NCBI GenBank assembly: GCA_023957775.1
Contig: JAMLGR010000013.1
Coordinates: 1 to 64,000 of the forward strand
Source of the DNA: Fimbriimonadaceae bacterium
GTDB lineage: Bacteria > Armatimonadota > Fimbriimonadia > Fimbriimonadales > Fimbriimonadaceae
Direction of reading: 5' to 3'
Length of the DNA stretch: 64,000 nt
Under the pieces are notes generated by a model that was given only the letters and a program-made list of their open reading frames with translations, was not told the origin of the DNA and did not search any database. The number at the start of each line of letters is the position of its first letter. The stretch's first letter is position 1. This document shows, one piece after another, positions 1 through 64,000 of this stretch. Made by a program: the position numbers and the translations under genes.

Positions 1-136
1 ACGCCCCCCGCCTCACGCCTCACGCCCCCGCCTCACGCCTCACGCCTCACGCCTCACGCCTCACACCTCACACCTCACACCTCACACCTCACACCTCACA
101 CCCCCCGCCTCACGCCTCACGCCCCCCGCCTCACGC
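1..136. repeat. Tandem heptamer array (CCTCACG/CCTCACA)
   Basis: The first 136 bases are a nearly uninterrupted tandem array of the 7-bp unit CCTCACG or its variant CCTCACA, broken by a few runs of C. It lies directly upstream of the SLH-domain gene and may continue beyond the window edge. No coding potential is claimed. It belongs to the set of heptameric arrays that recur in the window with other sequences. Confidence 0.85.
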
Positions 137-174
137 CCTGGCGCCCTCGCGTCGTCTATGATGCACACAGGACC

Positions 175-2529
175 ATGATCCATAGAGTTTCTGTGCTCGC
201 ACTCCTTCTCCTCACCGCCAGCGTTCGAGCCGAACTTCAGGTCGGCGCCACCCTTCCCGATTGCTCGAAGATCCCGCTGATCTCCATCGACGACGAATTC
301 GAACCGCAGCAGACCACGGTCGACTCGCTCGAGTCCCAACTGCTGAGCGACGGAGTGGCGATCGTCTATTTCTGCTCGCCGCGGCCTGTGCGTGGGTCCG
401 CGTTCCAGGTGACCCTGATCGACGACCTTTCGGATTTGAAGAAGACCGTTCAGAGCGTGCCGTATCCCTGTCGCGCGGTCGCGGTCGTGCCGTTTGGCGA
501 GAAGGGGCGCGAAGATGCCGAGACGCTGCTCCAGGCGAGCCCCCAAAAACCTTGGGGAAACCTCTCGCTCTTCTACGAACCCACCTACCCGCGCCCCGGT
601 CTCTACCGGACCTTTCACCCGGGTGCATCGGGACTTGGGAACGGAGACGCCGAGATCACAACCCCGTGGACGTATCTGATCGGTCCCGACCGCAAGATCC
701 TCGCGGTGCGCGCGCCCGGCAGTTCCGTGCCCCTGTACGATTGGCTGCAGCAAAACCTGCCGGCCACCGTGGTGGCCGTGCCGAAAGCCCCCTCGGGCAA
801 CCTCTCCCTGCCGGAGGTCAACATCTGGAACTGGCCGACGTTCCGGCGCACGGCCCAGCGCGCACCCGCCGCGTCCACCCTCCCCGACGTGCTTCCTTAC
901 ACGTACCTCGCCTGGTCGGCGCCGATCGGACGCACCTTCGCGTCACCCGCGGTGGTGGACAACGTGGTCTACGTGAACTCGGACTCGAAGGGGCTGCAGA
1001 GCCTGAACCTCGCGAACGGCCAGCCGCTGCTCTCTTTTCAAACCGGTGCGTCGTGGTGGACCTCGCCGGTCGTCGCAGGTCGGTTCGTCTACTCGATCAG
1101 CGCCGATGGCGAACTGTTCGCCATCGATCGCGGCACCTTCGGCGTGCGCTGGAACCGCGATCTCGGCGGGCTGGTCACCTCGTCCCCCATCGTCAGCGAC
1201 GGCGCTCTCTACGTTGGATCGCGCAACGGCTCGGTCTACGCGGTGGATGCGACCACGAGCGACGTACTGTGGCGGTTCCAGACGGGTGGCGAAATCAGCT
1301 CGTCCCCAGCCCTGTTGAACGGGGTCCTGGTGATCGGGAGCGGCGACCGCAACGTCTACGCGATCGACTGCAAGACGGGCGCCTTGAAGTGGAGCGCCTC
1401 GACGGAAGGGCCGGTGGACTCCTCTCCGACGATCGCCGGAGGAGACGTGCTCGTGGGCTCTTTCGACGGTGGTCTCTACTCCTTCAAGTTCGCCGACGGC
1501 TCCCAAAATTGGCGCTGCCAGCTTGGCGGACTCGTGCACTCCTCGCCCGCGGTCTCCGAGGACACCGTGTTCGTGGGCACTGTGAACTACCCGCGAAGCG
1601 AGATCGCCACGTTCAACTGGATCGATTTGAAGACCGGCAAGCGAAAGGGAAGCTTCGACATGCCTGATGCGATCTACTCCTCTCCCACGGTCTGGGGAGA
1701 TCTCGTGCTCGTGGGCTCTCGCGACCGCCAACTCTACGCGTTCGACCGCAAGATGCGCCAAACGCAACCCGCTTGGACGTACCGAACGCGCAGCTACGTG
1801 CACGCCTCGCCGGTGGTCGTGGGCGACACCGTGCTGGTCGCCTCGTTCGACGGGGATCTCTACGCGCTCCGGCAGGCCAAGCCGATCCGCACTTGGACCG
1901 ACAGCGACATCATCCCGCGCTGGTTCGTCGCGGCGATCTCGGAGGAGCTTCAAGGCCAGGTGGCGAGCCTCATCGACAAGGCCGCTTCCGGCAAGGTCGG
2001 GGCGGAGCTCAAGCTCAAGCCGTTCGACGAGGTCTACGCGGCCATCAAGTCGGGCGCCGCGAAACCCGGCACGGCGCCGAAGGTGCTCCCGCGCGACGTG
2101 CCGAGCGAGCACCCGGGGGCCCCTTACGTCGCCTATGTGCTGACCTCGGGTCTCTTGGCCGGCTACCCGGATGGAACGTTCAAGCCGAACGATCCCACCA
2201 CGCGCTACCAGTTCTCGTACGGACTCGCGACGGTTGTCGAGTCGGTGACCCGCCCAGACTTCGCCTGGAAGGAGCTTGGCGATCGGGCGGCCAAGGGCGT
2301 GTCCGTCGAAGTACGCATCGACCCGGCACCCGGACGGCCGCGCACGATGCCGCGCGACGTGCCCGCCAACCACTGGGCCACAAAGGCGCTCTCCGACCTC
2401 GCCCAGCAGGGGTTGGTCGCCATCGACGAAGACGCGATGTTCCGCGGAAACAAGAACCTCACGCTCAAGGACGCGGCGGAGCAGTGGAACCTGTTCGTGC
2501 AGTCGCTTCGCGTCGTGCGGACCAAGTAA
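175..2529 (+). CDS. Secreted PQQ-like beta-propeller protein with redoxin-like N-terminus and C-terminal SLH domains
   Basis: This 784-residue protein starts with a signal peptide (about residues 1-19, hydrophobic LALLLLTASVRA). Residues about 20-195 resemble a thioredoxin/AhpC-type fold (GATLPD near the start, a strand giving AIVYFCSPRP) but no CxxC redox pair is visible. Residues about 235-570 hold a series of blades of the type DGxLYAxD and SSPxVxxGxVxVGS, typical of PQQ-like or outer-membrane-assembly propellers. Two SLH-type segments follow at about 637-690 (RDVPSEHP, GYPDGTFKPN) and 724-780 (RDVPANHW), which in this family anchor proteins to the cell surface. The function is probably structural or ligand binding at the envelope. 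The start was chosen for the signal peptide; the upstream SD sequence is weak (CAGGA). Confidence 0.85.
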   Translation: MIHRVSVLALLLLTASVRAELQVGATLPDCSKIPLISIDDEFEPQQTTVDSLESQLLSDGVAIVYFCSPRPVRGSAFQVTLIDDLSDLKKTVQSVPYPCRAVAVVPFGEKGREDAETLLQASPQKPWGNLSLFYEPTYPRPGLYRTFHPGASGLGNGDAEITTPWTYLIGPDRKILAVRAPGSSVPLYDWLQQNLPATVVAVPKAPSGNLSLPEVNIWNWPTFRRTAQRAPAASTLPDVLPYTYLAWSAPIGRTFASPAVVDNVVYVNSDSKGLQSLNLANGQPLLSFQTGASWWTSPVVAGRFVYSISADGELFAIDRGTFGVRWNRDLGGLVTSSPIVSDGALYVGSRNGSVYAVDATTSDVLWRFQTGGEISSSPALLNGVLVIGSGDRNVYAIDCKTGALKWSASTEGPVDSSPTIAGGDVLVGSFDGGLYSFKFADGSQNWRCQLGGLVHSSPAVSEDTVFVGTVNYPRSEIATFNWIDLKTGKRKGSFDMPDAIYSSPTVWGDLVLVGSRDRQLYAFDRKMRQTQPAWTYRTRSYVHASPVVVGDTVLVASFDGDLYALRQAKPIRTWTDSDIIPRWFVAAISEELQGQVASLIDKAASGKVGAELKLKPFDEVYAAIKSGAAKPGTAPKVLPRDVPSEHPGAPYVAYVLTSGLLAGYPDGTFKPNDPTTRYQFSYGLATVVESVTRPDFAWKELGDRAAKGVSVEVRIDPAPGRPRTMPRDVPANHWATKALSDLAQQGLVAIDEDAMFRGNKNLTLKDAAEQWNLFVQSLRVVRTK

Positions 2530-2548
2530 GCCCATAATCGGGTTGCCG

Positions 2549-3022
2549 ATGGCACAAGAGTTCGAGCAGTTCGAGCCCAACGAGCGTCTGACCGAGGAAG
2601 AGGTCCAGGCGATCGTCAAGCGGTACGGCGAACGACAGTCCGGCGAGGGGACCGGTCCCACGGTCGCGGATGTCGCCGAAACGCTCGGCGTGGACTCCGA
2701 GACCGTGGGGCGCATGCTCCGCGAGATCCGTGGGGCTCGGACCGAGCAGCAACTTCAGGAGCGCTTGAACCGGTTGGAGGCGGAAAACGAGGCGTTGCGC
2801 CGACGTGCGGAGGACGGGCTGGAAGGATCGTTCTTCTCATCGCGCCATTGGATGATGCGACGCGCCAGGCGCCGAGGCCGTGCGGGGATCCTCGCGGCCG
2901 CCATCGCGGCCGCGTTCGTCGCAGCGGGCGGACCCAAAGGCGCGTTTGAATTCGGTCTCGCGGGACCGGTCGTGCTGCTTGCCGTCGGCGCCCTCTTCCT
3001 CTGGCGCGTCTTCCGCGATTAG
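2549..3022 (+). CDS. Small HTH-like protein with coiled coil and C-terminal membrane segment
   Basis: This 157-residue protein starts 19 bases after the SLH protein and is probably co-transcribed with it. Residues about 10-65 look like a small helix-turn-helix (LTEEEVQAIVKRYGE, then TVADVAETLGVDSETVGRML). A short coiled coil rich in E, L and R follows (EQQLQERLNRLEAENEALRR). A basic stretch (RRARRRGRAG) precedes one or two hydrophobic segments (AAAIAAAFVAAGG and VVLLAVGALFLW). No named family is recognised. The combination suggests a membrane-tethered DNA-binding or adaptor protein, which is inference only. Its stop codon overlaps the end of the convergent cyclophilin gene by four bases. Confidence 0.7.
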   Translation: MAQEFEQFEPNERLTEEEVQAIVKRYGERQSGEGTGPTVADVAETLGVDSETVGRMLREIRGARTEQQLQERLNRLEAENEALRRRAEDGLEGSFFSSRHWMMRRARRRGRAGILAAAIAAAFVAAGGPKGAFEFGLAGPVVLLAVGALFLWRVFRD

Positions 3023-3603
3023 AAGCCTGCCCGAATCCCTTTGCGCACGATGCTCTCGATCGTGATCGGCGGGGTTAGCGTTTGGCCTTTGGCGGGCTGC
3101 TTCTGGATCTTGCGCACGACGTCCATCCCGTTGACCACCCGGCCGAAGGCCGCGAACCCCTGACCGTCCGGGTTTCGCTTGCCGCCGTAGTCGAGTTCAG
3201 GCTGCGCGCCGATGCAGATGAAGAAGTCCGAGGTCGCCGTGTCGGGCCCGTTCCGCGCCATCGAGAGCGTGCCGTCGAGGTGCTTCAATCCCGTCTTGTT
3301 GGTTCGCTCGAGCTGGATCGGAGGGAAGTCCTGTTTGGACATCTCTTCGCTGACGCCGCCCTGGATCACCTCGATCTTCACCTTGTTGTCGGGCTGGTTA
3401 TCCATCGTCACCGTGCGATGGAACCTCGCGTTCGTGTAGTGGCCCGCATCGACGTAGCGAAGGAAGTTCTTGGTCGTCTCCGGCGCCTTCGCCGGCTCCA
3501 GTTCCGCGGTGATGTCGCCGAGCGTCGTGTGGAGGATCACGATGGGTTTGGCGGGCCGCTGTGGGAGTGAGAGGGCCAGGGCGCAGAGGAGCAAGGCTTG
3601 CAT
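3019..3603 (-). CDS. Secreted cyclophilin-type peptidyl-prolyl cis-trans isomerase
   Basis: This 194-residue protein begins with a short signal peptide (MQALLLCALALSLPQ) followed by a cyclophilin domain over nearly its whole length. Recognisable family blocks are VILHTTLGDITAEL, KAPETTKNFLRYVDAGHYTNARFHR, DGTLSMARNGPDTATSDFFI and FGRVVNGMDVV. The expected role is proline cis-trans isomerisation assisting folding of exported proteins. Length matches compact bacterial exported PPIases. It is convergent with the preceding gene and divergent from the next; the intergenic gap on its 5' side carries a short CGCAAAG-type repeat. Confidence 0.9.
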   Translation of the reverse strand: MQALLLCALALSLPQRPAKPIVILHTTLGDITAELEPAKAPETTKNFLRYVDAGHYTNARFHRTVTMDNQPDNKVKIEVIQGGVSEEMSKQDFPPIQLERTNKTGLKHLDGTLSMARNGPDTATSDFFICIGAQPELDYGGKRNPDGQGFAAFGRVVNGMDVVRKIQKQPAKGQTLTPPITIESIVRKGIRAGF

Positions 3604-3639
3604 GGGGGGAGCTTAGCACTGTAGAGAGGCGCCCGGTTG

Positions 3640-3676
3640 TTTCACGCAACGAGCGCAAGGGACGCAAAGTGTCAAC
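3640..3676. repeat. Short CGCAAAG-family repeat
   Basis: The stretch contains TTCACGCAACGAGCGCAAGG followed by GACGCAAAGTGTC, a reverse-oriented copy of the CTTTGCGTGAAAC repeat. It sits between two divergent genes. A related copy (TTTCACGCAAAGTACGCAAA) lies at about 4755-4785 between two convergent genes, and others lie at about 31020-31120, 44996-45138 and 53503-53530. Confidence 0.6.
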
Positions 3677-3699
3677 GGCGCGCGGGTTATGATGGAGCC

Positions 3700-4752
3700 A
3701 TGAAACGCGATGGGCTCCTTCGAGTTGTTTCGGCCCTTGTCATGCTGTTGCCGTCGGTTCTGGGCGCGGCACAGGGAGTGGGCGGCCTTCTGCAGGGCGA
3801 GCAGTTCAAACCCACGCTCAAATTCGCCGACGTGGACGCCAGCTACAAAGCGCTCAAGATCCGCACGGTGGGTTCCTCCGGAGCGGAGAGCATGCTTGGC
3901 GGCGGGATGGGCATGATGATGATGATGTTTGGCGCCATGGGCGCCCAAGGCGCCGAGGCCAACGAAGGAATGGGGATGTTGCTGCTTGGTTCGCTCAGCG
4001 ATCTCTATTGGAGCAAGGGCGAAACGACCAGCCTGATGGGGCACGACTACCTGGTGGCCTACAAGCTGGAGATCGGCCTCCGAACGGACATGAAGGAGCA
4101 GGGCATGAGCGACGCTCCGCCCGTTGGAGCGCGTCTGCGGCTCACCCTGATTCGAAACGACGTGATCGCCAGCATCGCCCCCGAACCGGACACGGACATC
4201 AAAGCGGTGATGAAGATCCTCGACGATTCGAAGATCCCCTACGACGCGGTGGTGATCCCCATGGATCAGGACGAGTCGATGACCACGGCGATCCTCGCCC
4301 CGGTGTTCACCCAAGCCAACAAGGCCTCGAAACAGACGCAGACCCTCTCCAACGCCAAGCAACTGGCGTTGGGCATGATGATGTACCAGGCGGACTACGA
4401 CGATCTCACGCCCTACGCACAAAGCACGGCGGCCGTCAAGTTCGTGACCGAGCCGTATCTAAAGAACAGCGACCTCTGGAAGAGCCTCAACCCCAACGGA
4501 GGCGAGTTCCTGTTCAACATGTCTCTGGGAGGGGTGGATATCAATGATATTCCCAGCCCCGCAGAAACCCCCCTCTACTTCGAGAAGAATGCATGGCCCG
4601 ATGGGAAGCGCGTGGTGGCCTTCGCCGACGGACACGCCAAGGTGCTGAGCGCCGAGGAGTGGGAGAAGCTTCAGCCCATGCTCAAGTTGAAGCTGAAGCG
4701 CACTGCGAAGAAGCCCCTACCCGCGGATTACGGTGTTGGCGTCGGGCGCTGA
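3700..4752 (+). CDS. Secreted protein with C-terminal H-X9-DG/DUF1559-like module
   Basis: This 350-residue protein has an N-terminal signal peptide (LLRVVSALVMLLPSVLGAAQ) and a Gly/Met-rich stretch near residues 65-80. From about residue 203 it matches the tail of prepilin-like DUF1559 proteins: SNAKQLALGMMMYQADYDD, PYLKNSDLW, and the closing ADGHAK motif. Unlike true DUF1559 pseudopilins it has no N-terminal GFTLIEL-type methylation motif, so it is not a pilin. A second protein in this window (50275-51606) ends in the same module after a different N-terminal half. The start codon was chosen because it opens the signal peptide. Confidence 0.75.
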   Translation: MKRDGLLRVVSALVMLLPSVLGAAQGVGGLLQGEQFKPTLKFADVDASYKALKIRTVGSSGAESMLGGGMGMMMMMFGAMGAQGAEANEGMGMLLLGSLSDLYWSKGETTSLMGHDYLVAYKLEIGLRTDMKEQGMSDAPPVGARLRLTLIRNDVIASIAPEPDTDIKAVMKILDDSKIPYDAVVIPMDQDESMTTAILAPVFTQANKASKQTQTLSNAKQLALGMMMYQADYDDLTPYAQSTAAVKFVTEPYLKNSDLWKSLNPNGGEFLFNMSLGGVDINDIPSPAETPLYFEKNAWPDGKRVVAFADGHAKVLSAEEWEKLQPMLKLKLKRTAKKPLPADYGVGVGR

Positions 4753-4812
4753 GGAGTTTCACGCAAAGTACGCAAAGGAACGCCAAGGGAGCGCACTCGC
4801 AGAACTGCGGGG

Positions 4813-6750
4813 TTAGTGTCCTGGGCCGTAGCTTTGCCTTTGCAGGCCGGCGACCTTCGGCCACTCGGCCAACGCCTTCTGAAGTGCGGGGTCCAGTGCG
4901 AACCCTCCCGAGGTCAGCCTCCAACCCGCGAGCGTGAGCGAGGGGTTGTCCTTCACCGTGCCCAGCCGGTCGAAAGTGGGGTCGAGGCGGTCCGTGATTC
5001 TGCCCGAGCGGACCAGCACGTTGCCTTCCAGCACGTTGCGCATCGGCGCCATCGGCTGGTTGTTGAGGATGTCCACCAGATCGGGGTAGCGCTTACGCCA
5101 CGGTTCTTGCGTTGCGGGCACCGCGGCCAAACGCTCCTTCAGCGTCGCCAAGGTCGAAGCGGCCCAACCGAGCCCTCGGGCGTCGGTCGAGAAGCCGAGC
5201 GTGCAGCCCAACAGGAGGTTGTCCCGCACGACGTTCTCCCGCCCGCCGCCGATGAGCATCGCCCAGTGGCATTCGACGAACACATTGCGCTCGACGAGGG
5301 TGCCCGAGAACTGATCGTCCAGATAGACGGCGTTCTCCCACTTGCGCATCCCCCGAATCCGGGCGAAGAGGTTCTCGCGGATCACGGTGCCCCGAGCCGT
5401 CCAATCTCGGCCTCCGTAGACCGCTCCTCCATCGCCCGTGTCGCTCAAGAGGTCCACGAAGCGGTTGTGCTCGATCAGATGGTCGTTGCCTCCAAACAGG
5501 ATCGCGGAGTGGGGCGCGTCTCGGAAGTCGCAGTTGCCGACGGTGATTCCCACTCCGTTGAGGCGCACGGCTGGTCGGTACGTGCGGACCCGCCTCATGA
5601 ATCGCCGAAACGAGCAGTCGAGGACGACCACGTGCGATGGAGACAGGGTGGCCCGGTCGCCGCAGTCGAGGAAGAAGCCGCCCTCCCCCGTCTCCTCGAC
5701 CTTGCACGCCAGAAACCGCACGTTGCGGCAGCCCGTCGCTGTCGCCGCGTTGCCGCCAAGACCTTGAAACGTGCACCGGTCGATGGCGACGACCTCGGAC
5801 TCGCGCAGCTCGAGGGCGCGGCCCCTGCTGTTTTCGAAGGTGAGGCCCTCGATCTGGACGTTGGATCCGTTGTCGAGGGTCAGCAGTGGCTCCCCGACGC
5901 GGCTGATTTCGATCCGGCCGTGCTCGCTGCTGGGCCAGAAGACGAGTCGGTTCCCGACGATGGCGCACTCGCCGGGCCGGTCCAGCTCTTCGATCACGTT
6001 TTCAAAGCGGATCGGCTGCCCCTTCGCGATGCCGTAGTGGTGTGCGGCCTTGAGCGTCAACGTGGCTTCACGGATGCTCTCGACGGGAATGCCTTCGTCG
6101 GCCCAGTCCCACTTCCAGTAGCCGTAGGCCCACACGTCTCCAGGGCCCCAGGTCGCCGGTCGGCTCGAGTCCACTCGGATGACGGGGGCCGTGCCCGTGC
6201 CCTGCCCTTGGCCCGCATCGATGACTTCGTAGATGGGGACCATGCCTTCGTTGGGCCACCGCGCGAGTTCTTGGGCGCGGCCGCCCACGAAAAGCTCGCT
6301 CGGCGCGTCGCTCGTCACTGTGAATCCTCGCGGCCGTTGGAAGTCGGCTCCCGACAGGCCCAGGCGATTCACCGCGATTTGGCGAACGTGTGCGCCGGCT
6401 TGTGGAGGGAGGCGCCTAGCAAGATCCGCATCGACCTCCGTGGTCGCCGAGGACGGGACCGCCACACTGCCTGTGAGGACCGCGCCGGGTTCACCGTGGA
6501 TCGAGACCCCCCGATGCCGGGCGTCGAGCACGAGCCCGTGCGCCAGCGCGTAGCGCCCTGGAAGCACGACGATGCGCTTGTCCGCCCCGTCAGCCGCGGC
6601 CGCCAACGCGCGGCCAAGTGTCGCGAAGGGCTTTGCGGCCGATCCGGGATTCTGATCGGCTCCGGTGGCGGCGACAAAGAGGTCCGCCGCCGCAGGGACG
6701 CTCAGGGCAAGAAGGCCGAGGCAGAAGAAGAAAGAGAAGGGCGCACGCAT
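4813..6750 (-). CDS. Secreted right-handed parallel beta-helix protein
   Basis: This 645-residue protein has a signal peptide (FFFCLGLLALSVPAAAD) and then the start typical of Pel/PbH1-type beta-helix proteins (FVAATGADQNPGSAAKPFATLGRA). The middle carries repeated short turns of the form NVxFLxCxV, VVIDRCTF and NRFVDLLSDTGDGGAVYGG, which is the pattern of PbH1 coils. Such proteins bind or cleave polysaccharides; no lyase catalytic set was identified, so the activity is open. The start at 6750 was chosen because the reading frame upstream is only a translated heptamer repeat. Confidence 0.85.
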   Translation of the reverse strand: MRAPFSFFFCLGLLALSVPAAADLFVAATGADQNPGSAAKPFATLGRALAAAADGADKRIVVLPGRYALAHGLVLDARHRGVSIHGEPGAVLTGSVAVPSSATTEVDADLARRLPPQAGAHVRQIAVNRLGLSGADFQRPRGFTVTSDAPSELFVGGRAQELARWPNEGMVPIYEVIDAGQGQGTGTAPVIRVDSSRPATWGPGDVWAYGYWKWDWADEGIPVESIREATLTLKAAHHYGIAKGQPIRFENVIEELDRPGECAIVGNRLVFWPSSEHGRIEISRVGEPLLTLDNGSNVQIEGLTFENSRGRALELRESEVVAIDRCTFQGLGGNAATATGCRNVRFLACKVEETGEGGFFLDCGDRATLSPSHVVVLDCSFRRFMRRVRTYRPAVRLNGVGITVGNCDFRDAPHSAILFGGNDHLIEHNRFVDLLSDTGDGGAVYGGRDWTARGTVIRENLFARIRGMRKWENAVYLDDQFSGTLVERNVFVECHWAMLIGGGRENVVRDNLLLGCTLGFSTDARGLGWAASTLATLKERLAAVPATQEPWRKRYPDLVDILNNQPMAPMRNVLEGNVLVRSGRITDRLDPTFDRLGTVKDNPSLTLAGWRLTSGGFALDPALQKALAEWPKVAGLQRQSYGPGH

Positions 6751-6769
6751 CGCATCCCCATGATGTCCC

Positions 6770-6855
6770 GATTCCCGACTCCCGACTCCCGACTCCCGAT
6801 TCCCGACTCCCGATTCCCGATTCCCGATTCCCGTCCCCCGATTCCCGATTCCCGT
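6770..6855. repeat. Tandem heptamer array (GATTCCC/GACTCCC)
   Basis: About twelve consecutive 7-bp units (GATTCCC, GACTCCC, one GTCCCCC) fill the divergent intergenic region between the beta-helix gene and the stalk-domain gene. A shorter array of the same unit reappears 760 bases downstream, inside the 3' end of the next gene. Confidence 0.9.
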
Positions 6856-6901
6856 CACAAGCCATACTGCAGGTATTCCAGTTGAAGGAGGCTGATTTCC
6901 G

Positions 6902-7657
6902 ATGAAATCGAAGTTGCTTCTTTGTGTGGGTGCGGGCGCTCTCCTCGTGCTCGGGGCGTTCGCGATTCAGGCCGCCCAAAAACTCCTCGTCAACGGCAAG
7001 GTTGCATCCAGCGACCTCCGGATCATTGGAGGCAAGGCGTACGTGCCCCTTGCCGACGTGGCCAAGGCCCTCGACTACACGATCCAGAAGACCAACGGGG
7101 GCTACGAACTGATCAAAGCCGGCGGAGCGGGGCAGATCGCCAACAAGAACGTGGGCGCGGTAGGGGAGGAGGTCTTCTCCGGCCAATGGAAGTTCACCGT
7201 CGTCAGCGTCGATCGGGTGGCCGAGGCCGTACCCGAATACCTCCCGAACGAGGTGTGGAACCGGCGCACCGCGGGGAACGGAATGGAGATCGTGGTCCTC
7301 AAGTGCCGCGTCAAGAACGGGACCGACAAGAAGGACACGATCGTCCTGGACAAGTGGGAAGGCAACAATACGACGCTGACCGACATGGACGAAAACGCCT
7401 ACGAGCCGACCCAGCATGGCTACGACGGCAAGTTCAACGAGCACTTTCCCGATGGGGCGACCTTCTTGCCTGGAGGCGCTGTCAATTTCAACCTAAGGTT
7501 TGAAGTGCCCAAGAACGCGAAGCTCAAGGACCTCGTGTTCACGGTGATCCGCTACGACGATCGGAGCAACACCAAGACGAAGGCGCCGACGGACTTCCGC
7601 GTCCATCTCAACACCGATTCCCGAATCCCGATTCCCGATTCCCGTCCCCCGGGGTAG
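6902..7657 (+). CDS. Secreted stalk-domain (copper amine oxidase N-like) protein
   Basis: This 251-residue protein has a signal peptide (MKSKLLLCVGAGALLVLGAFAIQAA) and a short copper-amine-oxidase-N-like segment (LLVNGKVASSDLRIIGGKAYVPLADVAKALDY). Residues about 85-235 form a DUF4352/Big-like beta domain (WKFTVVSVDRV, MEIVVLKCRVKNGTDKKD). It probably acts outside the cytoplasmic membrane. The start is supported by a GGAGG eight bases upstream. The last 13 codons, reading DSRIPIPDSRPPG, come from an invading GATTCCC heptamer array, so the native C-terminus has been replaced or extended. Confidence 0.8.
   Translation: MKSKLLLCVGAGALLVLGAFAIQAAQKLLVNGKVASSDLRIIGGKAYVPLADVAKALDYTIQKTNGGYELIKAGGAGQIANKNVGAVGEEVFSGQWKFTVVSVDRVAEAVPEYLPNEVWNRRTAGNGMEIVVLKCRVKNGTDKKDTIVLDKWEGNNTTLTDMDENAYEPTQHGYDGKFNEHFPDGATFLPGGAVNFNLRFEVPKNAKLKDLVFTVIRYDDRSNTKTKAPTDFRVHLNTDSRIPIPDSRPPG
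7616..7650. repeat. Heptamer array inside the 3' end of a coding sequence
   Basis: Five units (GATTCCC, GAATCCC, GATTCCC twice, GTCCCCC) occupy the last codons of the preceding gene. They have the same sequence as the array at 6770-6855. Confidence 0.85.
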
Positions 7658-7684
7658 AAAGAGGGTGGTAAAGGAGGCATAGCG

Positions 7685-9355
7685 ATGAACGCTAAGCAAT
7701 CGTCTCTTGTCATTGCCGTCGGCCTCGTGGCCACCGCGGTTGTGGTAGGGCAGCAAGGGCGCCTGCCCCTTGGGCAGCGTCTGCCGACGCAGAGCATGGT
7801 TCGCTTGGGCCAGGTGCGCCAACTGCCTGCGATCAACCTGAGGCAGCAAGGAGCTCTGACCGCCTTCACCTTGCTCGAACAGCAGATGTTCGGCGCGGGC
7901 GACCGACGCATCGTGCTACTCGAAGAGGGGGGTACCCCCGGACGCAGCTTCCCGACCACGATCCAACGCCCCTCGATCTCGCCCCACAACGCGAACCAGC
8001 TCCTGGTCGGAGACCTTGGTGCGAGGACGATCTCGACGTTCGACGTCAAGACCGGAAAGCTGAGTCCGTTGCTGAACCTCCGGGAGGTTCGAGATCAAGG
8101 GCCCCCGTCTCCGCCCACGATCGACCAACTGCAAGCGGGCGAGTTCTCAAGCGTGGCTTCGGACGGCAAGAACGTCTACGTCGCCGTCGAAGCGGGATTC
8201 TCCAGCGCGATCTTCAAGATCGACCCGGCAAGCAAACGCATTGTCGCGAAAACATGGGCATCCGCCGAAGATCCGGAGGCGATGACGTTTCACGACGGAT
8301 CGCTCTACGTGCTCGTGGGCCAAGGTCGGGAAGTTCGGCGGTTCTCCGAGTCCCTGGTGAAGAGCCACGATCTGATCTCCCTGCCGACTTCCGGCAAGGG
8401 GCTGGGCGTCACGGGCTCGGAAGTGCGGACTCTGGCGAACAACCAGACGCGCGTGGCGAGATACACGATCGGCGGCCAGTTGCTGTCCCGAACCACCCTC
8501 CGCGCGAATCTCGACCTTCGGCGCCCCGTGAGGCTGAGCCCCAAACTTCGAATCAAACTTCCAGCGGGGTTGCTCAGGAAGCGGTACGCCGTGTTGATCT
8601 GCGGCGATCTCGCCGAGAACTTCTCGGGCGAGTGCTTCTGGAACGATACGGTCTGGATGTTCAAAACCCTGCTGGCCAACGGCTATCAACCCGCGGACAT
8701 CTTCGTCCTCTATGGGGATGGAGTGGATTACGCGTCGGCCAACCCCGCGTACCAGCACCCGTCGACCGTGACGGACTTCGCCGCGACGACCTCGCAGGTG
8801 AATCTCGTGCTGGACGGCCTGAAGAACGGCGACGCCGCGAACGCCATCCCGAAGATGGACTCGAACGACACGCTGTTCGTGTGGACGTTCGACCACGGCG
8901 CGTCGTCGGGAGGCGTCGCATATCTGTGCCTTCGCGACGCGTGGATGAGCGCGTCTTCGTTCTCGACGAAGCTCAATGCGATTCCCTATGAACAGCGGGC
9001 GATCTTCATGCAGCAGTGCTACAGCGGGGGGTTCATCAACTCCCTCAAGAACAACAAGACCTTCATCTCCACGGCGTGTCGCAGCGACGAGGTCGCACGA
9101 CCGGCCGATACGGAGAACGAGATGGTGGGTGGGAAGACGTACTCGCACGGCGAGTTCAATTACCACGTGACCACGGCGCTGAACCGCCTGAAGACGAGCC
9201 CTCCGGGAGGAGCGGTGAACGCCGACGGCAACAGCGACACCTTCGTCTCCTCGGGTGAGATGCACGCGTGGAACGTGTCTCACGAGAGCCGACCCGAGAC
9301 CCCACAGGTCAACGATATGGGCGGCATTGGGAACGTGTTCAGGTTCAAGAAGTAG
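7685..9355 (+). CDS. C13 (legumain-like) family cysteine peptidase with N-terminal propeller-like region
   Basis: This 556-residue protein has an N-terminal hydrophobic signal and a beta-rich, propeller-like half (GDLGARTISTFDVKTGK, GSLYVLVGQGREVRRFSES). From about residue 298 it has a caspase/legumain-type fold: RYAVLICGDLAE, DIFVLYGDG, then the His box FDHG with His404 and the Cys box QQCYSGGF with Cys445. These match the clan CD catalytic dyad, so an Asn/Asp-directed endopeptidase or transpeptidase activity is plausible. An AAAGGAGG sequence eight bases upstream supports the start. A strong terminator follows. The physiological target is unknown. Confidence 0.8.
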   Translation: MNAKQSSLVIAVGLVATAVVVGQQGRLPLGQRLPTQSMVRLGQVRQLPAINLRQQGALTAFTLLEQQMFGAGDRRIVLLEEGGTPGRSFPTTIQRPSISPHNANQLLVGDLGARTISTFDVKTGKLSPLLNLREVRDQGPPSPPTIDQLQAGEFSSVASDGKNVYVAVEAGFSSAIFKIDPASKRIVAKTWASAEDPEAMTFHDGSLYVLVGQGREVRRFSESLVKSHDLISLPTSGKGLGVTGSEVRTLANNQTRVARYTIGGQLLSRTTLRANLDLRRPVRLSPKLRIKLPAGLLRKRYAVLICGDLAENFSGECFWNDTVWMFKTLLANGYQPADIFVLYGDGVDYASANPAYQHPSTVTDFAATTSQVNLVLDGLKNGDAANAIPKMDSNDTLFVWTFDHGASSGGVAYLCLRDAWMSASSFSTKLNAIPYEQRAIFMQQCYSGGFINSLKNNKTFISTACRSDEVARPADTENEMVGGKTYSHGEFNYHVTTALNRLKTSPPGGAVNADGNSDTFVSSGEMHAWNVSHESRPETPQVNDMGGIGNVFRFKK

Positions 9356-9371
9356 GCTGCACGGCAAGAAA

Positions 9372-9402
9372 CCCCGTCCCGGCCGAAATCGGCGGGACGG
9401 GG
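9372..9402. terminator. Rho-independent-type hairpin between convergent genes
   Basis: The arms CCCCGTCCCG and CGGGACGGGG, extended by CCGA/TCGG around an AAA loop with one bulged G, form a very stable stem. AAA precedes it and TCTTT follows, so it can terminate transcription from both sides. Confidence 0.8.
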
Positions 9403-9429
9403 TCTTTGCGCAGCGCCCATTCCGTGGGC

Positions 9430-10491
9430 TTACTTGATGCCGTCCGCAGGTACGCGGAAAGCCAGGTCGTTGGTGAGGCGAACCCCAAAGCGCGTGCCGG
9501 TGTCGAGCGCCACGTCCCGCACCTTCGCCTTGTCGATCGTACCAAAGAGGTAGCCGAGCGCCCCTCCGATCAGGGAGTCGGTAAGGAGGTTGCCCTTGGT
9601 GAGCACCGAAACCAGGGCGCCGGCGCCCGCACCGTAGCCGACGTACTTGAGGTCGTCCTTCTTGCTGGAGGCCTTTGCCACCAGTTTTCCGTTCTCCGTG
9701 GTCACGCTGTTGCCGTCCAAGCCGTGCAGCACGCCGTCGATGCGGTGGCGCGATCCGTCCGGCAAAGTGATCCGGTCGAACTCAAGACCCAACGCTCCAG
9801 GTGTGTCGCCGATCTTGGCGCTGACCGCGGAGACGCGACCTTCGAGGGTTGTGCCCTTGGGCAGCCTGTTGTACTGGTCGGCGCCCGAAGTGTCCAGCGG
9901 TGCGGTGAACCGGTCTCCGACTCGAGATGCGTTCGAGCTCAACTTGGTGTTGAGCGTGAACGGAATCACGATTCCCGGGCTCATGTGCGCCACGACGGTG
10001 TCGTTAAGGGCTGGGGGGATCGTCGCGATCGTCCCTGTCGTGACGATCTCGACCGTACGGGTCGAGGCGATCCACTCCACACTGGCACCGAGCGCTTCAC
10101 TCAAGAAACGAAGGGGAACCATCGTGCGGCCGTTGGTGATGGACGCGGGCGCGTCCAACCGCATCTGGTTGCCGTTGACGCTGGCGTAGTTGGAGTTGAT
10201 GGGCAGTCGAATGACGTCGGTTCCGCGTTGGGCGGTCACCGTTCGGGAGTTGGCATCCCACACCACGCTTGCGTTCATGTACTCGAACACGCCGCGGACG
10301 GGGACCATGACCCTTCCCTGGGACATCATGGGTTGCACATCGGCAAACGTGACGAGGTTGTCGTCCACGGTGGTCCGAATGGTCTGGGCGCTCGCCACTC
10401 CGGCGAGCGAGACGGCTGCAAGGGTCAGAGTGAGGGCTAGGTTTCTCGGACCTTGCTTACTCGACCTGGATTGGAAACCTAGGGTTTTCAT
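9430..10491 (-). CDS. Secreted copper amine oxidase N-terminal (stalk) domain protein
   Basis: This 353-residue protein has a twin-basic N-terminus and signal segment (LALTLTLAAVSLAGVASAQ). Two copies of the copper-amine-oxidase-N repeat follow: MSQGRVMVPVRGVFEYMNASVVWD near residue 60 and TNGRTMVPLRFLSEALGASVEW near residue 120. The rest (about 165-350) contains a YMGF/SPOR-like beta region (GDRFTAPLD, LPKGTTLEGRVSAV, similar to trypsin-resistant TraB/GlyZip-type exporter-associated proteins) and a glycine-rich hydrophobic stretch (YGAGAGALVSVL). It is likely a periplasmic or surface protein. No enzyme active site is visible. Confidence 0.8.
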   Translation of the reverse strand: MKTLGFQSRSSKQGPRNLALTLTLAAVSLAGVASAQTIRTTVDDNLVTFADVQPMMSQGRVMVPVRGVFEYMNASVVWDANSRTVTAQRGTDVIRLPINSNYASVNGNQMRLDAPASITNGRTMVPLRFLSEALGASVEWIASTRTVEIVTTGTIATIPPALNDTVVAHMSPGIVIPFTLNTKLSSNASRVGDRFTAPLDTSGADQYNRLPKGTTLEGRVSAVSAKIGDTPGALGLEFDRITLPDGSRHRIDGVLHGLDGNSVTTENGKLVAKASSKKDDLKYVGYGAGAGALVSVLTKGNLLTDSLIGGALGYLFGTIDKAKVRDVALDTGTRFGVRLTNDLAFRVPADGIK

Positions 10492-10616
10492 AACAAGGGG
10501 ATCCTACTTGGGAATCCTAGGGCAACACCAGTCTGCCTACCGAGTGTCAGTAGAACCATAGACAGAACTCGGCGGACTTGCAGACTATGGCCAGTACCGG
10601 TCATGATTCAAGCATC

Positions 10617-10766
10617 ATGTTGTGGACACTCGTATTGATCCTTCTCATCTTGTGGATTCTTGGCATGGTGACCGCGACTACCTTGGGTGGTCTGCTTCAC
10701 GTGTTGCTTGTGGTCGCTGTCATCGTCGTGATCGTGAACCTCCTCAGTGGGCGAAAGGCCCTCTAG
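10617..10766 (+). CDS. Lmo0937-family small membrane protein
   Basis: This 49-residue protein starting MLWTLVLILLILWILG consists of two hydrophobic segments and a short basic tail (GRKAL). It matches the Lmo0937 family of small stress-associated membrane proteins in length and sequence pattern. Start codons at 10578 and 10587 would add up to 13 polar residues, but family members begin at the MLW motif. The LuxR-type regulator starts 28 bases downstream and may be co-transcribed. Confidence 0.75.
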   Translation: MLWTLVLILLILWILGMVTATTLGGLLHVLLVVAVIVVIVNLLSGRKAL

Positions 10767-10794
10767 GCTCGATAGTCCTGCTCAAGGAGGCACC

Positions 10795-11466
10795 ATGGGT
10801 ATAGTGGAAGAAGTAGCCTCTGAATTGCAGCTTGGGCCGGAGCCATTTATCAGTACGCAAAGCCTCTCTCCGCGCGAATCCGAAATCGTCGAGTTAGCCA
10901 TCGACGGCCTCACCAACGAGGGTATTGCCAATCATCTCGGGTTGAGCGTCGGCACCGTGAACACGTACTGGCTCCGCATTCGACTCAAAGTGGGCGGTGT
11001 TGGAAGGACCGACAGCGTGGCCAAGGTGATCACCGAACGCGCCGAACGCGCTCTGGCGGCCGCAAACGTCGACAGCCAGGACCTCCGCGACCATATCGCG
11101 GACCGAGAACTTGCTTTGTTGCAAGCCAAGGCGTCCCTTGCGCTCCTGCAACTGGCGATCGATCAGATCAAATCGACCGTGTGGGCAACGGACAGGGATC
11201 TCTCGATCCAGATCCTGGCCAATGGGCTCATGCCATCCTCGCACTGCGGTGTCGTGTGGGAGACGGGCAAGACGGTCTACGAGATATTCAAATCGACAGA
11301 TCCGGAAGATCTTCCCATCGCCGCGCATTTGGACGCTCTGAGAGGGAAGGAGTCGTCCCATCGGCTACGAGGCGAATTCAGCAAGATGTTGCTTCGCGTC
11401 GTCCCCTTGCGAGATGAGACGGAAGAGATCATGGGTTGCATAGGGATCATGAACTACATCGAGTAG
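10795..11466 (+). CDS. LuxR-type HTH regulator with C-terminal PAS-like sensor region
   Basis: This 223-residue protein has a LuxR/GerE HTH near its N-terminus: SLSPRESEIVELAIDGLTNEG, then IANHLGLSVGTVNTYWLRIRLKVG at about residues 23-65. A coiled helical linker follows (about 85-120). The last 100 residues look like a PAS fold (STVWATDRDLSIQILANG, GKTVYEIFKS, MLLRVVPLRDETEEIMGCIGI). There is no phosphoacceptor receiver domain. It is probably a one-component transcription factor sensing a small ligand, with the order HTH then sensor. AAGGAGG seven bases upstream fixes the start. Confidence 0.8.
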   Translation: MGIVEEVASELQLGPEPFISTQSLSPRESEIVELAIDGLTNEGIANHLGLSVGTVNTYWLRIRLKVGGVGRTDSVAKVITERAERALAAANVDSQDLRDHIADRELALLQAKASLALLQLAIDQIKSTVWATDRDLSIQILANGLMPSSHCGVVWETGKTVYEIFKSTDPEDLPIAAHLDALRGKESSHRLRGEFSKMLLRVVPLRDETEEIMGCIGIMNYIE

Positions 11467-11495
11467 TGTGTGACTTGAGAGGCACTTGGAACGCC

Positions 11496-14330
11496 CTAGT
11501 TGCTTAGCCACAAGACCGAGTGGCGGATTCCAAAGTCGTGGAGGAACCCGATGTCGTCGTGGTCTGCCATCGGTGCACTCTGGATGCCGAGTCCGCCGTA
11601 ACCGACGTGCAGCATGTCGTCGTTGGACCCTCCGACCCAGCGATACCCCCAGATCACGTCGCCGCCAAACCAGGCGGCGGCGGGCGCCGACCGGGATTGC
11701 GTCCACTCGTCGTAGAACCGCTTCACCATCCAACCGCCCCCGATCGAGGAGTCCGCTATCTGGTGAGCGACGTACGTGCATGAGGGGTCGTTCGGCCCGG
11801 CGGTGAACCCCTTGCCGTAAACGTAGAGCCGCCCCTTGGGTCCTGCATCGCGCGATGCGTTGAAGAGGACCGTGAGCCTTCCCGTTCCGCGGCATTGGCC
11901 TTTCTCGCCCTCGACCCACTCCATCGAACGCTCGCGCAAGCGTCCTGATTGGTCCTCGAATCGGCGGATCTGCCACCTCTTGGGCCGTTGCGGGTCCTGG
12001 TCCTGAGCGAGCGCGAGCACGAGTTCGCCGGTCAGGGTGTCGGTGCACATCCCGACTGGATTCGTGCTCTGCAGGAACAGCCCGAGGGTTCGCACGAAGG
12101 TGCCGTCCCGTTCCATGACCTTGTAGTCCACGGCACCGTTCACCGGGTTCCAGAGGAAGAGGAACAGGCGCCCACCGCTCACGCCCACGGTCGGTACGAG
12201 GGCGGGGTTGGGGTCGATGACTTGCGGTTCCTCGGGCGCCAGTTGGGAGGCTTTGACGATCACGTTCTGCATGACGACCCCTTGAGCCGTTTGATAGAAG
12301 ACGCGGATCTTGCCGGCGAAGCTTGCCGCAACGGGGTCTCCCACCAGCCCCTCCGGGGCGAGTACGACGGGTTCGCCCCAAGCGTAGGGTTTCTGCAGGC
12401 GCTGCAGCACCAGGCGTCCCGGCTGGTCGGGCCCGCTGGTCGGGTCCTTCGAACCCTTGGCGAGAACGGGGCTGTCTCCAAAGAGCGCGAACGCCCCGCC
12501 GTCGTGAACGAAGAGCCAGGGGGCCGTCTCGATCTTCGCCACATCGTCCCTTCGGCCGGCGTTGGTCGAGTAAGAGTAGTTGATGTCGGCCCGGATGTGT
12601 TTCTCGCCGAACACGCCGTTCCAGTTCCAGTCGATAAGCGTCGTGTCGCCGTTGGGCTTAAGGCGGAAGTGGTAGGGGCCTTTCTCGAGGAACTTCACTC
12701 GGTCGTAGGGAAGGGGGATCGTTTCGTCCAAGTCGGTTTCGTTCAGCACGTAGTCGGCGAGTGAGCCGTCGCTGTAGTGAATCTTGTTCCCGCTGTCTTC
12801 GAACGAGTAGGAGTACGCGTAGTTCATCAGGCTCGGGTAGGTGGGGCAGAGGTTGTTCGGCCAGAACCCCTCGTGGTCGAGGCCCATTTGGTGGCCGAAC
12901 TCGTGCACGAACACGGCCCACAGCGCGTTTTGCCCCACGGTGCCGCCGTTGCCCAACTGGTCGGCCTGGCCCCCGCCGCCGGGGGTGACCTGCATCCAGT
13001 GCACCACGCCCTGCCACTTGGGCGGTAAGAACTTGGCCCGGTTTTCCCGCCACCCGTTGTTGAGATCGTCTCCCGTGACCGGATCGAGGAAGATGGGGTG
13101 GAAGCGGATGCCGTCTTTGCCGTCGGGATTCTGGATCTTGAGCGTCGTGTAGAACTTGTCGACCAGCTCGAATTGACTCTTGACCAGATCCTCCTTCACC
13201 GTCTCAAACCGTGAGATCAGGCAGATGGCGTCGAGGTGGTTGGGGTCGCAGCCGAGGCCCTTGAGGTCGAGGTCGCGAAACGTGCCGGTCTCCCATCCGT
13301 CGAGGAGCCCATCGCCGTCGGTGTCGGGGTTGAGGGGGTCGGTTCCCAACGCCTGTTCTTGGGTGTTGTCGAGGCCATCGTGGTCGAAGTCGGTCTCGCC
13401 GGGAGTGAGTGCCCGGCGCAGAAACACTTCGTTGCGCGTGTGCTTTTCAGACCCGTAGCGAAACGAGACGAGGTCGAGGTCGCCATCTCCGTCGACATCG
13501 CCGATCGCGGCGGCGGTTGGCGCGGGGGGAAGGCCGTCGGCGGCGAGTTGGGTGGTGCCTTCTGGGGTCCATAGGGTGTCGTCCCAAGTCGCGAACCCGG
13601 GACCGGCTGCCGGGCGCGAACCCTTGCGCGCCGTTCCGATTCTCGCGCCGATCTTGAGAGACTCGGGATCGAGAAGGTGGATCTCTCCCCGGGCGCTCTC
13701 GCAGATGAGGGCGGAGCCGGCATCGCCGATCCAGAGCGTGCTCTTGGGCACGCGCACCGTGGTTGCCTTTCGAGCGGCGGAGTCGATGCGGAACGCGCGC
13801 CCGTCCTGCGTGGAGAACGCGAGGAGCGCCTTGCCGCCGTCGAGGACCGCCACCGCGGGCGCGGCGAGCGGAGCGGGAAGCTCGACCCAATCCGGAGTGT
13901 CCTGGAACTTCCGCTTCTGAAGGGATCCGGCGAGGCGCAAGGTCTTGCCGTCGAAGATCCCCACGACATCGGCGCCTGGAGTTGCGTCGATCGTTCCCAC
14001 GGCAGCGGCCTGGCACTCCTTGCCCCAGTTGGTGAGAGCTTGGAAGCCTGGCGCACTCTTTTGGCCCGCTACGGATGGGCCGACGTCGAGGATGCACGCC
14101 CCCGGCGGGTACACAGCCACAAGGTCTGCGAAGCCGTCGGCATCCACATCGCCCACGAAAGGCAGGCGTGGCGGGGCTCCGGTCCCGAGCGCCCAGGGCT
14201 GGGGCGGGGCGAACGCCGGAGGCATGCCCAAGGCGAGAAGCAGTGCAACCATGCTGAGTCCAGTTTGCCACCAACTTGGGAGTGGTTTTGGTGGGACTCG
14301 CGATAGACTGCGAACAATGGCGGAGATCAC
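11496..14330 (-). CDS. Secreted metzincin-type zinc metalloprotease with FG-GAP and TSP3-like repeats
   Basis: This 944-residue protein begins with a basic N-terminus and a hydrophobic signal (MVALLLALGMPPAFA). Residues about 45-330 contain FG-GAP/VCBS-like units (FVGDVDADGFADLVAVY, AAIGDVDGDGDLDLVSF). A calcium-binding thrombospondin type 3-like segment follows (DFDHDGLDN, NPDTDGDGLLDGWE). The protease core has the HEFGHQMGLDH zinc motif of metzincins and a possible Met-turn (SLMNYAY). The last 400 residues are beta-rich and unassigned. It is likely an exported protease. The longest start overlaps the divergent GH116 gene by 14 bases; a start at 14252, directly at the hydrophobic signal, is an alternative. 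Confidence 0.8.
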   Translation of the reverse strand: MISAIVRSLSRVPPKPLPSWWQTGLSMVALLLALGMPPAFAPPQPWALGTGAPPRLPFVGDVDADGFADLVAVYPPGACILDVGPSVAGQKSAPGFQALTNWGKECQAAAVGTIDATPGADVVGIFDGKTLRLAGSLQKRKFQDTPDWVELPAPLAAPAVAVLDGGKALLAFSTQDGRAFRIDSAARKATTVRVPKSTLWIGDAGSALICESARGEIHLLDPESLKIGARIGTARKGSRPAAGPGFATWDDTLWTPEGTTQLAADGLPPAPTAAAIGDVDGDGDLDLVSFRYGSEKHTRNEVFLRRALTPGETDFDHDGLDNTQEQALGTDPLNPDTDGDGLLDGWETGTFRDLDLKGLGCDPNHLDAICLISRFETVKEDLVKSQFELVDKFYTTLKIQNPDGKDGIRFHPIFLDPVTGDDLNNGWRENRAKFLPPKWQGVVHWMQVTPGGGGQADQLGNGGTVGQNALWAVFVHEFGHQMGLDHEGFWPNNLCPTYPSLMNYAYSYSFEDSGNKIHYSDGSLADYVLNETDLDETIPLPYDRVKFLEKGPYHFRLKPNGDTTLIDWNWNGVFGEKHIRADINYSYSTNAGRRDDVAKIETAPWLFVHDGGAFALFGDSPVLAKGSKDPTSGPDQPGRLVLQRLQKPYAWGEPVVLAPEGLVGDPVAASFAGKIRVFYQTAQGVVMQNVIVKASQLAPEEPQVIDPNPALVPTVGVSGGRLFLFLWNPVNGAVDYKVMERDGTFVRTLGLFLQSTNPVGMCTDTLTGELVLALAQDQDPQRPKRWQIRRFEDQSGRLRERSMEWVEGEKGQCRGTGRLTVLFNASRDAGPKGRLYVYGKGFTAGPNDPSCTYVAHQIADSSIGGGWMVKRFYDEWTQSRSAPAAAWFGGDVIWGYRWVGGSNDDMLHVGYGGLGIQSAPMADHDDIGFLHDFGIRHSVLWLSN

Positions 14331-17313
14331 ACGCAGGACGATGTTGAAGGCGGCGGGTAGCGCTGCCGTGGGGCTGGGCTGGGCCGGACGGGTCCTGGCC
14401 GTGATGGAGGATGGATCGATCGTGGTTCAGCAATCGCGAATTCCGGAGCAGAAGAACCTTTCCGCCGCGTGGCGGAACAGCCTGGTCGAGCGGGGGACCA
14501 AGGAGGTCTGGAGCGGCCCCGACCTCGAGTCGATCGGGATGCCCGTCGGCGGCATCGCCGCCGGCCAGCTCTACCTGTGCGGCGACGGCACGCTGGGTTG
14601 GTGGGAGATCTTCAACCACCACACGTTCTTCGGCTACGGCTTGACCTCGTACGCCAAGCGCGCCATCCCGAAGCCCGTGAAGTTCGGGTTCCGAATCGAG
14701 TGCGCGGGTCGCTCGTGGAGCCTCGACAAGGACGGTTTTTCCAATGTTGCGTTCCGGGGCGAACACCCCATCGGGACCGTGACCTACCAAGGCGACTGCC
14801 CGCTCGAGGCGACGGTGACGGCTTACTCGCCCTTCATCCCGCTCAACGCAAAAGACTCCGCGCTGCCTGCGACGGTGTTCGAAATCGAACTCGCCAATCG
14901 CGGCGCCTCGCCCGTGCAGGCGACGTTGGGCGGCTTCCTCGAAAATGCGGTGGCCGCCTCCGCGAAGGAAGACCCCGGCCAGCGGAAGCGCTCGACGACG
15001 CGTGTCGAGGAGCCTGGCCTCGCGATGATGGTGCACCGCGCCGACCCGGCCAAGCAGACCCTCGGCGAGCCGCCTGCGGCCGTTCGCAAGCCCGTGTTGA
15101 TCGCGGATTTCGAGGGGCCCGATTACGGCGATTGGACCGTCGAGGGCGATGCCTTCGGCAAAGGCCCTGCCCGGGGCACGTTGGCCGATCAGAACCCGGT
15201 GACCGGGTTCGTGGGCAGCGGCCTCGTCAACAGCTTCTACAAAGGCGACGGGACCACGGGCCGCCTCTTGTCGCCGGAGTTCGTTTTGGACCGGCGCTTC
15301 CTGAACTTCAAAATCGGCGGCGGCAATTTCCCCGGCGAGACGTGTGTGAACTTGCTCGTGGACGGCAAGTTGGTGCGCACCGCGGCGGGTCGGAACTCCG
15401 AGAAGCTTCTGTGGGAGACGTGGGACCTTGGCGATCTGGAAGGCAAACGAGCGCGGATCGAGATCGTCGACAAAGCCACGGGGGGCTGGGGGCACATCAA
15501 CGCCGACCACTTCGAACTTGCCGACTCCATCCAGTCGCTCGAGGACCTGAAGGTCCGGAACGGCGACGCCAACCGCGACCACGGGACCTTGGCGTTGGCC
15601 CTTTTGGCGACCGGCACCGCACCGAGCGCCTCCAGCTACGGATTCGAAGAGCCGTATATCGGCGAGGTGGCAACCGAGTCCTTCACGGTTGCGCCGGGCG
15701 CATCGAAGACCTTCCGGTTCGTGCTGGCTTGGCACTTCCCGAACCACCCGAACGGCCGGCAGTACGCGAACTGGTTCGAAGACGCGGCGGCCGTCGCTCG
15801 GTATGTGGACCATCAGTTCGACCGGCTGAGCGCGGACACGAAGCGGTGGCGCGACACCTACTACGACTCCACCCTCCCGTACTGGCTCTTGGACCGCCTC
15901 CACTCCACCCTGGGGAACTTGGCGACGGGCACCACCGAGTGGTGGGGCAACGGCCGGTTTTGGGCGTGGGAAGGGGTCGTGTGCTGCTCGGGCACCTGCA
16001 CGCACGTGTGGAACTACGAGCACGGCCTCGCGCGGCTCTTCCCCGAGATCGAGCGCAACATCCGCACGCGCCAGGACTTTGGCGCAGGGTTCGACGAGGC
16101 GACGGGCCTCGTTGGCTTCCGAAGCGACAAGGCGTACGCCGCGGACGGGCAGTGCGGCACGATCCTGAAGGCGTACCGCGAGCATCTGACCGGCGCGGAC
16201 TCGGGTTTTCTGCGCGAGAACTACCCGCGGATCAAGAAGGCGCTCGAGTTCCTCATCAAGCACGACGGAAACGATGACGGCGTGCTCGAAGACAGCCAGC
16301 CGAACACCTATGACATCGACTTCTACGGGCCGAACACGTTCGTGGGCTCGCTCTACCTGGGCGCCCTACGCGCGGGGGAGGAGATGGCGCGGGAAGTCGG
16401 AGATCCGACCTTCGCGGCGAAGTGCCGGACGTTGTTCGAGAAGGGAAGCGCGGAGACGGTGAAACGGCTGTGGAACGGCGAGTACTTCGCGCAAGTGGTG
16501 GACGAGAAGCAGCACGCAAAGTATCAGTACGGACCCGGCTGCCTGTCCGACCACCTGTTCGGCCAGGGCTGGGCGCATCAGGTGGGGTTGGGGGCGCTCT
16601 ATCCGCCGGAGATGGTCAAGAAGGCGCTGCAGTCGGTGTGGAAGTACAACTGGGCGCCGGACGTCGGCCCGTACAACAGTCTGTGGAAGCCCGAACGCCC
16701 CTACGCGGTGCCGGGCGAGGCCGGTCTGTTCATCTGCACGTGGCCGAAGGGCGGCCGGCAAGGTGAACCCGTGCGCTACCGGGACGAGGTGTGGACAGGC
16801 ATCGAGTACCAGGTGGCTGGCCACATGATCTGGGAGGGGATGGTCGAGGAGGGATTGGCGATCTGCAAGGCGGTTCACGAGCGCTACCACCCCGCCAAGC
16901 GCAACCCGTACAACGAGGTTGAGTGCAGCGACCACTACGCCCGCGCCCTTGCGTCGTGGGGCGTGTTCACGGCGCTGGCGGGGTTCGAGTACCACGGCCC
17001 GCGCGGCGTGCTCGGCTTCGCCCCGCGCGTGTCGCCGGAGAAGTTCCGCTGCGCGTTCACGGGTGCCGAGGGTTGGGGCTCGCTGGAGCAGCGGATCGAG
17101 GGCGGGCGTCACACCGCACGGGTGGAACTGACCTGGGGTCGCCTCGGTTTGTCGGAACTGCAACTTCAGTCGAAGGCGCAGGGCGAAGCCAAGGCCAGTG
17201 TGGGAGGGAAGGCAGTCCCCTGCACCACCACTCGCGATGGAGAGCGTCTCGTCGTCCACTTCGCGCCAGCGCTCGCGCTGGTCGAGGGGCAGACTCTAGA
17301 AGTGACGCTCTGA
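14317..17313 (+). CDS. GH116 family glycoside hydrolase (glucosylceramidase/beta-glucosidase-like), Tat-exported
   Basis: This 998-residue protein has a twin-arginine signal (RRTMLKAAGSAAVGLGWAG). Its start resembles GBA2/GH116 N-terminal domains (MPVGGIAAGQLYLCGDGTLG, WWEIFNHH). The C-terminal alpha-barrel has GRFWAWEG, where the Glu matches the family nucleophile, and DGVLEDSQPNTYDIDFYGPN, where an Asp matches the acid/base region. Residues about 260-402 hold an inserted beta-sandwich of the kind seen at GH32 C-termini (DFEGPDYGDW, SGLVNSFYKGDG, WGHINADHFEL). It probably removes beta-linked glucose or xylose from glycans in the periplasm or outside. The catalytic residues are assigned by analogy. 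Confidence 0.85.
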   Translation: MAEITRRTMLKAAGSAAVGLGWAGRVLAVMEDGSIVVQQSRIPEQKNLSAAWRNSLVERGTKEVWSGPDLESIGMPVGGIAAGQLYLCGDGTLGWWEIFNHHTFFGYGLTSYAKRAIPKPVKFGFRIECAGRSWSLDKDGFSNVAFRGEHPIGTVTYQGDCPLEATVTAYSPFIPLNAKDSALPATVFEIELANRGASPVQATLGGFLENAVAASAKEDPGQRKRSTTRVEEPGLAMMVHRADPAKQTLGEPPAAVRKPVLIADFEGPDYGDWTVEGDAFGKGPARGTLADQNPVTGFVGSGLVNSFYKGDGTTGRLLSPEFVLDRRFLNFKIGGGNFPGETCVNLLVDGKLVRTAAGRNSEKLLWETWDLGDLEGKRARIEIVDKATGGWGHINADHFELADSIQSLEDLKVRNGDANRDHGTLALALLATGTAPSASSYGFEEPYIGEVATESFTVAPGASKTFRFVLAWHFPNHPNGRQYANWFEDAAAVARYVDHQFDRLSADTKRWRDTYYDSTLPYWLLDRLHSTLGNLATGTTEWWGNGRFWAWEGVVCCSGTCTHVWNYEHGLARLFPEIERNIRTRQDFGAGFDEATGLVGFRSDKAYAADGQCGTILKAYREHLTGADSGFLRENYPRIKKALEFLIKHDGNDDGVLEDSQPNTYDIDFYGPNTFVGSLYLGALRAGEEMAREVGDPTFAAKCRTLFEKGSAETVKRLWNGEYFAQVVDEKQHAKYQYGPGCLSDHLFGQGWAHQVGLGALYPPEMVKKALQSVWKYNWAPDVGPYNSLWKPERPYAVPGEAGLFICTWPKGGRQGEPVRYRDEVWTGIEYQVAGHMIWEGMVEEGLAICKAVHERYHPAKRNPYNEVECSDHYARALASWGVFTALAGFEYHGPRGVLGFAPRVSPEKFRCAFTGAEGWGSLEQRIEGGRHTARVELTWGRLGLSELQLQSKAQGEAKASVGGKAVPCTTTRDGERLVVHFAPALALVEGQTLEVTL

Positions 17314-17318
17314 CTGTG

Positions 17319-17430
17319 GGAGTGCGCGAGCTTGCTCGCCGCCCTGTCCCCGAGCGGCTCGCCGCGAGTCGGATCGCCGACCAAGGTCGGCGGTAATCAA
17401 GGCGCGACCAAGGTCGCGCACTCCCAAAGG
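17319..17430. repeat. REP-like palindromic element
   Basis: The outer arms GGGAGTGCGCGAGCTTGCTC and CAAGGTCGCGCACTCCC are inverted with respect to each other. Inner inverted pairs also occur (CCGACCAAGGTCGG, GCGACCAAGGTCGC). The element fills the gap between the GH116 and GH78 genes. Related elements lie at 35048-35310 and 49259-49490. Confidence 0.75.
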
Positions 17431-17446
17431 GAGCTAGACTTCTCAA

Positions 17447-20400
17447 ATGGCGATGTTGGCGTTGCTGGGGATGGTGGGTGCGATGGCGGTGGGAAGTCTG
17501 CAGCCGGTGGAGCTGCGTTGCGAAGCGATGGTGGATCCGGTGGGCGTCGGGCTGAAAACGCCCCACCTGAGTTGGAAGCTGCGGGCGACCCAGGCCGGGG
17601 CGCGAAACCAGCGTCAAACCGCGTATCAGATACGGGTTGAGACCGACGGCAAACCCGCGAAGGTCTTGTGGGACACGGACCGCACGGAGTCCGACGCCAC
17701 CTACGGAATCCTCTATGGCGGCTCGCCGCTGGCTTCCGGACAAGCGTGCCGGTGGCAGGTGCGCGTTTGGGATCAGGACGGCCAAGCCTCGCCCTGGAGC
17801 GAGCCTGCGACCTTCTCGATCGGTCTCCTCGACAACGAGGCGATGCAGGCGCAGTGGATCGGGCTCGATGCCCCGCGACTCGCCTTGGAGGCTTCGCAGC
17901 CCTTCTACGGGGCCAAGTGGATTTGGCATCCCGCGGACCCCGCGGGTAAGGTGCCCGCAGGCGTGAACCGCACGTTCCGCAAGTCGTTCGTCGCGCTCCC
18001 GAATCTGGAGGCCGCGACCTTAAGGCTTTCGGCTGACGACCAGTTCGAGGTGTTCCTCAATGGCCAACAAGTCGGGGCGAGCGACGGCAACGCCGATGCG
18101 TGGAGGCGCCCGGTCACGTTGGACCTGCGACCCCATCTGCAGGTTGGCGAGAACACGTTGGAGATTCGCGGCCACAACACCGTCGAAGGGGCCGCCGCCG
18201 TGCTTGCCAAGCTTCGGATGCGCTCGCGCGGCGGGCAGGCCGAATCGGTGGTCACGGACGAATCGTGGCAGACCGACGGGGCCGCGGCCAAGGTGATCGC
18301 CGCGTTCGGGGACGGGCCCTGGGGCTCCGGCGTCGGCACGAATGTCTTGCTGCCTCCCGCACTGTTCCTCCGGCACCCCTTTCATGTCAACAACGGTGTC
18401 CGCCGGGCGATCGTGTACTACTCCGCCCTCGGGCTGGTGGAGCTTCGCCTGAACGGGAAGAAGGTTGGGGACGACCTGTTCGTTCCGGGCTGGAGCGATT
18501 ACGACGATCGCGTCTATGTCCGCGCGGTCGACGTCACCGATCGGCTGATGCACAACGACAACGTGGTGGGCCTGATACTGGGCGACGGCTGGTACTCCGG
18601 CTATATCGGCTACGGGCACCGCCGCGACCACTACGGTTCGAGGACGCGCGCGTGGGCGCAACTTGTGATCGAGTACGACGATGGCTCGAAGCAAGTCGTG
18701 GCGACGACACCGGAGTGGCGCGCCAAGACGGGGCCGATCGTGGAGTCGGACTTCCTGATGGGCGAGCGGTACGACGCGCGCAAGGAACTCGACCAGTGGG
18801 ACGTGCCGGGTCAGGTGGAGCCCTCCGAGTGGTCGAAGGTGGATGTGGGCACCGAGAAGCCGGTTCGCCTCGAGCCGTTCCCGTCGCAAACCGTCCAAGT
18901 GATTCGGGAACTGCGTCCCCGACACGTGACGGAGACGGCGCCGGGGGTCTACGTCCTCGATCTGGGACAGAACATCGCCGGGTTCGCCCGGCTGAAAGTC
19001 GAAGGGAAGCCGGGTCAGGAGATCACGCTGCGCTTCGCCGAGCGGCTCTCGCCCGACGGCACGATCTACACGGAAAACCTGCGCGGCGCGCGCGCCATCG
19101 ACACCTACATCTGCCGTGGAGGCGGGGTGGAGACGTGGGAGCCGCGGTTCACCTTCCACGGGTTCCAGTACATCGAGGTCACCGGCCTCGCCACGACGCC
19201 ACGAGGGGACCAAGTCGTGGGGCTCGCCATCAGCACCGACACCCCCGAGGTGGGCACGCTCGAGACGTCGGACCCGATGCTCAACCAGCTCGTGAGCAAC
19301 GCGTGGTGGACGCAGAAGATGAACTTCATCGACATCCCCACGGACTGCCCGCAGCGCGACGAGCGGCTCGGGTGGACAGGCGACGCCCAGGCGTACATAC
19401 GCACCGCGTGCATGCTGAGCGACGTGCAGCCCTTCTTCACGAAGTGGCTCGTGGCGTTGGACGACGCGCAACGGGCGGACGGCCAGTACCCGATGGTCGC
19501 CCCGCTCAAGGTGGCCGGTGGCGACGGCGGCCCCGCGTGGGCCGACGCGGGCGTGATCTGCCCCTGGACGATCTACGACGCCTACGGCGACAAAGACCTT
19601 CTCGCCAGACACTATCCGAACATGAAGCGCTTCGTCGAGTTCACTCGCGGACGGTGCATCGAGGGGTTGCTTCCACCGAAAGAGTTCCACTGCTTCGGCG
19701 ACTGGGTGAACATCGGCTCGCCCACCCCCAACGAGGTGATCTTCGAGGCGTACTTCGCCTACAGCACCGAGCTGCTGGCCCGTTCGGCGCGCGTTCTTGG
19801 AAAGAGCGAGGAAGCGGCGCACTACGAGGCCCTGCACGCCCAGATCCGCGAGGCGTTCAACAAGGCGTATGTGGGTGCGGACGGCGTGGTGAAGGGCGAC
19901 TCCCAATGCGCGTACGTGCTGGCGATCGCGTTCGACCTGCTTTCGCCGGAGATGGAGCGCAAGGCCACCGAGCGCCTGGTGGCGGACATCGAGAAGCGCG
20001 GCTGGCATCTCTCGACGGGTTTCGTGGGCACGCGCGACATCATGCGCGCGCTCACGAAGGTGGGCCGCAACGATGTGGCGTTCCGGCTGCTGCACAACAC
20101 GACGTTTCCGTCGTGGGGCTTCACCATCAAGAACGGCGCGACGAGCATTTGGGAGCGCTGGGACGGGTGGACGCCGGAGAAGGGGTTCCAGGATCCCGGG
20201 ATGAACTCGTTCGCGCACTACGCGTTCGGGGCCGTGGTGGGTTGGATGTTCGACCAGATCGGAGGGATCTCGAACCTGGAGGCGGGATTTGCCAAAGTGC
20301 GCCTTGCGCCGCAGCTGGACCCGAACCTCAAGTGGTCGCGCTGCACCTACGATTCGGTGCGGGGCAAGATCGTGTGCGATTGGTCGGTGAAGGACCGGCG

Positions 20401-20548
20401 CGTCACGATGCGGGTCGTGGTACCCCCGAACGTGACAGCGGAGGTGGTGGTGCCGGGCAAAAACGCGCGCAGCGAAGGGTTGAAACCAAGGGCCGACGGT
20501 GTGTTCGAAGTGGGTTCCGGCATGTGGGAGTTCTTGGCGGACCGGTAG
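17447..20548 (+). CDS. GH78 alpha-L-rhamnosidase
   Basis: This 1033-residue protein matches bacterial GH78 enzymes in length and domain order. An N-terminal fibronectin-like domain (VGLKTPHLSWKLRAT, QTAYQIRVET, ACRWQVRVWDQDG) is followed by carbohydrate-binding beta domains (LRLSADDQFEVFLNG; IVYYSALGLVELRLNGKKVG). The alpha/alpha-barrel carries the strongly conserved DCPQRDERLGWTGD block and WERWDGW. It should hydrolyse terminal alpha-L-rhamnose from plant or microbial glycans. A weak signal peptide is possible (MLALLGMVGAMAVG). Its proximity to a rhamnose-type ABC transporter supports a rhamnoside-use role. Confidence 0.92.
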   Translation: MAMLALLGMVGAMAVGSLQPVELRCEAMVDPVGVGLKTPHLSWKLRATQAGARNQRQTAYQIRVETDGKPAKVLWDTDRTESDATYGILYGGSPLASGQACRWQVRVWDQDGQASPWSEPATFSIGLLDNEAMQAQWIGLDAPRLALEASQPFYGAKWIWHPADPAGKVPAGVNRTFRKSFVALPNLEAATLRLSADDQFEVFLNGQQVGASDGNADAWRRPVTLDLRPHLQVGENTLEIRGHNTVEGAAAVLAKLRMRSRGGQAESVVTDESWQTDGAAAKVIAAFGDGPWGSGVGTNVLLPPALFLRHPFHVNNGVRRAIVYYSALGLVELRLNGKKVGDDLFVPGWSDYDDRVYVRAVDVTDRLMHNDNVVGLILGDGWYSGYIGYGHRRDHYGSRTRAWAQLVIEYDDGSKQVVATTPEWRAKTGPIVESDFLMGERYDARKELDQWDVPGQVEPSEWSKVDVGTEKPVRLEPFPSQTVQVIRELRPRHVTETAPGVYVLDLGQNIAGFARLKVEGKPGQEITLRFAERLSPDGTIYTENLRGARAIDTYICRGGGVETWEPRFTFHGFQYIEVTGLATTPRGDQVVGLAISTDTPEVGTLETSDPMLNQLVSNAWWTQKMNFIDIPTDCPQRDERLGWTGDAQAYIRTACMLSDVQPFFTKWLVALDDAQRADGQYPMVAPLKVAGGDGGPAWADAGVICPWTIYDAYGDKDLLARHYPNMKRFVEFTRGRCIEGLLPPKEFHCFGDWVNIGSPTPNEVIFEAYFAYSTELLARSARVLGKSEEAAHYEALHAQIREAFNKAYVGADGVVKGDSQCAYVLAIAFDLLSPEMERKATERLVADIEKRGWHLSTGFVGTRDIMRALTKVGRNDVAFRLLHNTTFPSWGFTIKNGATSIWERWDGWTPEKGFQDPGMNSFAHYAFGAVVGWMFDQIGGISNLEAGFAKVRLAPQLDPNLKWSRCTYDSVRGKIVCDWSVKDRRVTMRVVVPPNVTAEVVVPGKNARSEGLKPRADGVFEVGSGMWEFLADR

Positions 20549-20824
20549 TTGGGTTTGGATGGGGGTGGTGGGTGGCACTTCCATGGGGTGGAAGAGGTCG
20601 TCCCGATAGAATCGGGATCGCCCCGACCAGATTCACGGACTCGAATTGAACCTGCGGCTGCGGGTCATTGGTTGCTCTTGCCCTTTGCCTTCGGCGCACC
20701 GCAGGTCAAACTCCGCACGCGCCAGGAGACGCCGGCATACAACCACGTGGTCCAGTTCGACGACTTCTGACCCGCACAATTGCCAGGAATCGCGCCGATT
20801 TGCGGGATTCGTTCCACAAGATCA
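20549..20824. other. Intergenic stretch without recognised gene
   Basis: No convincing coding sequence is seen here. A small hairpin (TCCCGATAGAATCGGGA) at about 20601-20617 could end transcription of the rhamnosidase gene, although no T-run follows. A 33-codon open segment ending near 20770 has no recognisable family. Confidence 0.5.
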
Positions 20825-20853
20825 TTGTACGTGGGACGCGCAGTCGCTACAAT
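20825..20853 (+). promoter_or_regulatory. Candidate sigma-70 promoter for the PEP-CTERM gene
   Basis: TTGTAC and TACAAT hexamers are separated by 17 bases, close to the housekeeping consensus. The start codon of the PEP-CTERM protein lies about 50 bases further on, behind a GGGAGG ribosome-binding site. Confidence 0.5.
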
Positions 20854-20904
20854 CGAGTGACGCACGGGTGTCGGTCCGTCGAGATCTGTGTTCCGGGAGG
20901 GACG

Positions 20905-21528
20905 ATGCGCGGTTTCACGACGGTAGTTGCATGGTGCGGGTTATTGATCGCGGCGGATGCCGCCTTTTTTGGGTTTGAAGGCGAAGCCGAGGTCGGCGGC
21001 CTGACGAGCCTTGTTCAGACCGACTCAGGTTTGACACTGACGATCAGCCGCTCGACGGGACTGACGTTTGGGATCCAGGACGTCCAGGGGTTTGTACCTT
21101 CCTGGGGGAATCGGGCCCTGAGTCCGTTTGCCAACTCCTCTGCGAACGACTACTTTGTCGGGAACTTCAGCAGCGCGGTGAGCTACGTCACGCTGCGCGG
21201 CGGCGATGGAGGCGGCGACCCCGACATACTCGAGCTTGAGGCGTACTCCGGACTCGACGGTACCGGCACCCTCATCGACCTGGATTCCGCAGATTACGGG
21301 ACCAACGGGTTCCCGGCCGATATCGGCGTCTCCGTCGCCGGAGCGGGGATCCAATCGATCCGCTTCCGCGGCGGGTCGGGCCACGACCCCAACTGGCAGT
21401 ATCCCAACAGCATGTACATCGACAACATCACGACGACGCCCGTGCCGGAGCCGGTGACCCTGGGTCTCGGGATCGGAGCGCTCGCGGCCGCCGCGAGGCG
21501 TCGCCGCGGCTCCGCCGCCGGCATCTGA
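20905..21528 (+). CDS. PEP-CTERM sorting domain protein
   Basis: This 207-residue protein has an N-terminal signal segment and a beta-rich body (GFEGEAEVGGL, SYVTLRGGDGGGDPDILELEAY, IQSIRFRGGSG), as in extracellular lectin-like exosortase targets. It ends with the canonical VPEPVTLGLGIGALAAAARRRR tail: PEP motif, hydrophobic helix, basic cluster. It should be processed by an exosortase encoded elsewhere. The start is set by GGGAGG seven bases upstream. Confidence 0.85.
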   Translation: MRGFTTVVAWCGLLIAADAAFFGFEGEAEVGGLTSLVQTDSGLTLTISRSTGLTFGIQDVQGFVPSWGNRALSPFANSSANDYFVGNFSSAVSYVTLRGGDGGGDPDILELEAYSGLDGTGTLIDLDSADYGTNGFPADIGVSVAGAGIQSIRFRGGSGHDPNWQYPNSMYIDNITTTPVPEPVTLGLGIGALAAAARRRRGSAAGI

Positions 21529-21827
21529 GGGGACATTATGGACCGTGCCACCATCCGTGGGCACGGCCCATGGACTGCCTTGCAAGTCGTTCCGAATCGC
21601 TCGACGCTCCCCGGCGAGACGCATCGTGATCGTGATCGACCGGTGGCCTCGTCCCATGCGCCGCGAGGGCCCGGCGATCTGGACCAGTTGAGGGCGCTCG
21701 ATCCGACGAAATCCGCGCGTTGAACTTGCCCAAACCTTCATTGGGTGGAAAAGGTCGCCGTAATCCCATCAGGCACCGGCTTATTGAAACCCCGGGGAAG
21801 GAGCATGGGCCGCCTGAGACGAAACCC
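21529..21827. other. Intergenic stretch before the sugar ABC operon
   Basis: No gene is recognised. A stem CCGTGCC/GGCACGG near 21542-21565 could be a weak terminator for the PEP-CTERM gene or a regulatory hairpin. The transporter operon's leader must lie in this stretch, but no clear promoter hexamers were found. Confidence 0.4.
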
Positions 21828-24278
21828 ATGGGGATGGCGCTCGTGGAGATTCAAGAGGTGTCCCACGCTTACGGCGCCACCCAGGCCCTCGACGGGCTGA
21901 ACCTCACGCTCCACGAAGGTGAGGTGCACGCCGTCTGCGGGGAAAACGGGGCGGGGAAGTCGACGTTGAACCGCATCCTGTCGGGCACTCTCGTTCCCTC
22001 GAGCGGGACTGTGCACCTCGACGGCGAACCGCTTCCTCTGGGCAGCGTGCCTGGGTGCGAGGCGGCGGGCGTCGCCATGGTGCATCAGGAGCCCTCGTGG
22101 TTTCCCGATCTCGATGCTGCCGACAACCTGTTCCTCATGCACGAACCGGTCGCCGCGGGCATCTGGTACGACCGCACCGAAGCCCGAAGGCGGACCCTGG
22201 AGCTTCTGGAGTCGCTGGGAGAGCGATTCCCGGTCGATCGGCCCCTCGCCGAGCTGACCTTCGCGCAGCGCCAGATGGTGGCGATCGCCCGGGCCCTTGC
22301 CCGGAAGTGCCGTGTGTTGATCCTCGACGAACCCACGGCCTCGCTTTCGGCGAGGGAGGTGGACGCGCTGTTCCGCGTCGTGGGATCGCTGCGCGATCGC
22401 GGGGTCACCGTACTCTACGTCACGCATCGGCTCGACGAGGTGTTCGCCCTCGCCGACCGGGTGAGCGTGCTCCGCGACGGGCACCTGGTCTCCACCCACG
22501 GGATCGACGCCGCATCGCCCAAACAGGTGGTCCACGACATGATCGGGCGGGCGATTCCCGAAGCGGAGCGCGGGCCGTCGTCGAGGGGCGAGCCGCGGCT
22601 GTCGGTCCGGGGCCTGGGCCGGCGAGGCGCGTTCGAGGGCATCGACCTGGAGGTGGATTCCGGGGAGGTCGTGGTCCTCGCCGGCCTCGTGGGCGCCGGG
22701 CGCTCCGAAGTGGCGCGGGCGATCTTCGGACTCGACCCGCCCGATGCGGGCGGGGTGGAGGTGGCGGGGAAACCTCTTGCTCTGGGAGACCCCGCTCAGG
22801 CCTTGCGCGCGGGCATCGCGTACCTTCCTGAGGATCGGCAATCGGAGGGGCTGCACGTGCCCCTCTCGATCCGCGAGAACGTCTCGATGGCCTCCCTGGG
22901 GAGCGTGAGCCGCGCCGGTTGGATGAACGTGCGCGCCGAAGCCGCCCGAGCGGAACACGCGGTCCAGCAACTTGCGATTCGCGCCTCTGGAGTGGAGGCT
23001 CCGGTGGCTTCGCTTTCCGGGGGAAACCAGCAGAAGGTGCTCCTCGGCAAGTGGCTCGCCACGGCGCCGAGCGTGCTGATCCTCGACGAGCCCACCCGAG
23101 GCGTCGACGTGGGGGCCAAATCGGAGGTCCACAGGACCATCCGAGCGCTCGCGGCCGAAGGAATGGCCGTGCTTGTGATCTCGTCCGACCTTCCCGAGGT
23201 TCTCGCGCTGGCGGACCGCGTGGTGGTGATGCGCGAGGGCACCATCGCGGGCGAGTTGCCCGCGGAGTCCGCCACCGAAGAGGGCGTTTTGGAGTTGGCG
23301 CTCCCGCGAGGCGCCGAGACCGTTGCGTCCGTCGCGAGGCGAGGGATTGGCCGCGAGGCCGGGGTCGCACTGCTGCTGGGGGCCACCGTCGTGTTTGCGG
23401 CGTTGATGAACCCCGCGTTTCTTTCGCTCGAAAACGTGCGCGACATGCTGGTCCGCATCGCTCCTGTGGCGATCGTCGGGTGCGGACTGACGCTCGTGGT
23501 GCTCGCGCGCGAGATCGACATCTCCGTGGGTTCTTTGATGGGGGTGTGCGCGGCCGTGCTAGGGCTCGCGGGTTCGACGGACCGCTGGGGATTGCCCGTG
23601 GCTGCCGCTGCGGCGCTGTGCCTGGGCGCCGGATTGCTGGGCGGGCTGGTCAACGGCCTGCTCGTCACGTTCGGGCGCGTGCCCTCGATCATCGCGACGC
23701 TCGCGACCCTCTCCATCTTTCGGGGCGTGACGGAGCTGCTCCTCGGCGGCCGTTGGGTGGAGCACATGCCCGACGGGCTGCGTGCTTTCGGGACCGGTTC
23801 GCTGGCGGGGCTGCCCTACGTCGTGCTGGCTGCTCTGGCGATTTCTGTTGCTACAATCTGGGTGCACCGCCGCACGCCCTTCGGGCGGCGCGTCGTGGCG
23901 CTCGGGAGCGCGCCGGAGTCGGCGCAGCGCGCGGGCGTGCCTTCGCGCCGGATCCGCCTCGCGTGTTTTGCCCTTGCGGGGTTGTTGGCGGGCGTGGCGG
24001 CGCTCTTCAGCGCGACGCAGCTCCAGGTCGTCGAGTCGGGCTTCGGTGTGGGATTCGAGCTGTCGGTCGTGGCTGCGGTGGTCGTCGGCGGCACCTCGAT
24101 CCGTGGGGGAAGGGGAGGAATGGTCGGAACCCTCCTGGGCGCCACTCTGCTCGGCATCGTCGGCTCGGTGCTGATCTACCTGCGCCTTGGGGACGCGGCG
24201 ACGTATTGGGAGCGCGCGATCCAGGGCGGCTTCATCGTGGCGGCGGTCCTGGGCGACGCGTTGGGGAGGCGGCGATGA
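21828..24278 (+). CDS. Fused sugar ABC transporter ATPase and permease (rhamnose/ribose type)
   Basis: This 816-residue protein joins two subunits that are normally separate. Residues about 5-490 are a tandem ABC ATPase of the RbsA/RhaT type, with Walker A GENGAGKST, Walker B VLILDEPTAS, and a degenerate second site GLVGAGRSE paired with LSGGNQQKVLLGKWLA and LILDEPTRGVD. Residues about 500-816 are an RbsC/RhaP-type permease (IVGCGLTLVVLAREIDISVGS; GRVPSIIATLATLSIFRGV). The following permease gene overlaps by four bases (ATGA). Start codons at 21828 and 21834 are both possible. Confidence 0.9.
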   Translation: MGMALVEIQEVSHAYGATQALDGLNLTLHEGEVHAVCGENGAGKSTLNRILSGTLVPSSGTVHLDGEPLPLGSVPGCEAAGVAMVHQEPSWFPDLDAADNLFLMHEPVAAGIWYDRTEARRRTLELLESLGERFPVDRPLAELTFAQRQMVAIARALARKCRVLILDEPTASLSAREVDALFRVVGSLRDRGVTVLYVTHRLDEVFALADRVSVLRDGHLVSTHGIDAASPKQVVHDMIGRAIPEAERGPSSRGEPRLSVRGLGRRGAFEGIDLEVDSGEVVVLAGLVGAGRSEVARAIFGLDPPDAGGVEVAGKPLALGDPAQALRAGIAYLPEDRQSEGLHVPLSIRENVSMASLGSVSRAGWMNVRAEAARAEHAVQQLAIRASGVEAPVASLSGGNQQKVLLGKWLATAPSVLILDEPTRGVDVGAKSEVHRTIRALAAEGMAVLVISSDLPEVLALADRVVVMREGTIAGELPAESATEEGVLELALPRGAETVASVARRGIGREAGVALLLGATVVFAALMNPAFLSLENVRDMLVRIAPVAIVGCGLTLVVLAREIDISVGSLMGVCAAVLGLAGSTDRWGLPVAAAAALCLGAGLLGGLVNGLLVTFGRVPSIIATLATLSIFRGVTELLLGGRWVEHMPDGLRAFGTGSLAGLPYVVLAALAISVATIWVHRRTPFGRRVVALGSAPESAQRAGVPSRRIRLACFALAGLLAGVAALFSATQLQVVESGFGVGFELSVVAAVVVGGTSIRGGRGGMVGTLLGATLLGIVGSVLIYLRLGDAATYWERAIQGGFIVAAVLGDALGRRR

Positions 24279-25225
24279 GGCGCATCCTTCAAACGCACGA
24301 GGCCGCCTTGGCCGTGCTGTTGATCGTGGGATTGGCAGTGGCGGGAACGATGGACCCGACCTTCGTTTCGCTGCGCGCGCAGACGCTGCTCTCCACCCAC
24401 GTGTGGGAGCTGGCGATCGTCGCCGTGCCGACCATGCTGATCATCGTGTCCGGGGGCATCGACCTTTCGGTGGGTTCGATCGTGGCGCTGGCCGCCGTGG
24501 CGTTCGGGCTCCTCGTCGAAGCGGGTTGGGCCGTGCCGTGGGCCGCAGCGGTGGCGCTTGTTGTGGGCGCGGCGTGCGGTTCGGTGAACGGCTGGTTGGT
24601 GGCGCGCCTTCGGGTCCACCCTCTGATCGTCACGCTCGCCACCATGGCGGTGTTTCGCGGGGTCGCGGAGGGTGTCAGCTTGGCGAGGCCGTTGTCGGGC
24701 TATTCGGAGGGCTTTCGCCAACTTTCGGAGGGCCGTTTGGGGGGCATGCCGCTGCCGGGAGTGGTGTTTCTCATCGTCGTGCTTGCCGCGGGGATTGCCA
24801 TGCGCAAGACCACGGTGGGGCGCCAAATCGTGGCGATCGGGTTGAACGAGGTTGCCGCCCGCTACTCGGGGCTGCGGGTCGCGCGGGTGAAGATGTTGCT
24901 CTATGCGGGCAGCGGGCTGGCTTGTGCGGTGGCGGCGCTGCTGCTGGTCGCGCGGAACAACACGGCGAAGGCGGACCTGGGCACGGGTCTCGAGCTGGAG
25001 GCCATCACGTGCGCGGTGCTCGGCGGCACGCGCATCGAGGGGGGCACGGGCAACGTTTTCGGGCTTCTGCTCGGTATCGTATTGATTCACGAGACGCGCG
25101 AGTTTGTGAGTTGGCACTGGAAGCAGAGCGAGTTGAACCTGATAGTGATCGGGGTGTTGCTGCTGGCTTCGGTGCTCGCCCAAAGGGCGCTTGCAGGCCG
25201 CACGGCGAGCGAGGGAACATCATGA
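24275..25225 (+). CDS. Sugar ABC transporter permease (RbsC/RhaQ type)
   Basis: This 316-residue polytopic membrane protein has the family block MLIIVSGGIDLSVGSIVALAA and HPLIVTLATMAVFRGVAEG. It is the second permease of the importer; a heterodimer with the permease half of the upstream fusion is expected. RhaP/RhaQ and LsrC/LsrD systems also use two permeases. ATGA overlaps at both ends with its neighbours indicate translational coupling. Confidence 0.9.
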   Translation: MRRILQTHEAALAVLLIVGLAVAGTMDPTFVSLRAQTLLSTHVWELAIVAVPTMLIIVSGGIDLSVGSIVALAAVAFGLLVEAGWAVPWAAAVALVVGAACGSVNGWLVARLRVHPLIVTLATMAVFRGVAEGVSLARPLSGYSEGFRQLSEGRLGGMPLPGVVFLIVVLAAGIAMRKTTVGRQIVAIGLNEVAARYSGLRVARVKMLLYAGSGLACAVAALLLVARNNTAKADLGTGLELEAITCAVLGGTRIEGGTGNVFGLLLGIVLIHETREFVSWHWKQSELNLIVIGVLLLASVLAQRALAGRTASEGTS

Positions 25226-26238
25226 CCAACCGTATCGCGATCTTCTTGGCCTTGGCGCTGGTTCTGACCGGCTGCGGCGGCCCCAAATCAGCAGACCAGG
25301 AGCCGACGGCGGGTGGCACCAAGTCCATCACCGTCGCGATGCTCCCGAAGAAGAAAGGCGTGCCGTACTTCACGAGCTGTTCCGAGGGCGCGATGGAGGC
25401 CGCGAAGGAGTTGGGGAACGTCGAGCTCATCTACGACGGGCCCACGAGCGGCGACGCGGGGGACGCGGTGAAGCTGATCGACCAGTGGATCGCCCAAGGT
25501 GTGGACGTGATCGCGGTTTCGCCCAACGACCCCGACGTGCTCAGTCCCGCGATGAAGCGCGCCCGAGACGCGGGCATCCACGTGCTGACGTGGGACGCCG
25601 ACGGAACGCCGGATTCGCGCGAGTTCCTCGTGAACCAGGCGACACCGCAAGAGATCGGGTACTCGCTGGTGGACGCCATGGCCAAGGATTTGGGCGGCGA
25701 CGCCGCCACGGGGGACGTGGCGATCGTGACCGCCGCGCTCACCGCCGCGAACCAGAACGAGTGGATCAAATACATCAAGGAGCGACTCCCGAAGTACCCG
25801 GGCCTCCACTTGGTGGCAACGAAGCCCTCGAACGAGGATCAGAAGCTCGCATTCTCCGTGACCCAGGACCTCATGAAGGTCTATCCCAACCTCAAGGGCG
25901 TGTTCGCGATCTCATCGGTCGCCTTTCCGGGGGCGGCGGAGGCGGTGAAGCAGGCGGGGAAGAGCGGGCAGGTGCTCGTCACGGGCCTTGCGACCCCCAA
26001 CGACATGCGCGCCTACGTGAAGGACGGGACGGTCCAATCCGTGATTCTATGGAATACGAAGGACCTGGGCTACCTCACGGTCTACGCCGCCAAGGCGCTG
26101 GTTGACGGGGATCTGAAACCCGGCGCCACGGTGCTGAAGGCCGGGCGGCTAGGCGAACGCAAGGTCGAGGGCGACCAAGTGATGCTGGGCGGCACCCTCA
26201 CGTTCACGAAGGACAACATCGACAACTTCGACTTCTAA
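25222..26238 (+). CDS. Sugar ABC transporter substrate-binding lipoprotein (rhamnose/AI-2 type)
   Basis: This 338-residue protein has a lipoprotein signal (FLALALVLTGCGG, with the lipobox Cys) and a peripla_BP_4 fold (PYFTSCSEGAMEAAKELG, QWIAQGVDVIAVSPNDPDVL, AGIHVLTWDAD). The sequence style is that of RhaS/LsrB proteins. Together with the nearby rhamnosidase, rhamnose is the most likely ligand; AI-2 or another aldose cannot be excluded. It overlaps the permease stop codon and closes the operon. Confidence 0.88.
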   Translation: MTNRIAIFLALALVLTGCGGPKSADQEPTAGGTKSITVAMLPKKKGVPYFTSCSEGAMEAAKELGNVELIYDGPTSGDAGDAVKLIDQWIAQGVDVIAVSPNDPDVLSPAMKRARDAGIHVLTWDADGTPDSREFLVNQATPQEIGYSLVDAMAKDLGGDAATGDVAIVTAALTAANQNEWIKYIKERLPKYPGLHLVATKPSNEDQKLAFSVTQDLMKVYPNLKGVFAISSVAFPGAAEAVKQAGKSGQVLVTGLATPNDMRAYVKDGTVQSVILWNTKDLGYLTVYAAKALVDGDLKPGATVLKAGRLGERKVEGDQVMLGGTLTFTKDNIDNFDF

Positions 26239-26267
26239 CCCTCGGTCGGTAGAATGAAGCCATCCCC

Positions 26268-28457
26268 ATGGCGACCCCTCCCGTTTCTGTCGAACGCCTG
26301 ACCGAGGCCTTTGGCCCCAGCCTCAACTATGTGCCGCCCGGTGGCTGGCAGGGTCGCGGCGAGCCTGAGAAGCTGGTGAAGACACACTGCTGCTTCTGCG
26401 GGCAGCAGTGCGGGATCCAGCTCAAGGTGCTCGACAACAAGGTGATCGGCTTCGAGCCTTGGGAGGAGTTCCCGTTCAACCGCGGCAAGCTGTGCCCCAA
26501 GGGAGTGAAGCGCTACCTCCAGGGCAGCCATCCCGACCGTTTGCTTGGCCCTCTCAAGCGCGTCGAGGGGCGGGGGTTCGAGCCCATCGGATGGGAGGAG
26601 GCTTTCTCCACCACGGTCCGTGAAATCCAGCGCGTGCAGGAGAAGTTCGGCAAGGACGCGGTGGCCGTCCTTTCCGGCGTCTCGTTGACCAACGAGAAGA
26701 GCTACCTGATGGGCAAGTTCGCCCGGGTCGGCCTCCAGACGCGCGAGTTGGACTACAACGGCCGGCTGTGCATGGTGAGCGCGGGCACCGGGAACAAGAA
26801 GGCGTTCGGCATCGACCGCGCGGCGAACTCGTGGGCCGACATCCCTTTGGCCGAAGTGATCCTCTGCGTCGGAACGAACGTGGCCGAGTGTTCGCCCATC
26901 ACGACCGACTACATTTGGCGCGCGCGCGACCGGGGGGCCAAGCTCATCATGGTCGACCCGCGCGTCACGCCCCTTGCGCGAACGTGCGACCTCCACCTTC
27001 CGGTGCGACCCGGAACGGACAGCGCGCTGCTCACGGGCCTGCTGCGGGTCCTCATCGAGGGCGGCTACGTGGACGAGGGGTTCGTGGCGGAGCACACGAG
27101 TGGATGGGAGGAGGCCCGCGCGTCCGCGCTGGCGCAGACGCTCGAAGAGGCGTCCCGGATCAGCGGCGTGCGCGTCGAGGACATCGAGGCGGCCGGCCGG
27201 ATGTGGGGGGAAGCAAAAACAAGTTTCTTGCTGCACGCGCGCGGAATCGAGCACCACACCAAGGGTGTCGACAACGTGCTGGGCTGCATCAACCTCGTTT
27301 TGGCGACGGGGCGCTTGGGAAAGCCCGGCTGCGGCTACGGGACGATCACGGGCCAAGGCAATGGCCAGGGAGGGCGCGAGCACGGTCACAAGTGCGACCA
27401 GTTGCCTGGAAACCGGGACATCGAGAACCCGGAGCACCGCGCGTGGATTTGCAAGGTCTGGGGGATCGAGGACAGCGAGCTTCCGCGCAAGGGACAAACG
27501 GCGCAAGAGATCATGAACGCGATCCACGCGGGTGAGATCAAGGCACTTGTTTCCATCTGCTTCAACCCGCTCGTTTCGCTCCCGGACTCCGACTTCACGC
27601 GCGAGGCGCTTTCCAAGCTCGAGCACTACACGGCGATCGACTTCTTTCTCAGCGAGACCGCCCACCACGCCGACATCGTGCTGGCGGGATCGCTCCACGA
27701 AGAGGAGGAGGGGACGAGCACCAGCGCCGAGGGGCGGGTGATCCGGATCCGGAAAGCCGTGGATCCGCCGGGAGACGCCAAGGCCGACACGGAGATCATC
27801 CTCGAGTTGGCGCGGCGCTTGGGACGGGGGCGGTACTTCGACCATTTCAAGAGCAGCGAGGACATCTTCGACGAGCTGCGCATGGCGAGCAAAGGTGGGA
27901 CTGCGGACTATTACGGCATCACCTACCAGCGCATCGAGGAGGAGTTCGGCGTGTTTTGGCCGTGCCCGGAGATCGGGCATCCGGGGACTCCGCGACTCTT
28001 CGAAGACCTGAAGTTCTCCACCCCGGACGGCAAGGCGCACTTTCACGCGACCCCCTACCGGCCCAGCGCCGAAGAGCCGGACGAGGAGTATCCCGTGATT
28101 CTCACGACCGGACGGGTGGTTTCGCAGTACCTGAGCGGGACGCAAACACGGCGCATCGGTGGGCTGGTGGACCTCTGCCCCGATCCTTACGTCGAGATTC
28201 ACCCCCAACTCGCCGAGACCCATGGCATCGAAGACGGAAAGTGGATGAAAGTGGAGAGCCGGCGAGGGTCGGTGGTCCTACGCGCCAAGGTCGTGACGAC
28301 CATCCGCCCCGACACGGTGTTCATTCCCTACCACTGGGCAGGACGGCGTTCGGCGAACCTATTGACCAACCGCGCCCTGGATCCCCTGAGCAAGATTCCG
28401 GAGTTCAAGAAGTCGGTCGTAAGGGTGTCACCGGCCGAGGAGCCCGCGGAAGGATGA
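26268..28457 (+). CDS. Molybdopterin oxidoreductase, Nas/Nap-like, Cys-ligated (candidate nitrate reductase catalytic subunit)
   Basis: This 729-residue protein belongs to the bis-MGD molybdoenzyme superfamily. An N-terminal [4Fe-4S] site is formed by Cys41, Cys44, Cys48 and Cys76 (CCFCGQQC and GKLCPKG). The NGRLCM block gives Cys168 as the likely molybdenum ligand, as in assimilatory and periplasmic nitrate reductases and formate dehydrogenases. C-terminal cofactor-binding blocks are present ([31 protein letters not shown]). No Tat signal is visible. The ferredoxin, Rieske and membrane-peptide genes follow with ATGA/GTGA overlaps, so they form one operon. Nitrate is the favoured substrate because NarK transporters are adjacent. 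Confidence 0.85.
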
Positions 28458-29053
28458 GCGAGCGGCAGTTCTACATCGATCCGAGCCGGTGCATCGGATG
28501 CAACGCGTGCGTGGCGGCGTGCGCGGAATGCGACACGCACGCAGGCGTTTCGATGATCCACCTCGAGACCATCGAGAGGGAGGACAGCGTCCAGACCACA
28601 CCGGTGATCTGCATGCACTGCGAAGAGCCCGCGTGTGCGATGGTGTGCCCGTCCGATGCGATCAAGCGCACGCCGGACGGAGTGGTGCAGACGTCCCTGA
28701 AGCCTCGGTGCATCGGATGCACCAACTGCGTCTACGCGTGCCCGTTCGGCGTGCCGAAGTACGAGGCGGCGATCGACCAGATGATGAAGTGCGACATGTG
28801 TTACGACCGGACCTCGGTGGGGAAGAAGCCGATGTGCGCTACGGTGTGCCCCTCGCAGGCGCTGATGTACGGCACGCCCGAAGAGATCGCCGAGCAACGC
28901 AGCGGAACGCCGATCAACGAGTTCGTGTTCGGCTCGCGCACGATCCGCACGAAGGTGAACCTGATGGTGCCGCAGGGCCAGAAGCGTCTCGAAGTGAAGG
29001 CGGGCGCGACGATCCGGCGGAGCGATTTGCTGACCAGTTCGAGGTTGGGATGA
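28454..29053 (+). CDS. Four-cluster ferredoxin-type electron transfer subunit
   Basis: This 199-residue protein has four Cys-rich [4Fe-4S] motifs: [11 protein letters not shown] beginning at Cys13, [24 protein letters not shown], and CDMC with a downstream CATVC. This is the arrangement of NrfC/PsrB/DmsB-type beta subunits, which pass electrons between a membrane partner and a molybdoenzyme. All ligands appear present. It is translationally coupled to the molybdoenzyme upstream and to the Rieske gene downstream. Confidence 0.9.
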
Positions 29054-29550
29054 TGGACGAGCGATTGCGCGAGGATTTTCCGATCGATTGGGAAGAGGAC
29101 GGCTATGTGTCGCGCCGCGAGTTCTTTAAGTTCATGACCGTCGCGAGCGGAGGGTTGGCCCTGGGCTCCCTGGGACTGGCGGCGTGGTCTCGGGGCCGTC
29201 GCGAAGGCATCTCGTTCGAACCGAAACGGATCGCGAGGCTGGACGCCCTCGCGCCCGGCTCTTCATTGGCGTTCAACTTTCCCCGCGAAACGGATATTTG
29301 CCTGCTGGTGAGGCGCCCCGACGGGGCGCTTTCGGCGTTTTCGCGCAGGTGCACCCACCTCTCGTGCCCGGTGGACTATCAGGCGGATAAGGATCGCCTG
29401 TACTGCCCGTGCCACAACGGGGCGTTCTCCGCTGAGGACGGGTCGGTGCTTCAGGGTCCGCCGCCGCACCCCTTGCCGGCGATCACGTTGGAGGTGCGCG
29501 ACGGCGAGGTGTGGGCGACCGGCGTCCGGCACGCAAAGGTGCGCTCGTGA
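29050..29550 (+). CDS. Rieske [2Fe-2S] protein with Tat-type signal anchor
   Basis: This 166-residue protein has a twin-arginine segment ([16 protein letters not shown]) followed by a hydrophobic helix, as in membrane-anchored Rieske proteins. The cluster ligands are Cys101/His103 (CTHLSC) and Cys119/His122 (CPCHNG), with Cys106 and Cys121 placed for the usual disulfide. It probably carries electrons on the outer face of the membrane. Its position inside a molybdoenzyme operon, away from a cytochrome b gene, is unusual. Confidence 0.9.
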
Positions 29551-29765
29551 AGCCGGGAGAGGGCCGGACCCGCCAGCGATCGACGGTGTTCGTCGCGCTG
29601 CTGCTGTTCAACCTCGTGCTCGTGCTGCTCCAACTGTGGCTGTTCGTGAGCGTCCTCGAGGGGGTGGTCGGCGGAGGAAGCGCGATGGCGGTGCCCGCGG
29701 CCGTGGCAAGTCTCGGACTGTTCGCGGTCAACGTATGGATGCTGCGCGGGCTCTACCGGCTGTAG
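29547..29765 (+). CDS. Small two-helix membrane protein of the molybdoenzyme operon
   Basis: This 72-residue protein starts at a GTG overlapping the Rieske stop codon. It has a basic N-terminus and two hydrophobic helices (VFVALLLFNLVLVLLQLWLF and VPAAVASLGLFAVNVWML). No family is recognised. The coupling suggests it is an accessory or anchoring subunit of the Nas-like complex. It ends 11 bases before the convergent NarI-like gene. Confidence 0.7.
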   Translation: MKPGEGRTRQRSTVFVALLLFNLVLVLLQLWLFVSVLEGVVGGGSAMAVPAAVASLGLFAVNVWMLRGLYRL

Positions 29766-29776
29766 CACTCCCACAC

Positions 29777-30880
29777 TCAACCGACAAACGGTTGGCCCTG
29801 GATGAGGGCGGCTTGGTTCAGGGCGATCAGCTTGCGCTTCGATTGGGGCGAGAGGTCCTGGTGGTCTCCGAAGTCGATTCCGACCTCGCGCATGACCGCC
29901 GCGAGGTCGTCGTGGTGCATTTGGCTCATGTACGGCTCCCCGGTGCGGGCGCAGCGTGCCTGCGGGCCGCGCGCTCCCTCCTCCTTGTAGTAGGCCACGC
30001 CGAGCTGCGCGGGCCGTTGGATGACGTGGAACAGCTTTCCGAACGGCAGCCAGAGCAGGAGGATCACCACCGTGAAGGCATGCAGAAGCGAAAGGAAGGG
30101 GAAGTTCTCTCCGCCCATCAGCTTGTAGCTCGCGGTAATCATGAGCCCGGTGACCGAGACCGCGAAGAGAAGGAACAGTGGGACGAGGTCGTTCGCCAGC
30201 GTTTGCACGGCCAAGGCGCCGCGATCGAAAAGGCGTCGGTGCATGGCCAGCGCCACGCCGATCAGGACCATCACGGCGCTGATGTTGAGGCCGTTGAACA
30301 TGAAGAACGCGACCACGGAGTCAGGGGGAAAAGCGAATTGGCGCGCGCCCATGAACTCGACGACGTAGTCGCGCCCGTACTCAGCGATGCCGAACTGCAC
30401 CCAGCCCCAACTGAGGGGAAAGGTGATCGCAAACGCGAGTAGACACCCCCAGGCAAGGGCCATGTGCGCCATCCAGCGCTGACGGTTCCGTCGTTCGATG
30501 AACCGCTGCGCCACGATCTGGTTCCATACGAGAACGGCGAGGCGGGCAAGATTCGGAAGCAGCCGACTCGGACGGAAGAACAGCCGCCAACTCGCCAAGA
30601 AATAGCGCCATGTGGGCGGCCGCTGAATCCACATCGTGTAGCGGTACGCGATGGCGAACGCCGCGAACACCGTCGCGGCCGCATAGGCCGCCAAGGGACG
30701 GTCGAACCGCTGAAGCGCACCGGATCCAAGCCCGATGCCAAGGAGCACAAGCAACGCCGCGCCGAACCCCGCGGCAAGGGCGATGGTCTGCGCTCGAGTG
30801 TTCGTACCAGGCACGAGTTCGAGCCTACCCCCCGGGGTGACGATTCGGCCCGACCCGTCCCGGTTGGACGGGAATGGCAC
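29777..30880 (-). CDS. NarI-like membrane cytochrome b subunit
   Basis: This 367-residue polytopic protein has about six to seven hydrophobic helices and resembles respiratory nitrate reductase gamma/heterodisulfide-reductase-type membrane subunits. His residues lie in or beside the helices (RWMAHMALAWGCLLAF; LLHAFTVVILLLWLPFGKLFHV) and could be haem ligands. The hydrophilic C-terminus (YMSQMHHDDLAAVMREVGID) is cytoplasmic. It is encoded on the opposite strand to the Nas-like operon, and could link that complex to quinol. The exact partner is inferred from proximity. Confidence 0.75.
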   Translation of the reverse strand: MPFPSNRDGSGRIVTPGGRLELVPGTNTRAQTIALAAGFGAALLVLLGIGLGSGALQRFDRPLAAYAAATVFAAFAIAYRYTMWIQRPPTWRYFLASWRLFFRPSRLLPNLARLAVLVWNQIVAQRFIERRNRQRWMAHMALAWGCLLAFAITFPLSWGWVQFGIAEYGRDYVVEFMGARQFAFPPDSVVAFFMFNGLNISAVMVLIGVALAMHRRLFDRGALAVQTLANDLVPLFLLFAVSVTGLMITASYKLMGGENFPFLSLLHAFTVVILLLWLPFGKLFHVIQRPAQLGVAYYKEEGARGPQARCARTGEPYMSQMHHDDLAAVMREVGIDFGDHQDLSPQSKRKLIALNQAALIQGQPFVG

Positions 30881-30901
30881 GCCCGTCCAGCGGGCGTGGC
30901 A
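30876..30901. repeat. 26-bp hairpin repeat, copy 1
   Basis: GGCACGCCCGTCCAGCGGGC followed by GTGGCA folds into a hairpin with ACGCCCG/CGGGCGT arms. Near-identical copies lie at 32514-32540 and 35002-35027. All three are intergenic. Confidence 0.75.
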
Positions 30902-30994
30902 CCCTCACCGGCACCCTCACCAGCACCCTCACCAGCACCCTCACCAGCACCCTCACCAGCACCCTCACCAGCACCCTCACCAGCACCTCACCAG
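30900..30994. repeat. 12-bp tandem repeat (CACCCTCACCAG)n
   Basis: Eight head-to-tail copies of CACCCTCACCAG (the first reads CGG at its end, the last lacks one base) follow directly on the hairpin repeat. They lie between two genes of the minus strand. The lack of spacers excludes a CRISPR array. Confidence 0.9.
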
Positions 30995-31096
30995 TTCTCC
31001 GGTCCTTAGCCCATAGCGACCCTTGCGCCCTTTGCGTGAGAAGCCCCCCCCCAGCACCTCTGCGCCTCTGCGTGACACTTCCTCCCCTCCGCGCCC

Positions 31097-32443
31097 TCAG
31101 CAAGGCGCCTCGCACCCTTTGCGCGCATAGAACCACCAGTTGATCACGAGGTTCACCGCATAGAACGCGGCCGCACCGTAGAAGAACGACGTCGGCGAGC
31201 CGGTGCGCGCGATGATCGCGCCAAAGGCCACGGAGAAGATGAACGGACCGTACGCGGCGATGGCCGAGGTCCACCCGATCACGCCGCCCGCTTGGCGCGG
31301 CGGGAAGATCATGGGCATCTGCTTGAACGTGGACGCGTTGCCGACGCCGGAGAAGAAGAAGAGCCCCAGCATCGCCCACACGAACATGCCGAACGACGCG
31401 GTGGAGGTGGGATCCGTGTAGAGGGTCACCCACAGCGCGCAACCGAGCAACCCGATCGAGCTCCACATGGTGACGCGCGCGCCGCCCAATTTGTCGCTGA
31501 TCGGGCCGAACGCGGCCCGGACCCCCGCACCGACGAGCGGCCCGAGAAACGCGTATTTCAGGGGATCGGGAGCGTTGGGAAAGTCGCCGTAGACCTTCTT
31601 GATCAGCAGGGGGAAAGCGGCGGCATAGCCGGAAAACGACCCGAAGGTCATCATGTAGAGGCTGGTCATCAGCCACGTGTGCTTGTTCTTGAAGATGTCC
31701 GTCTGTTCGCGGAACGTGGCTTTGACCGGCACGCTGCGCAACATGATCCACGCGAGCACCGCGCCCACCAGGCAGAACGGCGCCCAGACATAGGCCGCGT
31801 TCTGCAGCCAGATCTGCTTCGACACGCCATCCTTCACCAGCGTTTGCGAGCCGCCCAGCAGGCTGCCGAACATGGCGAAGCCGATGATCCAGGGCACGGT
31901 GAACTGCGCCACGCTCACGCCGAAATTGCCGATGCCAGCCTGGTACCCCAGGGCCGTGCCCTGCAGCCGCTTCGGAAAGAAGAGGCTGGTGCTGGGCATG
32001 AACGAGGAGAAGTTGCCTCCACCCAATCCCGCCAAGAATCCGAGAAACAGGAACGTGCCGTACGAGGTGTCCGGGTTCTGGACGGCGATGCCCCACCCGA
32101 TGCACGGAATCACGAGCAGCAGGGTCGAGACCGCGACCGTTAGGCGTGTGCCGAGGATGGGAATGAGAAACGTGTGGATGATCCGCAGCGTGCCGGCGGC
32201 GAGGCCGGGCATCGCGGCGATCCAGAACAGTTGCTGCGTATCGAACTTGAATCCGATCCCTGGGAGCCGCACCGCGATCGCGCTCACCATGAACCACGTC
32301 GCGAACGCCAGGATCAGGCAGAAGGTGGTGACCCACAAGGTGCGCCACCCCAACCGGGATCCGCTCGCCCTCCAGAGCTCCAGGTCCTCGGGATTCCATG
32401 TCGAAGGGACGTCAGCGGGAGGGGGGGTATCGATGGTTTTCAT
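31097..32443 (-). CDS. narK: NarK-type nitrate/nitrite MFS transporter
   Basis: This 448-residue protein has twelve predicted membrane helices. It carries the nitrate-signature block of the NarK/NrtP family (FLAGLGGGNFSSFMPSTSLF, then FFPKRLQGTALGYQAGIGNFG) and a second glycine-rich block (FFSGVGNASTFKQMPMIF). It should import nitrate or exchange nitrate and nitrite. A cytoplasmic N-terminus of about 25 residues precedes the first helix. A degenerate TATG/CATA palindrome at 32495-32510 lies about 52 bases upstream of the start and might be a regulatory site. Confidence 0.88.
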   Translation of the reverse strand: MKTIDTPPPADVPSTWNPEDLELWRASGSRLGWRTLWVTTFCLILAFATWFMVSAIAVRLPGIGFKFDTQQLFWIAAMPGLAAGTLRIIHTFLIPILGTRLTVAVSTLLLVIPCIGWGIAVQNPDTSYGTFLFLGFLAGLGGGNFSSFMPSTSLFFPKRLQGTALGYQAGIGNFGVSVAQFTVPWIIGFAMFGSLLGGSQTLVKDGVSKQIWLQNAAYVWAPFCLVGAVLAWIMLRSVPVKATFREQTDIFKNKHTWLMTSLYMMTFGSFSGYAAAFPLLIKKVYGDFPNAPDPLKYAFLGPLVGAGVRAAFGPISDKLGGARVTMWSSIGLLGCALWVTLYTDPTSTASFGMFVWAMLGLFFFSGVGNASTFKQMPMIFPPRQAGGVIGWTSAIAAYGPFIFSVAFGAIIARTGSPTSFFYGAAAFYAVNLVINWWFYARKGCEAPC

Positions 32444-32513
32444 CTACTCGTTGTCACCTCATTTGGAATTCTGGACCTCAGCTCAGCCCCCTAGTATGTC
32501 CCGCGTCATACGC

Positions 32514-32540
32514 GGGCACGCCCGTCTAGCGGGCGTGGCA
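32514..32540. repeat. 26-bp hairpin repeat, copy 2
   Basis: GGGCACGCCCGTCTAGCGGG followed by CGTGGCA is the second copy of the hairpin repeat described at 30876, with one substitution in the loop. Confidence 0.75.
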
Positions 32541-32558
32541 CCCAGGCGCTCTCACGCC

Positions 32559-32585
32559 CACAAACCACAAACCACAAACCACGAA
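32559..32585. repeat. Heptamer array (ACAAACC)n
   Basis: Three to four units of ACAAACC lie directly downstream of the stop codon of the second NarK-type gene. The same heptamer occurs at 50242-50273 and 52488-52581. Confidence 0.75.
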
Positions 32586-34055
32586 TCACCGCTCCGGCAC
32601 CATGTTCCTCGTCATCTTCAAGATCACCAGGTGCATCCACACCAGGCATACGATGGAGACGGCGGCGAGGAACAGCCAGCAGGTCGTCCAGAGCCCGGTC
32701 CCTTTGAGCATGTAGCCGAACAGAATGGGGCACACAAATCCCCCGAGTCCGCCTAAAACCCCAACGATCCCGCCCACGACGCCCACGTCGTTCGGGAAGT
32801 ACTCCGGGATGTGCTTGTACACGGCTGCCTTGCCCACGCCCATCATGATGCCGGCGAGGAACACCAGCCCCGTGAAGATCCAGACGTTCGCTTGGAAGTA
32901 CGCGTTGGTGACTCCCCGGGCGAGCACCTCCTTCTTGACGACCTTGTCGCCAACCTGCACTTGGGGTTCGTGCCACGACTGGAACGTGGGGAGGACGAGC
33001 GCCTCCTTGTCCTTCCGGGCAAGCCCGATCACATCGGGCATCCGCTTGAGGGGATAGACCTTGTCATCCACGACGATGCGTTCCGCACTCACGGCTGTGA
33101 CCGTTCCCGCGCGGTCGGCCATGACCCCTTCGCCGGGCGAGCGCACGCTCATTCGCGGCGCGACCAGCATCAGGAAGAACACCGCGCACGAGCTGAGGAC
33201 CCAGTACATCGTTGCCCGTGCGCCGAATTTGTCGCTCGCCCATCCGCCGAGCGCGCGGACGACGCCTGAGGGAAGGCTGAAGATCGCGGCCATGGTTCCC
33301 GCCATCGCCAAGGTCATCGAATAGACGTTCAGGTAGTAGGGAATGAGCCACTGCGAGAGGGCCACGAAGCCGCCAAAGACGAGGAAGTAGTAGAGGCCGA
33401 AGCGCCAAACCCGTAGGTCCTTCAACGGGCGCATCATGTCGCCCATCGAGCGGCCGGCGGTCTGGGGTTTCTTCGGGACCGTGAAGACCCAGAACAGGAT
33501 CGCCATCACGGCGAGGCCCGCAGCGTAGAGCTTGGGCATCATGCGCCAGCCCTCGATGCCGGCGCTTCCTTGCGTGAGCGCCTTGAGGAGGTGAGGGGCT
33601 CCCAAGCTGGTAAGCGCCGCCCCTGCGTTTCCCATGCCGAAGACCCCCAGAGCCGTGCCCTGGCGCTCTTTCGGGAACCAGACGGAGGAGTAAGCGATGC
33701 CTACGGCAAAGGAGGCCCCCGCCGTACCGAACGCAAGCCCCGCAACGAGCAGCGACGCGAAGGAGTTGGCTTCACCGACGAAGTACGCCGCCGCTGCGGC
33801 GATCAGCATCACCGCGAAGTAGACGGGCCGGCCTCCGTATCGGTCCGAGAGGTAACCCACCGGCAGCCGGAGTACGGATCCTGTGAGAATCGGGATCCCA
33901 ATCAACCAGCCGATCTGGGCCTTGTCCAGATCGACGACGCGTTGATCCACGAGGAAGGTGACCAGCACGCCGTACATGGTCCAGACGGCGAAGCACACGG
34001 TGAACGCCACCGTGTTCATGATCAAGATCCGGTTGGCCAGGCTGCGTTCGCTCAC
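32586..34055 (-). CDS. NarK-type MFS transporter with a periplasmic beta insertion
   Basis: This 489-residue MFS protein has the other NarK subtype signature (FGTAGASFAVGIAYSSVWFP) and the conserved late block KHIPEYFPNDVGVVGGIVGV. A hydrophilic insertion of about 90 residues sits between two helices (GTVTAVSAERIVVDDKVYPL through VGDKVVKKEVLARG) and looks like a small barrel-sandwich domain; comparable insertions are known to me in some type I NarK proteins. It probably works as the proton-coupled partner of the upstream transporter. The start is a GTG. The palindrome at 34090-34105 and a TACACT -10-like hexamer at 34064-34069 lie just upstream. Confidence 0.87.
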   Translation of the reverse strand: MSERSLANRILIMNTVAFTVCFAVWTMYGVLVTFLVDQRVVDLDKAQIGWLIGIPILTGSVLRLPVGYLSDRYGGRPVYFAVMLIAAAAAYFVGEANSFASLLVAGLAFGTAGASFAVGIAYSSVWFPKERQGTALGVFGMGNAGAALTSLGAPHLLKALTQGSAGIEGWRMMPKLYAAGLAVMAILFWVFTVPKKPQTAGRSMGDMMRPLKDLRVWRFGLYYFLVFGGFVALSQWLIPYYLNVYSMTLAMAGTMAAIFSLPSGVVRALGGWASDKFGARATMYWVLSSCAVFFLMLVAPRMSVRSPGEGVMADRAGTVTAVSAERIVVDDKVYPLKRMPDVIGLARKDKEALVLPTFQSWHEPQVQVGDKVVKKEVLARGVTNAYFQANVWIFTGLVFLAGIMMGVGKAAVYKHIPEYFPNDVGVVGGIVGVLGGLGGFVCPILFGYMLKGTGLWTTCWLFLAAVSIVCLVWMHLVILKMTRNMVPER

Positions 34056-34089
34056 ACCCCGAGAGTGTAGATCACCTGGGGGCGCGCAC

Positions 34090-34105
34090 TATGATTCGGA
34101 TCATA
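34090..34105. promoter_or_regulatory. Crp/Fnr-type operator palindrome, copy 1
   Basis: TATGATTCGGATCATA has perfect six-base arms (TATGAT/ATCATA) around a four-base centre, the geometry of Crp/Fnr-family sites (Fnr: TTGAT-N4-ATCAA). It lies between the divergent NarK-type gene and a small basic protein gene. A TACACT hexamer sits about 20 bases from it toward the transporter. Confidence 0.7.
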
Positions 34106-34148
34106 AGGGGTGGGTAATTGGACAGGTGGGATCCGACGTAGAAAAGGT

Positions 34149-34343
34149 ATGGCACACAAAGACCGCAAGAAGAAGGGTGGCGAGCGGAAAGAGAAGAAGA
34201 CCGCCCGGATGCGTTCCGAAGTCGAGAGTCGCAAGGAGCACGCCGGCGGTCCCAAACCCACGCACGATCAACCCGACATCCAGACCTTCAAGCCCGGCCA
34301 TGCCTCGGACGACACTACGCGGCCGCAGAACCGACCACGCTAG
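34149..34343 (+). CDS. Small, highly charged basic protein
   Basis: This 64-residue protein is mostly Lys, Arg, Glu and His (MAHKDRKKKGGERKEKKTAR) and is predicted to be disordered. No family is recognised. An AAAAGG sequence lies just upstream, and the operator palindrome at 34090 is 44 bases from the start codon, so it may share the nitrate regulon. Coding status is moderately likely. Confidence 0.5.
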   Translation: MAHKDRKKKGGERKEKKTARMRSEVESRKEHAGGPKPTHDQPDIQTFKPGHASDDTTRPQNRPR

Positions 34344-34346
34344 TGG

Positions 34347-34913
34347 TTAGTTGCCGAACTTCTCGATCCTAGCTCGGAACGAACCGCGGAAGACCGTTTT
34401 GTGCTCTTTGCTAAGCTGGAGGTCGATCACTCCGGCGATCCAACCGTTGCTGGCCTTGCCGAACCGGAGCGTCGCGGCGATGTTGTCGCCGACCATCGCC
34501 GTGTCGCTCGAACCCCCACGCTTCACCGTGGCAAACACGCCGGTGATCCCGCGGGCGACGGACCCCCGTCCAGGTCGGTAGTGCTGCTTGCGGTACGCCT
34601 CGGTCCCGAACTCCACGGGCCTGCAGTCGAGGCGAAGGTTGTCGAGCGGCTGCCCGACGTCGACCGCAAACCACACTTGGATCGTGTTGTCGGCCATGAA
34701 CACATCGCGGTCCTTGAATTCGAGCAAGTACGCTTGCGCCCTGTCTTCGACTTTGCCGGCCACCTTGACCGAGTTGAGGCCCAGGACACGCAGTTCCGCC
34801 GCCGCGGCCTTGAACGGCTGGCCTCGCAGCGTGCCGGCAGCCGGGGGCGAGTCGGACGGGGCCGCGCCGGAGGCGAGAACGGCGAGAGCCAGGACCCAAG
34901 TGAATGAGCTCAT
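34347..34913 (-). CDS. Secreted protein of unknown function
   Basis: This 188-residue protein has a signal peptide (MSSFTWVLALAVLASGAAP) and a beta-rich body (LRVLGLNSVKVAGKVEDRAQ, YLLEFKDRDVFMADNTIQVWF, LDCRPVEFGTEAYRKQHY, NGWIAGVIDLQLSKEHKTVF). I do not recognise the family. It ends three bases from the convergent small basic gene, and its 5' side abuts a REP-like repeat region. Confidence 0.7.
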   Translation of the reverse strand: MSSFTWVLALAVLASGAAPSDSPPAAGTLRGQPFKAAAAELRVLGLNSVKVAGKVEDRAQAYLLEFKDRDVFMADNTIQVWFAVDVGQPLDNLRLDCRPVEFGTEAYRKQHYRPGRGSVARGITGVFATVKRGGSSDTAMVGDNIAATLRFGKASNGWIAGVIDLQLSKEHKTVFRGSFRARIEKFGN

Positions 34914-35001
34914 ACTCCAATAATGGAGACCCGGGGTCAGGGCCTCACCAGTCGTTCATACAGGTCTGGTCTCCGTGGGCCTGCGTGCTCGCCGCAAGCG
35001 G

Positions 35002-35027
35002 CTCACGCCCGTCCAGCGGGCGTGGCA
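35002..35027. repeat. 26-bp hairpin repeat, copy 3
   Basis: CTCACGCCCGTCCAGCGGGC followed by GTGGCA is the third copy of the hairpin repeat described at 30876. It stands at the edge of the REP-like tandem. Confidence 0.7.
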
Positions 35028-35047
35028 TCCACTCCCACGTCGTCGAC

Positions 35048-35310
35048 TCACCCCTGGGAGTGCGCGCGCTTGCGCGTCGCCATTCACCGCCGGACTTTGT
35101 CCGGCCTCGGTGCCCTGCGCGCTCGCCGCAAGCGGCTCGGGTTCAGGGCGGCGAGCAAGCTCGCGCACTCCCACGTCGCCGTTCACCCCTGGGAGTGCGC
35201 GCGCTTGCGCGCCGCCTTTCACCGCCGGACTTGTCCGGCCCCGGCGCCCGGCGTGCTCGCCGCAAGCGGCTCGGGTTCAGGGCGACGAGCAAGCTCGCGC
35301 ACTCCCACAG
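35048..35310. repeat. Two tandem REP-like palindromic elements
   Basis: Two units of about 130 and 120 bases each begin with GGGAGTGCGCGCGCTTGCGC and end with GAGCAAGCTCGCGCACTCCC, so each unit can fold end to end. Each carries an inner stem (GCCGGACTTTGTCCGGC in the first, CCGGACTTGTCCGG in the second) and the shared block CTCGCCGCAAGCGGCTCGGG. Together with the sequence at 34914-35047 they fill the 305-base gap before the cytochrome b stop codon. The second unit forms the last codons of the cytochrome b gene. Confidence 0.8.
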
Positions 35311-36445
35311 TCGGTTCGTGGGGCGGTGGGGTCTCCAGGATCCCCTTCAGCGTGAACAAGCCGATCAGGAGGATGACGGCCATCCCGGCGTGGATGATCC
35401 ACTGTCGCATCGCGGGGTGGCGCGAGTCCGAACGGTCGATCCACGGCAGGAACAGCATCCCGATCGTCACCAACCCCGGCACGATCAGCGTCGCCACGAC
35501 CTCCCATCCCGCAGGCATGACCTTCAGCAGCTCGTACAGGCCGAGGAAGTACCACTCCGGTCGGGGCGCGAAGTCCGTGCCGGTGGGATCGGCGATCCCC
35601 TCGATCGCAGGCGGAAATGCGAGCGCCAGATACACCAGCAACCCCATGCCCGCAAGCACCACGGCCGCATCGCGGAAGAGCTGGACGGGGAAGAACGCCA
35701 CTCGCGGTCCCTTCTGCGGAAGCACGGGACCCGCGATGTGCAGGCGCCTCACCAGATAGAGGTGAATCGCCACCAGCGCCACCAACGAGACCGGTAGCAC
35801 CATCACGTGCAGCGCGTAGAAGCGCGTCAGGGTGAGCGATCCCACCTCCTGGCCGCCGCGGATCAGCACCAGCAGCTGGTTGCCGATGATCGGGATCGTG
35901 CCCGCGATGCGCGTGCCCACCACGGTCGCCCAGTATGCCTTCTGGTCCCACGGCAGCAAGTAGCCGGTGAACGAGAATCCGAGGATGACCTGGAAGATCA
36001 GCACGCCCACCAGCCACGTCAGCTCGCGCGGCTTCTTGTACGAACCCCAGAAGAATACGCGCAGGATGTGCAGCACCGTGGCGATGACGATCAGCGTCGA
36101 TCCCCACACGTGGAGGCCGCGCACCACAGCCCCCAGAGGCGCTTCCTGCGTGATGTGCTTCACGCTGTCGTACGCCGCCTGCGGCGCCGCCGCGTAGTAC
36201 ATCGCCAGCGCAACGCCCGTGATGAACTGGAACATCAGCAGCGTGAGCAACAGGTTGCCCAGGGTTTGCCACCAGCCCACGCCGGGAGGCATCGGCTCGT
36301 CGAGGTTCTTGCGGACAAAGCCCCACCAACCGAGCCGAAGGTCGGTCCAGTCTTTGAAACTCGGCCGCGTGACGATCTGCTCCTCCTCGGGGGTGAGGGG
36401 CGCTTGATCGACCGGCCGTTCGGGGGTCAGGGTTCGTTTGGACAT
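35219..36445 (-). CDS. Cytochrome b (fused b6/subunit IV type) of a Rieske/cytochrome b complex
   Basis: This 408-residue protein has both halves of cytochrome b. Haem-ligand His pairs lie in HVWGSTLIVIATVLH and HVMVLPVSLVALVAIH, and a PEWYFLGLYELL block marks the quinol-oxidation site. It should oxidise quinol together with the Rieske protein encoded two bases upstream. About the last 30 residues (from GVRELARRPEPEPLAAS on) are encoded by a REP-like element, so the C-terminus is not native. It is the last gene of a four-gene minus-strand operon. Confidence 0.92.
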   Translation of the reverse strand: MSKRTLTPERPVDQAPLTPEEEQIVTRPSFKDWTDLRLGWWGFVRKNLDEPMPPGVGWWQTLGNLLLTLLMFQFITGVALAMYYAAAPQAAYDSVKHITQEAPLGAVVRGLHVWGSTLIVIATVLHILRVFFWGSYKKPRELTWLVGVLIFQVILGFSFTGYLLPWDQKAYWATVVGTRIAGTIPIIGNQLLVLIRGGQEVGSLTLTRFYALHVMVLPVSLVALVAIHLYLVRRLHIAGPVLPQKGPRVAFFPVQLFRDAAVVLAGMGLLVYLALAFPPAIEGIADPTGTDFAPRPEWYFLGLYELLKVMPAGWEVVATLIVPGLVTIGMLFLPWIDRSDSRHPAMRQWIIHAGMAVILLIGLFTLKGILETPPPHEPTVGVRELARRPEPEPLAASTPGAGAGQVRR

Positions 36446-36446
36446 C

Positions 36447-36953
36447 TCACACGCTCCGGAACACTTCGATCTTGCCGCCCTTGATGCGGACGGGATGTCG
36501 CTCGAGGGCCTTGGGCGGGGGGCCCGACACGACGCGGCCCTCCGCGTCGAACACGCCGCCGTGGCACGGGCAGAAGTAGCGCATCTTCGCGTCTTGGAAC
36601 TTCACGCGGCAACCGAGGTGCGTGCAGGCCGGGTCGATCGCCACGACCTGATCGGGGTGGCGGTACAGATACAGCACGTACTGCCGGTCGACCGTCTGGT
36701 AGCCGTCCTTGATCGGGATCGCGAAGCGCACTTCGCGCGTTTGCCCCACGGCGAGCGCTCCGTCGTCCAGTACGGGGACCCAAACGCCCTTCGCCTTTCG
36801 GCGCAACGGACCGCCGACGAGGCCCATCACGGGGCCCACCACGGTGAAGAAGACCACCGCGTTGATCACCCCGATGAGCCACGCGAGGACCTTGCGCCGC
36901 GTGGGCGGGACGGGTTCGACTGGAAGCGATTCGAGAGCAGGAGTATCAGCCAT
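36447..36953 (-). CDS. Rieske [2Fe-2S] subunit of the cytochrome b complex (QcrA-like)
   Basis: This 168-residue protein has a TRRK twin-arginine start followed by one transmembrane helix (LIGVINAVVFFTVVGPVMGL) and a Rieske domain. The ligands are Cys110/His112 (CTHLGC) and Cys128/His131 (CPCHGG). It is followed after one base by cytochrome b, the normal pairing, and is preceded by the cytochrome c/NarI-like fusion. It probably passes electrons from quinol to the c-type haem. Confidence 0.92.
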   Translation of the reverse strand: MADTPALESLPVEPVPPTRRKVLAWLIGVINAVVFFTVVGPVMGLVGGPLRRKAKGVWVPVLDDGALAVGQTREVRFAIPIKDGYQTVDRQYVLYLYRHPDQVVAIDPACTHLGCRVKFQDAKMRYFCPCHGGVFDAEGRVVSGPPPKALERHPVRIKGGKIEVFRSV

Positions 36954-36968
36954 GGTTGTGCGTTCCCA

Positions 36969-38102
36969 TTAGGGGTAGTAGCGAAGCGTGGTGGGTCCTT
37001 CGTAGTCGGGGTCGATCGCCTTCAGCACGCCAAGGGCGATGCGCTCGGATTTGTGGTGCCGGCCCGGCGCAGGTTCCCGCTCGAAGCCGAGGTTCACGCC
37101 CGAAGCCGTGACGGCCTCGGTGACGCGGGTCATCGCGACCAGCGCCGGAACGACCCACGCGTGGGCGAACCGGGTGAAGGGCGCGGTGGCGATCAGAAGC
37201 GTGATCGAGCCGAGGTGGTAGAGGTAGACGGGCATGACCCAACCCGACTGGCCGCTTCGGTTGATGATCACCGTGAGGAACCCGCTGACCACCGTGTGGA
37301 CGAGAAGGTTGACGAAAAGGAAATCGCGCCCCAGGGTCAGTCCGTTGTCGATGTAGGGGTCCGTCCGGTAGCGGAACAGCACGTAGAACACGCCGGTCAT
37401 GACGGCGATGCCGGAGACGATGGGCAGGATCTTCAGCGGGTCCAGCAGCGACAGGTCGCCGCGCGTCGGGTTGAAGATCTGCATCAGGATGTCCGCGAGC
37501 ATCAAACCCAGGAACCCGTAGAGGATCAGGCCGTGCATGAACCATCGGAAGCGGTTCTTCCTGAAGAGCGAGGCGACGCACAGCCCGTCCACGACCAGCG
37601 AGCGCAGCGCGATCCCCGTGGCCCGGAGGCGCCCGAACTTCTTCACGTACGGCGAGAGGTTCTTCCATCCCGCGCAGCCGAGCCAGTAGACCAACACGCG
37701 GACGCCGAAGATGAACGCGAACAGGAAGACGGCGAGGAACAGGTGCGTCACCGAGTGTGTGCTCAGCATCCGGCCGACGGTGTAGGAGAGCGGAATCTGC
37801 GACTCGATCCACGGCATCTTCTGCACTTCGTCGTGCAGCGCCTTCACGTCGGCGTCGGGCAGCTCGGTGGCGGGGGTCGCGGGCATCATGCCCTTGCCCT
37901 TGCGGACCGTGTCGAGGAACTCCTCGTAGGTGAGTTTCGTGGTGGCCAGGGGCGGTCCCAAGCCGCCCATGGCGGTTACCCCGTGGCATCCGACGCACGT
38001 CGCCGTGGAGTACACCTCGGACTCGTGGGCCTGCTGGGCGGGCCCTTGGGCGATGGCAACCGACGACGCGAGAACCGCGAACCAGACAACGAACTGCTTC
38101 AC
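36969..38102 (-). CDS. Cytochrome c - NarI-like membrane fusion protein
   Basis: This 377-residue protein begins at a GTG overlapping the ferredoxin stop codon. A signal segment (FVVWFAVLASSVAIAQ) is followed by a single c-type haem motif, Cys36-Val-Gly-Cys39-His40, with a candidate Met ligand in GMMPATPAT. From about residue 105 there are five or more helices with His residues, as in NarI/cytochrome b membrane anchors (STHSVTHLFLAVFLFAFIFG, RWFMHGLILYGFLGLM). The fusion puts a periplasmic c-haem onto a membrane b-type subunit. It could connect the bc-type proteins below to the NarGH-like proteins above. Confidence 0.85.
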   Translation of the reverse strand: MKQFVVWFAVLASSVAIAQGPAQQAHESEVYSTATCVGCHGVTAMGGLGPPLATTKLTYEEFLDTVRKGKGMMPATPATELPDADVKALHDEVQKMPWIESQIPLSYTVGRMLSTHSVTHLFLAVFLFAFIFGVRVLVYWLGCAGWKNLSPYVKKFGRLRATGIALRSLVVDGLCVASLFRKNRFRWFMHGLILYGFLGLMLADILMQIFNPTRGDLSLLDPLKILPIVSGIAVMTGVFYVLFRYRTDPYIDNGLTLGRDFLFVNLLVHTVVSGFLTVIINRSGQSGWVMPVYLYHLGSITLLIATAPFTRFAHAWVVPALVAMTRVTEAVTASGVNLGFEREPAPGRHHKSERIALGVLKAIDPDYEGPTTLRYYP

Positions 38103-38791
38103 GCCTGCTCCTCCTTGCCGCCGGGAACGGGCGCCGGCGCGCCGAGTGTCGAAGTCTGCTGGTGGGCCATGGGACCGAGGTAGCACCCCGCGGGCTTCGT
38201 CTTCGCCTCGGGAAGCAGGTGGAACGGCTCGCGTTTGGTCGCCACCTTCTGCTCCTCGATGTAGGTGGAGATCTCGCTTTCGCGGTCTTCGAGGTCTCCG
38301 AAGATGCGCGCCTTGGTGGGGCACGCCACGACGCACGCGGGGTCGAGGCCGACGTCCACGCGCTGCGCGCAGTAGGTGCACTTCCGGGCCACGTTCTCGT
38401 TGAGCCGGGGCTTCACGTGGTCGCGCTCGTACGACTCGTCCTCGTTCAAGTACCACTTGTCGCGGGGGATCAGCATGACGTTGCCGTAGGGGCACGCGGA
38501 GACGCACGCGCCGGTTCCCCGGCACCGCTCCTGGTCGATGAGGACGATCCCGTCTTCGCGCCGGATGATCGCCTTGTTGGGGCACGACTTGAGGCAAGGC
38601 GCATCGTCGCAGTGGTTGCACAGCACGGGGATGTACAGCCGCTTGACGTTGGGATACGTCCCCGATTCGACGTTCAGCACGCGTGCGAAGAACACGTCCA
38701 CCGGTGTGCCGTTCTCCTGCTTGCAGGCCAGCGTGCACGCATCGCAGCCGATACAGCGCGTGAGGTCGATGAGCATCGAGAGTCTTGCCAT
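38099..38791 (-). CDS. NarH-like iron-sulfur subunit with one altered cluster motif
   Basis: This 230-residue protein has four cluster motifs: Cys13/16/19/23, Cys58/61/66/70, Cys90/96/100 and Cys138/141/153/157. In the third motif (CRGTGACVSAC) the second Cys is replaced by Thr93. NarH has Trp at this place (CRGW...C) and carries a [3Fe-4S] cluster there, so the same is expected here. This marks it as the beta subunit of a NarG-class enzyme rather than a PsrB-type ferredoxin. It heads the operon that continues with the cytochrome c fusion, Rieske and cytochrome b. Confidence 0.88.
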   Translation of the reverse strand: MARLSMLIDLTRCIGCDACTLACKQENGTPVDVFFARVLNVESGTYPNVKRLYIPVLCNHCDDAPCLKSCPNKAIIRREDGIVLIDQERCRGTGACVSACPYGNVMLIPRDKWYLNEDESYERDHVKPRLNENVARKCTYCAQRVDVGLDPACVVACPTKARIFGDLEDRESEISTYIEEQKVATKREPFHLLPEAKTKPAGCYLGPMAHQQTSTLGAPAPVPGGKEEQA

Positions 38792-38838
38792 GGTTGGTGA
38801 TCCCTGGCTGGATTCTCGCGCGCCGTGAGGGGCCCGCA

Positions 38839-38854
38839 TATGATTCGGATCATA
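38839..38854. promoter_or_regulatory. Crp/Fnr-type operator palindrome, copy 2
   Basis: TATGATTCGGATCATA is identical to the copy at 34090. It lies 47 bases upstream of the NarH-like start. A GAGAAT hexamer at 38812-38817 on the minus strand is where a -10 element would fall if the site is centred at about -41.5. Confidence 0.72.
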
Positions 38855-38891
38855 AGGGCCGAAACGGGCGAAACTGGGAGACAATGGGGGC

Positions 38892-39785
38892 ATGGCCGAG
38901 TTCGTCTCGCGGGTTTCGGAGAAGCTGTTCCTTCGGTTCTTCCAGTGGTTGCTTTTCGCGACGTTCGTCGGCGTCGGTTTCGGGTGGCTTGCCGGAGGGA
39001 AGGAGCTTTCCTTGGCCAATCGGCTCGCGACCGAGGGCGTGCGCGTCCAGGGAGCGGTGACCGAGACCAGCGCCGGCGACTACCTCAACGCCCCGACGGT
39101 GCGTTACCGGTATGTGGTGAACGGCGAGACGCTCTACGGTTACTCGCACACCGACCCCGAGAAGGTGGTGACCTACGCCCCCGGCGACCCCGTGGAGGTG
39201 ACGTACCTCCCGTCCGATCCCGGCGAATCGGGAACCGATCTGGTAGCGATGCAGAACTCGGGCAACGCGGGCCTTTTCCGAACGGTGTTGATCGAAGCCG
39301 TCGTGGCCTTGTTCTTTTGGGGGCCGGTCGTGTTCAGCAAGCTGGCGATCGGGAAGCTGAACTTCCCGGTGGGCAACTTCCTTGTGGGCATGGTGATCAC
39401 CGGCCTGATGTTTCTGGTTGGCGTGGGGGTGCTGTTTGGAAGCGCCGTGCCCCAACTGAAGCGCGCCGAGGCCCTTGCCGACCACGCCGAGGTGGTGGAC
39501 GCCCAGATCACGGGTGTGTACGATGGGGAGCACGGAAGGTACGCAGACTACGCCTACACCGTCGGAGGGAAGCACTACTCCGGCGAGGCGCCCTACGGCG
39601 GGGGATACGGCGATCGGGGCACCCTCCGCATCCGCTACCTGCCCTCGGAACCGGGCTACTCGTCCATGTCGCCCTTCGACGAGCTGTCGAACGCCAAGCA
39701 GGGTGTGGCGTTCATGAGCGTGTGGACCCTGCTCGCGCTGGGGTTCACCGTGGCCATCTACATCGCGGGCAGACGCACGCTCTAA
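38892..39785 (+). CDS. DUF3592-like membrane protein with two extracytoplasmic beta units
   Basis: This 297-residue protein has about four hydrophobic helices and two similar beta units: VQGAVTETSAGDYLNAPTVR with VVTYAPGDPVEVTYLPSDPG, and VVDAQITGVYDGEHGRYADY with GTLRIRYLPSEPGYS. Such pairs are typical of DUF3592. Function unknown. It is encoded between the two minus-strand halves of the NarG-like module and starts 37 bases from the operator palindrome, so it may belong to the same regulon. Its last codon overlaps the NarG-like stop on the other strand. Confidence 0.75.
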   Translation: MAEFVSRVSEKLFLRFFQWLLFATFVGVGFGWLAGGKELSLANRLATEGVRVQGAVTETSAGDYLNAPTVRYRYVVNGETLYGYSHTDPEKVVTYAPGDPVEVTYLPSDPGESGTDLVAMQNSGNAGLFRTVLIEAVVALFFWGPVVFSKLAIGKLNFPVGNFLVGMVITGLMFLVGVGVLFGSAVPQLKRAEALADHAEVVDAQITGVYDGEHGRYADYAYTVGGKHYSGEAPYGGGYGDRGTLRIRYLPSEPGYSSMSPFDELSNAKQGVAFMSVWTLLALGFTVAIYIAGRRTL

Positions 39786-42235
39786 GGTCTCACGCCTGAG
39801 GCGCAGAGGCGCACGTCCACCCGTGTGTCTTTCCAGTGCTGCCCGGGGGCGTAGACGGCCGGCAGATAGTAGTTCTCGTGCGTCGCCTTCACCTTCTGGT
39901 GCGTGTGGACGCTGTGGTACTTGCCGCCGCCGAGGTAGCGGTCCCACCAACCGTGATCCACGCACAGAACGCCGGGCTTGATCGCCTCGGTGACGAGCGC
40001 CCACACCTTGTACGCGCCGTTCTCGTTGAAGATCTCGACCGGATCGCCGTCCGCGATGCCCCGGGCCGCGGCGTCTCGCGGGTTGATCTCCACCACGGGC
40101 TTGCGGTTCACGTTCAGGAGGAGGGGGTTGTTGCTGTGCGTCGAGTGCACGCGCCACTTCGAGTGCGGCGTCACGATCGCGAGGGGCATGCGCTGGTCGT
40201 GCTCGGGCAGGTGTTCGAACGCGGGTTTGAAGATCGGGAGCGTCTCGCCCAGCTTTTGGAAGACATCCTCCTCTTTGTAAAACTCCATGCGGCCCGTCTT
40301 GAGGAACTCGCGCTGGGCCCCCTCGGGGAACGGGTAGGCGCGCGGAGGGAAGAGGTGGTGGTCGGCGAACTGCTCGTCGCACCCCACTTCGGGGTCGGGC
40401 ACGTCGAGGCGCACAGGCCCCGCCTTGAGCTGCTCGACCGTGATGCCGGCGACCTCCTTGCCGCCGCCGTCCAGCATCATCTGGATCGCGTCGAACTCGT
40501 CGCACTCGAAGTACTTGAGGAGCGTCGGATCGACGCGGCGCAGAAGCTCCCGAACCATCCACATTTCGGTGCGGCTGTCGTACCGCGGGCTCAGCACCTC
40601 CTGCTGGATCTGGAGGTACGGGTGGCAACTGGTCCCCACAAGCTCGACCTTCTCCCAGAACGTCGGGGCGGGGAACACCACGTCGCTGTACTCGCACGTG
40701 GGGGTCATTGAGAAGTCGATGGTCACGAACAGGTCGAGCGCGTCGATCGAGCGTTTGATCGGGTCGCTGAACTCGGTCACCAACGGATTCCCGTGGGAGA
40801 CGAAGAGGCCCTTGAATCCCGACTTCGGGTACTTGATCTTGGGGTTCGCCGTTTCCGAGGGCTGGCCCATGACGAAGTAGTGCATCGGCACCGCGTTGGG
40901 GCGTTTGCCATCGGGGAACCACCAGGGACTCACATCGAGCCGGAAGTGGTGCTGGCCGGAGTAGATCGAAACCGATTCGCCGGGCTTTCCGTGCGCGCCG
41001 ACCAGCGCGGACAGAAGCAGGATCGAGCGGATGGCGAGGTCGCCGTGCAGTCGGTGGTTGACCCCCATCCCGATGATGATCGAGGAGGGGCGCTGTGTCG
41101 CGTAGTCGCGGGCCAACTTGCGGATCGTCTCGGCGGGCACGTCCGTGATCGTCGCGACGTGCTCCGGCTCGTACTCGGGGCGCATCACCGTGTCCTCGAT
41201 GAGCTGGAAGACCGGCGTCACCGCCACCTCCTCGCCCGCGATCTTCACGTGCCGCGTGCCTCGCACGGCCAGGCGGACCGTGGCGGGCAGTTTAAGCGTG
41301 TCCATGGGAAGGACGAACGGCGCGTCCGCAAGCTCGTCCCACGCCACGAACTCGGCGTCCGTGCCAAGGCCGAGATCGCACGCCCGCAGCCGTCTGCCGT
41401 TGTCCTGGCGGATCAGCGTTGGGAAGTCGGTGAACGTGCGCAGGAACTCCCAGTCCGCGAGGTCGTCCGCGAGAACGACGTGGCACATCGCGAGCGCGAG
41501 GGCACCGTCCGTCCCGGGGTGGATGGGGATCCAGAGGTCGGCCCCCTTCGCGGTTTGGCTGCATCGCGGGTCGATGCACACGATCTGCGCGTTGTTCCGC
41601 TGCTTGGCGTATTGGGTGAGAAATTTGGCGTCGGGGATGCGGGTCTGGAAGACGTTGCTGGACCAGAGAATCGCGGTCTTTGCGTGGCCCCAGCTCTTGG
41701 TTTCGCACTCAACACAGTCGATCCCCATGGTGTGGGTGAATCCCATCGAGATGTCGCCGTTGAAGTCGTAGGCCGTCGCGAAGGTCATGCCGAGGAGGGA
41801 CGCCATCCGGACCTGCGCGCCCTTTTGGACGTAGCCGGTCGCCACGACTTGGTTGAACAGCAGCAGGCTCTCCGGACCGTGTTCGTCGATGATGGTGCGC
41901 ATCTTCTCCGCCACGTAGTCGAGCGCCTCGTCCCAGGACGCTTTGCGCCACTTGCCCTCGCCGCGCTCGCCGGTGCGGATCAGTGGCGTCTTGACTCGGT
42001 CGGGGCCGTAGATGAGGTGGGTCATCGACATCCCGCGCAGGCAGCCTCGCGGGTTGTACTCGGCGCACGGGTAGTCCGCGGCGGGTTTGAGGTCCACGAT
42101 CGTGTCGTCGACCACGGTGGCCAGCCATCCGCACGCCCCGGTGCAGTTCGGACTGTCCGTCGTGCGAACCACGCGCGCTTCACCCTTGGGGGCTGTGCCC
42201 TGGTTCCGGCCGGGTACCGCATGCCTTGTCGCCAT
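39782..42235 (-). CDS. NarG-like molybdopterin oxidoreductase (Asp-ligated type) catalytic subunit
   Basis: This 817-residue protein is a bis-MGD enzyme. The N-terminal cluster block DSPNCTGACGW parallels NarG (HxxxCxxxC) with Asp27 in the His position, then Cys31, Cys35 and Cys65 (RGCLRG). The block YDFNGDISMG aligns with the region where NarG/NxrA-class enzymes have an Asp molybdenum ligand, making Asp161 the candidate; there is no Cys there. C-terminal cofactor blocks include HSKWRVHSTHSNNPLL. No Tat signal is seen, which fits a cytoplasmic NarG-like subunit. AGGAGGA nine bases upstream fixes the start. Nitrate is the likely substrate, but the class also reduces chlorate, selenate and other anions. 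Confidence 0.85.
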   Translation of the reverse strand: MATRHAVPGRNQGTAPKGEARVVRTTDSPNCTGACGWLATVVDDTIVDLKPAADYPCAEYNPRGCLRGMSMTHLIYGPDRVKTPLIRTGERGEGKWRKASWDEALDYVAEKMRTIIDEHGPESLLLFNQVVATGYVQKGAQVRMASLLGMTFATAYDFNGDISMGFTHTMGIDCVECETKSWGHAKTAILWSSNVFQTRIPDAKFLTQYAKQRNNAQIVCIDPRCSQTAKGADLWIPIHPGTDGALALAMCHVVLADDLADWEFLRTFTDFPTLIRQDNGRRLRACDLGLGTDAEFVAWDELADAPFVLPMDTLKLPATVRLAVRGTRHVKIAGEEVAVTPVFQLIEDTVMRPEYEPEHVATITDVPAETIRKLARDYATQRPSSIIIGMGVNHRLHGDLAIRSILLLSALVGAHGKPGESVSIYSGQHHFRLDVSPWWFPDGKRPNAVPMHYFVMGQPSETANPKIKYPKSGFKGLFVSHGNPLVTEFSDPIKRSIDALDLFVTIDFSMTPTCEYSDVVFPAPTFWEKVELVGTSCHPYLQIQQEVLSPRYDSRTEMWMVRELLRRVDPTLLKYFECDEFDAIQMMLDGGGKEVAGITVEQLKAGPVRLDVPDPEVGCDEQFADHHLFPPRAYPFPEGAQREFLKTGRMEFYKEEDVFQKLGETLPIFKPAFEHLPEHDQRMPLAIVTPHSKWRVHSTHSNNPLLLNVNRKPVVEINPRDAAARGIADGDPVEIFNENGAYKVWALVTEAIKPGVLCVDHGWWDRYLGGGKYHSVHTHQKVKATHENYYLPAVYAPGQHWKDTRVDVRLCASGVRP

Positions 42236-42274
42236 CTTGAATCCTCCTCGACGCGCCCAATGGGGCTCAGGGGG

Positions 42275-42317
42275 ATTGTCCGGCGGCATTTGGCTGCGAA
42301 CTATGATCGGGATCATA
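42275..42317 (-). promoter_or_regulatory. Crp/Fnr-type operator (copy 3) with a correctly spaced -10 hexamer
   Basis: The palindrome TATGATCGGGATCATA spans 42302-42317. On the minus strand a GACAAT hexamer lies at 42275-42280. A start site near 42268 would put the palindrome at about -41.5 and GACAAT at -12 to -7, the layout of a class II Crp/Fnr-activated promoter for the NarG-like gene. The NnrS-like gene diverges from the same site. Confidence 0.7.
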
Positions 42318-42390
42318 GGCATAAGCACCCTCTGAAACGCATCCTCAGAGCGTGGACGGTTCCGTGCGCACTCGACTCGTGCCTCTTCCC

Positions 42391-43704
42391 ATGCGGGGCA
42401 CCACCGTCGAAAGGGAAGGGAACACCGGGATCGCGATCTACCGGCCCTTCTTCGCCGCGGGCATCCTGTGTGTGCTGACGGCCGGGTGCACGCTGGGCGC
42501 GGTCGCGCTGCTGGGAATCGCCCAGGCCGGATCGTACACGAAGAGTGGTTGGACCCCCTGGGTTCTGGCCCACGCCAACTCCCAGCTTTACGGTTGGATC
42601 GGGCTGTTTGTGATGGGTTTTGCCCTCCAGCAGCATGCGCCGAGCCCCGAGAAGCGGAGGCTGTTCAGCGTCTTGGCCATGGTTGCGTTGACGGGAGCCC
42701 TCGTTGGCATCGCACTTCGTTTCGCGGCAGAACCCATGGCGGCCATGCGCCATCCGTTGGGCGTGCCGCTCGGACTCGCCTCGGCTTGGATCCAGGCGCT
42801 GGCCGTGCTCGCCTTCGTGGTCAACCTCACGTGGACGCGGGAGCGCAAGGGCGAGGCTCTCCACTGGTCGTCGACCTTCATCTTCACGTCGCTCTTCTGG
42901 CTGCTGGTCGTGGCCCTTGTCGAACCGTTCGTGTTTGCGGCGTCCCACGGTTCGGGGGCCGTTGCCTTCGTCGCGAAGTGGTTCCAGCCGTACCGTGAGG
43001 CCCAGTTCTTGGGGTTTGTGGCGCAGATGGTGTTCGGGGTGGCGATGACGAAGTTCCACTCGTGTTTCGCCATGCGGCCCGCGGCTCGGACTCAAGGGCT
43101 CGTCGCTTGGGGGCTCTGGAACGCGGGGCTGCTGGTGCGCTCGTTCGGGTGGATGGCCTACGAGCGCGGGGGATTCGTGGCCGGTTCGGGGACGGCGTAC
43201 TTCCTCGGGGGCGTGCTGCTTGCGTTCGGCGCCGTGACCGCCGCGCTCTCGCTCGGGGTGTTCGAGGTTCCCCGTGTCCGGTTGGGCGGGCACCGCTTCC
43301 TTCGAGGCGCCTTTGGGTGGCTGCTTGTCTCGGGGGCCCTCCTCTGTCTCGAACCGCTTCATCTGGCCGTTCTGGGGATTCCGTTCTCCCATGCGTACAC
43401 GGGGGCGGTCCGACACGCCGTGACCGTGGGATTCCTCTCCCAGATGGTGCTGGGGGTGGGAACGCACGTTGCAGCCCGCATGCGAGGGATCGACGATGTT
43501 CGTTTGCCATCCCTGGTGGCAGTCTTCTGGCTCCTGAATCTGGGCAACGCGGCGCGCGTGGCGCTGGAGATCGGGACGGACTTCAACGCGGGGGCGTTCG
43601 CTCCCATGGGAATGACCGGATTCGTCGAGCTGTCCGCCTTGGCGATCTGGGCGTATCAGATGGCGAGACTCCTCTCGCCGACCAAGGTGGCTTATGTCGC
43701 ATAG
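42391..43704 (+). CDS. NnrS-like polytopic haem/NO-response membrane protein
   Basis: This 437-residue protein has about twelve hydrophobic helices and resembles NnrS-family proteins, which are linked to nitric oxide stress in denitrifiers. His-containing blocks are HANSQLYGWIGLFVMGFALQQH near the start and HAVTVGFLSQMVLGVGTHV near the end. An upstream GTG at 42352 would add 13 residues, but the ATG at 42391 leaves room for a promoter driven by the palindrome at 42302. The Crp/Fnr gene begins 11 bases before its end. Confidence 0.72.
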   Translation: MRGTTVEREGNTGIAIYRPFFAAGILCVLTAGCTLGAVALLGIAQAGSYTKSGWTPWVLAHANSQLYGWIGLFVMGFALQQHAPSPEKRRLFSVLAMVALTGALVGIALRFAAEPMAAMRHPLGVPLGLASAWIQALAVLAFVVNLTWTRERKGEALHWSSTFIFTSLFWLLVVALVEPFVFAASHGSGAVAFVAKWFQPYREAQFLGFVAQMVFGVAMTKFHSCFAMRPAARTQGLVAWGLWNAGLLVRSFGWMAYERGGFVAGSGTAYFLGGVLLAFGAVTAALSLGVFEVPRVRLGGHRFLRGAFGWLLVSGALLCLEPLHLAVLGIPFSHAYTGAVRHAVTVGFLSQMVLGVGTHVAARMRGIDDVRLPSLVAVFWLLNLGNAARVALEIGTDFNAGAFAPMGMTGFVELSALAIWAYQMARLLSPTKVAYVA

Positions 43705-44413
43705 CTTGATTGCCGATGTCCCCGAACGTCCGACCAACATTGCGGTGTTGGAGGCGTGCAGCCTGCTCAACGCGGTCGACGAGGAGTCTCGTCAGGTCCT
43801 TGCGGGCGAGTCGTTTATGGCGTACGCCGAGCGCGGAGAGGCCATCTGGATCGCCGGGGCGCCCTCGGTGTTCACGGGCATCGTCGGGGTCGGGTTCGTG
43901 AAGATGGCGAAGTCGAGCGCCGCCGGCATGGACGTCGCCGTGGAGTTGCTGGGACCGGGTCAGTGCTTCGGCCTGATGGCCGCGTTGGAGGGACGGCCGT
44001 TCCCGCTCAGCGCGATCGCGGTGAGCAACACGTGGTACCTGAAGGTGCCGACCCGCGCCCTCATCCCGGTGTACCAGGCGTGCGGACCGTTCAAGGACCA
44101 ACTGCTCCGAACCCTCACGCCTCGCCTGCGGCGCGCCCACGACATGATGGGGCGGCTCTCCTCGGGGCGGGTGGAGGAGCGGCTGGCCGCCGTGTTGCTG
44201 CTGCTCGCGGACAGCTATGGGCGGCGCGGGGATGGCGGCGTGGAGCTCGCCGTACCGTTGACGCGGCAGGATTTGGCGGAGATGGCGGGAACGACGGTGG
44301 AGACGACCATCCGCATCATGAGCCGGTGGCAGAAGGAGGGCATCGTCACCACGGAGAGCCGCCGCATCACGGTACGCGACGAGGAGCAACTCGCCGCCAC
44401 CCTGCACGCATGA
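43694..44413 (+). CDS. Crp/Fnr family transcriptional regulator, paralogue 1
   Basis: This 239-residue protein has a cyclic-nucleotide-binding-type beta barrel (about residues 25-140), a dimer helix, and a winged HTH. The recognition helix reads TTVETTIRIMSRW, close to the Fnr pattern TVETISR, which binds TTGAT-type half-sites. The Fnr N-terminal cysteine cluster is missing, so oxygen sensing by [4Fe-4S] is unlikely; a haem/NO sensor of the Dnr/NnrR kind is possible. It overlaps the NnrS-like gene by 11 bases. It is a candidate reader of the four palindromes in this region. Confidence 0.88.
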   Translation: MSHSLIADVPERPTNIAVLEACSLLNAVDEESRQVLAGESFMAYAERGEAIWIAGAPSVFTGIVGVGFVKMAKSSAAGMDVAVELLGPGQCFGLMAALEGRPFPLSAIAVSNTWYLKVPTRALIPVYQACGPFKDQLLRTLTPRLRRAHDMMGRLSSGRVEERLAAVLLLLADSYGRRGDGGVELAVPLTRQDLAEMAGTTVETTIRIMSRWQKEGIVTTESRRITVRDEEQLAATLHA

Positions 44414-44445
44414 CAGCCGAGGAATCCGGTGTACTGCCAGAGGGG

Positions 44446-44973
44446 TTAGGGGAGGTCGGCGGGGGTGTTGGCGCCTCGGATCCACTCCGGTTCGAAGCCT
44501 GTTTCCACCTGGGCGATGGACAGCGTGTCCACCCACCGCATGACGGCCTGGACATCGGCGAACCGAGGCTCGCGGAGCCGGGCCAACGCGCCTTCGGTGT
44601 AGAGCGCGCAGAGCGGTTGCAAGCGCCCTTCCAGAGCCGGGATGGCAGCGTCATGGCCCCCGAGCTGCGCCTGGAGGAACTCCACGATCCTGGGATCAAA
44701 ACGCGGCATGTCGCACGCGGCGACGAAGACGGCGGGCTCGGTGGAGCGGAACGCGCGCAGCGCCGCGAGCGGCCCCCCGAACGCCTGCGCATCGGCGAGG
44801 AACGGAAACCCCTCGAGGGGCTCGCGGCCAAGCACCGTGACCGGTATTCCGGCATCACGAAGGGATTGCGCGATGCGCAAACCCATCGGCGTCCCCGCCA
44901 CCGGAAGGCTCGCCTTGTCCCGGCCCATCCGTCGGCTCGCACCCCCGGTCAAAACCACCGCCTCGATCGCCAC
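44446..44973 (-). CDS. mobA: Molybdenum cofactor guanylyltransferase
   Basis: This 175-residue protein has the MobA nucleotide-binding start VVLTGGASRRMGRDKASLPV and the metal-binding block FVAACDMPRFDP. It adds GMP to molybdopterin to make the MGD cofactor needed by both molybdoenzymes in this block. The GTG at 44973 was chosen because the frame upstream is repeat-derived. It is slightly shorter than the usual 190-200 residues. Confidence 0.85.
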   Translation of the reverse strand: MAIEAVVLTGGASRRMGRDKASLPVAGTPMGLRIAQSLRDAGIPVTVLGREPLEGFPFLADAQAFGGPLAALRAFRSTEPAVFVAACDMPRFDPRIVEFLQAQLGGHDAAIPALEGRLQPLCALYTEGALARLREPRFADVQAVMRWVDTLSIAQVETGFEPEWIRGANTPADLP

Positions 44974-44995
44974 TCCAAACAACCTACCCCGGGCA

Positions 44996-45138
44996 ATCCC
45001 CCCTCCGCGCCTCCCCGTCTCTGTGTGAAAATCCCCCTTTGCGCACTTTGCGTCCCTTGCGTGAAACACCCCCCCCTTCGCGCCCTTAGCGTCCTTTGCG
45101 TGAAACACCCCCCCCCCCCTTGCGTGAAACTCCCCCCC
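44996..45138. repeat. CTTTGCGTGAAAC-family repeat cluster
   Basis: Several degenerate copies of CTTTGCGTGAAACACCCCCC follow each other (CTTTGCGCACTTTGCGTCCC, CCTTAGCGTCCTTTGCGTGA, CTTGCGTGAAACTCCCCCCC). They occupy the divergent region between mobA and the carboxymuconolactone decarboxylase-like gene. Similar sequence lies at about 31020-31120 and 53503-53530. Confidence 0.75.
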
Positions 45139-45160
45139 AGGTTCCGCCTATCATAAGCCC

Positions 45161-45478
45161 ATGAACAAGATTCCCTCACGGTTCTTGAGATTCGTCGAGC
45201 GGCACCCCAAGGTCGGGGAGGCCTACAACGCCCTTGGCGAGGCCGTCGCCGAGGCGGGGCCGCTGGAGCGCAAGACGCAGGCGTTGGTGAAACTCGGGAT
45301 CGCGCTTGGCGCGCGCATGGAGGGCGCGGTCCACAGCCACGTGCGCAAGGCGCTCGAAGCCGGGGCGACGCCCGACGAGGTACGGCATGCCGCGATCCTG
45401 GCCACGACGACCGTGGGTTTCCCGAACATGATGGCAGGCCTCTCGTGGGTGGACGACGTCCTCGAGCCCAAGGAGTGA
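45161..45478 (+). CDS. Carboxymuconolactone decarboxylase/AhpD-like family protein
   Basis: This 105-residue protein matches the small CMD fold (LERKTQALVKLGIALGARM, EGAVHSHVRKALEAGATPDE, ILATTTVGFPNMM). The CxxC pair of AhpD peroxidase-reductases is absent: the corresponding stretch is EGAVHSH. It is therefore probably not a thiol oxidoreductase. It opens a three-gene run with two membrane proteins. Confidence 0.85.
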   Translation: MNKIPSRFLRFVERHPKVGEAYNALGEAVAEAGPLERKTQALVKLGIALGARMEGAVHSHVRKALEAGATPDEVRHAAILATTTVGFPNMMAGLSWVDDVLEPKE

Positions 45479-45485
45479 ACGCCGG

Positions 45486-45872
45486 ATGACCGGCCGCGTC
45501 CCGGCGTGGACAGGGTGGTACCTCGTGGCCCAAGCCGCGGCGACCGCGCTGTGGTGGGTGTGGATGTTCGGCGCGCCTGAAGCGCGCGCCATCTTCTTCG
45601 CGGACGACTCCTACGAACTGCTGCGCCGGTTCGCGATCCCGGATCTGCTCGTGTTCGGAGGAGGGTCTCTGCTTGCCGGGGGCCTCGTTCTTCGCTCGCA
45701 TCCCGCCGCGAAGGTGGCCGCCTGGTTTACACTGGGCGCGGCCACCTATGCGACCCTGGGCGCCCTCGCCGCGAACTGGCCGATCGGCACGAAGCCGGTG
45801 GCCGACGTCGCGATGGCCTTGACCGTCGGCGGAACCGCGTGGGTGGTGCGCGTGTTGGGGAGGGTTTCGTGA
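45486..45872 (+). CDS. Four-helix membrane protein of unknown function
   Basis: This 128-residue protein has about four hydrophobic segments (WYLVAQAAATALWWVWMFG, LLVFGGGSLLAGGLVL, AAWFTLGAATYATLGALA, VAMALTVGGTAWVV). I do not recognise a family. It starts seven bases after the CMD-like gene, and the next gene's GTG overlaps its stop. Confidence 0.7.
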   Translation: MTGRVPAWTGWYLVAQAAATALWWVWMFGAPEARAIFFADDSYELLRRFAIPDLLVFGGGSLLAGGLVLRSHPAAKVAAWFTLGAATYATLGALAANWPIGTKPVADVAMALTVGGTAWVVRVLGRVS

Positions 45873-46477
45873 GCTTCGACCCGATGCGGTTCTTCCGGCC
45901 GGCGCGCGATGACTCGATTCGGCGCAACGCCGTCTGCACGTTCTTGCAGACGGCGTTCATGTGGGGGATCTTCCTCGCCGTGCTGCCCGCAGGCGTGCTC
46001 GAACTCCAAGAGGCGCTTGGCATCCCGCGCTTCGAACCCGGCCCATGGGCTTGGGCGGCCTTCGCGCTCTTCTGGCTTGCCGGGCTCACGGGAATCTACT
46101 GCGGCAGCCTCTTCGTCCGTTTCGGCGCCGGCACGCCCTTTCCGCTCGACGAGACGACGCGGCTCGTCATCGCGGGTCCCTACCGTTGGGTGAGGAATCC
46201 GATGGCGATCCTCGGCATCTTCCAGGGCGTGATGGTCGGCGTGTGGCTCGGCTCCTGGCCCGTCGTCATGTACGCAGTGTGCGGGGTGTTCGCCTGGCAC
46301 ATGCTTGCGCGCCCCTTCGAGGAGCGCGATCTCGAACGGCGGTTTGGCGCCGAGTTCACCGAGTATCGGGACGCCGTGCGCAACTGGATCCCATCCGCGA
46401 GACCGTATCGGAAGGTCATGGGCGCACGCGAGCCGGGGCTGTCCCAAGCTGAAGGACCCGTCGCCGATGCACGTTGA
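45869..46477 (+). CDS. Isoprenylcysteine carboxyl methyltransferase/NnrU-like membrane methyltransferase
   Basis: This 202-residue membrane protein has the PEMT/ICMT signature: GPYRWVRNPMAILGIFQGVM, then FEERDLERRFGAEFTEYRDAV. In this family these motifs bind S-adenosylmethionine and a lipid or prenyl substrate. The substrate is unknown here. The GTG start overlaps the upstream stop. Its 3' end overlaps the convergent cupin gene by 62 bases, which is unusually long. Confidence 0.82.
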   Translation: MSFDPMRFFRPARDDSIRRNAVCTFLQTAFMWGIFLAVLPAGVLELQEALGIPRFEPGPWAWAAFALFWLAGLTGIYCGSLFVRFGAGTPFPLDETTRLVIAGPYRWVRNPMAILGIFQGVMVGVWLGSWPVVMYAVCGVFAWHMLARPFEERDLERRFGAEFTEYRDAVRNWIPSARPYRKVMGAREPGLSQAEGPVADAR

Positions 46478-46766
46478 GGTAGGCGAAGCGCGAAGACGTG
46501 GCGGCAATGCGCCGGCGCGCGCCCTTGGGGATCACGAGCAGTTGGCCCGCTGCAAGCGAGTGTTCTGCGCCATCGATCTCCACCAATCCCTCGCCCTCGA
46601 TCCCGATCATGGCCACGTCGAGAAGGTCGTTGACGTGTTCGGGCGCGCCCCCTCCCTGCGGCCAACTGACGAGGGTGAGGTTGAGATCCTCGCCGTCGCA
46701 CCCCCACTGGGCGCCGCCTCCGGACGCCGCGGCCAGGATCTTGAGTAGGTCGACGGGCGGGTTCAC
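46416..46766 (-). CDS. Small cupin domain protein
   Basis: This 116-residue protein is a single cupin barrel ([68 protein letters not shown]). Candidate metal ligands are His and Glu in the first motif; the second His is not obvious. Its GTG start overlaps the Rieske stop codon, and GGAGG lies ten bases upstream, so it is co-translated with the Rieske protein. Role unknown. Confidence 0.78.
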
Positions 46767-47227
46767 CGGAGGGAGCCTCCTTCGCGCAAACCGATCGCCC
46801 AGACGTCGCCGTTCCGGACTTCGACGACCACGCGTGGGAGCGGATCGGGCGGGGGTCCTTCGACGACCTCGCCCGTATCGGCGTCGTAGGCGCCGCCGTG
46901 GCAGGGACACTCGATGCGGTGGGATTTTGCGTTCCATCCGACCGTGCACCCGAGGTGGGTGCACGTTCGGGAGTACGCCCGCAACTCGCCCTGCTCGGTG
47001 CGGAGGAGCAGACACGCGTCTTGCGCGCGCGGATAGGCGAAGGCGACCGAGTTGTTGGGCGGCAACTCCTCCAGCGCGCAGATGCGCTTGGGCTGCAGAA
47101 GGCGCGCGACGCGGCGGAACAGTTCCCAGGGCCCGACGCCGGACCATCCGCCCGCCGCCACCGCGCCGCACGAGAGTCTGCGCAGGATCTCGCGTCGGGT
47201 GGTTTCGGCATCGCTCGGATCGCACAT
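46763..47227 (-). CDS. Third Rieske [2Fe-2S] protein, Tat-type N-terminus
   Basis: This 154-residue protein has a [20 protein letters not shown] Tat-like start and a Rieske domain with CTHLGC and CPCHGG ligand boxes. A GTG at 47248 would add seven residues. It has no cytochrome b next to it and is coupled to a cupin gene instead. The palindrome at 47253-47268 lies just upstream, though the spacing fits the divergent porin gene better. Confidence 0.85.
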
Positions 47228-47252
47228 TGCGGTGCCATTGTCCCACACCCGA

Positions 47253-47268
47253 TATGACCTGGATCATG
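47253..47268 (+). promoter_or_regulatory. Crp/Fnr-type operator palindrome, copy 4 (degenerate)
   Basis: TATGACCTGGATCATG keeps ten of the twelve arm positions of TATGAT-N4-ATCATA. A start site near 47302, at -41.5 spacing, would leave a 29-base leader before the porin gene with its GGAAGGAGGAG ribosome-binding site. Confidence 0.6.
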
Positions 47269-47330
47269 GAGCGGCCCGACACGCGGGGCGACCATGGGTT
47301 CGAAGTCCCGCAAGGGAAGGAGGAGTTCGC

Positions 47331-48506
47331 ATGTTCTGGCTCGTGGCAATGCCCCCCATTTCGGTTTCGCCCCAGGTCGTTTGGAAACGCACGTTCGAGC
47401 TTCGGGAACGGTTCGAGCGACGAATCGATCGCGACTTCAACCGCGATGTTCCGGACGGCAAATCCGATCTGTTCACGCGCGCCCGGGTGGGGGTGGAGTT
47501 CGAGGCGGGCGACGGCTGGAGCGGCGCATTCCAGTATCAGCTCGCGACGGATGCGATCTGGACCGATGCGCGGAACTTCTCGACCCAGAACAGCGATGCG
47601 AATCTGGCGTTTGTCCGCCGGCGAGAGGGGGGGACGACGGTGACTGCCGGTCGACAGAAGATCGCCTTTGGCAACGAGAGGCTGATCGGCAACCTTGAGT
47701 GGGCGAACGTCGCGCGGGCCTACGATGGCGTTCGCGTGACGACGAAGATGTACGACCTGTTCGCGGCGCGGATCGGGGTGAGCCTCCCCGAACTGCCCGA
47801 CGCGTGGGTGGCGGGCGCCGTCGCACGGTGGCGCGGAGGCGAGTCGATGCTGGTGGTCAAACACGACGAGCCCGCCGGCGGCGACGTGGACATCACGACG
47901 CTGGCGCACCGCGGGTCCATGAAGGGCGCGGTGGATGTGGAGTACGAGGTCGCGCTGCAGGCGGGCGAGGTGGGTAGCAAGGACCAGCGCGGCTGGGCAG
48001 TCCATGTCGGGGGTTCGAGGAAGCTCGACGCGCGAAACCGCCTCCTCGCCGAGGTGAACGCCGCGAGCGGCGGCGGCGATTCGAACACGGTGCGGACGTT
48101 CGACAACCTGTATCCCACGAACCACAACAAGTACGGAACCTCGGACCTGCAGGGGTGGAAGAACATGAACGAGTGGTCGGTCGGGTTCGAACACCAGTTG
48201 AAGCCGGGCGCAACCGTTTCGGTGACCTATCACCAGTTCTTTCTCGCCGACGCGGCCGACGCGTGGTACGGCGCGGGAGGGGCACCGAACAAGCGGTCGG
48301 GCGGCGTTTACCTCGATCCGAGCGGGACGAGTGGCAAGGACGTCGGTTCGGAGTGGAATCTCGAAGCGTCGACGAAGCTCTCGCCGAGCTGGTCGGTCGC
48401 GGCTGGGATCTCCCGGTTCGAGCCCGGCGGGTTCATCCGAGCGTTGAACGGGGGCCACGGGGATGCCCAGACGTGGGGGTACCTGTCGGTGCAGGGGCGC
48501 TTCTGA
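47331..48506 (+). CDS. Outer-membrane beta-barrel protein (alginate-export/porin-like)
   Basis: This 391-residue protein shows alternating beta strands and the terminal aromatic residue of outer-membrane barrels (ends VQGRF). Blocks such as FTRARVGVEFEAGDGWSGAF, TVTAGRQKIAFGNERLIGNL and RAYDGVRVTT are typical of the alginate-export (AlgE) barrel family found in denitrification clusters. A porin for nitrate/nitrite or other anions is plausible. The N-terminal signal is short. The start is set by GGAAGGAGGAG. It indicates an outer membrane. Confidence 0.8.
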   Translation: MFWLVAMPPISVSPQVVWKRTFELRERFERRIDRDFNRDVPDGKSDLFTRARVGVEFEAGDGWSGAFQYQLATDAIWTDARNFSTQNSDANLAFVRRREGGTTVTAGRQKIAFGNERLIGNLEWANVARAYDGVRVTTKMYDLFAARIGVSLPELPDAWVAGAVARWRGGESMLVVKHDEPAGGDVDITTLAHRGSMKGAVDVEYEVALQAGEVGSKDQRGWAVHVGGSRKLDARNRLLAEVNAASGGGDSNTVRTFDNLYPTNHNKYGTSDLQGWKNMNEWSVGFEHQLKPGATVSVTYHQFFLADAADAWYGAGGAPNKRSGGVYLDPSGTSGKDVGSEWNLEASTKLSPSWSVAAGISRFEPGGFIRALNGGHGDAQTWGYLSVQGRF

Positions 48507-48544
48507 GGAGGGGCGGGGAATCTCCTGCTACAATCGGAGACGTC

Positions 48545-49255
48545 ATGCTAGACCCGATCCAGCAGCCCACGATCGAGAGCGTCCTGCACTCGAGCACGCT
48601 GCTCAACTCCCTGACGGCCGAGGAGATGCAGACCCTCGCGCGAAACTCGCGCATGGCGCGGGCAGCGCGCGGGGAGGCGGTTTGGCTGCACGGGTCGGAG
48701 GTCGAGTTTTTCGGGCTGGTCTCCCTAGGGTTCGTGAAGATGGTGAAGGGCTCTGCCAGCGGACACGACGCCGCGCTCGAGATCATGGGCCCGGGCCAGA
48801 TTTTCGGCATGATGGGCACCATCGAGGGCGTCGGCTGTCCGCTCACCGCGATCGCGGTCACGGAGCTGAGCTATCTCAAGATTCCCAAGACGACCTTCGG
48901 GCCGATCTACGAGGCGAACCACGCGTTCAAGGACCGCTTGATCCGGCGAAGTTCGATCCGCCTGCACGACAAGATGAACCTCCTCGCCCGGCTCTCCAGC
49001 GGTCGTGTCGAGCAGCGCATGGCCACGATCCTGTTCATGCTCACCGACTCGTACGGCGAGGAAACGCCCGCCGGCGTGCGGCTGCAGGTCCCGCTCACCC
49101 GCCAGGACCTGGCCGAACTCGCCGGGACTTCGACCGAAACGGCCATCCGCGTGATGAGCCGTTGGCAGAAGGAGGGCGTGGTGGCCACCGAAAGCCACAT
49201 CATCACGCTCCTCGACACCGACGCCCTCCAAGAAGTCCTCGACCACTCAGGGTGA
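48545..49255 (+). CDS. Crp/Fnr family transcriptional regulator, paralogue 2
   Basis: This 236-residue protein is a close paralogue of the regulator at 43694 across its full length (shared blocks EIMGPGQIFGMMGTIEG/ELLGPGQCFGLMAALEG and RLSSGRVEQR/RLSSGRVEER). The recognition helix reads TSTETAIRVMSRW. It also lacks the Fnr cysteine cluster. TACAAT lies at 48530-48535, ten bases before the start codon, suggesting a very short leader. It follows the porin gene by 38 bases. Confidence 0.88.
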   Translation: MLDPIQQPTIESVLHSSTLLNSLTAEEMQTLARNSRMARAARGEAVWLHGSEVEFFGLVSLGFVKMVKGSASGHDAALEIMGPGQIFGMMGTIEGVGCPLTAIAVTELSYLKIPKTTFGPIYEANHAFKDRLIRRSSIRLHDKMNLLARLSSGRVEQRMATILFMLTDSYGEETPAGVRLQVPLTRQDLAELAGTSTETAIRVMSRWQKEGVVATESHIITLLDTDALQEVLDHSG

Positions 49256-49258
49256 TCT

Positions 49259-49490
49259 GGGAGTGCGCGAGCTTGCTCGTCGCCATTCCCTAAAGATTTG
49301 GGAGTGCGCGAGCTTGCTCGTCGCCATCCCGAAAGATTTGGGAGTGCGCGAGCTTGCTCGTCGCCCTGCACCGTCAAACTTGTTTGACTCCCACGGACCC
49401 CTCGCGGCAAGCCGCTCGAAGGAAGGCGACGCGCAAGCGCGCGCACTCCCAAATGACCTTGCAGGGCGACGCGCAAGCGCGCGCACTCCC
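49259..49490. repeat. REP-like repeat cluster: three forward and two inverted 26-bp arms
   Basis: The arm GGGAGTGCGCGAGCTTGCTC-GTCGCC occurs at 49259, 49300 and 49340 with a period of 40-41 bases. The inverted form, ending GCGCGCACTCCC, occurs at 49425-49450 and 49465-49490. The arrangement can fold into large hairpins and occupies the whole gap before the DUF72 gene. Confidence 0.85.
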
Positions 49491-49520
49491 ACACGAGCTT
49501 CGGTCGGCCATGATAATCAG

Positions 49521-50222
49521 ATGATCCACATCGGACTCTCGGGCTATTCGTACAAGCCTTGGGTGGGGCGTTTCTACCCGGAAGACACCAAGCCGGACGG
49601 CTACCTCGCGTACTACGGCACGCGCTACGAGACGGTGGAGATGGACGGCACGTGGTACCGCATGCCGTCCGAGAAGGCCGTGGAGACGTGGCTGGCCAAC
49701 ACGCCGGAGCAGTTCTGGTTCGTGCCCAAGGCCCACCGCGACATCACGCACCGCGCGCGGATGAAGCCGGAATCGTACGGGTCCATGAAGTTCATGCTCG
49801 AGCGTCTGTCGCCGATGGCCAAGGCGGGGCGGCTTGGGCCGATGCTGGTGCAGCTTCCTCCCAACCTCAAGCGCGACGACGACCGGCTCAAGTCGTTCCT
49901 GGAGGGAATTCCCCAGGGCCAGCGGTACGCGTTCGAGTTTCGGAACGCAACGTGGAACTGCGCAGAAGTGGTGGAGATCCTCCGCGGGGCGAACGCGGCC
50001 TGGGTCGCCTCCGAGACCGACGAGGACGACCTCGTCCACCACGACCCCGCCGATTTCTGGTACGTGCGTCTGCGGAAGTCCAGCTACGACGACGCCGCGC
50101 TCAAGGCGTGGGCGGAGAAGTTCCTGGCGAGCCAGAAGGAGTGTTTCGTCTTCTGCAAACACGAAGACGAAGGCGCCCCCTGGGAGTGGGCGGACCGGCT
50201 GCTCGAGCTCGTTGGTCGTTGA
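49521..50222 (+). CDS. DUF72 family protein
   Basis: This 233-residue protein has the DUF72 TIM-barrel blocks: IGLSGYSYKPWVGRFYPE, YYGTRYETVEMDGTWYRMPS, FWFVPKAHRDITHR, GPMLVQLPPNLKRDD, RYAFEFRNATWNC. The family is widespread but its activity is not settled. Length is normal. The start was chosen at the first ATG that opens the family domain; the upstream frame is repeat DNA. Confidence 0.9.
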   Translation: MIHIGLSGYSYKPWVGRFYPEDTKPDGYLAYYGTRYETVEMDGTWYRMPSEKAVETWLANTPEQFWFVPKAHRDITHRARMKPESYGSMKFMLERLSPMAKAGRLGPMLVQLPPNLKRDDDRLKSFLEGIPQGQRYAFEFRNATWNCAEVVEILRGANAAWVASETDEDDLVHHDPADFWYVRLRKSSYDDAALKAWAEKFLASQKECFVFCKHEDEGAPWEWADRLLELVGR

Positions 50223-50273
50223 TCGTTTGTCGTTTGTCGTTCCACAAACCACAAACCACAAACCACAAACCAC
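50212..50273. repeat. Heptamer array with near-inverted halves
   Basis: Units of TCGTTTG are followed by units of ACAAACC. The arms GTTTGT and ACAAAC pair, with regular C-C mismatches, so the array can form a long imperfect hairpin between two convergent genes. Confidence 0.75.
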
Positions 50274-50274
50274 G

Positions 50275-51606
50275 CTAGTCTTTCTTCCAAACCACGTGGC
50301 CGTCGGCGTACAAAATGGCGCGTCCGCCGTCGCCCTGCACGAACCCGAGTTCTGTTTGGGCGGGCTGCTCGATGTCCTTCATAGGTCCACCTTTGTAGGT
50401 GTAGGAGAAGCCCTGCAACAGGTCCGCGTTCTTGAGGTACGGCATGATCTGGCTTGAGATGTCGCCTGCGGGGGGAAAAACGTCGTCGTAGTCGGAGGCG
50501 TACATGATCAGCGCCAAGGCGCACTGTTTGCCCCGCGAGAGGACCTCCGCGCGTTCGGCCGCGGCGCGCAGTTCTCGAAGTTGATCCGCTCCGAGTTGCA
50601 GCAGCGGGCGCACGAAGAGGGCATCGTTCGACTTGTAGAGCACGGCGTCGTTCGTGGGAGAGAGTTTGGCAAGCCCTTGGAAATCGCCCGTGATCAGGGC
50701 TTGGCCGCCTTCGGGCCCTTCGCCCGAGAGGAGGAGCGCACGCGGAGAGGGCGTGACCTTGGGCCCGGAAAGGGTGACGGCGCCGAGCTGCAGAAGCGGC
50801 TTCGGCTCTTCGTAGATGTCGTTGGGCTTGTCGATGCGGGTGATCGCGCCGGTGCGCAGATCGAGGGCGTTGTAGTGAACTCGAACCGGGGTGGGCGGGG
50901 CACCGGCTGCCCGGGCGGCTTCGAATGCGCGCCAATAAACTCTCTTCCCGTCGGAGGACCAGGACGTGGCGCCGAATCCTGGCGTCGAGAAGGTGGCCAC
51001 GATGTGGCCGTCCGAGTCGATCACCCGGCCCTGGATCGTGTTCGCGGCGAGTTCGCGACCGGGTCGAGCCATATGCAATGCAAGTCCCAGTGACGCCCGC
51101 GGACTTGGGATCCAGAGTTCGCTTTGCTCGCCGGTGGCGATGGGCTTCATTTGGCCCGAGGAGGCCGCGATGCGATACAGGGCCCATGGGGTCGGGCCCT
51201 CGTGGTAGCGCACGATCGCAAACCCCACGTCGCTACCGCCGAACCATCCCACTCCCTCGACCGTTCCCTGATGCGATGGGAGCTTGAAAATCTCCTGGGA
51301 CGTCCGGCGGATCGCGCTCCAAAGGACGATCGTCTCTTCCATCTCCGGTTGCGCGCTGGGAGTCCTCGCCTCGAGGAGTTTCTGAAGTTGCACGGGGGTG
51401 GCCAGAATCCGGGTCCGGATCGCCAACACGCTCCGCCCCTCGGGCGACCACTGCGCGTCCTTCACCGTCGGTTCGCAAACCAGCTCCGGCGGAAGGGGAA
51501 TGTACCCCTTGTCCCCAACAAGGATCGCATCCGTCGGGCTCTGCGCCCAGCACGACGCGGCGACAAGAAGACCCAACACCGCGGCAAGGACTTTCATCAG
51601 TCTCAT
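50275..51606 (-). CDS. Secreted WD40-like protein with C-terminal H-X9-DG/DUF1559-like module
   Basis: This 443-residue protein has a signal peptide (VLAAVLGLLVAASCWAQ) and a propeller-like body (DAQWSPEGRSVLAIRTRI, SWSSDGKRVYWRAFEAA) of the TolB/WD40 kind. From about residue 340 it changes to the same tail as the protein at 3700-4752: SRGKQCALALIMYASDYDDV, MPYLKNADLLQGF, ILYADGHVVW. It has no pilin signal. The function of the shared module outside pseudopilins is unknown. Confidence 0.78.
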   Translation of the reverse strand: MRLMKVLAAVLGLLVAASCWAQSPTDAILVGDKGYIPLPPELVCEPTVKDAQWSPEGRSVLAIRTRILATPVQLQKLLEARTPSAQPEMEETIVLWSAIRRTSQEIFKLPSHQGTVEGVGWFGGSDVGFAIVRYHEGPTPWALYRIAASSGQMKPIATGEQSELWIPSPRASLGLALHMARPGRELAANTIQGRVIDSDGHIVATFSTPGFGATSWSSDGKRVYWRAFEAARAAGAPPTPVRVHYNALDLRTGAITRIDKPNDIYEEPKPLLQLGAVTLSGPKVTPSPRALLLSGEGPEGGQALITGDFQGLAKLSPTNDAVLYKSNDALFVRPLLQLGADQLRELRAAAERAEVLSRGKQCALALIMYASDYDDVFPPAGDISSQIMPYLKNADLLQGFSYTYKGGPMKDIEQPAQTELGFVQGDGGRAILYADGHVVWKKD

Positions 51607-51625
51607 TGTAACTCCGGGGGACGTC

Positions 51626-51690
51626 TATCGTTGATCGTTTGTCGTTTGTCGCGCTCCCGGACGACAAACGACCAACGACAAACGACCAAC
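51626..51690. repeat. Inverted heptamer arrays (TCGTTTG / CAAACGA)
   Basis: CGTTGATCGTTTGTCGTTTG on the left is the reverse complement, nearly base for base, of the CAAACGACCAACGACAAACG series on the right, with a short GC-rich spacer. The hairpin lies between two divergent genes, immediately before the exonuclease III start. Confidence 0.8.
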
Positions 51691-51713
51691 GCCCCGGGCG
51701 GTACGCTCCGACC

Positions 51714-52487
51714 GTGCGTGTGGCGACTTTCAACTGCAACTCGGTGCGGGTGCGGCTCCCGATCATTCTCGACTGGCTCGCGGAATACGAGCCCGACGTG
51801 CTGGCCCTTCAGGAGACCAAGTGCGAGGACGCGAAATTCCCGGTGGCGGAGTTCGAGGAGTGGGGGTGGCACGCGACGATCCACGGCCAGAAGGCCCGAA
51901 ACGGCGTGGCCCTGATCACCCGCACGCCGCCGACGCACGTGACCACCGGCTTTGGGGATCCTGTGTTCCCGGAGGACTGCCGGATCATCAGCGCGCTGGT
52001 GGGTGGCGTGGCGGTCGTCAACACGTACGTGCCGAACGGCACCGAGGTGGGCACCGACAAGTTCGAGTACAAGCTCCGGTGGCTCGAGCGGTTTGCCAAG
52101 TACCTTGGCGAACGGTTCAAATCCTCCGACCCCGTCGTGTGGCTCGGCGACATCAACATCGCGCCAACGCCCGACGACGTCTACAACTCCCCCCGCTTCC
52201 TCGGCGGCGTCGGCCACCACCCCGAGGAGTTCGCCCGCCTGGAGGCGATTCGCGATTTTGGTTTCGTGGACGCGTACCGGAAGTTTCACGAAGGCCCCGG
52301 CCACTACACGTTCTGGGACTTCGTCGTCCCGGCCGCCGTGGAGAAGAACCGCGGTTGGCGCATCGACCACATCTACCTCACCGAACGTCTGGCCGATCGT
52401 TGCACTGCGTGCGAAGTCGACCGGGACCCCCGCTCGCTCGAGCGCCCCTCGGACCACACGTTCGTGTACGCGGATCTGGGGGAGTAG
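51714..52487 (+). CDS. xthA: Exodeoxyribonuclease III
   Basis: This 257-residue protein has the full set of ExoIII/AP-endonuclease motifs: VRVATFNCNSVRVRLP, LALQETKCED, NTYVPNGTEVG, WLGDINIAPTPDDV, GWRIDHIYLT and RPSDHTFV. It cleaves DNA at abasic sites and removes 3' blocks. The GTG at 51714 was chosen because the strand beta-1 begins there and the upstream frame is heptamer repeat. A second GTG at 51720 is possible. Confidence 0.93.
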   Translation: MRVATFNCNSVRVRLPIILDWLAEYEPDVLALQETKCEDAKFPVAEFEEWGWHATIHGQKARNGVALITRTPPTHVTTGFGDPVFPEDCRIISALVGGVAVVNTYVPNGTEVGTDKFEYKLRWLERFAKYLGERFKSSDPVVWLGDINIAPTPDDVYNSPRFLGGVGHHPEEFARLEAIRDFGFVDAYRKFHEGPGHYTFWDFVVPAAVEKNRGWRIDHIYLTERLADRCTACEVDRDPRSLERPSDHTFVYADLGE

Positions 52488-52581
52488 GTTTGTGGTTTGT
52501 GGTTTGTGGTTTATGGTTTGTGGGGGAGAGGGAAGGGTGATCGCGTCGAACAAACCACAAACCACAAACCATAAACCACAA
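52487..52581. repeat. Inverted heptamer arrays (GGTTTGT / ACAAACC)
   Basis: The left arm (52488-52521) repeats GGTTTGT, with one GGTTTAT. The right arm (52550-52581) is its complement, including the matching ATAAACC unit, so the stem pairs for at least 19 bases without mismatch. The spacer is 28 bases. It may act as a terminator for xthA. Confidence 0.85.
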
Positions 52582-52587
52582 TAGGCC

Positions 52588-53490
52588 ATGGTAACAGCGC
52601 TGCTCTGTGCCGGAGCAATGGGAACGACACCCTTGATCGAAGATGCCGCCCTTACCCGTCACGTGGTCGAGGCGGTGAAGGCGACTCTGGCTGAGAACGT
52701 GGAGGCCACGGGCGTCAAGCCCGACGAGGTCTCGGCGACCTACGTGGAGCTGGGGGAAGGGAAGGGGCCGTTCAAGATGGGACAGTACCGTGGCGACGAG
52801 CCTTACTATCCCGCGAGCGTCGTGAAGCTCTTCTATCTCGCATTTGCCCACGAGCGGATGGAGCGCGGGGAGATCCGACGAACGGACGAGGTGGACCGTT
52901 GCCTGCGCGACATGATCGTGGACTCCTCGAACGAGGCCACCCAGGCCGTGGTGGACCTTGTCACCGACACCACGGGCGGGCCCGAACTTGCGCCCAAAGC
53001 CCTCGAACAATGGTCGGAACGCCGCAACGTGGTGAACCGCTGGTACGCCGAGCGGGGCTACGAAGGCATCAACGTGAACCAGAAGACGTACGGCGAGGGC
53101 CCCTACGGACGCGAGCGCCAGTTCCTCGGACCGAACTACGAGAACCGCAACAGCCTCACGTCCAACACGACGGCCAGGCTGATGGTCGAGATCGCCACGC
53201 ACCAGATCGTGACCCCGCAGCGCTGCGACCAGATGCTCGAGCTGCTGCATCGCCAGATCCCGGCGGACAGCAAGGACGCGGATTCGCAGTCCAAGGATTT
53301 CACGGGAGCAGTCCTCCCCTCCGGCTCGGAGCTTCACTCGAAAGCCGGCTGGACCTCCACGGTCAGGCACGACGTCGCCTTCGTGACTTTGCCCGATGCG
53401 CGGAAGTGCGTGATCGCGATCTACACGAAGTCCCACAGCGGCACCCCGGTGATCATCAAAGGCCTCGCCAAACGGTTGTTGGGCCTCTGA
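52588..53490 (+). CDS. Class A beta-lactamase-like serine hydrolase
   Basis: This 300-residue protein has the three motifs of serine beta-lactamase/DD-peptidase folds: SVVK (Ser77, Lys80), SSN (residues 113-115, in place of SDN) and KAG near residue 265 in place of KTG. The region around it (YYPASVVKLFYLAFAHERME, RHDVAFVTLPDARKCVIAIY) fits the family. Whether it hydrolyses beta-lactams or acts on peptidoglycan cannot be told from sequence. The signal peptide is weak. Confidence 0.82.
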   Translation: MVTALLCAGAMGTTPLIEDAALTRHVVEAVKATLAENVEATGVKPDEVSATYVELGEGKGPFKMGQYRGDEPYYPASVVKLFYLAFAHERMERGEIRRTDEVDRCLRDMIVDSSNEATQAVVDLVTDTTGGPELAPKALEQWSERRNVVNRWYAERGYEGINVNQKTYGEGPYGRERQFLGPNYENRNSLTSNTTARLMVEIATHQIVTPQRCDQMLELLHRQIPADSKDADSQSKDFTGAVLPSGSELHSKAGWTSTVRHDVAFVTLPDARKCVIAIYTKSHSGTPVIIKGLAKRLLGL

Positions 53491-53551
53491 CCCCACCCCC
53501 TAGCGTCCATAGCGTTCTTTGCGTGAAATGTCCCCTACCGTACGGGCCCCG

Positions 53552-53827
53552 TCAGCGCACCTGTTCGTACAGCTTCAGCGTGCCCATGAAGGCGGCCGTA
53601 ACGAAGATCGAGCCGAGGAGGAGGGTCATCATCCCGATCAGGATCGGCAATCCATAGCGGCGAGCCAGCCGGTCTTGGCGTTTGACCGACTCCCAGGCGC
53701 GCTGCTGGAAGCTCTTAGGCAACAGCAAGGGAAATCCGCGGCGTGCGCGTTTGATCACCGGGCGGCGCATGAGCCACAGCATCGCGAACCAAAGTCTGCG
53801 AGCCATCCACCGGGCGAGCACGCTCAT
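53552..53827 (-). CDS. Small basic membrane protein
   Basis: This 91-residue protein is rich in Arg and Trp at the N-terminus (RWMARRLWFAMLWLMRRPVI) and has one hydrophobic helix near the C-terminus (LPILIGMMTLLLGSIFVTAA). No family is recognised. It is divergent from the PAP2 gene with a 26-base gap. Confidence 0.55.
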   Translation of the reverse strand: MSVLARWMARRLWFAMLWLMRRPVIKRARRGFPLLLPKSFQQRAWESVKRQDRLARRYGLPILIGMMTLLLGSIFVTAAFMGTLKLYEQVR

Positions 53828-53853
53828 GCCCCGCCTCCGCGTAAACTGGCCTG

Positions 53854-54423
53854 GTGCGGGCGCTCGACCTTCAGGTCTTCCACGCGATCAACGGCTGGCC
53901 CGAGTGGCTGAGCCCGATTATGGTCTTCCTCAGCGAGGCGACGAAGCAGACTCCGGTGCGCCTGCTCCTCGTGGCGCTCGTGATCTTCCTGCTGGCAAGG
54001 AAAAACACCCGTGCGATGGGGTTCGCCGCGATCCTGGCGTTTCCGATGGCTAACGAGATCTGCGACGTGCTCAAAGCCGTGTTCCAGATGGCCCGACCCT
54101 CGGTCGAGGTTACGGACGCGATCATCCGCACCGCGAAGCTCACCAGCTTCGGAACCGCCTCGGCGCACAGTGCGAACATGGCGGCGGTTGCCTTCGTGTT
54201 CACGGTGTACGCGCCGCGATGGGGCGCGATCTGGATCGTGCTTGCCTTCCTGACGGGCCTTTCGCGCATCTACGTCGGAGTGCACTATCCGTCACAAGTC
54301 CTGTTTGGGTGGGCGGTCGGCATTTTCTCGGGTTTCCTAGTGGTGAAGACGTTCGAAGCGTATGCGCGCATTCGAAGGAAGGCAACCGATGAGCCAAGCG
54401 CCAACCCGGCCGAGCAAGAGTGA
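53854..54423 (+). CDS. PAP2-family membrane phosphatase
   Basis: This 189-residue protein has the lipid-phosphatase motifs in order: KAVFQMARPS (KxxxxxxRP), SAHSAN (in place of PSGH), and SRIYVGVHYPSQVLFG (SRxxxxxHxxxD-like; the final Asp position is Gly-Trp here). It probably dephosphorylates undecaprenyl or other isoprenoid/lipid pyrophosphates in the membrane. It starts at GTG. Its last 35 bases overlap the M50-like gene. Confidence 0.82.
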   Translation: MRALDLQVFHAINGWPEWLSPIMVFLSEATKQTPVRLLLVALVIFLLARKNTRAMGFAAILAFPMANEICDVLKAVFQMARPSVEVTDAIIRTAKLTSFGTASAHSANMAAVAFVFTVYAPRWGAIWIVLAFLTGLSRIYVGVHYPSQVLFGWAVGIFSGFLVVKTFEAYARIRRKATDEPSANPAEQE

Positions 54424-55081
54424 GCAGTTTCGCAACGCGTTGCTGATCGCGACAGGCATCGTCGTGATCGCCTGGTTCGTGCCTGGTCTTGCGGTGCTCA
54501 CAACACCGATCAACTATCTGGGCACCCAGACCCACGAACTCAGCCATGCGCTTGCCGCCCTAGCGACGGGTGCGCAGGGCATCGTGGTGCACGTGTACGC
54601 CGACGGCAGCGGCTTAACCAACACCATGGGCGGCAACCCGATCCTTATCTCGTCGGCCGGGTACCTGGGCGCGACGATTGCAGGTGCGGCCCTGATCGCC
54701 GCGAGTTCGAGCGAGAAGCGAGCCAAGCGTGCCCTCGGGATCTTGGCCGGAATTCTGGCCGTCGGATCGCTGCTCTGGCTGCGCGGCGACGGCATCGGCG
54801 TCGTGACAGCCCTCGGCTGGCTCGCCGCCCTCGGCGCTTTGGCGAAGTGGGGAAAGGGCCTCTGGGTGATCCTCGCCGCCCAATTCCTCGGCCTCCAGCT
54901 CTGCGTCGCGTCCGCGCAGTCCCTCATGACCCTGCTCAACGTCACCGCCCTCGCCACGCGCGAGAGCGACGCACAGAACATGGCGAACCTCACCGGCGTG
55001 CCGGGCTTGTTTTGGGCGCTGTGCTGGTGCGTGCTGGCCGTCATGGCCGTCATGGCCGCGCTACGCCACGCCTGGCGGTGA
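54389..55081 (+). CDS. M50B-like membrane metalloprotease
   Basis: This 230-residue protein has several membrane helices and an HExxH zinc motif (THELSHALAAL, His49-Glu50-His53) at the start of a helix. This is the architecture of the peptidase M50B-like family. A later Asp ligand is not obvious. A GAAGGAAGG sequence supports the start inside the end of the PAP2 gene, so the two are translationally linked. Confidence 0.82.
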   Translation: MSQAPTRPSKSEQFRNALLIATGIVVIAWFVPGLAVLTTPINYLGTQTHELSHALAALATGAQGIVVHVYADGSGLTNTMGGNPILISSAGYLGATIAGAALIAASSSEKRAKRALGILAGILAVGSLLWLRGDGIGVVTALGWLAALGALAKWGKGLWVILAAQFLGLQLCVASAQSLMTLLNVTALATRESDAQNMANLTGVPGLFWALCWCVLAVMAVMAALRHAWR

Positions 55082-55082
55082 G

Positions 55083-55174
55083 TGTCGTTTATCGTTGGTC
55101 GTTTATCGTTTGTCGGGGGGATCGCTGGCGGCAACGAGTCCGGACGACAAACGACAAACGACAAACGATCAACG
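55083..55174. repeat. Inverted heptamer arrays (TCGTTTA / CAAACGA)
   Basis: The left arm (55083-55115) repeats TCGTTTA/TCGTTGG/TCGTTTG. The right arm (55143-55174) repeats GACAAAC in the complementary orientation. It lies between two convergent genes and can form a hairpin of about 30 base pairs with some mismatches. Confidence 0.8.
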
Positions 55175-55183
55175 TGCTTCGCC

Positions 55184-55729
55184 CTAGCGAAGCACAGGCA
55201 CCGGCTCGCTCAAATCAATATTCCCCGTGGTGGACATCGGCGTGTCCTCCACGTAGAAGCGAAGCGCTTGGATGTCGGGGAACTGGCCGAATGTGCGTTG
55301 CAGGCCTTGGATGAGGGCGGATTCGTCGGTGCTGCCGTAGGTCGTGTCGAACGCGCGGTTGAAGTGGAGCTGCGCTTCGCCTTCGATCACTTGTGCGCTG
55401 ACGAGGCGTGCGCCTTCGGGTGCGATCTTCGACTTGGAGAGGAACTCGTTGACTGCGTAAACCTTGGCGTCCACGCCGGTGGGAACGGGCATCTTCGTGC
55501 GGTCGAACCCGATCTCCACGCCTTCGGCATGCGGCGAGAACACCCACACCTGAGTGGCGGCCGGGGCCGGTTTCGACGAGGTGGCTGCCGGGCGGCGCAT
55601 GGGTTCGGGCACGCGGTCGGCGGGCGTGAACTTCACGTAGGCCGCGAGGGCACCGACCACGCCGAGGCCCAGCGCGAGGAGGGCCCAAACGCTCTTGTCT
55701 TGGGTCTTACTCTTCTTTCGCCTTGCCAT
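55184..55729 (-). CDS. GerMN-domain protein
   Basis: This 181-residue protein has a basic start (MARRKKSKTQ), one transmembrane helix (VWALLALGLGVVGALAAYV), a Pro/Ala-rich linker and a GerMN domain (VYAVNEFLSKSKIAPEGARL, GEAQLHFNRAFDTTYGSTDE, LIQGLQRTFGQFPDI). In sporulating bacteria this domain is found in germination and sporulation proteins; in diderms it occurs with peptidoglycan enzymes. It overlaps the amidase stop by 23 bases and is co-transcribed with it. Confidence 0.85.
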   Translation of the reverse strand: MARRKKSKTQDKSVWALLALGLGVVGALAAYVKFTPADRVPEPMRRPAATSSKPAPAATQVWVFSPHAEGVEIGFDRTKMPVPTGVDAKVYAVNEFLSKSKIAPEGARLVSAQVIEGEAQLHFNRAFDTTYGSTDESALIQGLQRTFGQFPDIQALRFYVEDTPMSTTGNIDLSEPVPVLR

Positions 55730-57335
55730 CGCCCAGATACACCTTGAGGCCTTGCACGACCGCATCGGCGACCGCGTCTTGGAATTCGTCGGTCAGCATA
55801 CGCTTGCGGTCGGTCGGATGATTGAGGAAGCCCAACTCCATGAGGATTGCGGGCATTTTAGCACCCCGCAAAACCGCCAGCCCACTTTGGTAGAGGATGC
55901 GGTCACTCTTGGCGCCGAAGTCGGGAAGTTTGCTGACCTTTGCGATCTCGCGCTGCACGCACTCGGCGAGCAGCGCGCTGATGGGGTCCTGCATGTGATA
56001 GAACGTCATGCCGCCCGAGGTCTTGCCCGTCGTGTTCGAGTTGATGTGGACGCTCAGGAACAGGTCGGCCTTGTTGCGGTTGGCGACGTCGGGGCGGGAG
56101 TGAAGCTCGACGGCCACGTCGGTTTTGCGCGTCATGATGACCGTCGCACCCTGCGCGGCGAGGCGCTGGGCGAGTTTCTTGGCGATGGGGAGCGTCAGGT
56201 CCTTCTCGGCGATCTTCTTGTCGGGGCTGCGCGCGCCGGTGTCGCTCCCCCCGTGGCCCGCGTCGACGACGATGACCTTGCCGGCGAGTTTGCCGTTGCC
56301 GACCTCGGGTTTGAGGAGCCGAATCTGCATCTCGCTTGTGACGGTCGCGATTTCGACACCCATGGGCCGCACGAGCCGGATGGCGAGCACCGCGCCCTTC
56401 TCGGTATCGCGCACCTCGATGCTCTCGATGGAAGATCCGGCGGGGCTCTCACTTTCGAACTTCGCGCCGGGAAAGAGCACTTCGATCACGGCGGGTTCGG
56501 GTCGGGTGACGGTCGGCGCTTCTTTGAGGCCGGGGGGCAGTTGGATGCCGAGCAACGCGCTGGCTTTGGTTTCGTTGGAGAGGGTGAGCGGTCCGGCGAC
56601 GGGCAGTTGTGCCTGCCGGGGAGTGACCGGAGGGGCTGTCGTGGCGATTTCGGAGGCCGAGCCGGACGCGTCGCCGGTGGATTCGACGGGCGAAAGGTCG
56701 CCGCTGTAGCCCTTCTTGAGGTCGTAGCGAAACACGCGTGCGGGCTGTTGGGCCATGCCGACCATGACGGGCGTCTCGTCGGTTTCCAGAATCATGCGGA
56801 CGCCGCCCGGTTGCTGTTCGACCTTGGCGCGCGGGCCGAGGGCGATGGAGGTCTTGTTGTCGAGCTTGAGGCCGGGCAGGTCGACAACCACGCGCGGCGG
56901 GTTCTCCGCGCGGGTGATTTTGGGTTTTGTGGCGAGGCTGGCTTCGAGGGTGAAGGTCCCGTCGTCGATCGTGGCGCTTTTGACGACTCCCCAGACGTCG
57001 AGGGTATCGGTTCCCGCACGCCACGCCGAGCCCCCGTCGAGTTTCTCGAGGATTTGGCGAAGGGGGAGGGCGGGCGTCTTGCCGATGCGCGCGAGGGGGA
57101 CATCGACGCGCCGGCCATCGACGGTCACGCTTGCGGTTTCGCCGGCGAGGGAAGTGGTCCATCCCCAGCGCAGGGCGACGGGGGGTGCGACGAAACACTC
57201 TTCATCGACGCGCCACACGAGATCGCGGGCCATGCCGAAGTGGGTGAAGGACACGGTAGCCGGGCGCGGTTCGCCGCCGGCCGCCGCAGTGCCGATCACC
57301 ATCCATGGTATCAAGCAGAGCAGAAGGCGCTTCAT
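55707..57335 (-). CDS. N-acetylmuramoyl-L-alanine amidase (amidase_3) with AMIN domain
   Basis: This 542-residue protein has a signal peptide (LLLCLIPWMVIGTAAAGG), a stalk-like/copper amine oxidase N-like region (about 60-115), one or two AMIN-type beta regions (PPRVVVDLPGLKLDNKTSIA; AVIEVLFPGAKFESES) and a C-terminal amidase_3 domain from about residue 355. Zinc and catalytic residues are visible in VVDAGHGGSDTGA, KIAEKDLTL, SVHINSN and ILMELGFLNHP. It cleaves stem peptides from peptidoglycan, typically at division. The start was set at the signal peptide. Confidence 0.92.
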   Translation of the reverse strand: MKRLLLCLIPWMVIGTAAAGGEPRPATVSFTHFGMARDLVWRVDEECFVAPPVALRWGWTTSLAGETASVTVDGRRVDVPLARIGKTPALPLRQILEKLDGGSAWRAGTDTLDVWGVVKSATIDDGTFTLEASLATKPKITRAENPPRVVVDLPGLKLDNKTSIALGPRAKVEQQPGGVRMILETDETPVMVGMAQQPARVFRYDLKKGYSGDLSPVESTGDASGSASEIATTAPPVTPRQAQLPVAGPLTLSNETKASALLGIQLPPGLKEAPTVTRPEPAVIEVLFPGAKFESESPAGSSIESIEVRDTEKGAVLAIRLVRPMGVEIATVTSEMQIRLLKPEVGNGKLAGKVIVVDAGHGGSDTGARSPDKKIAEKDLTLPIAKKLAQRLAAQGATVIMTRKTDVAVELHSRPDVANRNKADLFLSVHINSNTTGKTSGGMTFYHMQDPISALLAECVQREIAKVSKLPDFGAKSDRILYQSGLAVLRGAKMPAILMELGFLNHPTDRKRMLTDEFQDAVADAVVQGLKVYLGDGKAKEE

Positions 57336-57459
57336 CCTGAGCGTTGCGGGGATTCTACATCTTTTCGCATAATGTGGCAACCCATGGGTGCGTGAAGCGG
57401 CGAGAGTTGGCCGCAGATACCCAGAATATCGGGTTGAAAGTTCCTTGGGAAGAGTCCGC

Positions 57460-57533
<74 letters not shown>

Positions 57534-57689
57534 GAGCTTGCTCGTGGCCTGAGGGCGAGAAGTGGACCCCGCCGAGCGTTAGCGAGGGGAATGAGCGGAG
57601 CGAATCGGGGAGTCCCTCATCGCCCACCACCAGGCGAGTGCCGGCCCGGCGGTGTGCGGGTTGAGAAAGGCACCGGGCTTCGGTCAGCT

Positions 57690-58245
57690 GGAACCCAGCG
57701 GACAAGGGGCCCGCCTCGGGTTGGTACGACAAAAACTGGAGCGTGAACAAGGAGACCACGCGTTACTTCTGCGACGGCCAGATGTGTTTTGAGGAAGACA
57801 ACGTCGAGGAACAAGCCGAAGTTGTGAACTGCACGCGCTACGGCCTGGGCGCCCGGGGCATCGACTGGATCGAGACCTCTGTGAGCGGAAATCCGCAAAC
57901 CTCCCTCTATCCGCTCTATGATGGACATGGGAACATGATCGCCACGATCTCGCTCTCGGGAACGCTGTCCAACCTGCGCGAATACATCCGTCGACCGCCC
58001 GCCTCACCGGGGTGTAGCGCTGGGGCAGGCGCGATCAGTGGGAGTGATGATAACCCAGAATGGTTCCGGTACTGCAGCGTGAACCTTTAGCAAGGGTGTC
58101 GACGAGTCCATTCCGCAGACCGGCGCAGGCACCAGCGACGTTGGTAGCCCGGCAGGTTCATCTCCTGAAGAACCGGCGATGATAGCGCACCAACTGACCA
58201 GTACCGTAACAACGATCCGGTGGACCAGGATGGCCATCTCAATAG
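57690..58245 (+). pseudogene. RHS/YD-repeat protein fragment
   Basis: The first frame (to about 57990) reads RYFCDGQMCFEEDN, then TRYGLGARGIDWIETS and YPLYDGHGNMIATISLSG, the pattern of the RHS repeat-associated core. After at least one frameshift, another frame near 58198-58240 reads YRNNDPVDQDGH, the family's usual end of the core (NNDPVNxxDPDG). N-terminal repeats are absent. RHS proteins carry variable C-terminal toxins; the following sequence to about 58540 could be the remains of one (LEEKSRQALPPGAITGGPTK is readable), but this is too degraded to name. Confidence 0.7.
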
Positions 58246-58644
58246 GAGCGCGAGCTACTCGGCTCATTCATACCGCTATTAGCTCGGGGCAATCTCGAGA
58301 TTTGCGCTTTCCAGATCCACGTACGGCCTGGGCCGAGATGGGCCTCGGGCGGACTGCCGCCAGTCTGTTTGCACGCTCCTTGATGAGGAACCTCGTGAAT
58401 GACCTGAACAATGTCCTCTCCGGATTAACGTTGCTACCTCTTGGGCACCATCCACTGACCTGGATGAAGACCTTGAGGAGAAATCACGTCAAGCTCTTCC
58501 CCCAGGAGCAATTACCGGAGGGCCAACGAAGAAGAAGAAGACGTAGGTGAAGGCAAATGCGAGTTGAGTTTGCGTGATGGCGTCCCAGCAAGTCGGAGAA
58601 TAGAAGAATGCACGTAAGCGGTCGGCGGATCAAGACTTTCGCGA
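58246..58644. other. Degraded sequence downstream of the RHS core
   Basis: No intact gene is seen. One frame near 58460-58545 ends in LEEKSRQALPPGAITGGPTK and a lysine run, the kind of linker found in RHS C-terminal toxin regions. The rest is interrupted by stops. Confidence 0.4.
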
Positions 58645-58778
58645 ATGATCACCGCATATCCGAAGATGCTCTTACCACCGACTGGCAGTGGAAGGAACAC
58701 ATCAAGTCCACGACACATCGATGACTGCAAGGTACATGCTCGGGCGGTGGCCTGTCTCGTGGACGAGGTGCGAGCTAG

Positions 58779-60074
58779 CAGGGTGCTGAAAAAGGCACCA
58801 TTCTTTTGCTATCCATTAAATTCGTCTGAGAGAAGCTGGTTCGTCTTTACAAGTATGAAGGGCGAAGACCAGCTTCAACCGTCGCTTGTCGCGATGATCA
58901 ACCCGGAGATGTTCGTGCTGTGACCCATGCTTTCGCGAGGTCAAGATGTGTCACGGACGCGGTTCTGGCCGACTGCGAATCCGAGTTCTGGGCGATGTTC
59001 CCGATCGACGTGCCCTTCGATCGCACCGGAGAAGCAGCTCCGCGCCCTGGTGCTGATGGTGTTGTACCCATTCCTGAAGAGCAGGCAGCCTGATGGAGCA
59101 CATCCGCTACAACATGCTCTTCCGCTGGTTCGTGGTCAGTCTGGACGCTGACGAAGCGGTCTGGGACGCCTCGACGTTCTCCAAGAACCGGGAACGGTTG
59201 CTCGAAGGCGAAGTTGCGCGGCTGTTCTTCGAGGGGGTGCGAAGTCCACGCGGAGATGCGCCGGCCGAGAGCGAGTGACCACTCACGGTGGACGGCACCC
59301 TGCTGCGCGTGGGCCTCCCACAAGAGCTTCAAGCCCAAGAAGGATCCCCCGATCCGCCCGAAGGCGGCACGGGCTCGAATCCCGAAGTGGACTTCAAGGG
59401 GGAGAGCCGCACGAACCAGACGCACCAGAGCACGACCGACCCCGATGGGGCGGATGGCCCGCAAGGCTGGGGCAGCGGAAGCCAGGCGCCCAGCCACGCG
59501 GGCCACGTTCTGATGGAGAACCGCAACGACTGGTGGTGGACACTGCGGTTACGACGGTTGAGGGCAATCATGAAGTCGATGCGGCGCGCTCAGGATGCTC
59601 GAGGACAACGGGCTGGCACGACGGTAGGCGCGGACAAGCTCTACGACCAGACGAAGTTGTCGAGTGGGCTGCCGCCTGCGGGACATCAAGCCCCACGTGG
59701 CGCGCGGGCACAAGCACAGCCGCATCGACGGCCGAACGACGAGGCACGAGGGCTATAAGACGAGCCAGAAGATCCGCCGTGGAGGAGATCTTCGGCTGGA
59801 GAAAACTGTCGGAGGTTTCAAGCAAGCCCAGGCAGTCGGGGCAATGCGCAAGGTGGTATGGAATCTTTTTGCTCGGAGCGCAGCGTACAATCGTCCGGAT
59901 GGCGAACATCACGCTCCAAACGACCTTGAGGAGTTATTTGAGGCCCCCAGGCGCGCCAAAGACACCGTAAAAACGACGAAAAAACCCGCCGCCTGCGCCC
60001 CTTGGCGGGCGATACCGGCTACATTCCCGCCCAGGGTGCAGACCGCCGAAAACCGGCGGTTCTTCAGCACCCTG
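58779..60074 (+). mobile_element. IS5-family insertion sequence, 1296 bp, inactive
   Basis: The ends are inverted repeats CAGGGTGCTGAAAAA (58779-58793) and TTCTTCAGCACCCTG (60060-60074), 14 of 15 matching, flanked by CTAG on both sides (58775-58778, 60075-60078). CTAG fits the YTAR target duplication of the IS5 subgroup. The length is typical of the family. The transposase inside is frameshifted, so the copy is inactive. Confidence 0.85.
58927..59965 (+). pseudogene. IS5-type DDE transposase, multiply frameshifted
   Basis: Family blocks appear in order but in different frames: APEKQLRALVLMVLYPFLKS (about 59025), IRYNMLFRWFVV and VWDASTFSKNRERLLEGEVA (about 59100-59220), VDGTLL (59286), NPEVDFKGESRTNQTH (about 59375), GHVLMENRND (about 59505), GADKLYDQTK (about 59630) and HSRIDGRTTRHEGYKTSQKI (about 59715-59775). 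At least four frame changes are needed. It is clearly a dead copy or contains sequence errors. Confidence 0.85.
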
Positions 60075-60308
60075 CTAGTGCCAGATTTGGAATGCCGGGA
60101 ATGGACGCCCTTGTCTCATTCGAAGAAATTGACTATGAGCCGATTGATAAGTCGAGATGCCTTATCCGAGCGAAGGGAAAGGGTCTGCTTGGATGGCCCT
60201 ACGTCAGGACGCGGATGATGGTCTGGACCATAGAGTGGGAGAAAACCTTGGCGAGAGAAGCGGAGTCCTTTCGCAAAGCGCAGGCAAACGCACCTGGAGG
60301 TTGAGGGT

Positions 60309-60567
60309 TTGACGCCTGTCCGGCTGGTGGCGCGCTGTGGCGCCCACTGTGTGAGGCTCTTCGGCTCCGTTGCGCGCGGGGAGGAGTCCGAGAGCAGCGA
60401 CGTGGACTTCCTTGTCGTGCTTGAGCCCGGGCGAAGCCTCTTGGGACATGTTGCGCTGAAACTGGGCTTGGAAGAGCTGCTCGGGCGGGGCCAGTGGACG
60501 ATGCCACGGAGCGCGGATTGAAGCCCAAGTTCCGCGAGAGGGTCCTCGGCGAGGCCGAGGCGCTGTG
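60309..60567 (+). pseudogene. MNT-type nucleotidyltransferase, frameshifted near its end
   Basis: The frame reads VRLVARCGAHCVRLFGSVAR, GEESESSDVDFLVVLEPG and LKLGLEELLGR, the GSxARGExxxxSDxDFLV signature of minimal nucleotidyltransferases that pair with HEPN proteins in toxin-antitoxin systems. Near 60494 the frame shifts; the normal end (ERGLKPKFRERVLGEAEAL) is read in another frame up to 60567. No HEPN partner follows. The start codon would be TTG. Confidence 0.7.
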
Positions 60568-60959
60568 AGGTCCGTCCGCGACCGCCTGAATCTGCGCCGC
60601 GGCGCTGCCGGGGTCATCCGCCCTGGCAACCATCTGCGGCCTCTCCTCGTTGTAGAACCGCTGCGTCGCGTCTGCGACGACGACGCTGGACCTCACCACC
60701 AGCCTACGCATCCCGTGTTGCTCGAGATCTCCGCACGAAGCCTCCCTGAGCGAGCCGTGCCATCCGGAGCGCGGAATTTGATGGGATTCCAGGCGCGATC
60801 CTACCCGCCATAATGCAATTGCGTGAACCCCATGGTGCATATTCTGGCAAAAACGATCACGCATTCCGGAGCATGGCGATCACTTTCCGAGCATTGGCGC
60901 TGGATGGTCATAGATTAGCTTGAAGCGATCGGCATAGTCAAGGACGAGCGGACCGCTGG
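60568..60959. other. Island sequence without recognisable gene
   Basis: No intact coding sequence and no convincing family match was found on either strand. The right part adjoins an IstB remnant and may be the inner edge of a lost IS21-type element. Confidence 0.4.
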
Positions 60960-61037
60960 GATTCTCCCCTCAGATCGAGTCTGTGGGCGCTGTGGACGAG
61001 TCGGTCGAGGATTGCGTCGGGCATCCGAGCGTGCTGG
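60960..61037 (-). pseudogene. IstB (IS21-type ATPase) C-terminal fragment
   Basis: The minus strand reads QHARMPDAILDRLVHSAHRL followed by DLRGES, the highly conserved C-terminal helix of IstB helper ATPases (DAILDRLVHxAHRxxLxGES). Everything upstream of it is missing. It marks a second IS lineage in the island. Confidence 0.7.
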
Positions 61038-61328
61038 TCACCCGGTTAGAGCCCCTTGGAGGACTGGGAGGGCGGCAGAAACGGCCCAATCTTAGCCCGG
61101 CCAGTTCCCTGATATGTAACTAAGCTCGGCCAGCAAGCCGGCACCGGGGTCTCGGCACCCATCGCGGAACCGGTACCAGGCGTCGCATCTGACAGCAGTT
61201 ACATGAGCCGCTGAGACCAGCGCGCGTCTGGTCATGGTCACTCAAATGTCTCTCAATTCACTGACACGATCTGAGACGTTCTGAGACGGTCTGAGAATCT
61301 GGGTCGTCATTTTGAACCTGGCCAGGTT
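61038..61328. other. Island edge without recognisable gene
   Basis: No gene is seen. Three near-copies of TCTGAGACG follow one another at about 61269-61295. The stretch ends at the repeated tRNA anticodon-arm sequence. Confidence 0.4.
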
Positions 61329-61373
61329 TCGTTTACACCGAGATGGCCGCAGGTTCGAGTCCTGCATCGCCCA
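61329..61373 (+). pseudogene. tRNA-Val 3'-half fragment (distal att site)
   Basis: TCGTTTACACCGAG is followed by a variable region and an intact T-arm (GCAGG-TTCGAGT-CCTGC), then CATCGCCCA and CCACCA. The T-arm differs from that of the intact tRNA but pairs perfectly, so it derives from a real tRNA-Val. The 5' half is absent. It is best read as the displaced 3' end of the tRNA after integration. Confidence 0.75.
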
Positions 61374-61555
61374 CCACCAGGTTCAATCGAACTCAGGTTC
61401 AAGGTACCCCAGGTGCCCCTGAGGAGCCACACATCCTCACGGCCCTCAATCCCAACAGCCTGGCAGCTGAGCTTGTGAAATTCCATTGTCGTCCACAAAA
61501 GAAACGACATGTTTTCGGATTGATGGCTATCTTATTATCCGAGCAGAACCTCGTT
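61374..61555. other. Region upstream of a frameshifted secreted-protein gene
   Basis: No gene is seen. The sequence becomes more AT-rich near 61500-61570, where a TATGAT hexamer (61555-61560) could be part of a promoter for the following gene. Confidence 0.35.
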
Positions 61556-62852
61556 ATGATAATGGGGACTAATGGAGGAATGATGATCTTCCTTGCCGCG
61601 ATCCTAGCCGCCACCATCGGTGGCCCCGGTGTCTCAGACCCCCCGAATCCAGGGGTCTTTCTGACAAGCGTTGAAGAAGCCCGATCGGTCAGCCCATCGT
61701 ACTTCTGGGATTCCGCCAAGCTCGGACGGATCGGGATCCCCACCCCCACGCCCTTCGGCTGGGGTTCAACGTCTCCTACCCAGTTCCTCCTGAGGGCCAC
61801 GACCTTGATCGGTCGTACGGTGTTCTACCCCGGCCGAGCTCGGTCGCAAGAGAGCCGACGGAGTCATCTACATCGAGAACCCCGCGCCCAGCGGGTCCGG
61901 ATACGTCATTTGGGTGCCGTGGAACGACACCACCCTCGATGTGCACATGACTCCGGATCCCGGCGAGGACGGCCAGAGCCCGCTCAGCCCGCAGACGGTC
62001 ACCGTCGTCGTCTGGGATCACGACGAGTGGTACGTCAGCGGCGTAAAGAAGCACCACGACACCTGCTACTTCCTAGAATACGAGGTGTTGAAGATCGCTT
62101 GCTCCGATGCCAGCATCGACTCGCGCGTCGGATACCCGCTGTCGTCCAACGACACCTTCCTCTTTGGCACCGATCCGAACGGATCACCCCGAAACCACAG
62201 CTTTGGAGCCTCCGAGTTTCGTGGAGGCCTATTCGCCGGAAACATGTACTGGAACGGGTACCCGCAGGATCAAAGCGGCACGGCCCGCATTCAGCTCTGG
62301 CCCGACGAGACGCCGGACGTCGAGGACATCGGCTTTGCGGCGCTTTCGCTCCTCGACTGCGGCCGAGTTCCGCTCCACAACGGCCAATACCTCGGGGGGC
62401 CGGATCTCGGTCTGTTCTCACCGGACCCGTCCAACGATCCCAACTTGAGCGACGGAGGGAAGTGTGGTCTGGTCGACACGCTGGACTTCGATCGCACCGC
62501 GAGGCACCGCGCAGAGCCCGTATCCGGTATGGCTTGATCCCATGGACCATAAGGCGATCTCGAGCACTCCGCCTGAGCCCAAGGATTACGTGAGCTGGAG
62601 TTTGACCCGGATCGGACAGCCTTACGCGAATCCCCTTGAGCCCTACACTCCAGCAGGGGCTCTTCAACATCTGTGTCTGGCCATCTGCGACGAAGCGACA
62701 TTTGTCGGCAACGGCAATTCCGCTTGGCCTATTTCGCAAGCAACGAGTTCGCCTCCCACGCGCCCGAGACGTTTCCAGAAAGCGATTCGGCACCGCGGCT
62801 TTGGGTTGTCAAGAATCCCGTTATCAGCATTGTCTACGACGAGGGCGACTAG
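61556..62852 (+). pseudogene. Secreted protein of unknown family, frameshifted
   Basis: The N-terminal frame starts with a signal-like segment (MMIFLAAILAATIGG) and reads to about 61760 (SPSYFWDSAKLGRIGIPTPT). Coding then continues in a second frame (FNVSYPVPPEGHDLDRSYGV) and a third (ADGVIYIENPAPSGSGYVIW to about 62490). It shifts again to YVSWSLTRIGQPYANPLEPY and finally ends VVKNPVISIVYDEGD with a stop at 62852. At least four frame changes separate the parts, yet the pieces are collinear and gap-free. I do not recognise the family. Either recent decay or base-calling indels would explain it. Confidence 0.6.
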
Positions 62853-62856
62853 AACC

Positions 62857-64000
62857 GTGAAACTCCTAGAATATGGGTTGCGTTTGCGGCTGACGGTCTG
62901 TCGACTGGCGCTTGTGGGCAGCCTTGGAGCAGCTCTGACACTCGGCCTGGTTTCATGGCAGCACTTCTCCGTGGCTCGCAGGCCGGCTGATGCGAAGCTC
63001 AGGGCACCGGTTCCCGTTGCGACCAAGTTGCGGCGCGGCGCGGATGCGAAGATGGCGCGAGGCGACCTTGCGGGAGCGCGCGCCGATCTCATGGGCTTGA
63101 TCGGCAGGTTCGGCGACAACCCGTCCAAGCTCGAACAGGACGAGGTCACGGCCTCTCGCATTCGTCTTGGTTTCGTCAGCGCCAAGGAAGGGACTTCGAT
63201 GAGGCGGCGCACTGGTTCGACCAGGCCGAGGTCAAGCACAAGGGCGGCGACACAGCGGATCCCGACTACGGGACCCTTCCCGATCAAGCGGCGTACCAGG
63301 CGGCGGTATGCCAAGCCAAGGACCAGTCGCCCGCCCAAGCGTGCAAAACGTATCTCGAGTTTGCCAGGACCCACCCACATAGCCCGCTCGTCTACGCAGC
63401 CTTCAAGCGCATTCAACGGCTCGGGGATCCACCGGCGGCGATGGTGAGGCAGTTCGACGCGATCGCCAAGGAGCATGAGGAGTGGATCGGACGGGAGATC
63501 GCTCTTTGTGGTCCGAAGGCGCTTGCCCGCGTCCTTGAGATCTTCGACTTGAAGAGGCAACCCATCGAGACGCTGGCGGCCTGTGCAACACAACGAATCA
63601 GGGCACGAGCCTGAGTGATGCGAGGGGCCTTGCAGCAGCTTGGTCTGAATGCGGTTGGCATGCGCGTCAACTCCCTTGACTTCGCGAAGCTGCCCCGCGG
63701 CGCCCTTTGGCTCAAGGACGGCCACTTCCTCGTATTCGAGGCCGCGAAGGAAGACCGCTTTCTTGTCTTCGACCCAATTCCCGGCACGGTCCAAGAACGG
63801 CCGCTCCCGGACGATGTTCAGTTCACCGCCGACGTGCTGGTAGTGCGCCGCTCCCAAAGGAATGGCGCCATCAGGCCACTGGTGCATCCCGATCGGGTCG
63901 ATCCAAATTCCCGTTCGCCGGCACGGATCCCCGCCCAAACCGGCGATGCAGGATTCGCGCGCGCTGACAAAGAAAGAGATGGACGCGCTTGCCGGCAAGA
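62857..64000 (+). pseudogene. TPR/C39-like peptidase protein, frameshifted, runs off the window
   Basis: It starts at a GTG four bases after the previous gene: one membrane helix (LALVGSLGAALTLGLVSW), then a TPR-like helical region (ARADLMGLIGRFGDNPSKLE, and after a frameshift near 63190 DFDEAAHWFDQAEVKHKGGD). A C39-type papain fold follows: ALCGPKALARVLEIFDLKRQ with the candidate catalytic Cys, then after another shift near 63590 LPRGALWLKDGHFLVFEAAK with His, and FLVFDPIPG with Asp. C39 domains process leader peptides at double-glycine sites. At least two frameshifts break the gene; the C-terminus lies outside the window. Confidence 0.65.

Follow-up and report, generated by a model that had tools for sequence, protein, structure and literature searches.

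The TATGAY palindromes in the nitrate block of the window, i.e. the whole 64,000-nt stretch of DNA analysed, are very probably operators of a Crp/Fnr activator subfamily with this half-site, serving class II promoters of nitrate/N-oxide respiration genes. In the mechanism proposed from sequence, one or both of the Crp/Fnr proteins encoded from 43694 and 48545 would bind the palindromes as a dimer whose centre falls at about −41.5 relative to the start of transcription, and this dimer would recruit RNA polymerase to a −10-like xANNNT element occupying −12 to −7, as in class II activation. Targets in this genome would comprise a NarG-like and a NarH-like gene, together with the genes of a porin and of two NarK transporters. 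Relatives may add a NasC-like reductase, MoaA-like/MobA-like molybdenum-cofactor genes, an NrfH-like cytochrome and a truncated globin, and some of them the regulators themselves. Nitrate, nitrite or nitric oxide under low-oxygen conditions is the probable signal.

Searching the window for TATGATN4ATCATA with up to two mismatches returned exactly four matches, at 34090, 38839 and 42302 without mismatch and at 47253 with two; in 100 dinucleotide shuffles of the window a mean of 0.25 matches (maximum 2) was obtained and four were never reached. The strict TATGAT consensus was rejected because relatives have TATGAY with RTCATA, and the relaxed form seen there, TATGAYN4RTCATA, is the one to which the one-mismatch counts for 47253 and 32495 refer. 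With no strand assigned to any of them, the sites are TATGATTCGGATCATA at 34090..34105 and again at 38839..38854, probable operators of NarK1 (−) and of the NarH-like gene (−), respectively; TATGATCGGGATCATA at 42302..42317, probably serving the NarG-like gene (−); TATGACCTGGATCATG with one mismatch at 47253..47268, a probable operator of the porin gene (+); and a fifth site, TATGTCCCGCGTCATA, also with one mismatch, at 32495..32510, probably that of NarK2 (−). This fifth, weaker site lies in a tandem gap upstream of the second NarK gene. The initial annotation had listed the four palindromes and noted that their half-site differs from those of Fnr and Crp, and both points hold, the sites reading TATGAY rather than TTGAT or TGTGA. 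Its statement that all four occupy divergent gaps holds at 34090 only if the 64-aa ORF at 34149-34343 (+), which has a weak score, is a true gene, and its remark that none was noticed elsewhere in the window agrees with the search at up to two mismatches of TATGATN4ATCATA, the weaker 32495 site having been overlooked. A repeat search with each of four short regions alone found nothing, the palindromes themselves also being missed at the settings used.

The genes concerned are NarK1 (32586..34055, −), a NarK-kind MFS transporter matching MFS_1 and scoring 189 bits with TIGR00886, below the cutoff of 311.7; NarK2 (31097..32443, −), of the same kind, with MFS_1 and 305.1 bits, just under that cutoff; the NarH-like 4Fe-4S protein (38099..38791, −) and the NarG-like molybdopterin oxidoreductase, DMSO reductase type II-like (39782..42235, −), both assigned by profile and Pfam matches; and a porin of the Alginate_exp family (47331..48506, +; PF13372, 1.3e-33). 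The NarG-like protein belongs to the molybdoenzymes of the DMSO reductase type and reaches 260.9 bits against a respiratory NarG cutoff of 1084.15, so nitrate is its presumed substrate. A −10-like hexamer begins 22 bases past the palindrome for the NarG-like gene (GACAAT, 42280-42275, −; predicted +1 at 42268, ATG at 42235) and the NarH-like gene (GAGAAT, 38817-38812, −; +1 predicted at 38805, ATG at 38791), and NarK2 has the same spacing (CAGAAT, 32473-32468, −; predicted +1 32461, ATG 32443). For the porin, GACCAT (47290-47295, +) stands at 22 from the 47253 site, with a predicted +1 at 47302 and the ATG at 47331. At NarK1, TACACT (34069-34064, −) follows at 21, one base closer than usual, and the GTG start at 34055 is at distance 35 from the 34090 site. 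The class II distance previously proposed for GACAAT, GAGAAT and TACACT was borne out, the hexamers beginning at 22, 22 and 21. Only NarK1 is near-leaderless in the window, the NarG, NarH, NarK2 and porin genes having short leaders, a point against the proposed reading. Two neighbours were rejected as targets for want of a −10-like hexamer at 22 on their side: the Rieske gene at the 47253 site, and at the 42302 site the NnrS-like gene at 42391. The NnrS label of the latter comes from a Pfam match of 18.3 bits, weak against its cutoff of 28.

Two Crp/Fnr genes had already been recognized in the block, and both proteins exceed the Pfam cutoffs. Regulator 1 (43694..44413, +; helix GTTVETTIRIMSRWQKE) matches HTH_Crp_2 at 1.6e-20 and cNMP_binding at 3.4e-11, and regulator 2 (48545..49255, +; helix GTSTETAIRVMSRWQKE) is 51% identical to it. 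Each combines a cNMP-binding-like domain with a Crp-type helix-turn-helix, as expected for the superfamily, and for regulator 1 the fold agrees: the nearest folds of its predicted model are GlxR (4byy, E 2.5e-21) and M. tuberculosis CRP, which are alike overall in this model but have different recognition residues. Aligned with FNR, the recognition helix reads E-x-x-I-R in place of E-x-x-S-R, i.e. Ser is replaced by Ile. The Ile-Arg pair is invariant in 26 of 26 aligned regulators, and E-x-x-I-R occurs in 83 of 84 homologues of the loci studied, the remaining one being cut off before the helix. No Cys was found among the invariant or nearly invariant columns of the 26 aligned regulators, and hence an FNR-type iron-sulphur cluster is not expected. 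Scores with family profiles remained below their cutoffs, at 61.5 and 45.3 bits for FNR (PRK11161, cutoff 228) and at 22.3 (regulator 1) and 38.8 bits (regulator 2) for the NCBIfam CRP profile (cutoff 266); the DNR structure 3dkw matched the regulator only at E 1.3e-7.

A genome-wide scan had been set as the test capable of overturning the initial proposal and, as far as it could be run, exact TATGATN4ATCATA sites were confined to the nitrate block. Across 3,508,767 bases in 27 contigs, TATGATN4ATCATA with up to two mismatches gave 15 sites versus 5 for the reversed control, the only exact ones being the three in the window; the relaxed TATGAYN4RTCATA added one further exact site, C16:96138. 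Of the 11 sites outside the window, two have one mismatch and nine have two; nine overlap a predicted gene or its start, the other two (C16:96138 and C6:58442) being intergenic.

Upstream of the NarG-like gene, a site with at most one mismatch is present in all 29 testable loci of the order (20 exact; reversed control 0/29), and xANNNT stands at exactly 22 bases in 22 of these 29 regions. Sites also track the regulator, being present in 58 of 60 genomes that encode a homologue of regulator 1 (221 sites, control 3), as opposed to 11 of 53 genomes without one (15 sites, control 12), giving a Fisher p of 2.8e-18 that is not corrected for relatedness. Some counts run against the main reading. Two genomes (G082 and G084) encode a regulator whose helix is of this type and have no exact site. 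In 175 genomes of the phylum outside the order and without a regulator match at E 1e-30, 100 sites were counted versus 62 controls. Additionally, a site adjoins a 732-aa frame reading as MutS in three (G019, G020 and G022) of the 11 site-bearing genomes that lack a detected regulator, and in regulator-positive G033; this conserved neighbour in regulator-negative genomes implies at least one use of the palindrome apart from the detected regulators or nitrate.

Sites in relatives precede nitrate, molybdenum-cofactor and N-oxide genes, and the genes go beyond nitrate, including those for an NrfH-like cytochrome, a truncated globin and MoaA-like, MobA-like and nitronate-monooxygenase-like proteins; porin homologues flank sites in 27 genomes. 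Altogether, 22 gene clusters lie near sites in at least four genomes, 12 of which were named and two form the mutS-like pair, and the 8 unnamed ones (4 to 11 genomes) were left out as off-frame or antisense readings by eye. The scan for named relatives gave four loci, two of which were used. Together with the regulator link and the class II −10 position, these intergenic N-oxide-gene sites support the originally suggested nitrate regulon of Crp/Fnr type.

Positions were compared over 223 sites. Here, ATG starts of long frames are found 39 times at distance 34 (centre −41.5) and 25 times at 35; between 1 and 120, every other distance has at most 14. Where a start stands at 34 (47 sides), A is frequent at −11 (0.89), T at −7 (0.83) and C or T at −1 (0.88). 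Of the 78 sides whose candidate start is at 34/35, 73 have an xANNNT at 21-23, as do 130 of 174 other family sides, versus 21 of 116 opposite sides. An operator followed by a −10-like hexamer at this spacing is the sequence arrangement of a class II promoter; motif, conservation, regulator link and the positions of −10 and start codon are all features of the DNA itself, from which we infer binding, and activation rather than repression. Since the start codon lies at, or one base past, the predicted +1 in many relatives, many of their target mRNAs are probably leaderless; an SD-like motif precedes 8 of the 78 candidate leaderless starts, for which +1 is a prediction.

A second, distant class of bacteria with such regulators was reached via a MAG labelled as Acidobacteria. 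Its 30 regulator loci hold 26 sites (11 exact, 15 with one mismatch) versus 0 controls, 22 of the 26 with a −10 on at least one side, and TTGAYN4RTCAA was not found in any of these 30 loci. These sites lie near the regulators and have other target genes.

It is improbable that the sites belong to a palindrome-binding protein outside the Crp/Fnr superfamily, with the Crp/Fnr genes merely co-occurring with nitrate genes. Such co-occurrence follows common ancestry and common nitrate clusters, and the mutS-like-gene sites in the three genomes without a detected regulator fit this reading as well; however, Crp/Fnr operators have just this half-site length, N4 spacing and class II geometry, sites are still found in 26 of 28 regulator-positive genomes lacking a NarG-like gene, and the second class keeps regulator-near sites with different targets. 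Similarly unlikely is binding by a Crp/Fnr protein that represses, e.g. when N-oxides are absent: for repression, the precise distance from site to −10 would be unnecessary, and bases 2 to 18 past the site are little conserved, leaving no room for a separate −35. In favour of repression, a site at −41.5 overlaps the promoter as well.

The identity of the 34090 and 38839 sites over 16 bases could suggest that the repeats are functionless, either by chance or as copies of a duplicated or mobile block. The 60-base flanks of the five window sites share 9 to 27 of 60 ungapped matches in either orientation, about the level of unrelated GC-rich DNA, which counts against a duplicated block. Across genera, sites recur while the N4 core varies, and 116 of 136 judged sites in relatives are intergenic, where 17.0 are expected by area. 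This count retains 136 of 223 sites, the other 87, in loci with a coding density below 0.75, having been dropped because poor gene calling in low-G+C genomes inflates the intergenic share. Duplication or chance is thus largely excluded by conservation and has hardly any probability left.

Operators of a Crp/Fnr activator remain the preferred reading, and FNR is among the closest known systems. FNR governs anaerobic respiration from class II promoters. The FNR of Escherichia coli and Aliivibrio fischeri shares superfamily and half-N4-half geometry with the present regulators, and its recognition helix is the same save for the residue before Arg and that residue's neighbour; differences are TATGAY instead of TTGAT, Ile for the Ser preceding the helix Arg, and the lack of a conserved Cys. 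In PMC5398030, the FNR site is TTGAT-N4-ATCAA; the letters of the present motif occur in that paper in primers. According to PMC1274295, DNR, NnrR and HcpR are Crp/Fnr proteins controlling genes of nitrate, nitrite and NO metabolism, and their motif shifts accompany shifts of recognition-helix residues, with residues 180 and 181 tied to bases 3 and 6. The motifs given there, CTTGATnnnnATCAAG for DNR, ctTTGcgnnnncgCAAag for NnrR, and wTGTGAnnnnnnTCACAw, wyTTGACnnnnGTCAArw and GTAACnnnnGTTAC for HcpR types, do not include TATGAY. In the present regulators residues 180/181 are those of FNR, and the altered residue is the one before the helix Arg. FNR, DNR, NnrR, HcpR and CRP sites as such were therefore rejected, the half-site being different. 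Leaderless genes with TANNNT ahead of the start codon (on average 13.3% of genes in 3 Acidobacteria; PMC3160421) likewise have their −10 element some 12 bases from that codon, whereas here an activator operator at fixed distance joins the leaderless start; the accessible text of that study does not treat activators, and 'Armatimonad' is absent from its main text. Among the matches listed from the open-access literature, neither a recognisable description of the motif nor one of nitrate-respiration regulation in these groups was found.

With moderate confidence, these data delineate a subfamily of Crp/Fnr proteins that extends over at least two phyla and has a DNA code of its own, in which Ile for the Ser of FNR would correspond to A at half-site position 2 (TATGAY versus FNR-type NTTGAT), and which would control nitrate/N-oxide respiration largely via class II promoters, many of them leaderless, with one distance fixing operator, +1 and start codon. 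Motif and recognition helix taken together would serve as a rule by which N-oxide regulons could be found in genomes of this kind, and the Ile/Ser residue as a single-residue test of DNA reading by Crp/Fnr proteins. Moreover, the constant spacing from operator to start codon would predict transcription starts to the base, RNA data not being needed, and may offer a natural system for the joint evolution of activators and leaderless translation.

The four TATGATN4ATCATA palindromes that the initial annotation had read as defining a probable Crp/Fnr nitrate regulon, located at 34090 (NarK1), 38839 (NarH-like), 42302 (NarG-like) and 47253 (porin), were recovered at these positions with at most two mismatches, a number never reached by 100 dinucleotide shuffles (mean 0.25). 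The initial annotation noticed none elsewhere in the window; the relaxed consensus TATGAYN4RTCATA with one mismatch adds a fifth site there at 32495, before NarK2. Tandem repeats at 30825-30986, reading VLVRVLVRV or HPHQHPHQ by frame, lie a short way upstream of the minus-strand gene 29777-30814. In the whole genome (3,508,767 bases, 27 contigs), the exact TATGATN4ATCATA occurs three times, always inside the nitrate block. Inexact matches outside the window number 11, and 9 of these coincide with a predicted gene or a gene start. With one mismatch, the relaxed consensus yields nine sites genome-wide versus one for the reversed pattern serving as control. Outside the window, these comprise an exact site on contig C16 (C16:96138) as well as C2:253232, C7:61883 and C19:43844, of which the latter two overlap gene starts.

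Among the 113 genomes of the order Fimbriimonadales, 69 contain the exact relaxed consensus and 60 a homologue (E 1e-20) of the Crp/Fnr protein encoded at 43694, here termed the regulator. In raw genome counts, uncorrected for shared ancestry, at least one site is present in 58 of the 60 genomes with the regulator (221 sites, 3 for the reversed control) and in 11 of the 53 without a detected one (15 sites, 12 for the control). Regulator-positive genomes without a NarG-like gene carry sites in 26 of 28 cases (89 sites). Exceptions are genomes G082 and G084, which have the regulator but no exact site, and G019, G020 and G022, in which no regulator was detected, yet a site lies beside a 732-aa frame which we take to be MutS-like; regulator-positive G033 has the same arrangement. 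These four exact sites from one genus (genome:contig:position G019:C1:329916, G020:C6:55302, G022:C323:8081 and G033:C103:6410) also adjoin a 130-aa membrane-protein-like frame. Elsewhere in the phylum, a homologue reaching E 1e-30 is present in three of 178 genomes; few of their 2, 9 and 2 sites (control 1, 0 and 0) show a clear class II pattern. The other 175, without a homologue at this threshold, contain 100 sites versus 62 controls. Seven genomes from this part of the phylum (G168, G169, G188, G189, G190, G239 and G241) have four to six exact sites each without a regulator match at E 1e-30, and perhaps encode more distant regulators.

Promoter anatomy was derived from the sequence around 223 of the order's 236 exact sites, taken from 63 genomes. 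Considering the 136 sites in loci with good gene calls (87 being dropped), 116 are wholly intergenic versus 17.0 expected by area. Over distances of 1 to 120 from the site, frames of 100 codons or more begin with ATG in 39 cases at distance 34 and in 25 at 35, a sharp peak; every other distance gave at most 14. Distance 34 places the palindrome centre 41.5 bases ahead of the A of ATG, which, with the start codon as +1, would be the class II position. Where ATG or GTG lies at 34 (47 sides), the fractions with A at -11, T at -7 and C or T at -1 are 0.89, 0.83 and 0.88, and -10 element, pyrimidine-purine start and start codon are predicted to coincide. Candidate starts at 34 or 35 occur on 78 of 252 sides facing a named gene family (57 genomes), covering 42 genomes and 12 families. 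A -10-like hexamer xANNNT lies at 21-23 bases from the site on 73 of these 78 sides, on 130 of the 174 other family-facing sides and on 21 of 116 opposite sides; 21 of the 116 opposite sides have xANNNT beginning at 20, not 22. Of the 78 candidate starts, 8 have a Shine-Dalgarno-like motif in front of them. Hence, judged from sequence, a single promoter geometry seems to serve leaderless and leadered genes alike. Tandem pairs of exact sites, 46 to 79 bases apart, occur at six loci (G009:C20:9656/9702, G037:C1:426471/426536, G057:C1:71997/72052, G076:C13:163090/163137, G060:C115:3267/3321 and G074:C81:19902/19981), possibly accommodating a second activator dimer.

Within the window, four of the five sites have their hexamer at 22 (GACAAT, GAGAAT, CAGAAT and GACCAT), while NarK1 has TACACT at 21; among them are the GACAAT, GAGAAT and TACACT that the initial annotation gave for the NarG-like, NarH-like and NarK genes. 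Leaders are short here, and the GTG of NarK1, at distance 35, would make its mRNA almost leaderless. No xANNNT at 22 is found at C2:253232, C7:61883 and C19:43844. The C2 site (one mismatch) is 77 bases upstream of a small gene with a CxxCH motif, after which comes a 4Fe-4S gene. C16:96138 is located 128 bases from a nitronate-monooxygenase-like gene, assigned by a Pfam PF03060 match on a homologue; the side facing this gene lacks xANNNT at 22, GAGAAT beginning at 23.

NarG-like homologues (E 1e-50) are found in 32 of the 113 genomes of the order. Of 30 loci, 29 include sequence upstream of the gene; all 29 contain, no more than 300 bases away, a site with at most one mismatch (20 are exact; the reversed control gives 0/29), and in 22 of 29 xANNNT begins exactly 22 bases past a site. 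Genomes differ from one another in the N4 core and at the Y/R positions, so the site resembles an operator rather than a copied block; the sequences flanking the window sites are likewise dissimilar. The NarG-like protein itself (39782-42235, 817 aa) is a relative of DMSO reductase type II, scoring far under curated cutoffs (464 versus 984.75 bits for type II, 260.9 versus 1084.15 for NarG). The stretch between NarK1 and the NarH-like gene, 35219-38102, contains genes of the cytochrome b, Rieske and cytochrome c/b types, possible parts of a bc-type complex feeding the NarG-like enzyme.

Crp/Fnr domains are present in both the 43694 and the 48545 protein. The predicted regulator model has a normal Crp fold (pLDDT 91.7), nearest to GlxR and M. 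tuberculosis CRP. Aligned to the A. fischeri FNR helix GLTVETISRLLGRFQK, the regulator helix GTTVETTIRIMSRWQKE retains Val-Glu and Arg, whereas the Ser preceding Arg is replaced by Ile and the Ile before that Ser by Thr. FNR Ser212 presumably contacts the base where T becomes A. Ile and Arg are invariant across 26 aligned regulators, two of them from a second, distant bacterial class, and no Cys is nearly invariant among these. E-x-x-I-R occurs in 83 of 84 homologues in fetched loci, the remaining one ending before the helix. In PMC1274295, Crp/Fnr residues 180 and 181 are correlated with site bases 3 and 6. As the regulator is FNR-like at both positions, we infer that the helix Ile accounts for A instead of T in the half-site.

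The second class was reached by a scan of named genomes, giving an Acidobacteria-labelled MAG (JAGNJW010000016.1; three exact sites, control 0) and a Cyanobacteria-labelled MAG (JAIEMQ010000006.1; one exact site, control 0). Both fall in one class set, so one label is likely wrong; a spread over two phyla is our guess. The former has a site exactly 34 bases ahead of the ATG of an Alginate_exp porin, with CACCAT as -10, while in the latter a nos-propeller protein is encoded close to the regulator. Of 193 genomes of this class, 82 have a homologue at E 1e-25. The 30 best-scoring regulator loci (105,169 bases, both MAG genomes included), picked by regulator similarity and not by site, contain 26 sites, 11 of them exact and 15 with one mismatch (none of either kind for the reversed control), and no FNR-type site. 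Exact sites occur in 10 of the 30 loci, several having no site at all; 22 of the 26 sites have xANNNT exactly at 22 on at least one side, and 29 of the 30 regulators show the E-x-x-I-R helix, one being missed by the pattern used. Genes of these loci, named by eye, resemble RIC/ScdA, hemerythrin, radical SAM and cytochrome c. The nitronate-monooxygenase-like gene that adjoins a site in the window's genome (locus L168, G000:C16:94600-97600) has a 57-60% identical homologue, again beside a site, in second-class locus L339.

Counting genomes with a family on either side of a site (grouping by BLAST merges NarG with NasC), NarG/NasC-like genes lead with 39, followed by NarK (36), porin (27), 4Fe-4S (FeS/NarH; 25), NnrS-like (15), CMD/AhpD-like, MoaA-like radical SAM and NapC/NirT-type cytochrome (NrfH-like; 13 each), MobA-like (12), truncated globin (9), nitronate-monooxygenase-like (8, the window's genome included), Crp/Fnr itself (6), ResB-like and pyridoxal decarboxylase (3 each); the names MoaA and NrfH are our assumption, both having Pfam domain matches. 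This set fits nitrate/nitrite respiration plus cofactor supply and NO protection. The initial observation is upheld, and its interpretation as a probable Crp/Fnr nitrate regulon is supported and extended at the sequence level. The regulator-site system is a variant of an already known kind of regulation; its novelty lies in the half-site and the putative recognition helix that goes with it, in the spread of this pair and in the predicted class II promoters anchored on the start codon.

Follow-up and report, generated by a model that had tools for sequence, protein, structure and literature searches.

The minus strand of a 64,000-nucleotide window from the genome of an uncultured Fimbriimonadaceae bacterium carries five genes that encode, in order, a molybdoenzyme catalytic subunit (A), an iron-sulfur subunit (B), a cytochrome c/NarI-like fusion (C), a Rieske protein, and a cytochrome b (Table 1). 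All five open reading frames lie at the place and on the strand given in the initial annotation. The stop codon of B overlaps the start of C (GTGA), 15 bp separate C from the Rieske gene, and a single base pair separates the latter from the cytochrome b gene. The 990 bp between A and B are occupied by a plus-strand gene for a DUF3592 membrane protein, which had not been noted before and whose product probably stands outside the A-B-C-Rieske-cytochrome b unit.

Table 1. Genes of the block and its neighbourhood (window coordinates).
Feature	Coordinates	Strand	Remarks
NarK1-like nitrate/nitrite MFS transporter	31097..32443	-	305 bits; family cut-off 311.7
NarK2-like nitrate/nitrite MFS transporter	32586..34055	-	often adjoins the block in relatives
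b6-type cytochrome b with fused subunit-IV part	35219..36445	-	408 aa
Rieske protein	36447..36953	-	168 aa
C, cytochrome c/NarI-like fusion	36969..38102	-	residues numbered from the GTG start
B, four-cluster FeS subunit	38099..38791	-	230 aa; clusters read from sequence
DUF3592 membrane protein	38892..39785	+	between A and B, opposite strand
A, type II Mo-bisPGD catalytic subunit	39782..42235	-	817 aa
NnrS-like membrane protein	42352..43704	+	weak Pfam match; divergent from A
Crp/Fnr-family regulator	43694..44413	+	
MobA-like molybdenum cofactor guanylyltransferase	44446..45108	-	

A search for the same five-gene order in other genomes, a check suggested with the original proposal, recovered it in 23 of 24 testable loci, defined as Armatimonadota-type loci of other genomes with sufficient downstream sequence. 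At the remaining locus the same module is split, yet lies on one contig. Owners of the block are nearly all Armatimonadota (Fimbriimonadia and Chthonomonadia), and conservation of this extent shows that the gene order is not due to chance. B and C form a single open frame in about ten genomes, and in one locus (L062) A, B and C are all fused; the B-C fusion implies that cytoplasmic B and a periplasmic c haem are held on one chain by way of a membrane helix.

The catalytic subunit scored best against the type II model TIGR03479, although at 464 bits it remained under the cut-off of 985, and it was also below the cut-off of the narG equivalog model (261 bits; cut-off, 1084). A tree of the catalytic subunit, likewise proposed at the outset, placed A in a type II clade of its own, distinct from those of NarG, PcrA/ClrA and NXR. 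The label "NarG-like" is thus valid in a broad sense only, and the same applies to "NarH-like" for B, which is nearer to ArrB/TtrB than to NarH. Fold comparisons of A gave Z scores of 37.5 for PcrA, 35.7 for NXR, 34.3 for EBDH and 33 for NarG; PcrA is the nearest solved structure (32% identity), and both sequence and fold place A closer to perchlorate reductase than to NarG. Asp161 of A is invariant in the alignment and occupies the Mo-ligand column (Asp170 of PcrA, Asp275 of NXR), and Asn30 lies in the substrate-Asn column; both residues fall in the corresponding columns of NarG and NXR. Judged by this Asp ligand and by its nearest sequence and fold matches, A is a type II (Asp-coordinating) enzyme of the DMSO reductase family. 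Assignment of Asp161 as the ligand follows from residue counting in PcrA and NXR and from the NXR paper; an altered ligand, with Val/Ile in the column and an adjacent Glu, was considered and rejected in favor of this aspartate of the GD motif. Cluster FS0 is predicted to be coordinated by three cysteines and one aspartate (Asp27, Cys31, Cys35 and Cys65). At three of the four positions that discriminate NAR from NXR, A carries the NAR-type residue (Thr198, His691 and Cys31), and no Tat signal was seen in the protein.

What does the enzyme reduce? The NarK-like transporters, the NnrS-like protein, the Fnr-type regulator and the MobA-like protein, together with the NAR-type active-site residues, point to nitrate. 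NarK adjoins the block in most relatives and the NnrS-like gene is the same neighbor in several, while relatives from Bacillota have Hcp, hemerythrin and SLAC1 genes as neighbors. A different oxyanion, for example chlorate, perchlorate or selenate, would accord with perchlorate reductase being the best sequence and fold match of A, and a distant relative, encoded on a plasmid of Alisedimentitalea, adjoins a chlorite dismutase gene. We nevertheless regard such a substrate as quite unlikely, given the transporters, NnrS and Fnr-type regulator that adjoin the block and the lack of a chlorite dismutase among its annotated neighbors. PcrAB, the closest solved relative, further differs in being periplasmic, whereas A has no visible export signal, and in having chlorite dismutase as a partner and no NarI-type anchor. 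Operation as a nitrite oxidoreductase, with electrons leaving through the c haem to an oxidase and the bc pair running in reverse, would suit the occurrence of Armatimonadota in nitrite-rich anammox reactors and the second rank of NXR among fold matches, and some Armatimonadota do encode a separate NXR homolog. The position of A outside the NXR clade and its NAR-type discriminating residues, however, make this very improbable. As to the fate of nitrite, family searches of the genome found no NIR_SIR domain or NirK, no NrfA over the cut-off, and no second COX1-family protein (NorB).

Subunits B and C have features suited to a relay between the membrane and A. In B, the second cysteine of cluster III is replaced by threonine (CRGTGAC), the change anticipated for a [3Fe-4S] cluster of NarH type. 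C begins with a cytochrome c domain (CVGCH at 36–40, Met72/73) fused to a membrane domain of NarI fold (Z about 10 against chain C of NarGHI), upholding the description of this protein as a fused c-haem/NarI connector. Two helix-V histidines are 18 residues apart, as in NarI; His190, His296 and His314 are invariant, and His269, a fourth candidate, is present in most members. C lacks one of the four histidines that serve haem b in NarI, so that the distal haem relay is uncertain. A model of a B-C fusion was confident for C and poor for B (large parts with pLDDT under 50), and no interface could be read from it. Outside Nar, the highest-ranking fold matches of C were EtfD and designed bundles, which were set aside as being either NarI-like or helical arrangements of a common kind. 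Matches of C to SAKe designed proteins obtained with phmmer look like composition artefacts.

The Rieske protein, with one N-terminal membrane helix and CTHLGC/CPCH cluster motifs, and the b6-type cytochrome b, with haem histidines at 112/126 and 213/228 and PEWY at 296, look complete from their motifs. The block has no separate c1/f gene, and within it only the c haem of C is a candidate for that role. An inventory of this genome by family searches revealed a separate alternative complex III (ACIII), clustered with an aa3-type oxidase, and no cytochrome b other than that of the block, and on these grounds the pair appears to be dedicated to the block. The initial annotation had named, as the finding that would undo it, a bc pair serving as the cell's general complex III that merely happens to be adjacent. 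That the genome has a single cytochrome b would agree with such a role, but the ACIII/aa3 cluster speaks against it, in most relatives without A a strong match to cytochrome b is missing as well, and the order is kept in nearly every testable locus; an accidental association is accordingly a far-fetched explanation. Conserved gene order and the presence of a separate ACIII/aa3 cluster instead support the original proposal of one dedicated electron-transfer unit.

We think it fairly probable, reasoning from gene content and sequence motifs, that the block specifies a dedicated respiratory unit in which electrons pass from menaquinol through cytochrome b/Rieske, C and B to A, where cytoplasmic nitrate is reduced to nitrite. 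The cytochrome b/Rieske pair would oxidize menaquinol at its Qo site with a Q-cycle, and the Rieske protein would reduce the c haem that C carries N-terminally on the periplasmic side. Electrons could then move inward across the membrane via haem b of the NarI-fold domain, enter the FeS clusters of B and finally reach the Mo site in A. The c-haem domain would replace cytochrome c1/f, C thereby connecting the AB reductase with the bc pair, and about 4 charges might be gained per 2 electrons, versus 2 for canonical NarGHI. We infer the direction of electron flow, nitrate as substrate, menaquinone as the quinone and the charge gain, as well as a physical supercomplex of the subunits. Weighing against this scheme are the proximity of A to perchlorate reductase rather than NarG, the plus-strand gene separating A from B in this genome, the missing haem-b histidine, and the prospect that C might itself oxidize quinol, as Bacillota relatives without a bc pair presumably do. 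In textbook bacterial Nar, electrons come straight from quinol through NarI. If the scheme is correct, a nitrate reductase stands in for the oxidase after complex III, energy per nitrate could roughly double relative to the textbook enzyme, and Armatimonadota of anammox reactors and other habitats use a more energy-conserving route of nitrate respiration.

Were C to oxidize menaquinol in the manner of NarI, the bc pair would be a second input to the c haem or would serve another periplasmic acceptor. Four Bacillota relatives (L058, L059, L060 and L065) show that the core can work alone, as they possess A-B-C with neither c haem nor adjacent bc pair, and L062 has the c haem but is followed by a SLAC1 gene rather than by a bc pair. 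We consider this arrangement unlikely for the block studied here, however, since Rieske and cytochrome b are present in every complete Armatimonadota block except L062, the c haem occupies the very position in the chain at which a bc complex needs its acceptor, and one NarI haem-b histidine is absent from C. The Bacillota relatives, and one early-branching relative that has the core three genes only, indicate that the Rieske/cytochrome b pair was probably a later addition. With odds slightly better than even, in our judgment, the block represents a cytochrome-c-fed cytoplasmic nitrate reductase that acts like a terminal oxidase, separates about twice as much charge as NarGHI, and was built stepwise, a three-subunit core first acquiring the c haem and then Rieske and cytochrome b.

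Canonical NarGHI shares with the block a cytoplasmic Mo subunit without export signal, an FeS subunit and a NarI-fold haem b anchor. It differs in the size of NarG (about 1250 aa versus 817 for A), in the oxidation of quinol by NarI alone with neither c haem nor bc pair, and in its obligatory chaperone NarJ. The absence of NarJ noted initially was borne out across the genome as assembled (96.6% complete), with no match to the NarJ/TorD family (PF02613) in searches whose controls were detected; if the proposed scheme holds, maturation of a type II enzyme does not always depend on a known NarJ/TorD chaperone. The Thermus narCGHJIKT operon also supplies a membrane-bound nitrate reductase (NarCGHI) with an extra subunit, the cytochrome c NarC. 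Unlike in the block, NarC is separate, NarJ is present, and no Rieske protein or cytochrome b is listed in the operon.

Rieske/cytochrome b genes are already known from nitrate reductase clusters of haloarchaea and Caldithrix; the unusual feature here is their combination, by way of a c haem built into the reductase, with an enzyme that is cytoplasmic and NarI-anchored. Together with Streptomyces Nar1, haloarchaeal nar operons and Caldithrix nap are partial precedents. The pNar operons of Haloferax and Haloarcula (narB for Rieske, narC for cytochrome b, narGH and narJ) likewise combine the pair with a type II nitrate reductase, and Q-cycle coupling has been proposed there too, but NarG is thought to face outward, a TorD/NarJ chaperone is present, an EbdC-like haem subunit replaces NarI, and gene order differs. 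In line with the scheme proposed here, PMC4683180 cites inhibition of haloarchaeal Nar by antimycin A. Haloarchaeal NarG and A fall in different clades, and for this reason the idea that the bc link descends directly from haloarchaeal nar was rejected and recruitment of the pair looks independent; on the proposed scheme, Nar-bc coupling arose more than once. Also in line with the scheme, Nar1 of Streptomyces coelicolor requires the bcc complex and is purified together with it (PMC7931247). As a NarGHI enzyme dependent on a bc complex, in its case within a bcc-aa3 supercomplex, it resembles the proposed unit, but it is a canonical Nar that lacks a built-in c haem, and bc genes dedicated to it have not been described for its operon. 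The block would, if our reading is right, offer a genetically linked and purifiable case of the coupling proposed for Streptomyces and haloarchaea. In Caldithrix abyssi, as here, the cell's only Rieske/cytochrome b genes reside in a nitrate reductase cluster and ACIII is also present, whereas the enzyme is a periplasmic Nap that receives its electrons via NapM.

Relatives of the molybdenum catalytic subunit (A) are encoded at 33 loci in the genome collection, and the five-gene order singled out in the initial annotation, A followed by a four-cluster FeS subunit (B), a cytochrome c/NarI-like fusion (C), a Rieske protein and cytochrome b, proved to be kept in 23 of the 24 Armatimonadota-type loci with enough downstream sequence. 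In the sole exception (L040/L086), the contig with A also carries B-C-Rieske-cytochrome b, at a distance of roughly 12 kb. The closest named relatives are Armatimonadota (Fimbriimonadales, Fimbriimonadaceae and Chthonomonadaceae). One order-keeping locus, L057, belongs to a MAG labelled Acidobacteria, and L042, cut by a contig end, carries an archaeon label; either transfer or faulty binning may have a part in this. Within the block, B and C overlap (GTGA), and gaps of 15 bp and 1 bp separate C from the Rieske gene and the latter from cytochrome b. The A-B spacing, absent in most relatives and roughly 450 bp in several, is 990 bp here and holds a DUF3592 gene. A 134 bp repeat unit, present twice at 35030-35313, overlaps the final stretch of the cytochrome b gene; the tandem repeat at 30.9 kb has a 12 bp unit.

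Features of the block and other loci in the window
Feature	Positions	Strand
A, Mo subunit	39782-42235	minus
DUF3592 gene, between A and B (opposite strand to block)	38892-39785	plus
B, FeS subunit	38099-38791	minus
C, cytochrome c + NarI-like domain	36969-38102	minus
Rieske protein of block	36447-36953	minus
Cytochrome b of block	35219-36445	minus
NarK-type transporter, after block	32586-34055	
NarK-type transporter, after block	31097-32443	
Second nitrate-type cluster	26268-29765	plus
Second nitrate-type cluster	29777-30880	minus
Further Rieske protein	46763-47248	minus
Divergent alginate-export-type porin	47307-48506	plus
Tandem repeats	30899-30994, 35030-35313, 45033-45115, 49254-49365	

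A belongs to the type II, Asp-coordinating enzymes. Its predicted structure (pLDDT 81, pTM 0.86) matches PcrA (Z 37.5, 32% identity), nitrite oxidoreductase (NXR; 35.7), EBDH (34.3) and NarG (33), and Asp161 occupies the Mo-ligand column of PcrA Asp170 and NXR Asp275, and Asn30 the column of the substrate Asn. Three Cys and Asp27 are predicted to bind the FS0 cluster, whereas NarG has His49 at that position and the FS0 Asp of NXR lies elsewhere. At four positions that distinguish NAR from NXR, A is NAR-like at three (Cys31, Thr198, His691) and neither at Met390. The description of A as NarG-like holds only broadly: in a tree that comprised neither E. coli NarG, SerA nor EbdA, and in which PcrA was represented by aligned stretches from a search match, A clades with Bacillota and Chloroflexota relatives (99/99). 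This clade stands apart from NXR and from a group of haloarchaeal NarG, PcrA, ClrA and one canonical NarG, the deep branching order among these groups being unresolved.

The N-terminal part of C comprises a signal-like helix, a c haem site (CVGCH) and a Met motif (GKGMMP). Five membrane helices with the NarI fold follow, which match NarGHI chain C at Z about 10 and 16-19% identity. Two His spaced 18 residues apart correspond to the ligands on NarI helix V, another invariant His stands at the start of helix II, and His269 in helix IV occurs in most Armatimonadota; the second helix-II His of NarI has no counterpart in C. This pattern makes one b haem likely, with a second one possible. C of L036, L038, L055 and L066 has two c-haem-like stretches. 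Cluster III of B lacks the second Cys, resembling the membrane-proximal [3Fe-4S] cluster of NarH. In about ten genomes B and C share one open frame; since B lies in the cytoplasm and the c haem necessarily in the periplasm, these fusions fix the topology and argue for one complex.

The cytochrome b resembles the b6 type, cytochrome b6 being its best PDB match, and has His 112/126, His 213/228 and PEWY; both cluster motifs are present in the Rieske protein. The genome encodes no other cytochrome b, and a strong cytochrome b match is missing in most relatives without A. The proposed wiring of the pair to A gains from the finding that the aerobic chain does not need it: alternative complex III (ACIII; an ActB-like protein that matches a solved ACIII chain at 1054 bits, with NrfD/ActC and ActD) is encoded immediately before an aa3-type oxidase. 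The reported absence of NarJ extends to the whole genome, where no NarJ/TorD was found; among 51 genomes searched, six have one, all with long NarG/NXR-type genes.

Gene content in relatives suggests that the block was built stepwise, from a core, by gain of the c haem and then of Rieske/cytochrome b. In Chloroflexota relatives (A identity 44-48%) A and B are the only block genes, and Bacillota relatives (53-60%) have A-B-C with no c haem. On the Armatimonadota side the first branch, without strong support (SH-aLRT 87), is L062, whose low-coverage contig encodes A-B-C, c haem included, and then a SLAC1 anion channel where the bc pair would stand. The uncharacterised three-gene version in Bacillota (L059, L060, L065, L058; Desulfosporosinus, CEB3, Bu12) adjoins Hcp, hemerythrin, SLAC1 or a NIR_SIR/ferredoxin-type protein, and may allow sulfate reducers to respire nitrate.

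The substrate is most likely nitrate, judging from the genomic neighbours (NarK after the block; NnrS-like protein, Crp/Fnr regulator and MobA upstream of A), the NAR-type residues, NarK beside the block in most relatives, and Hcp and hemerythrin adjoining the Desulfosporosinus copy. Since no NIR_SIR, NirK, NrfA (over cut-off) or NorB was found in the genome, nitrite may be an exported end product. We propose that menaquinol would be oxidised with a Q-cycle, electrons passing from Rieske to the c haem and then haem b of C, and on through B to A. By standard accounting this route would move about four charges per two electrons (two at the bc pair, two by inward electron transfer), in contrast to two for NarGHI and two for the haloarchaeal arrangement; with menaquinone it should be thermodynamically feasible.

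Known systems offer partial precedents. Haloarchaeal nar operons likewise hold Rieske/cytochrome b genes among those for nitrate reductase, and a passage in PMC4683180 cites antimycin inhibition of that Nar; Caldithrix has the pair in its nap locus, and ACIII as well; Streptomyces Nar1 needs and co-purifies with bcc-aa3 components (PMC7931247). Thermus NarC is separate, whereas the cytochrome c here is built into C. As open-access full texts yielded no description of the block, we judge it to be a new variation on these systems: a type II enzyme that is cytoplasmic, anchored by a NarI-type subunit and free of NarJ is combined here with a c haem built into the reductase and with a dedicated Rieske/cytochrome b pair.

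The second nitrate-type cluster encodes a NasC-like Mo enzyme (830 bits against a cut-off of 1100), a four-cluster FeS protein, a small membrane protein, a second NarI/QmoC-like protein and a Rieske protein whose N-terminus (SRREFFKF) is twin-Arg-like; as the genome lacks NIR_SIR nitrite reductase, the cluster may have a role other than assimilation. L057 has a similar set. In several relatives the further Rieske protein and the porin are again found close to the block, in some cases accompanied by an FeS protein. Three Armatimonadota loci (L088 in G017, L089 in G026, L090 in G044) carry Nitrospira/anammox-type NXR with a TorD-type chaperone (L088 against Kuenenia NXR, 1706 bits); such a cluster in an Armatimonadetes genome was already in Speth et al. 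2016 (PMC4821891). L078, a distant A relative (33%) on an Alisedimentitalea scapharcae conjugative plasmid, sits among genes for a chlorite dismutase family protein, TorD and cytochrome c, and is possibly an unusual (per)chlorate reductase.
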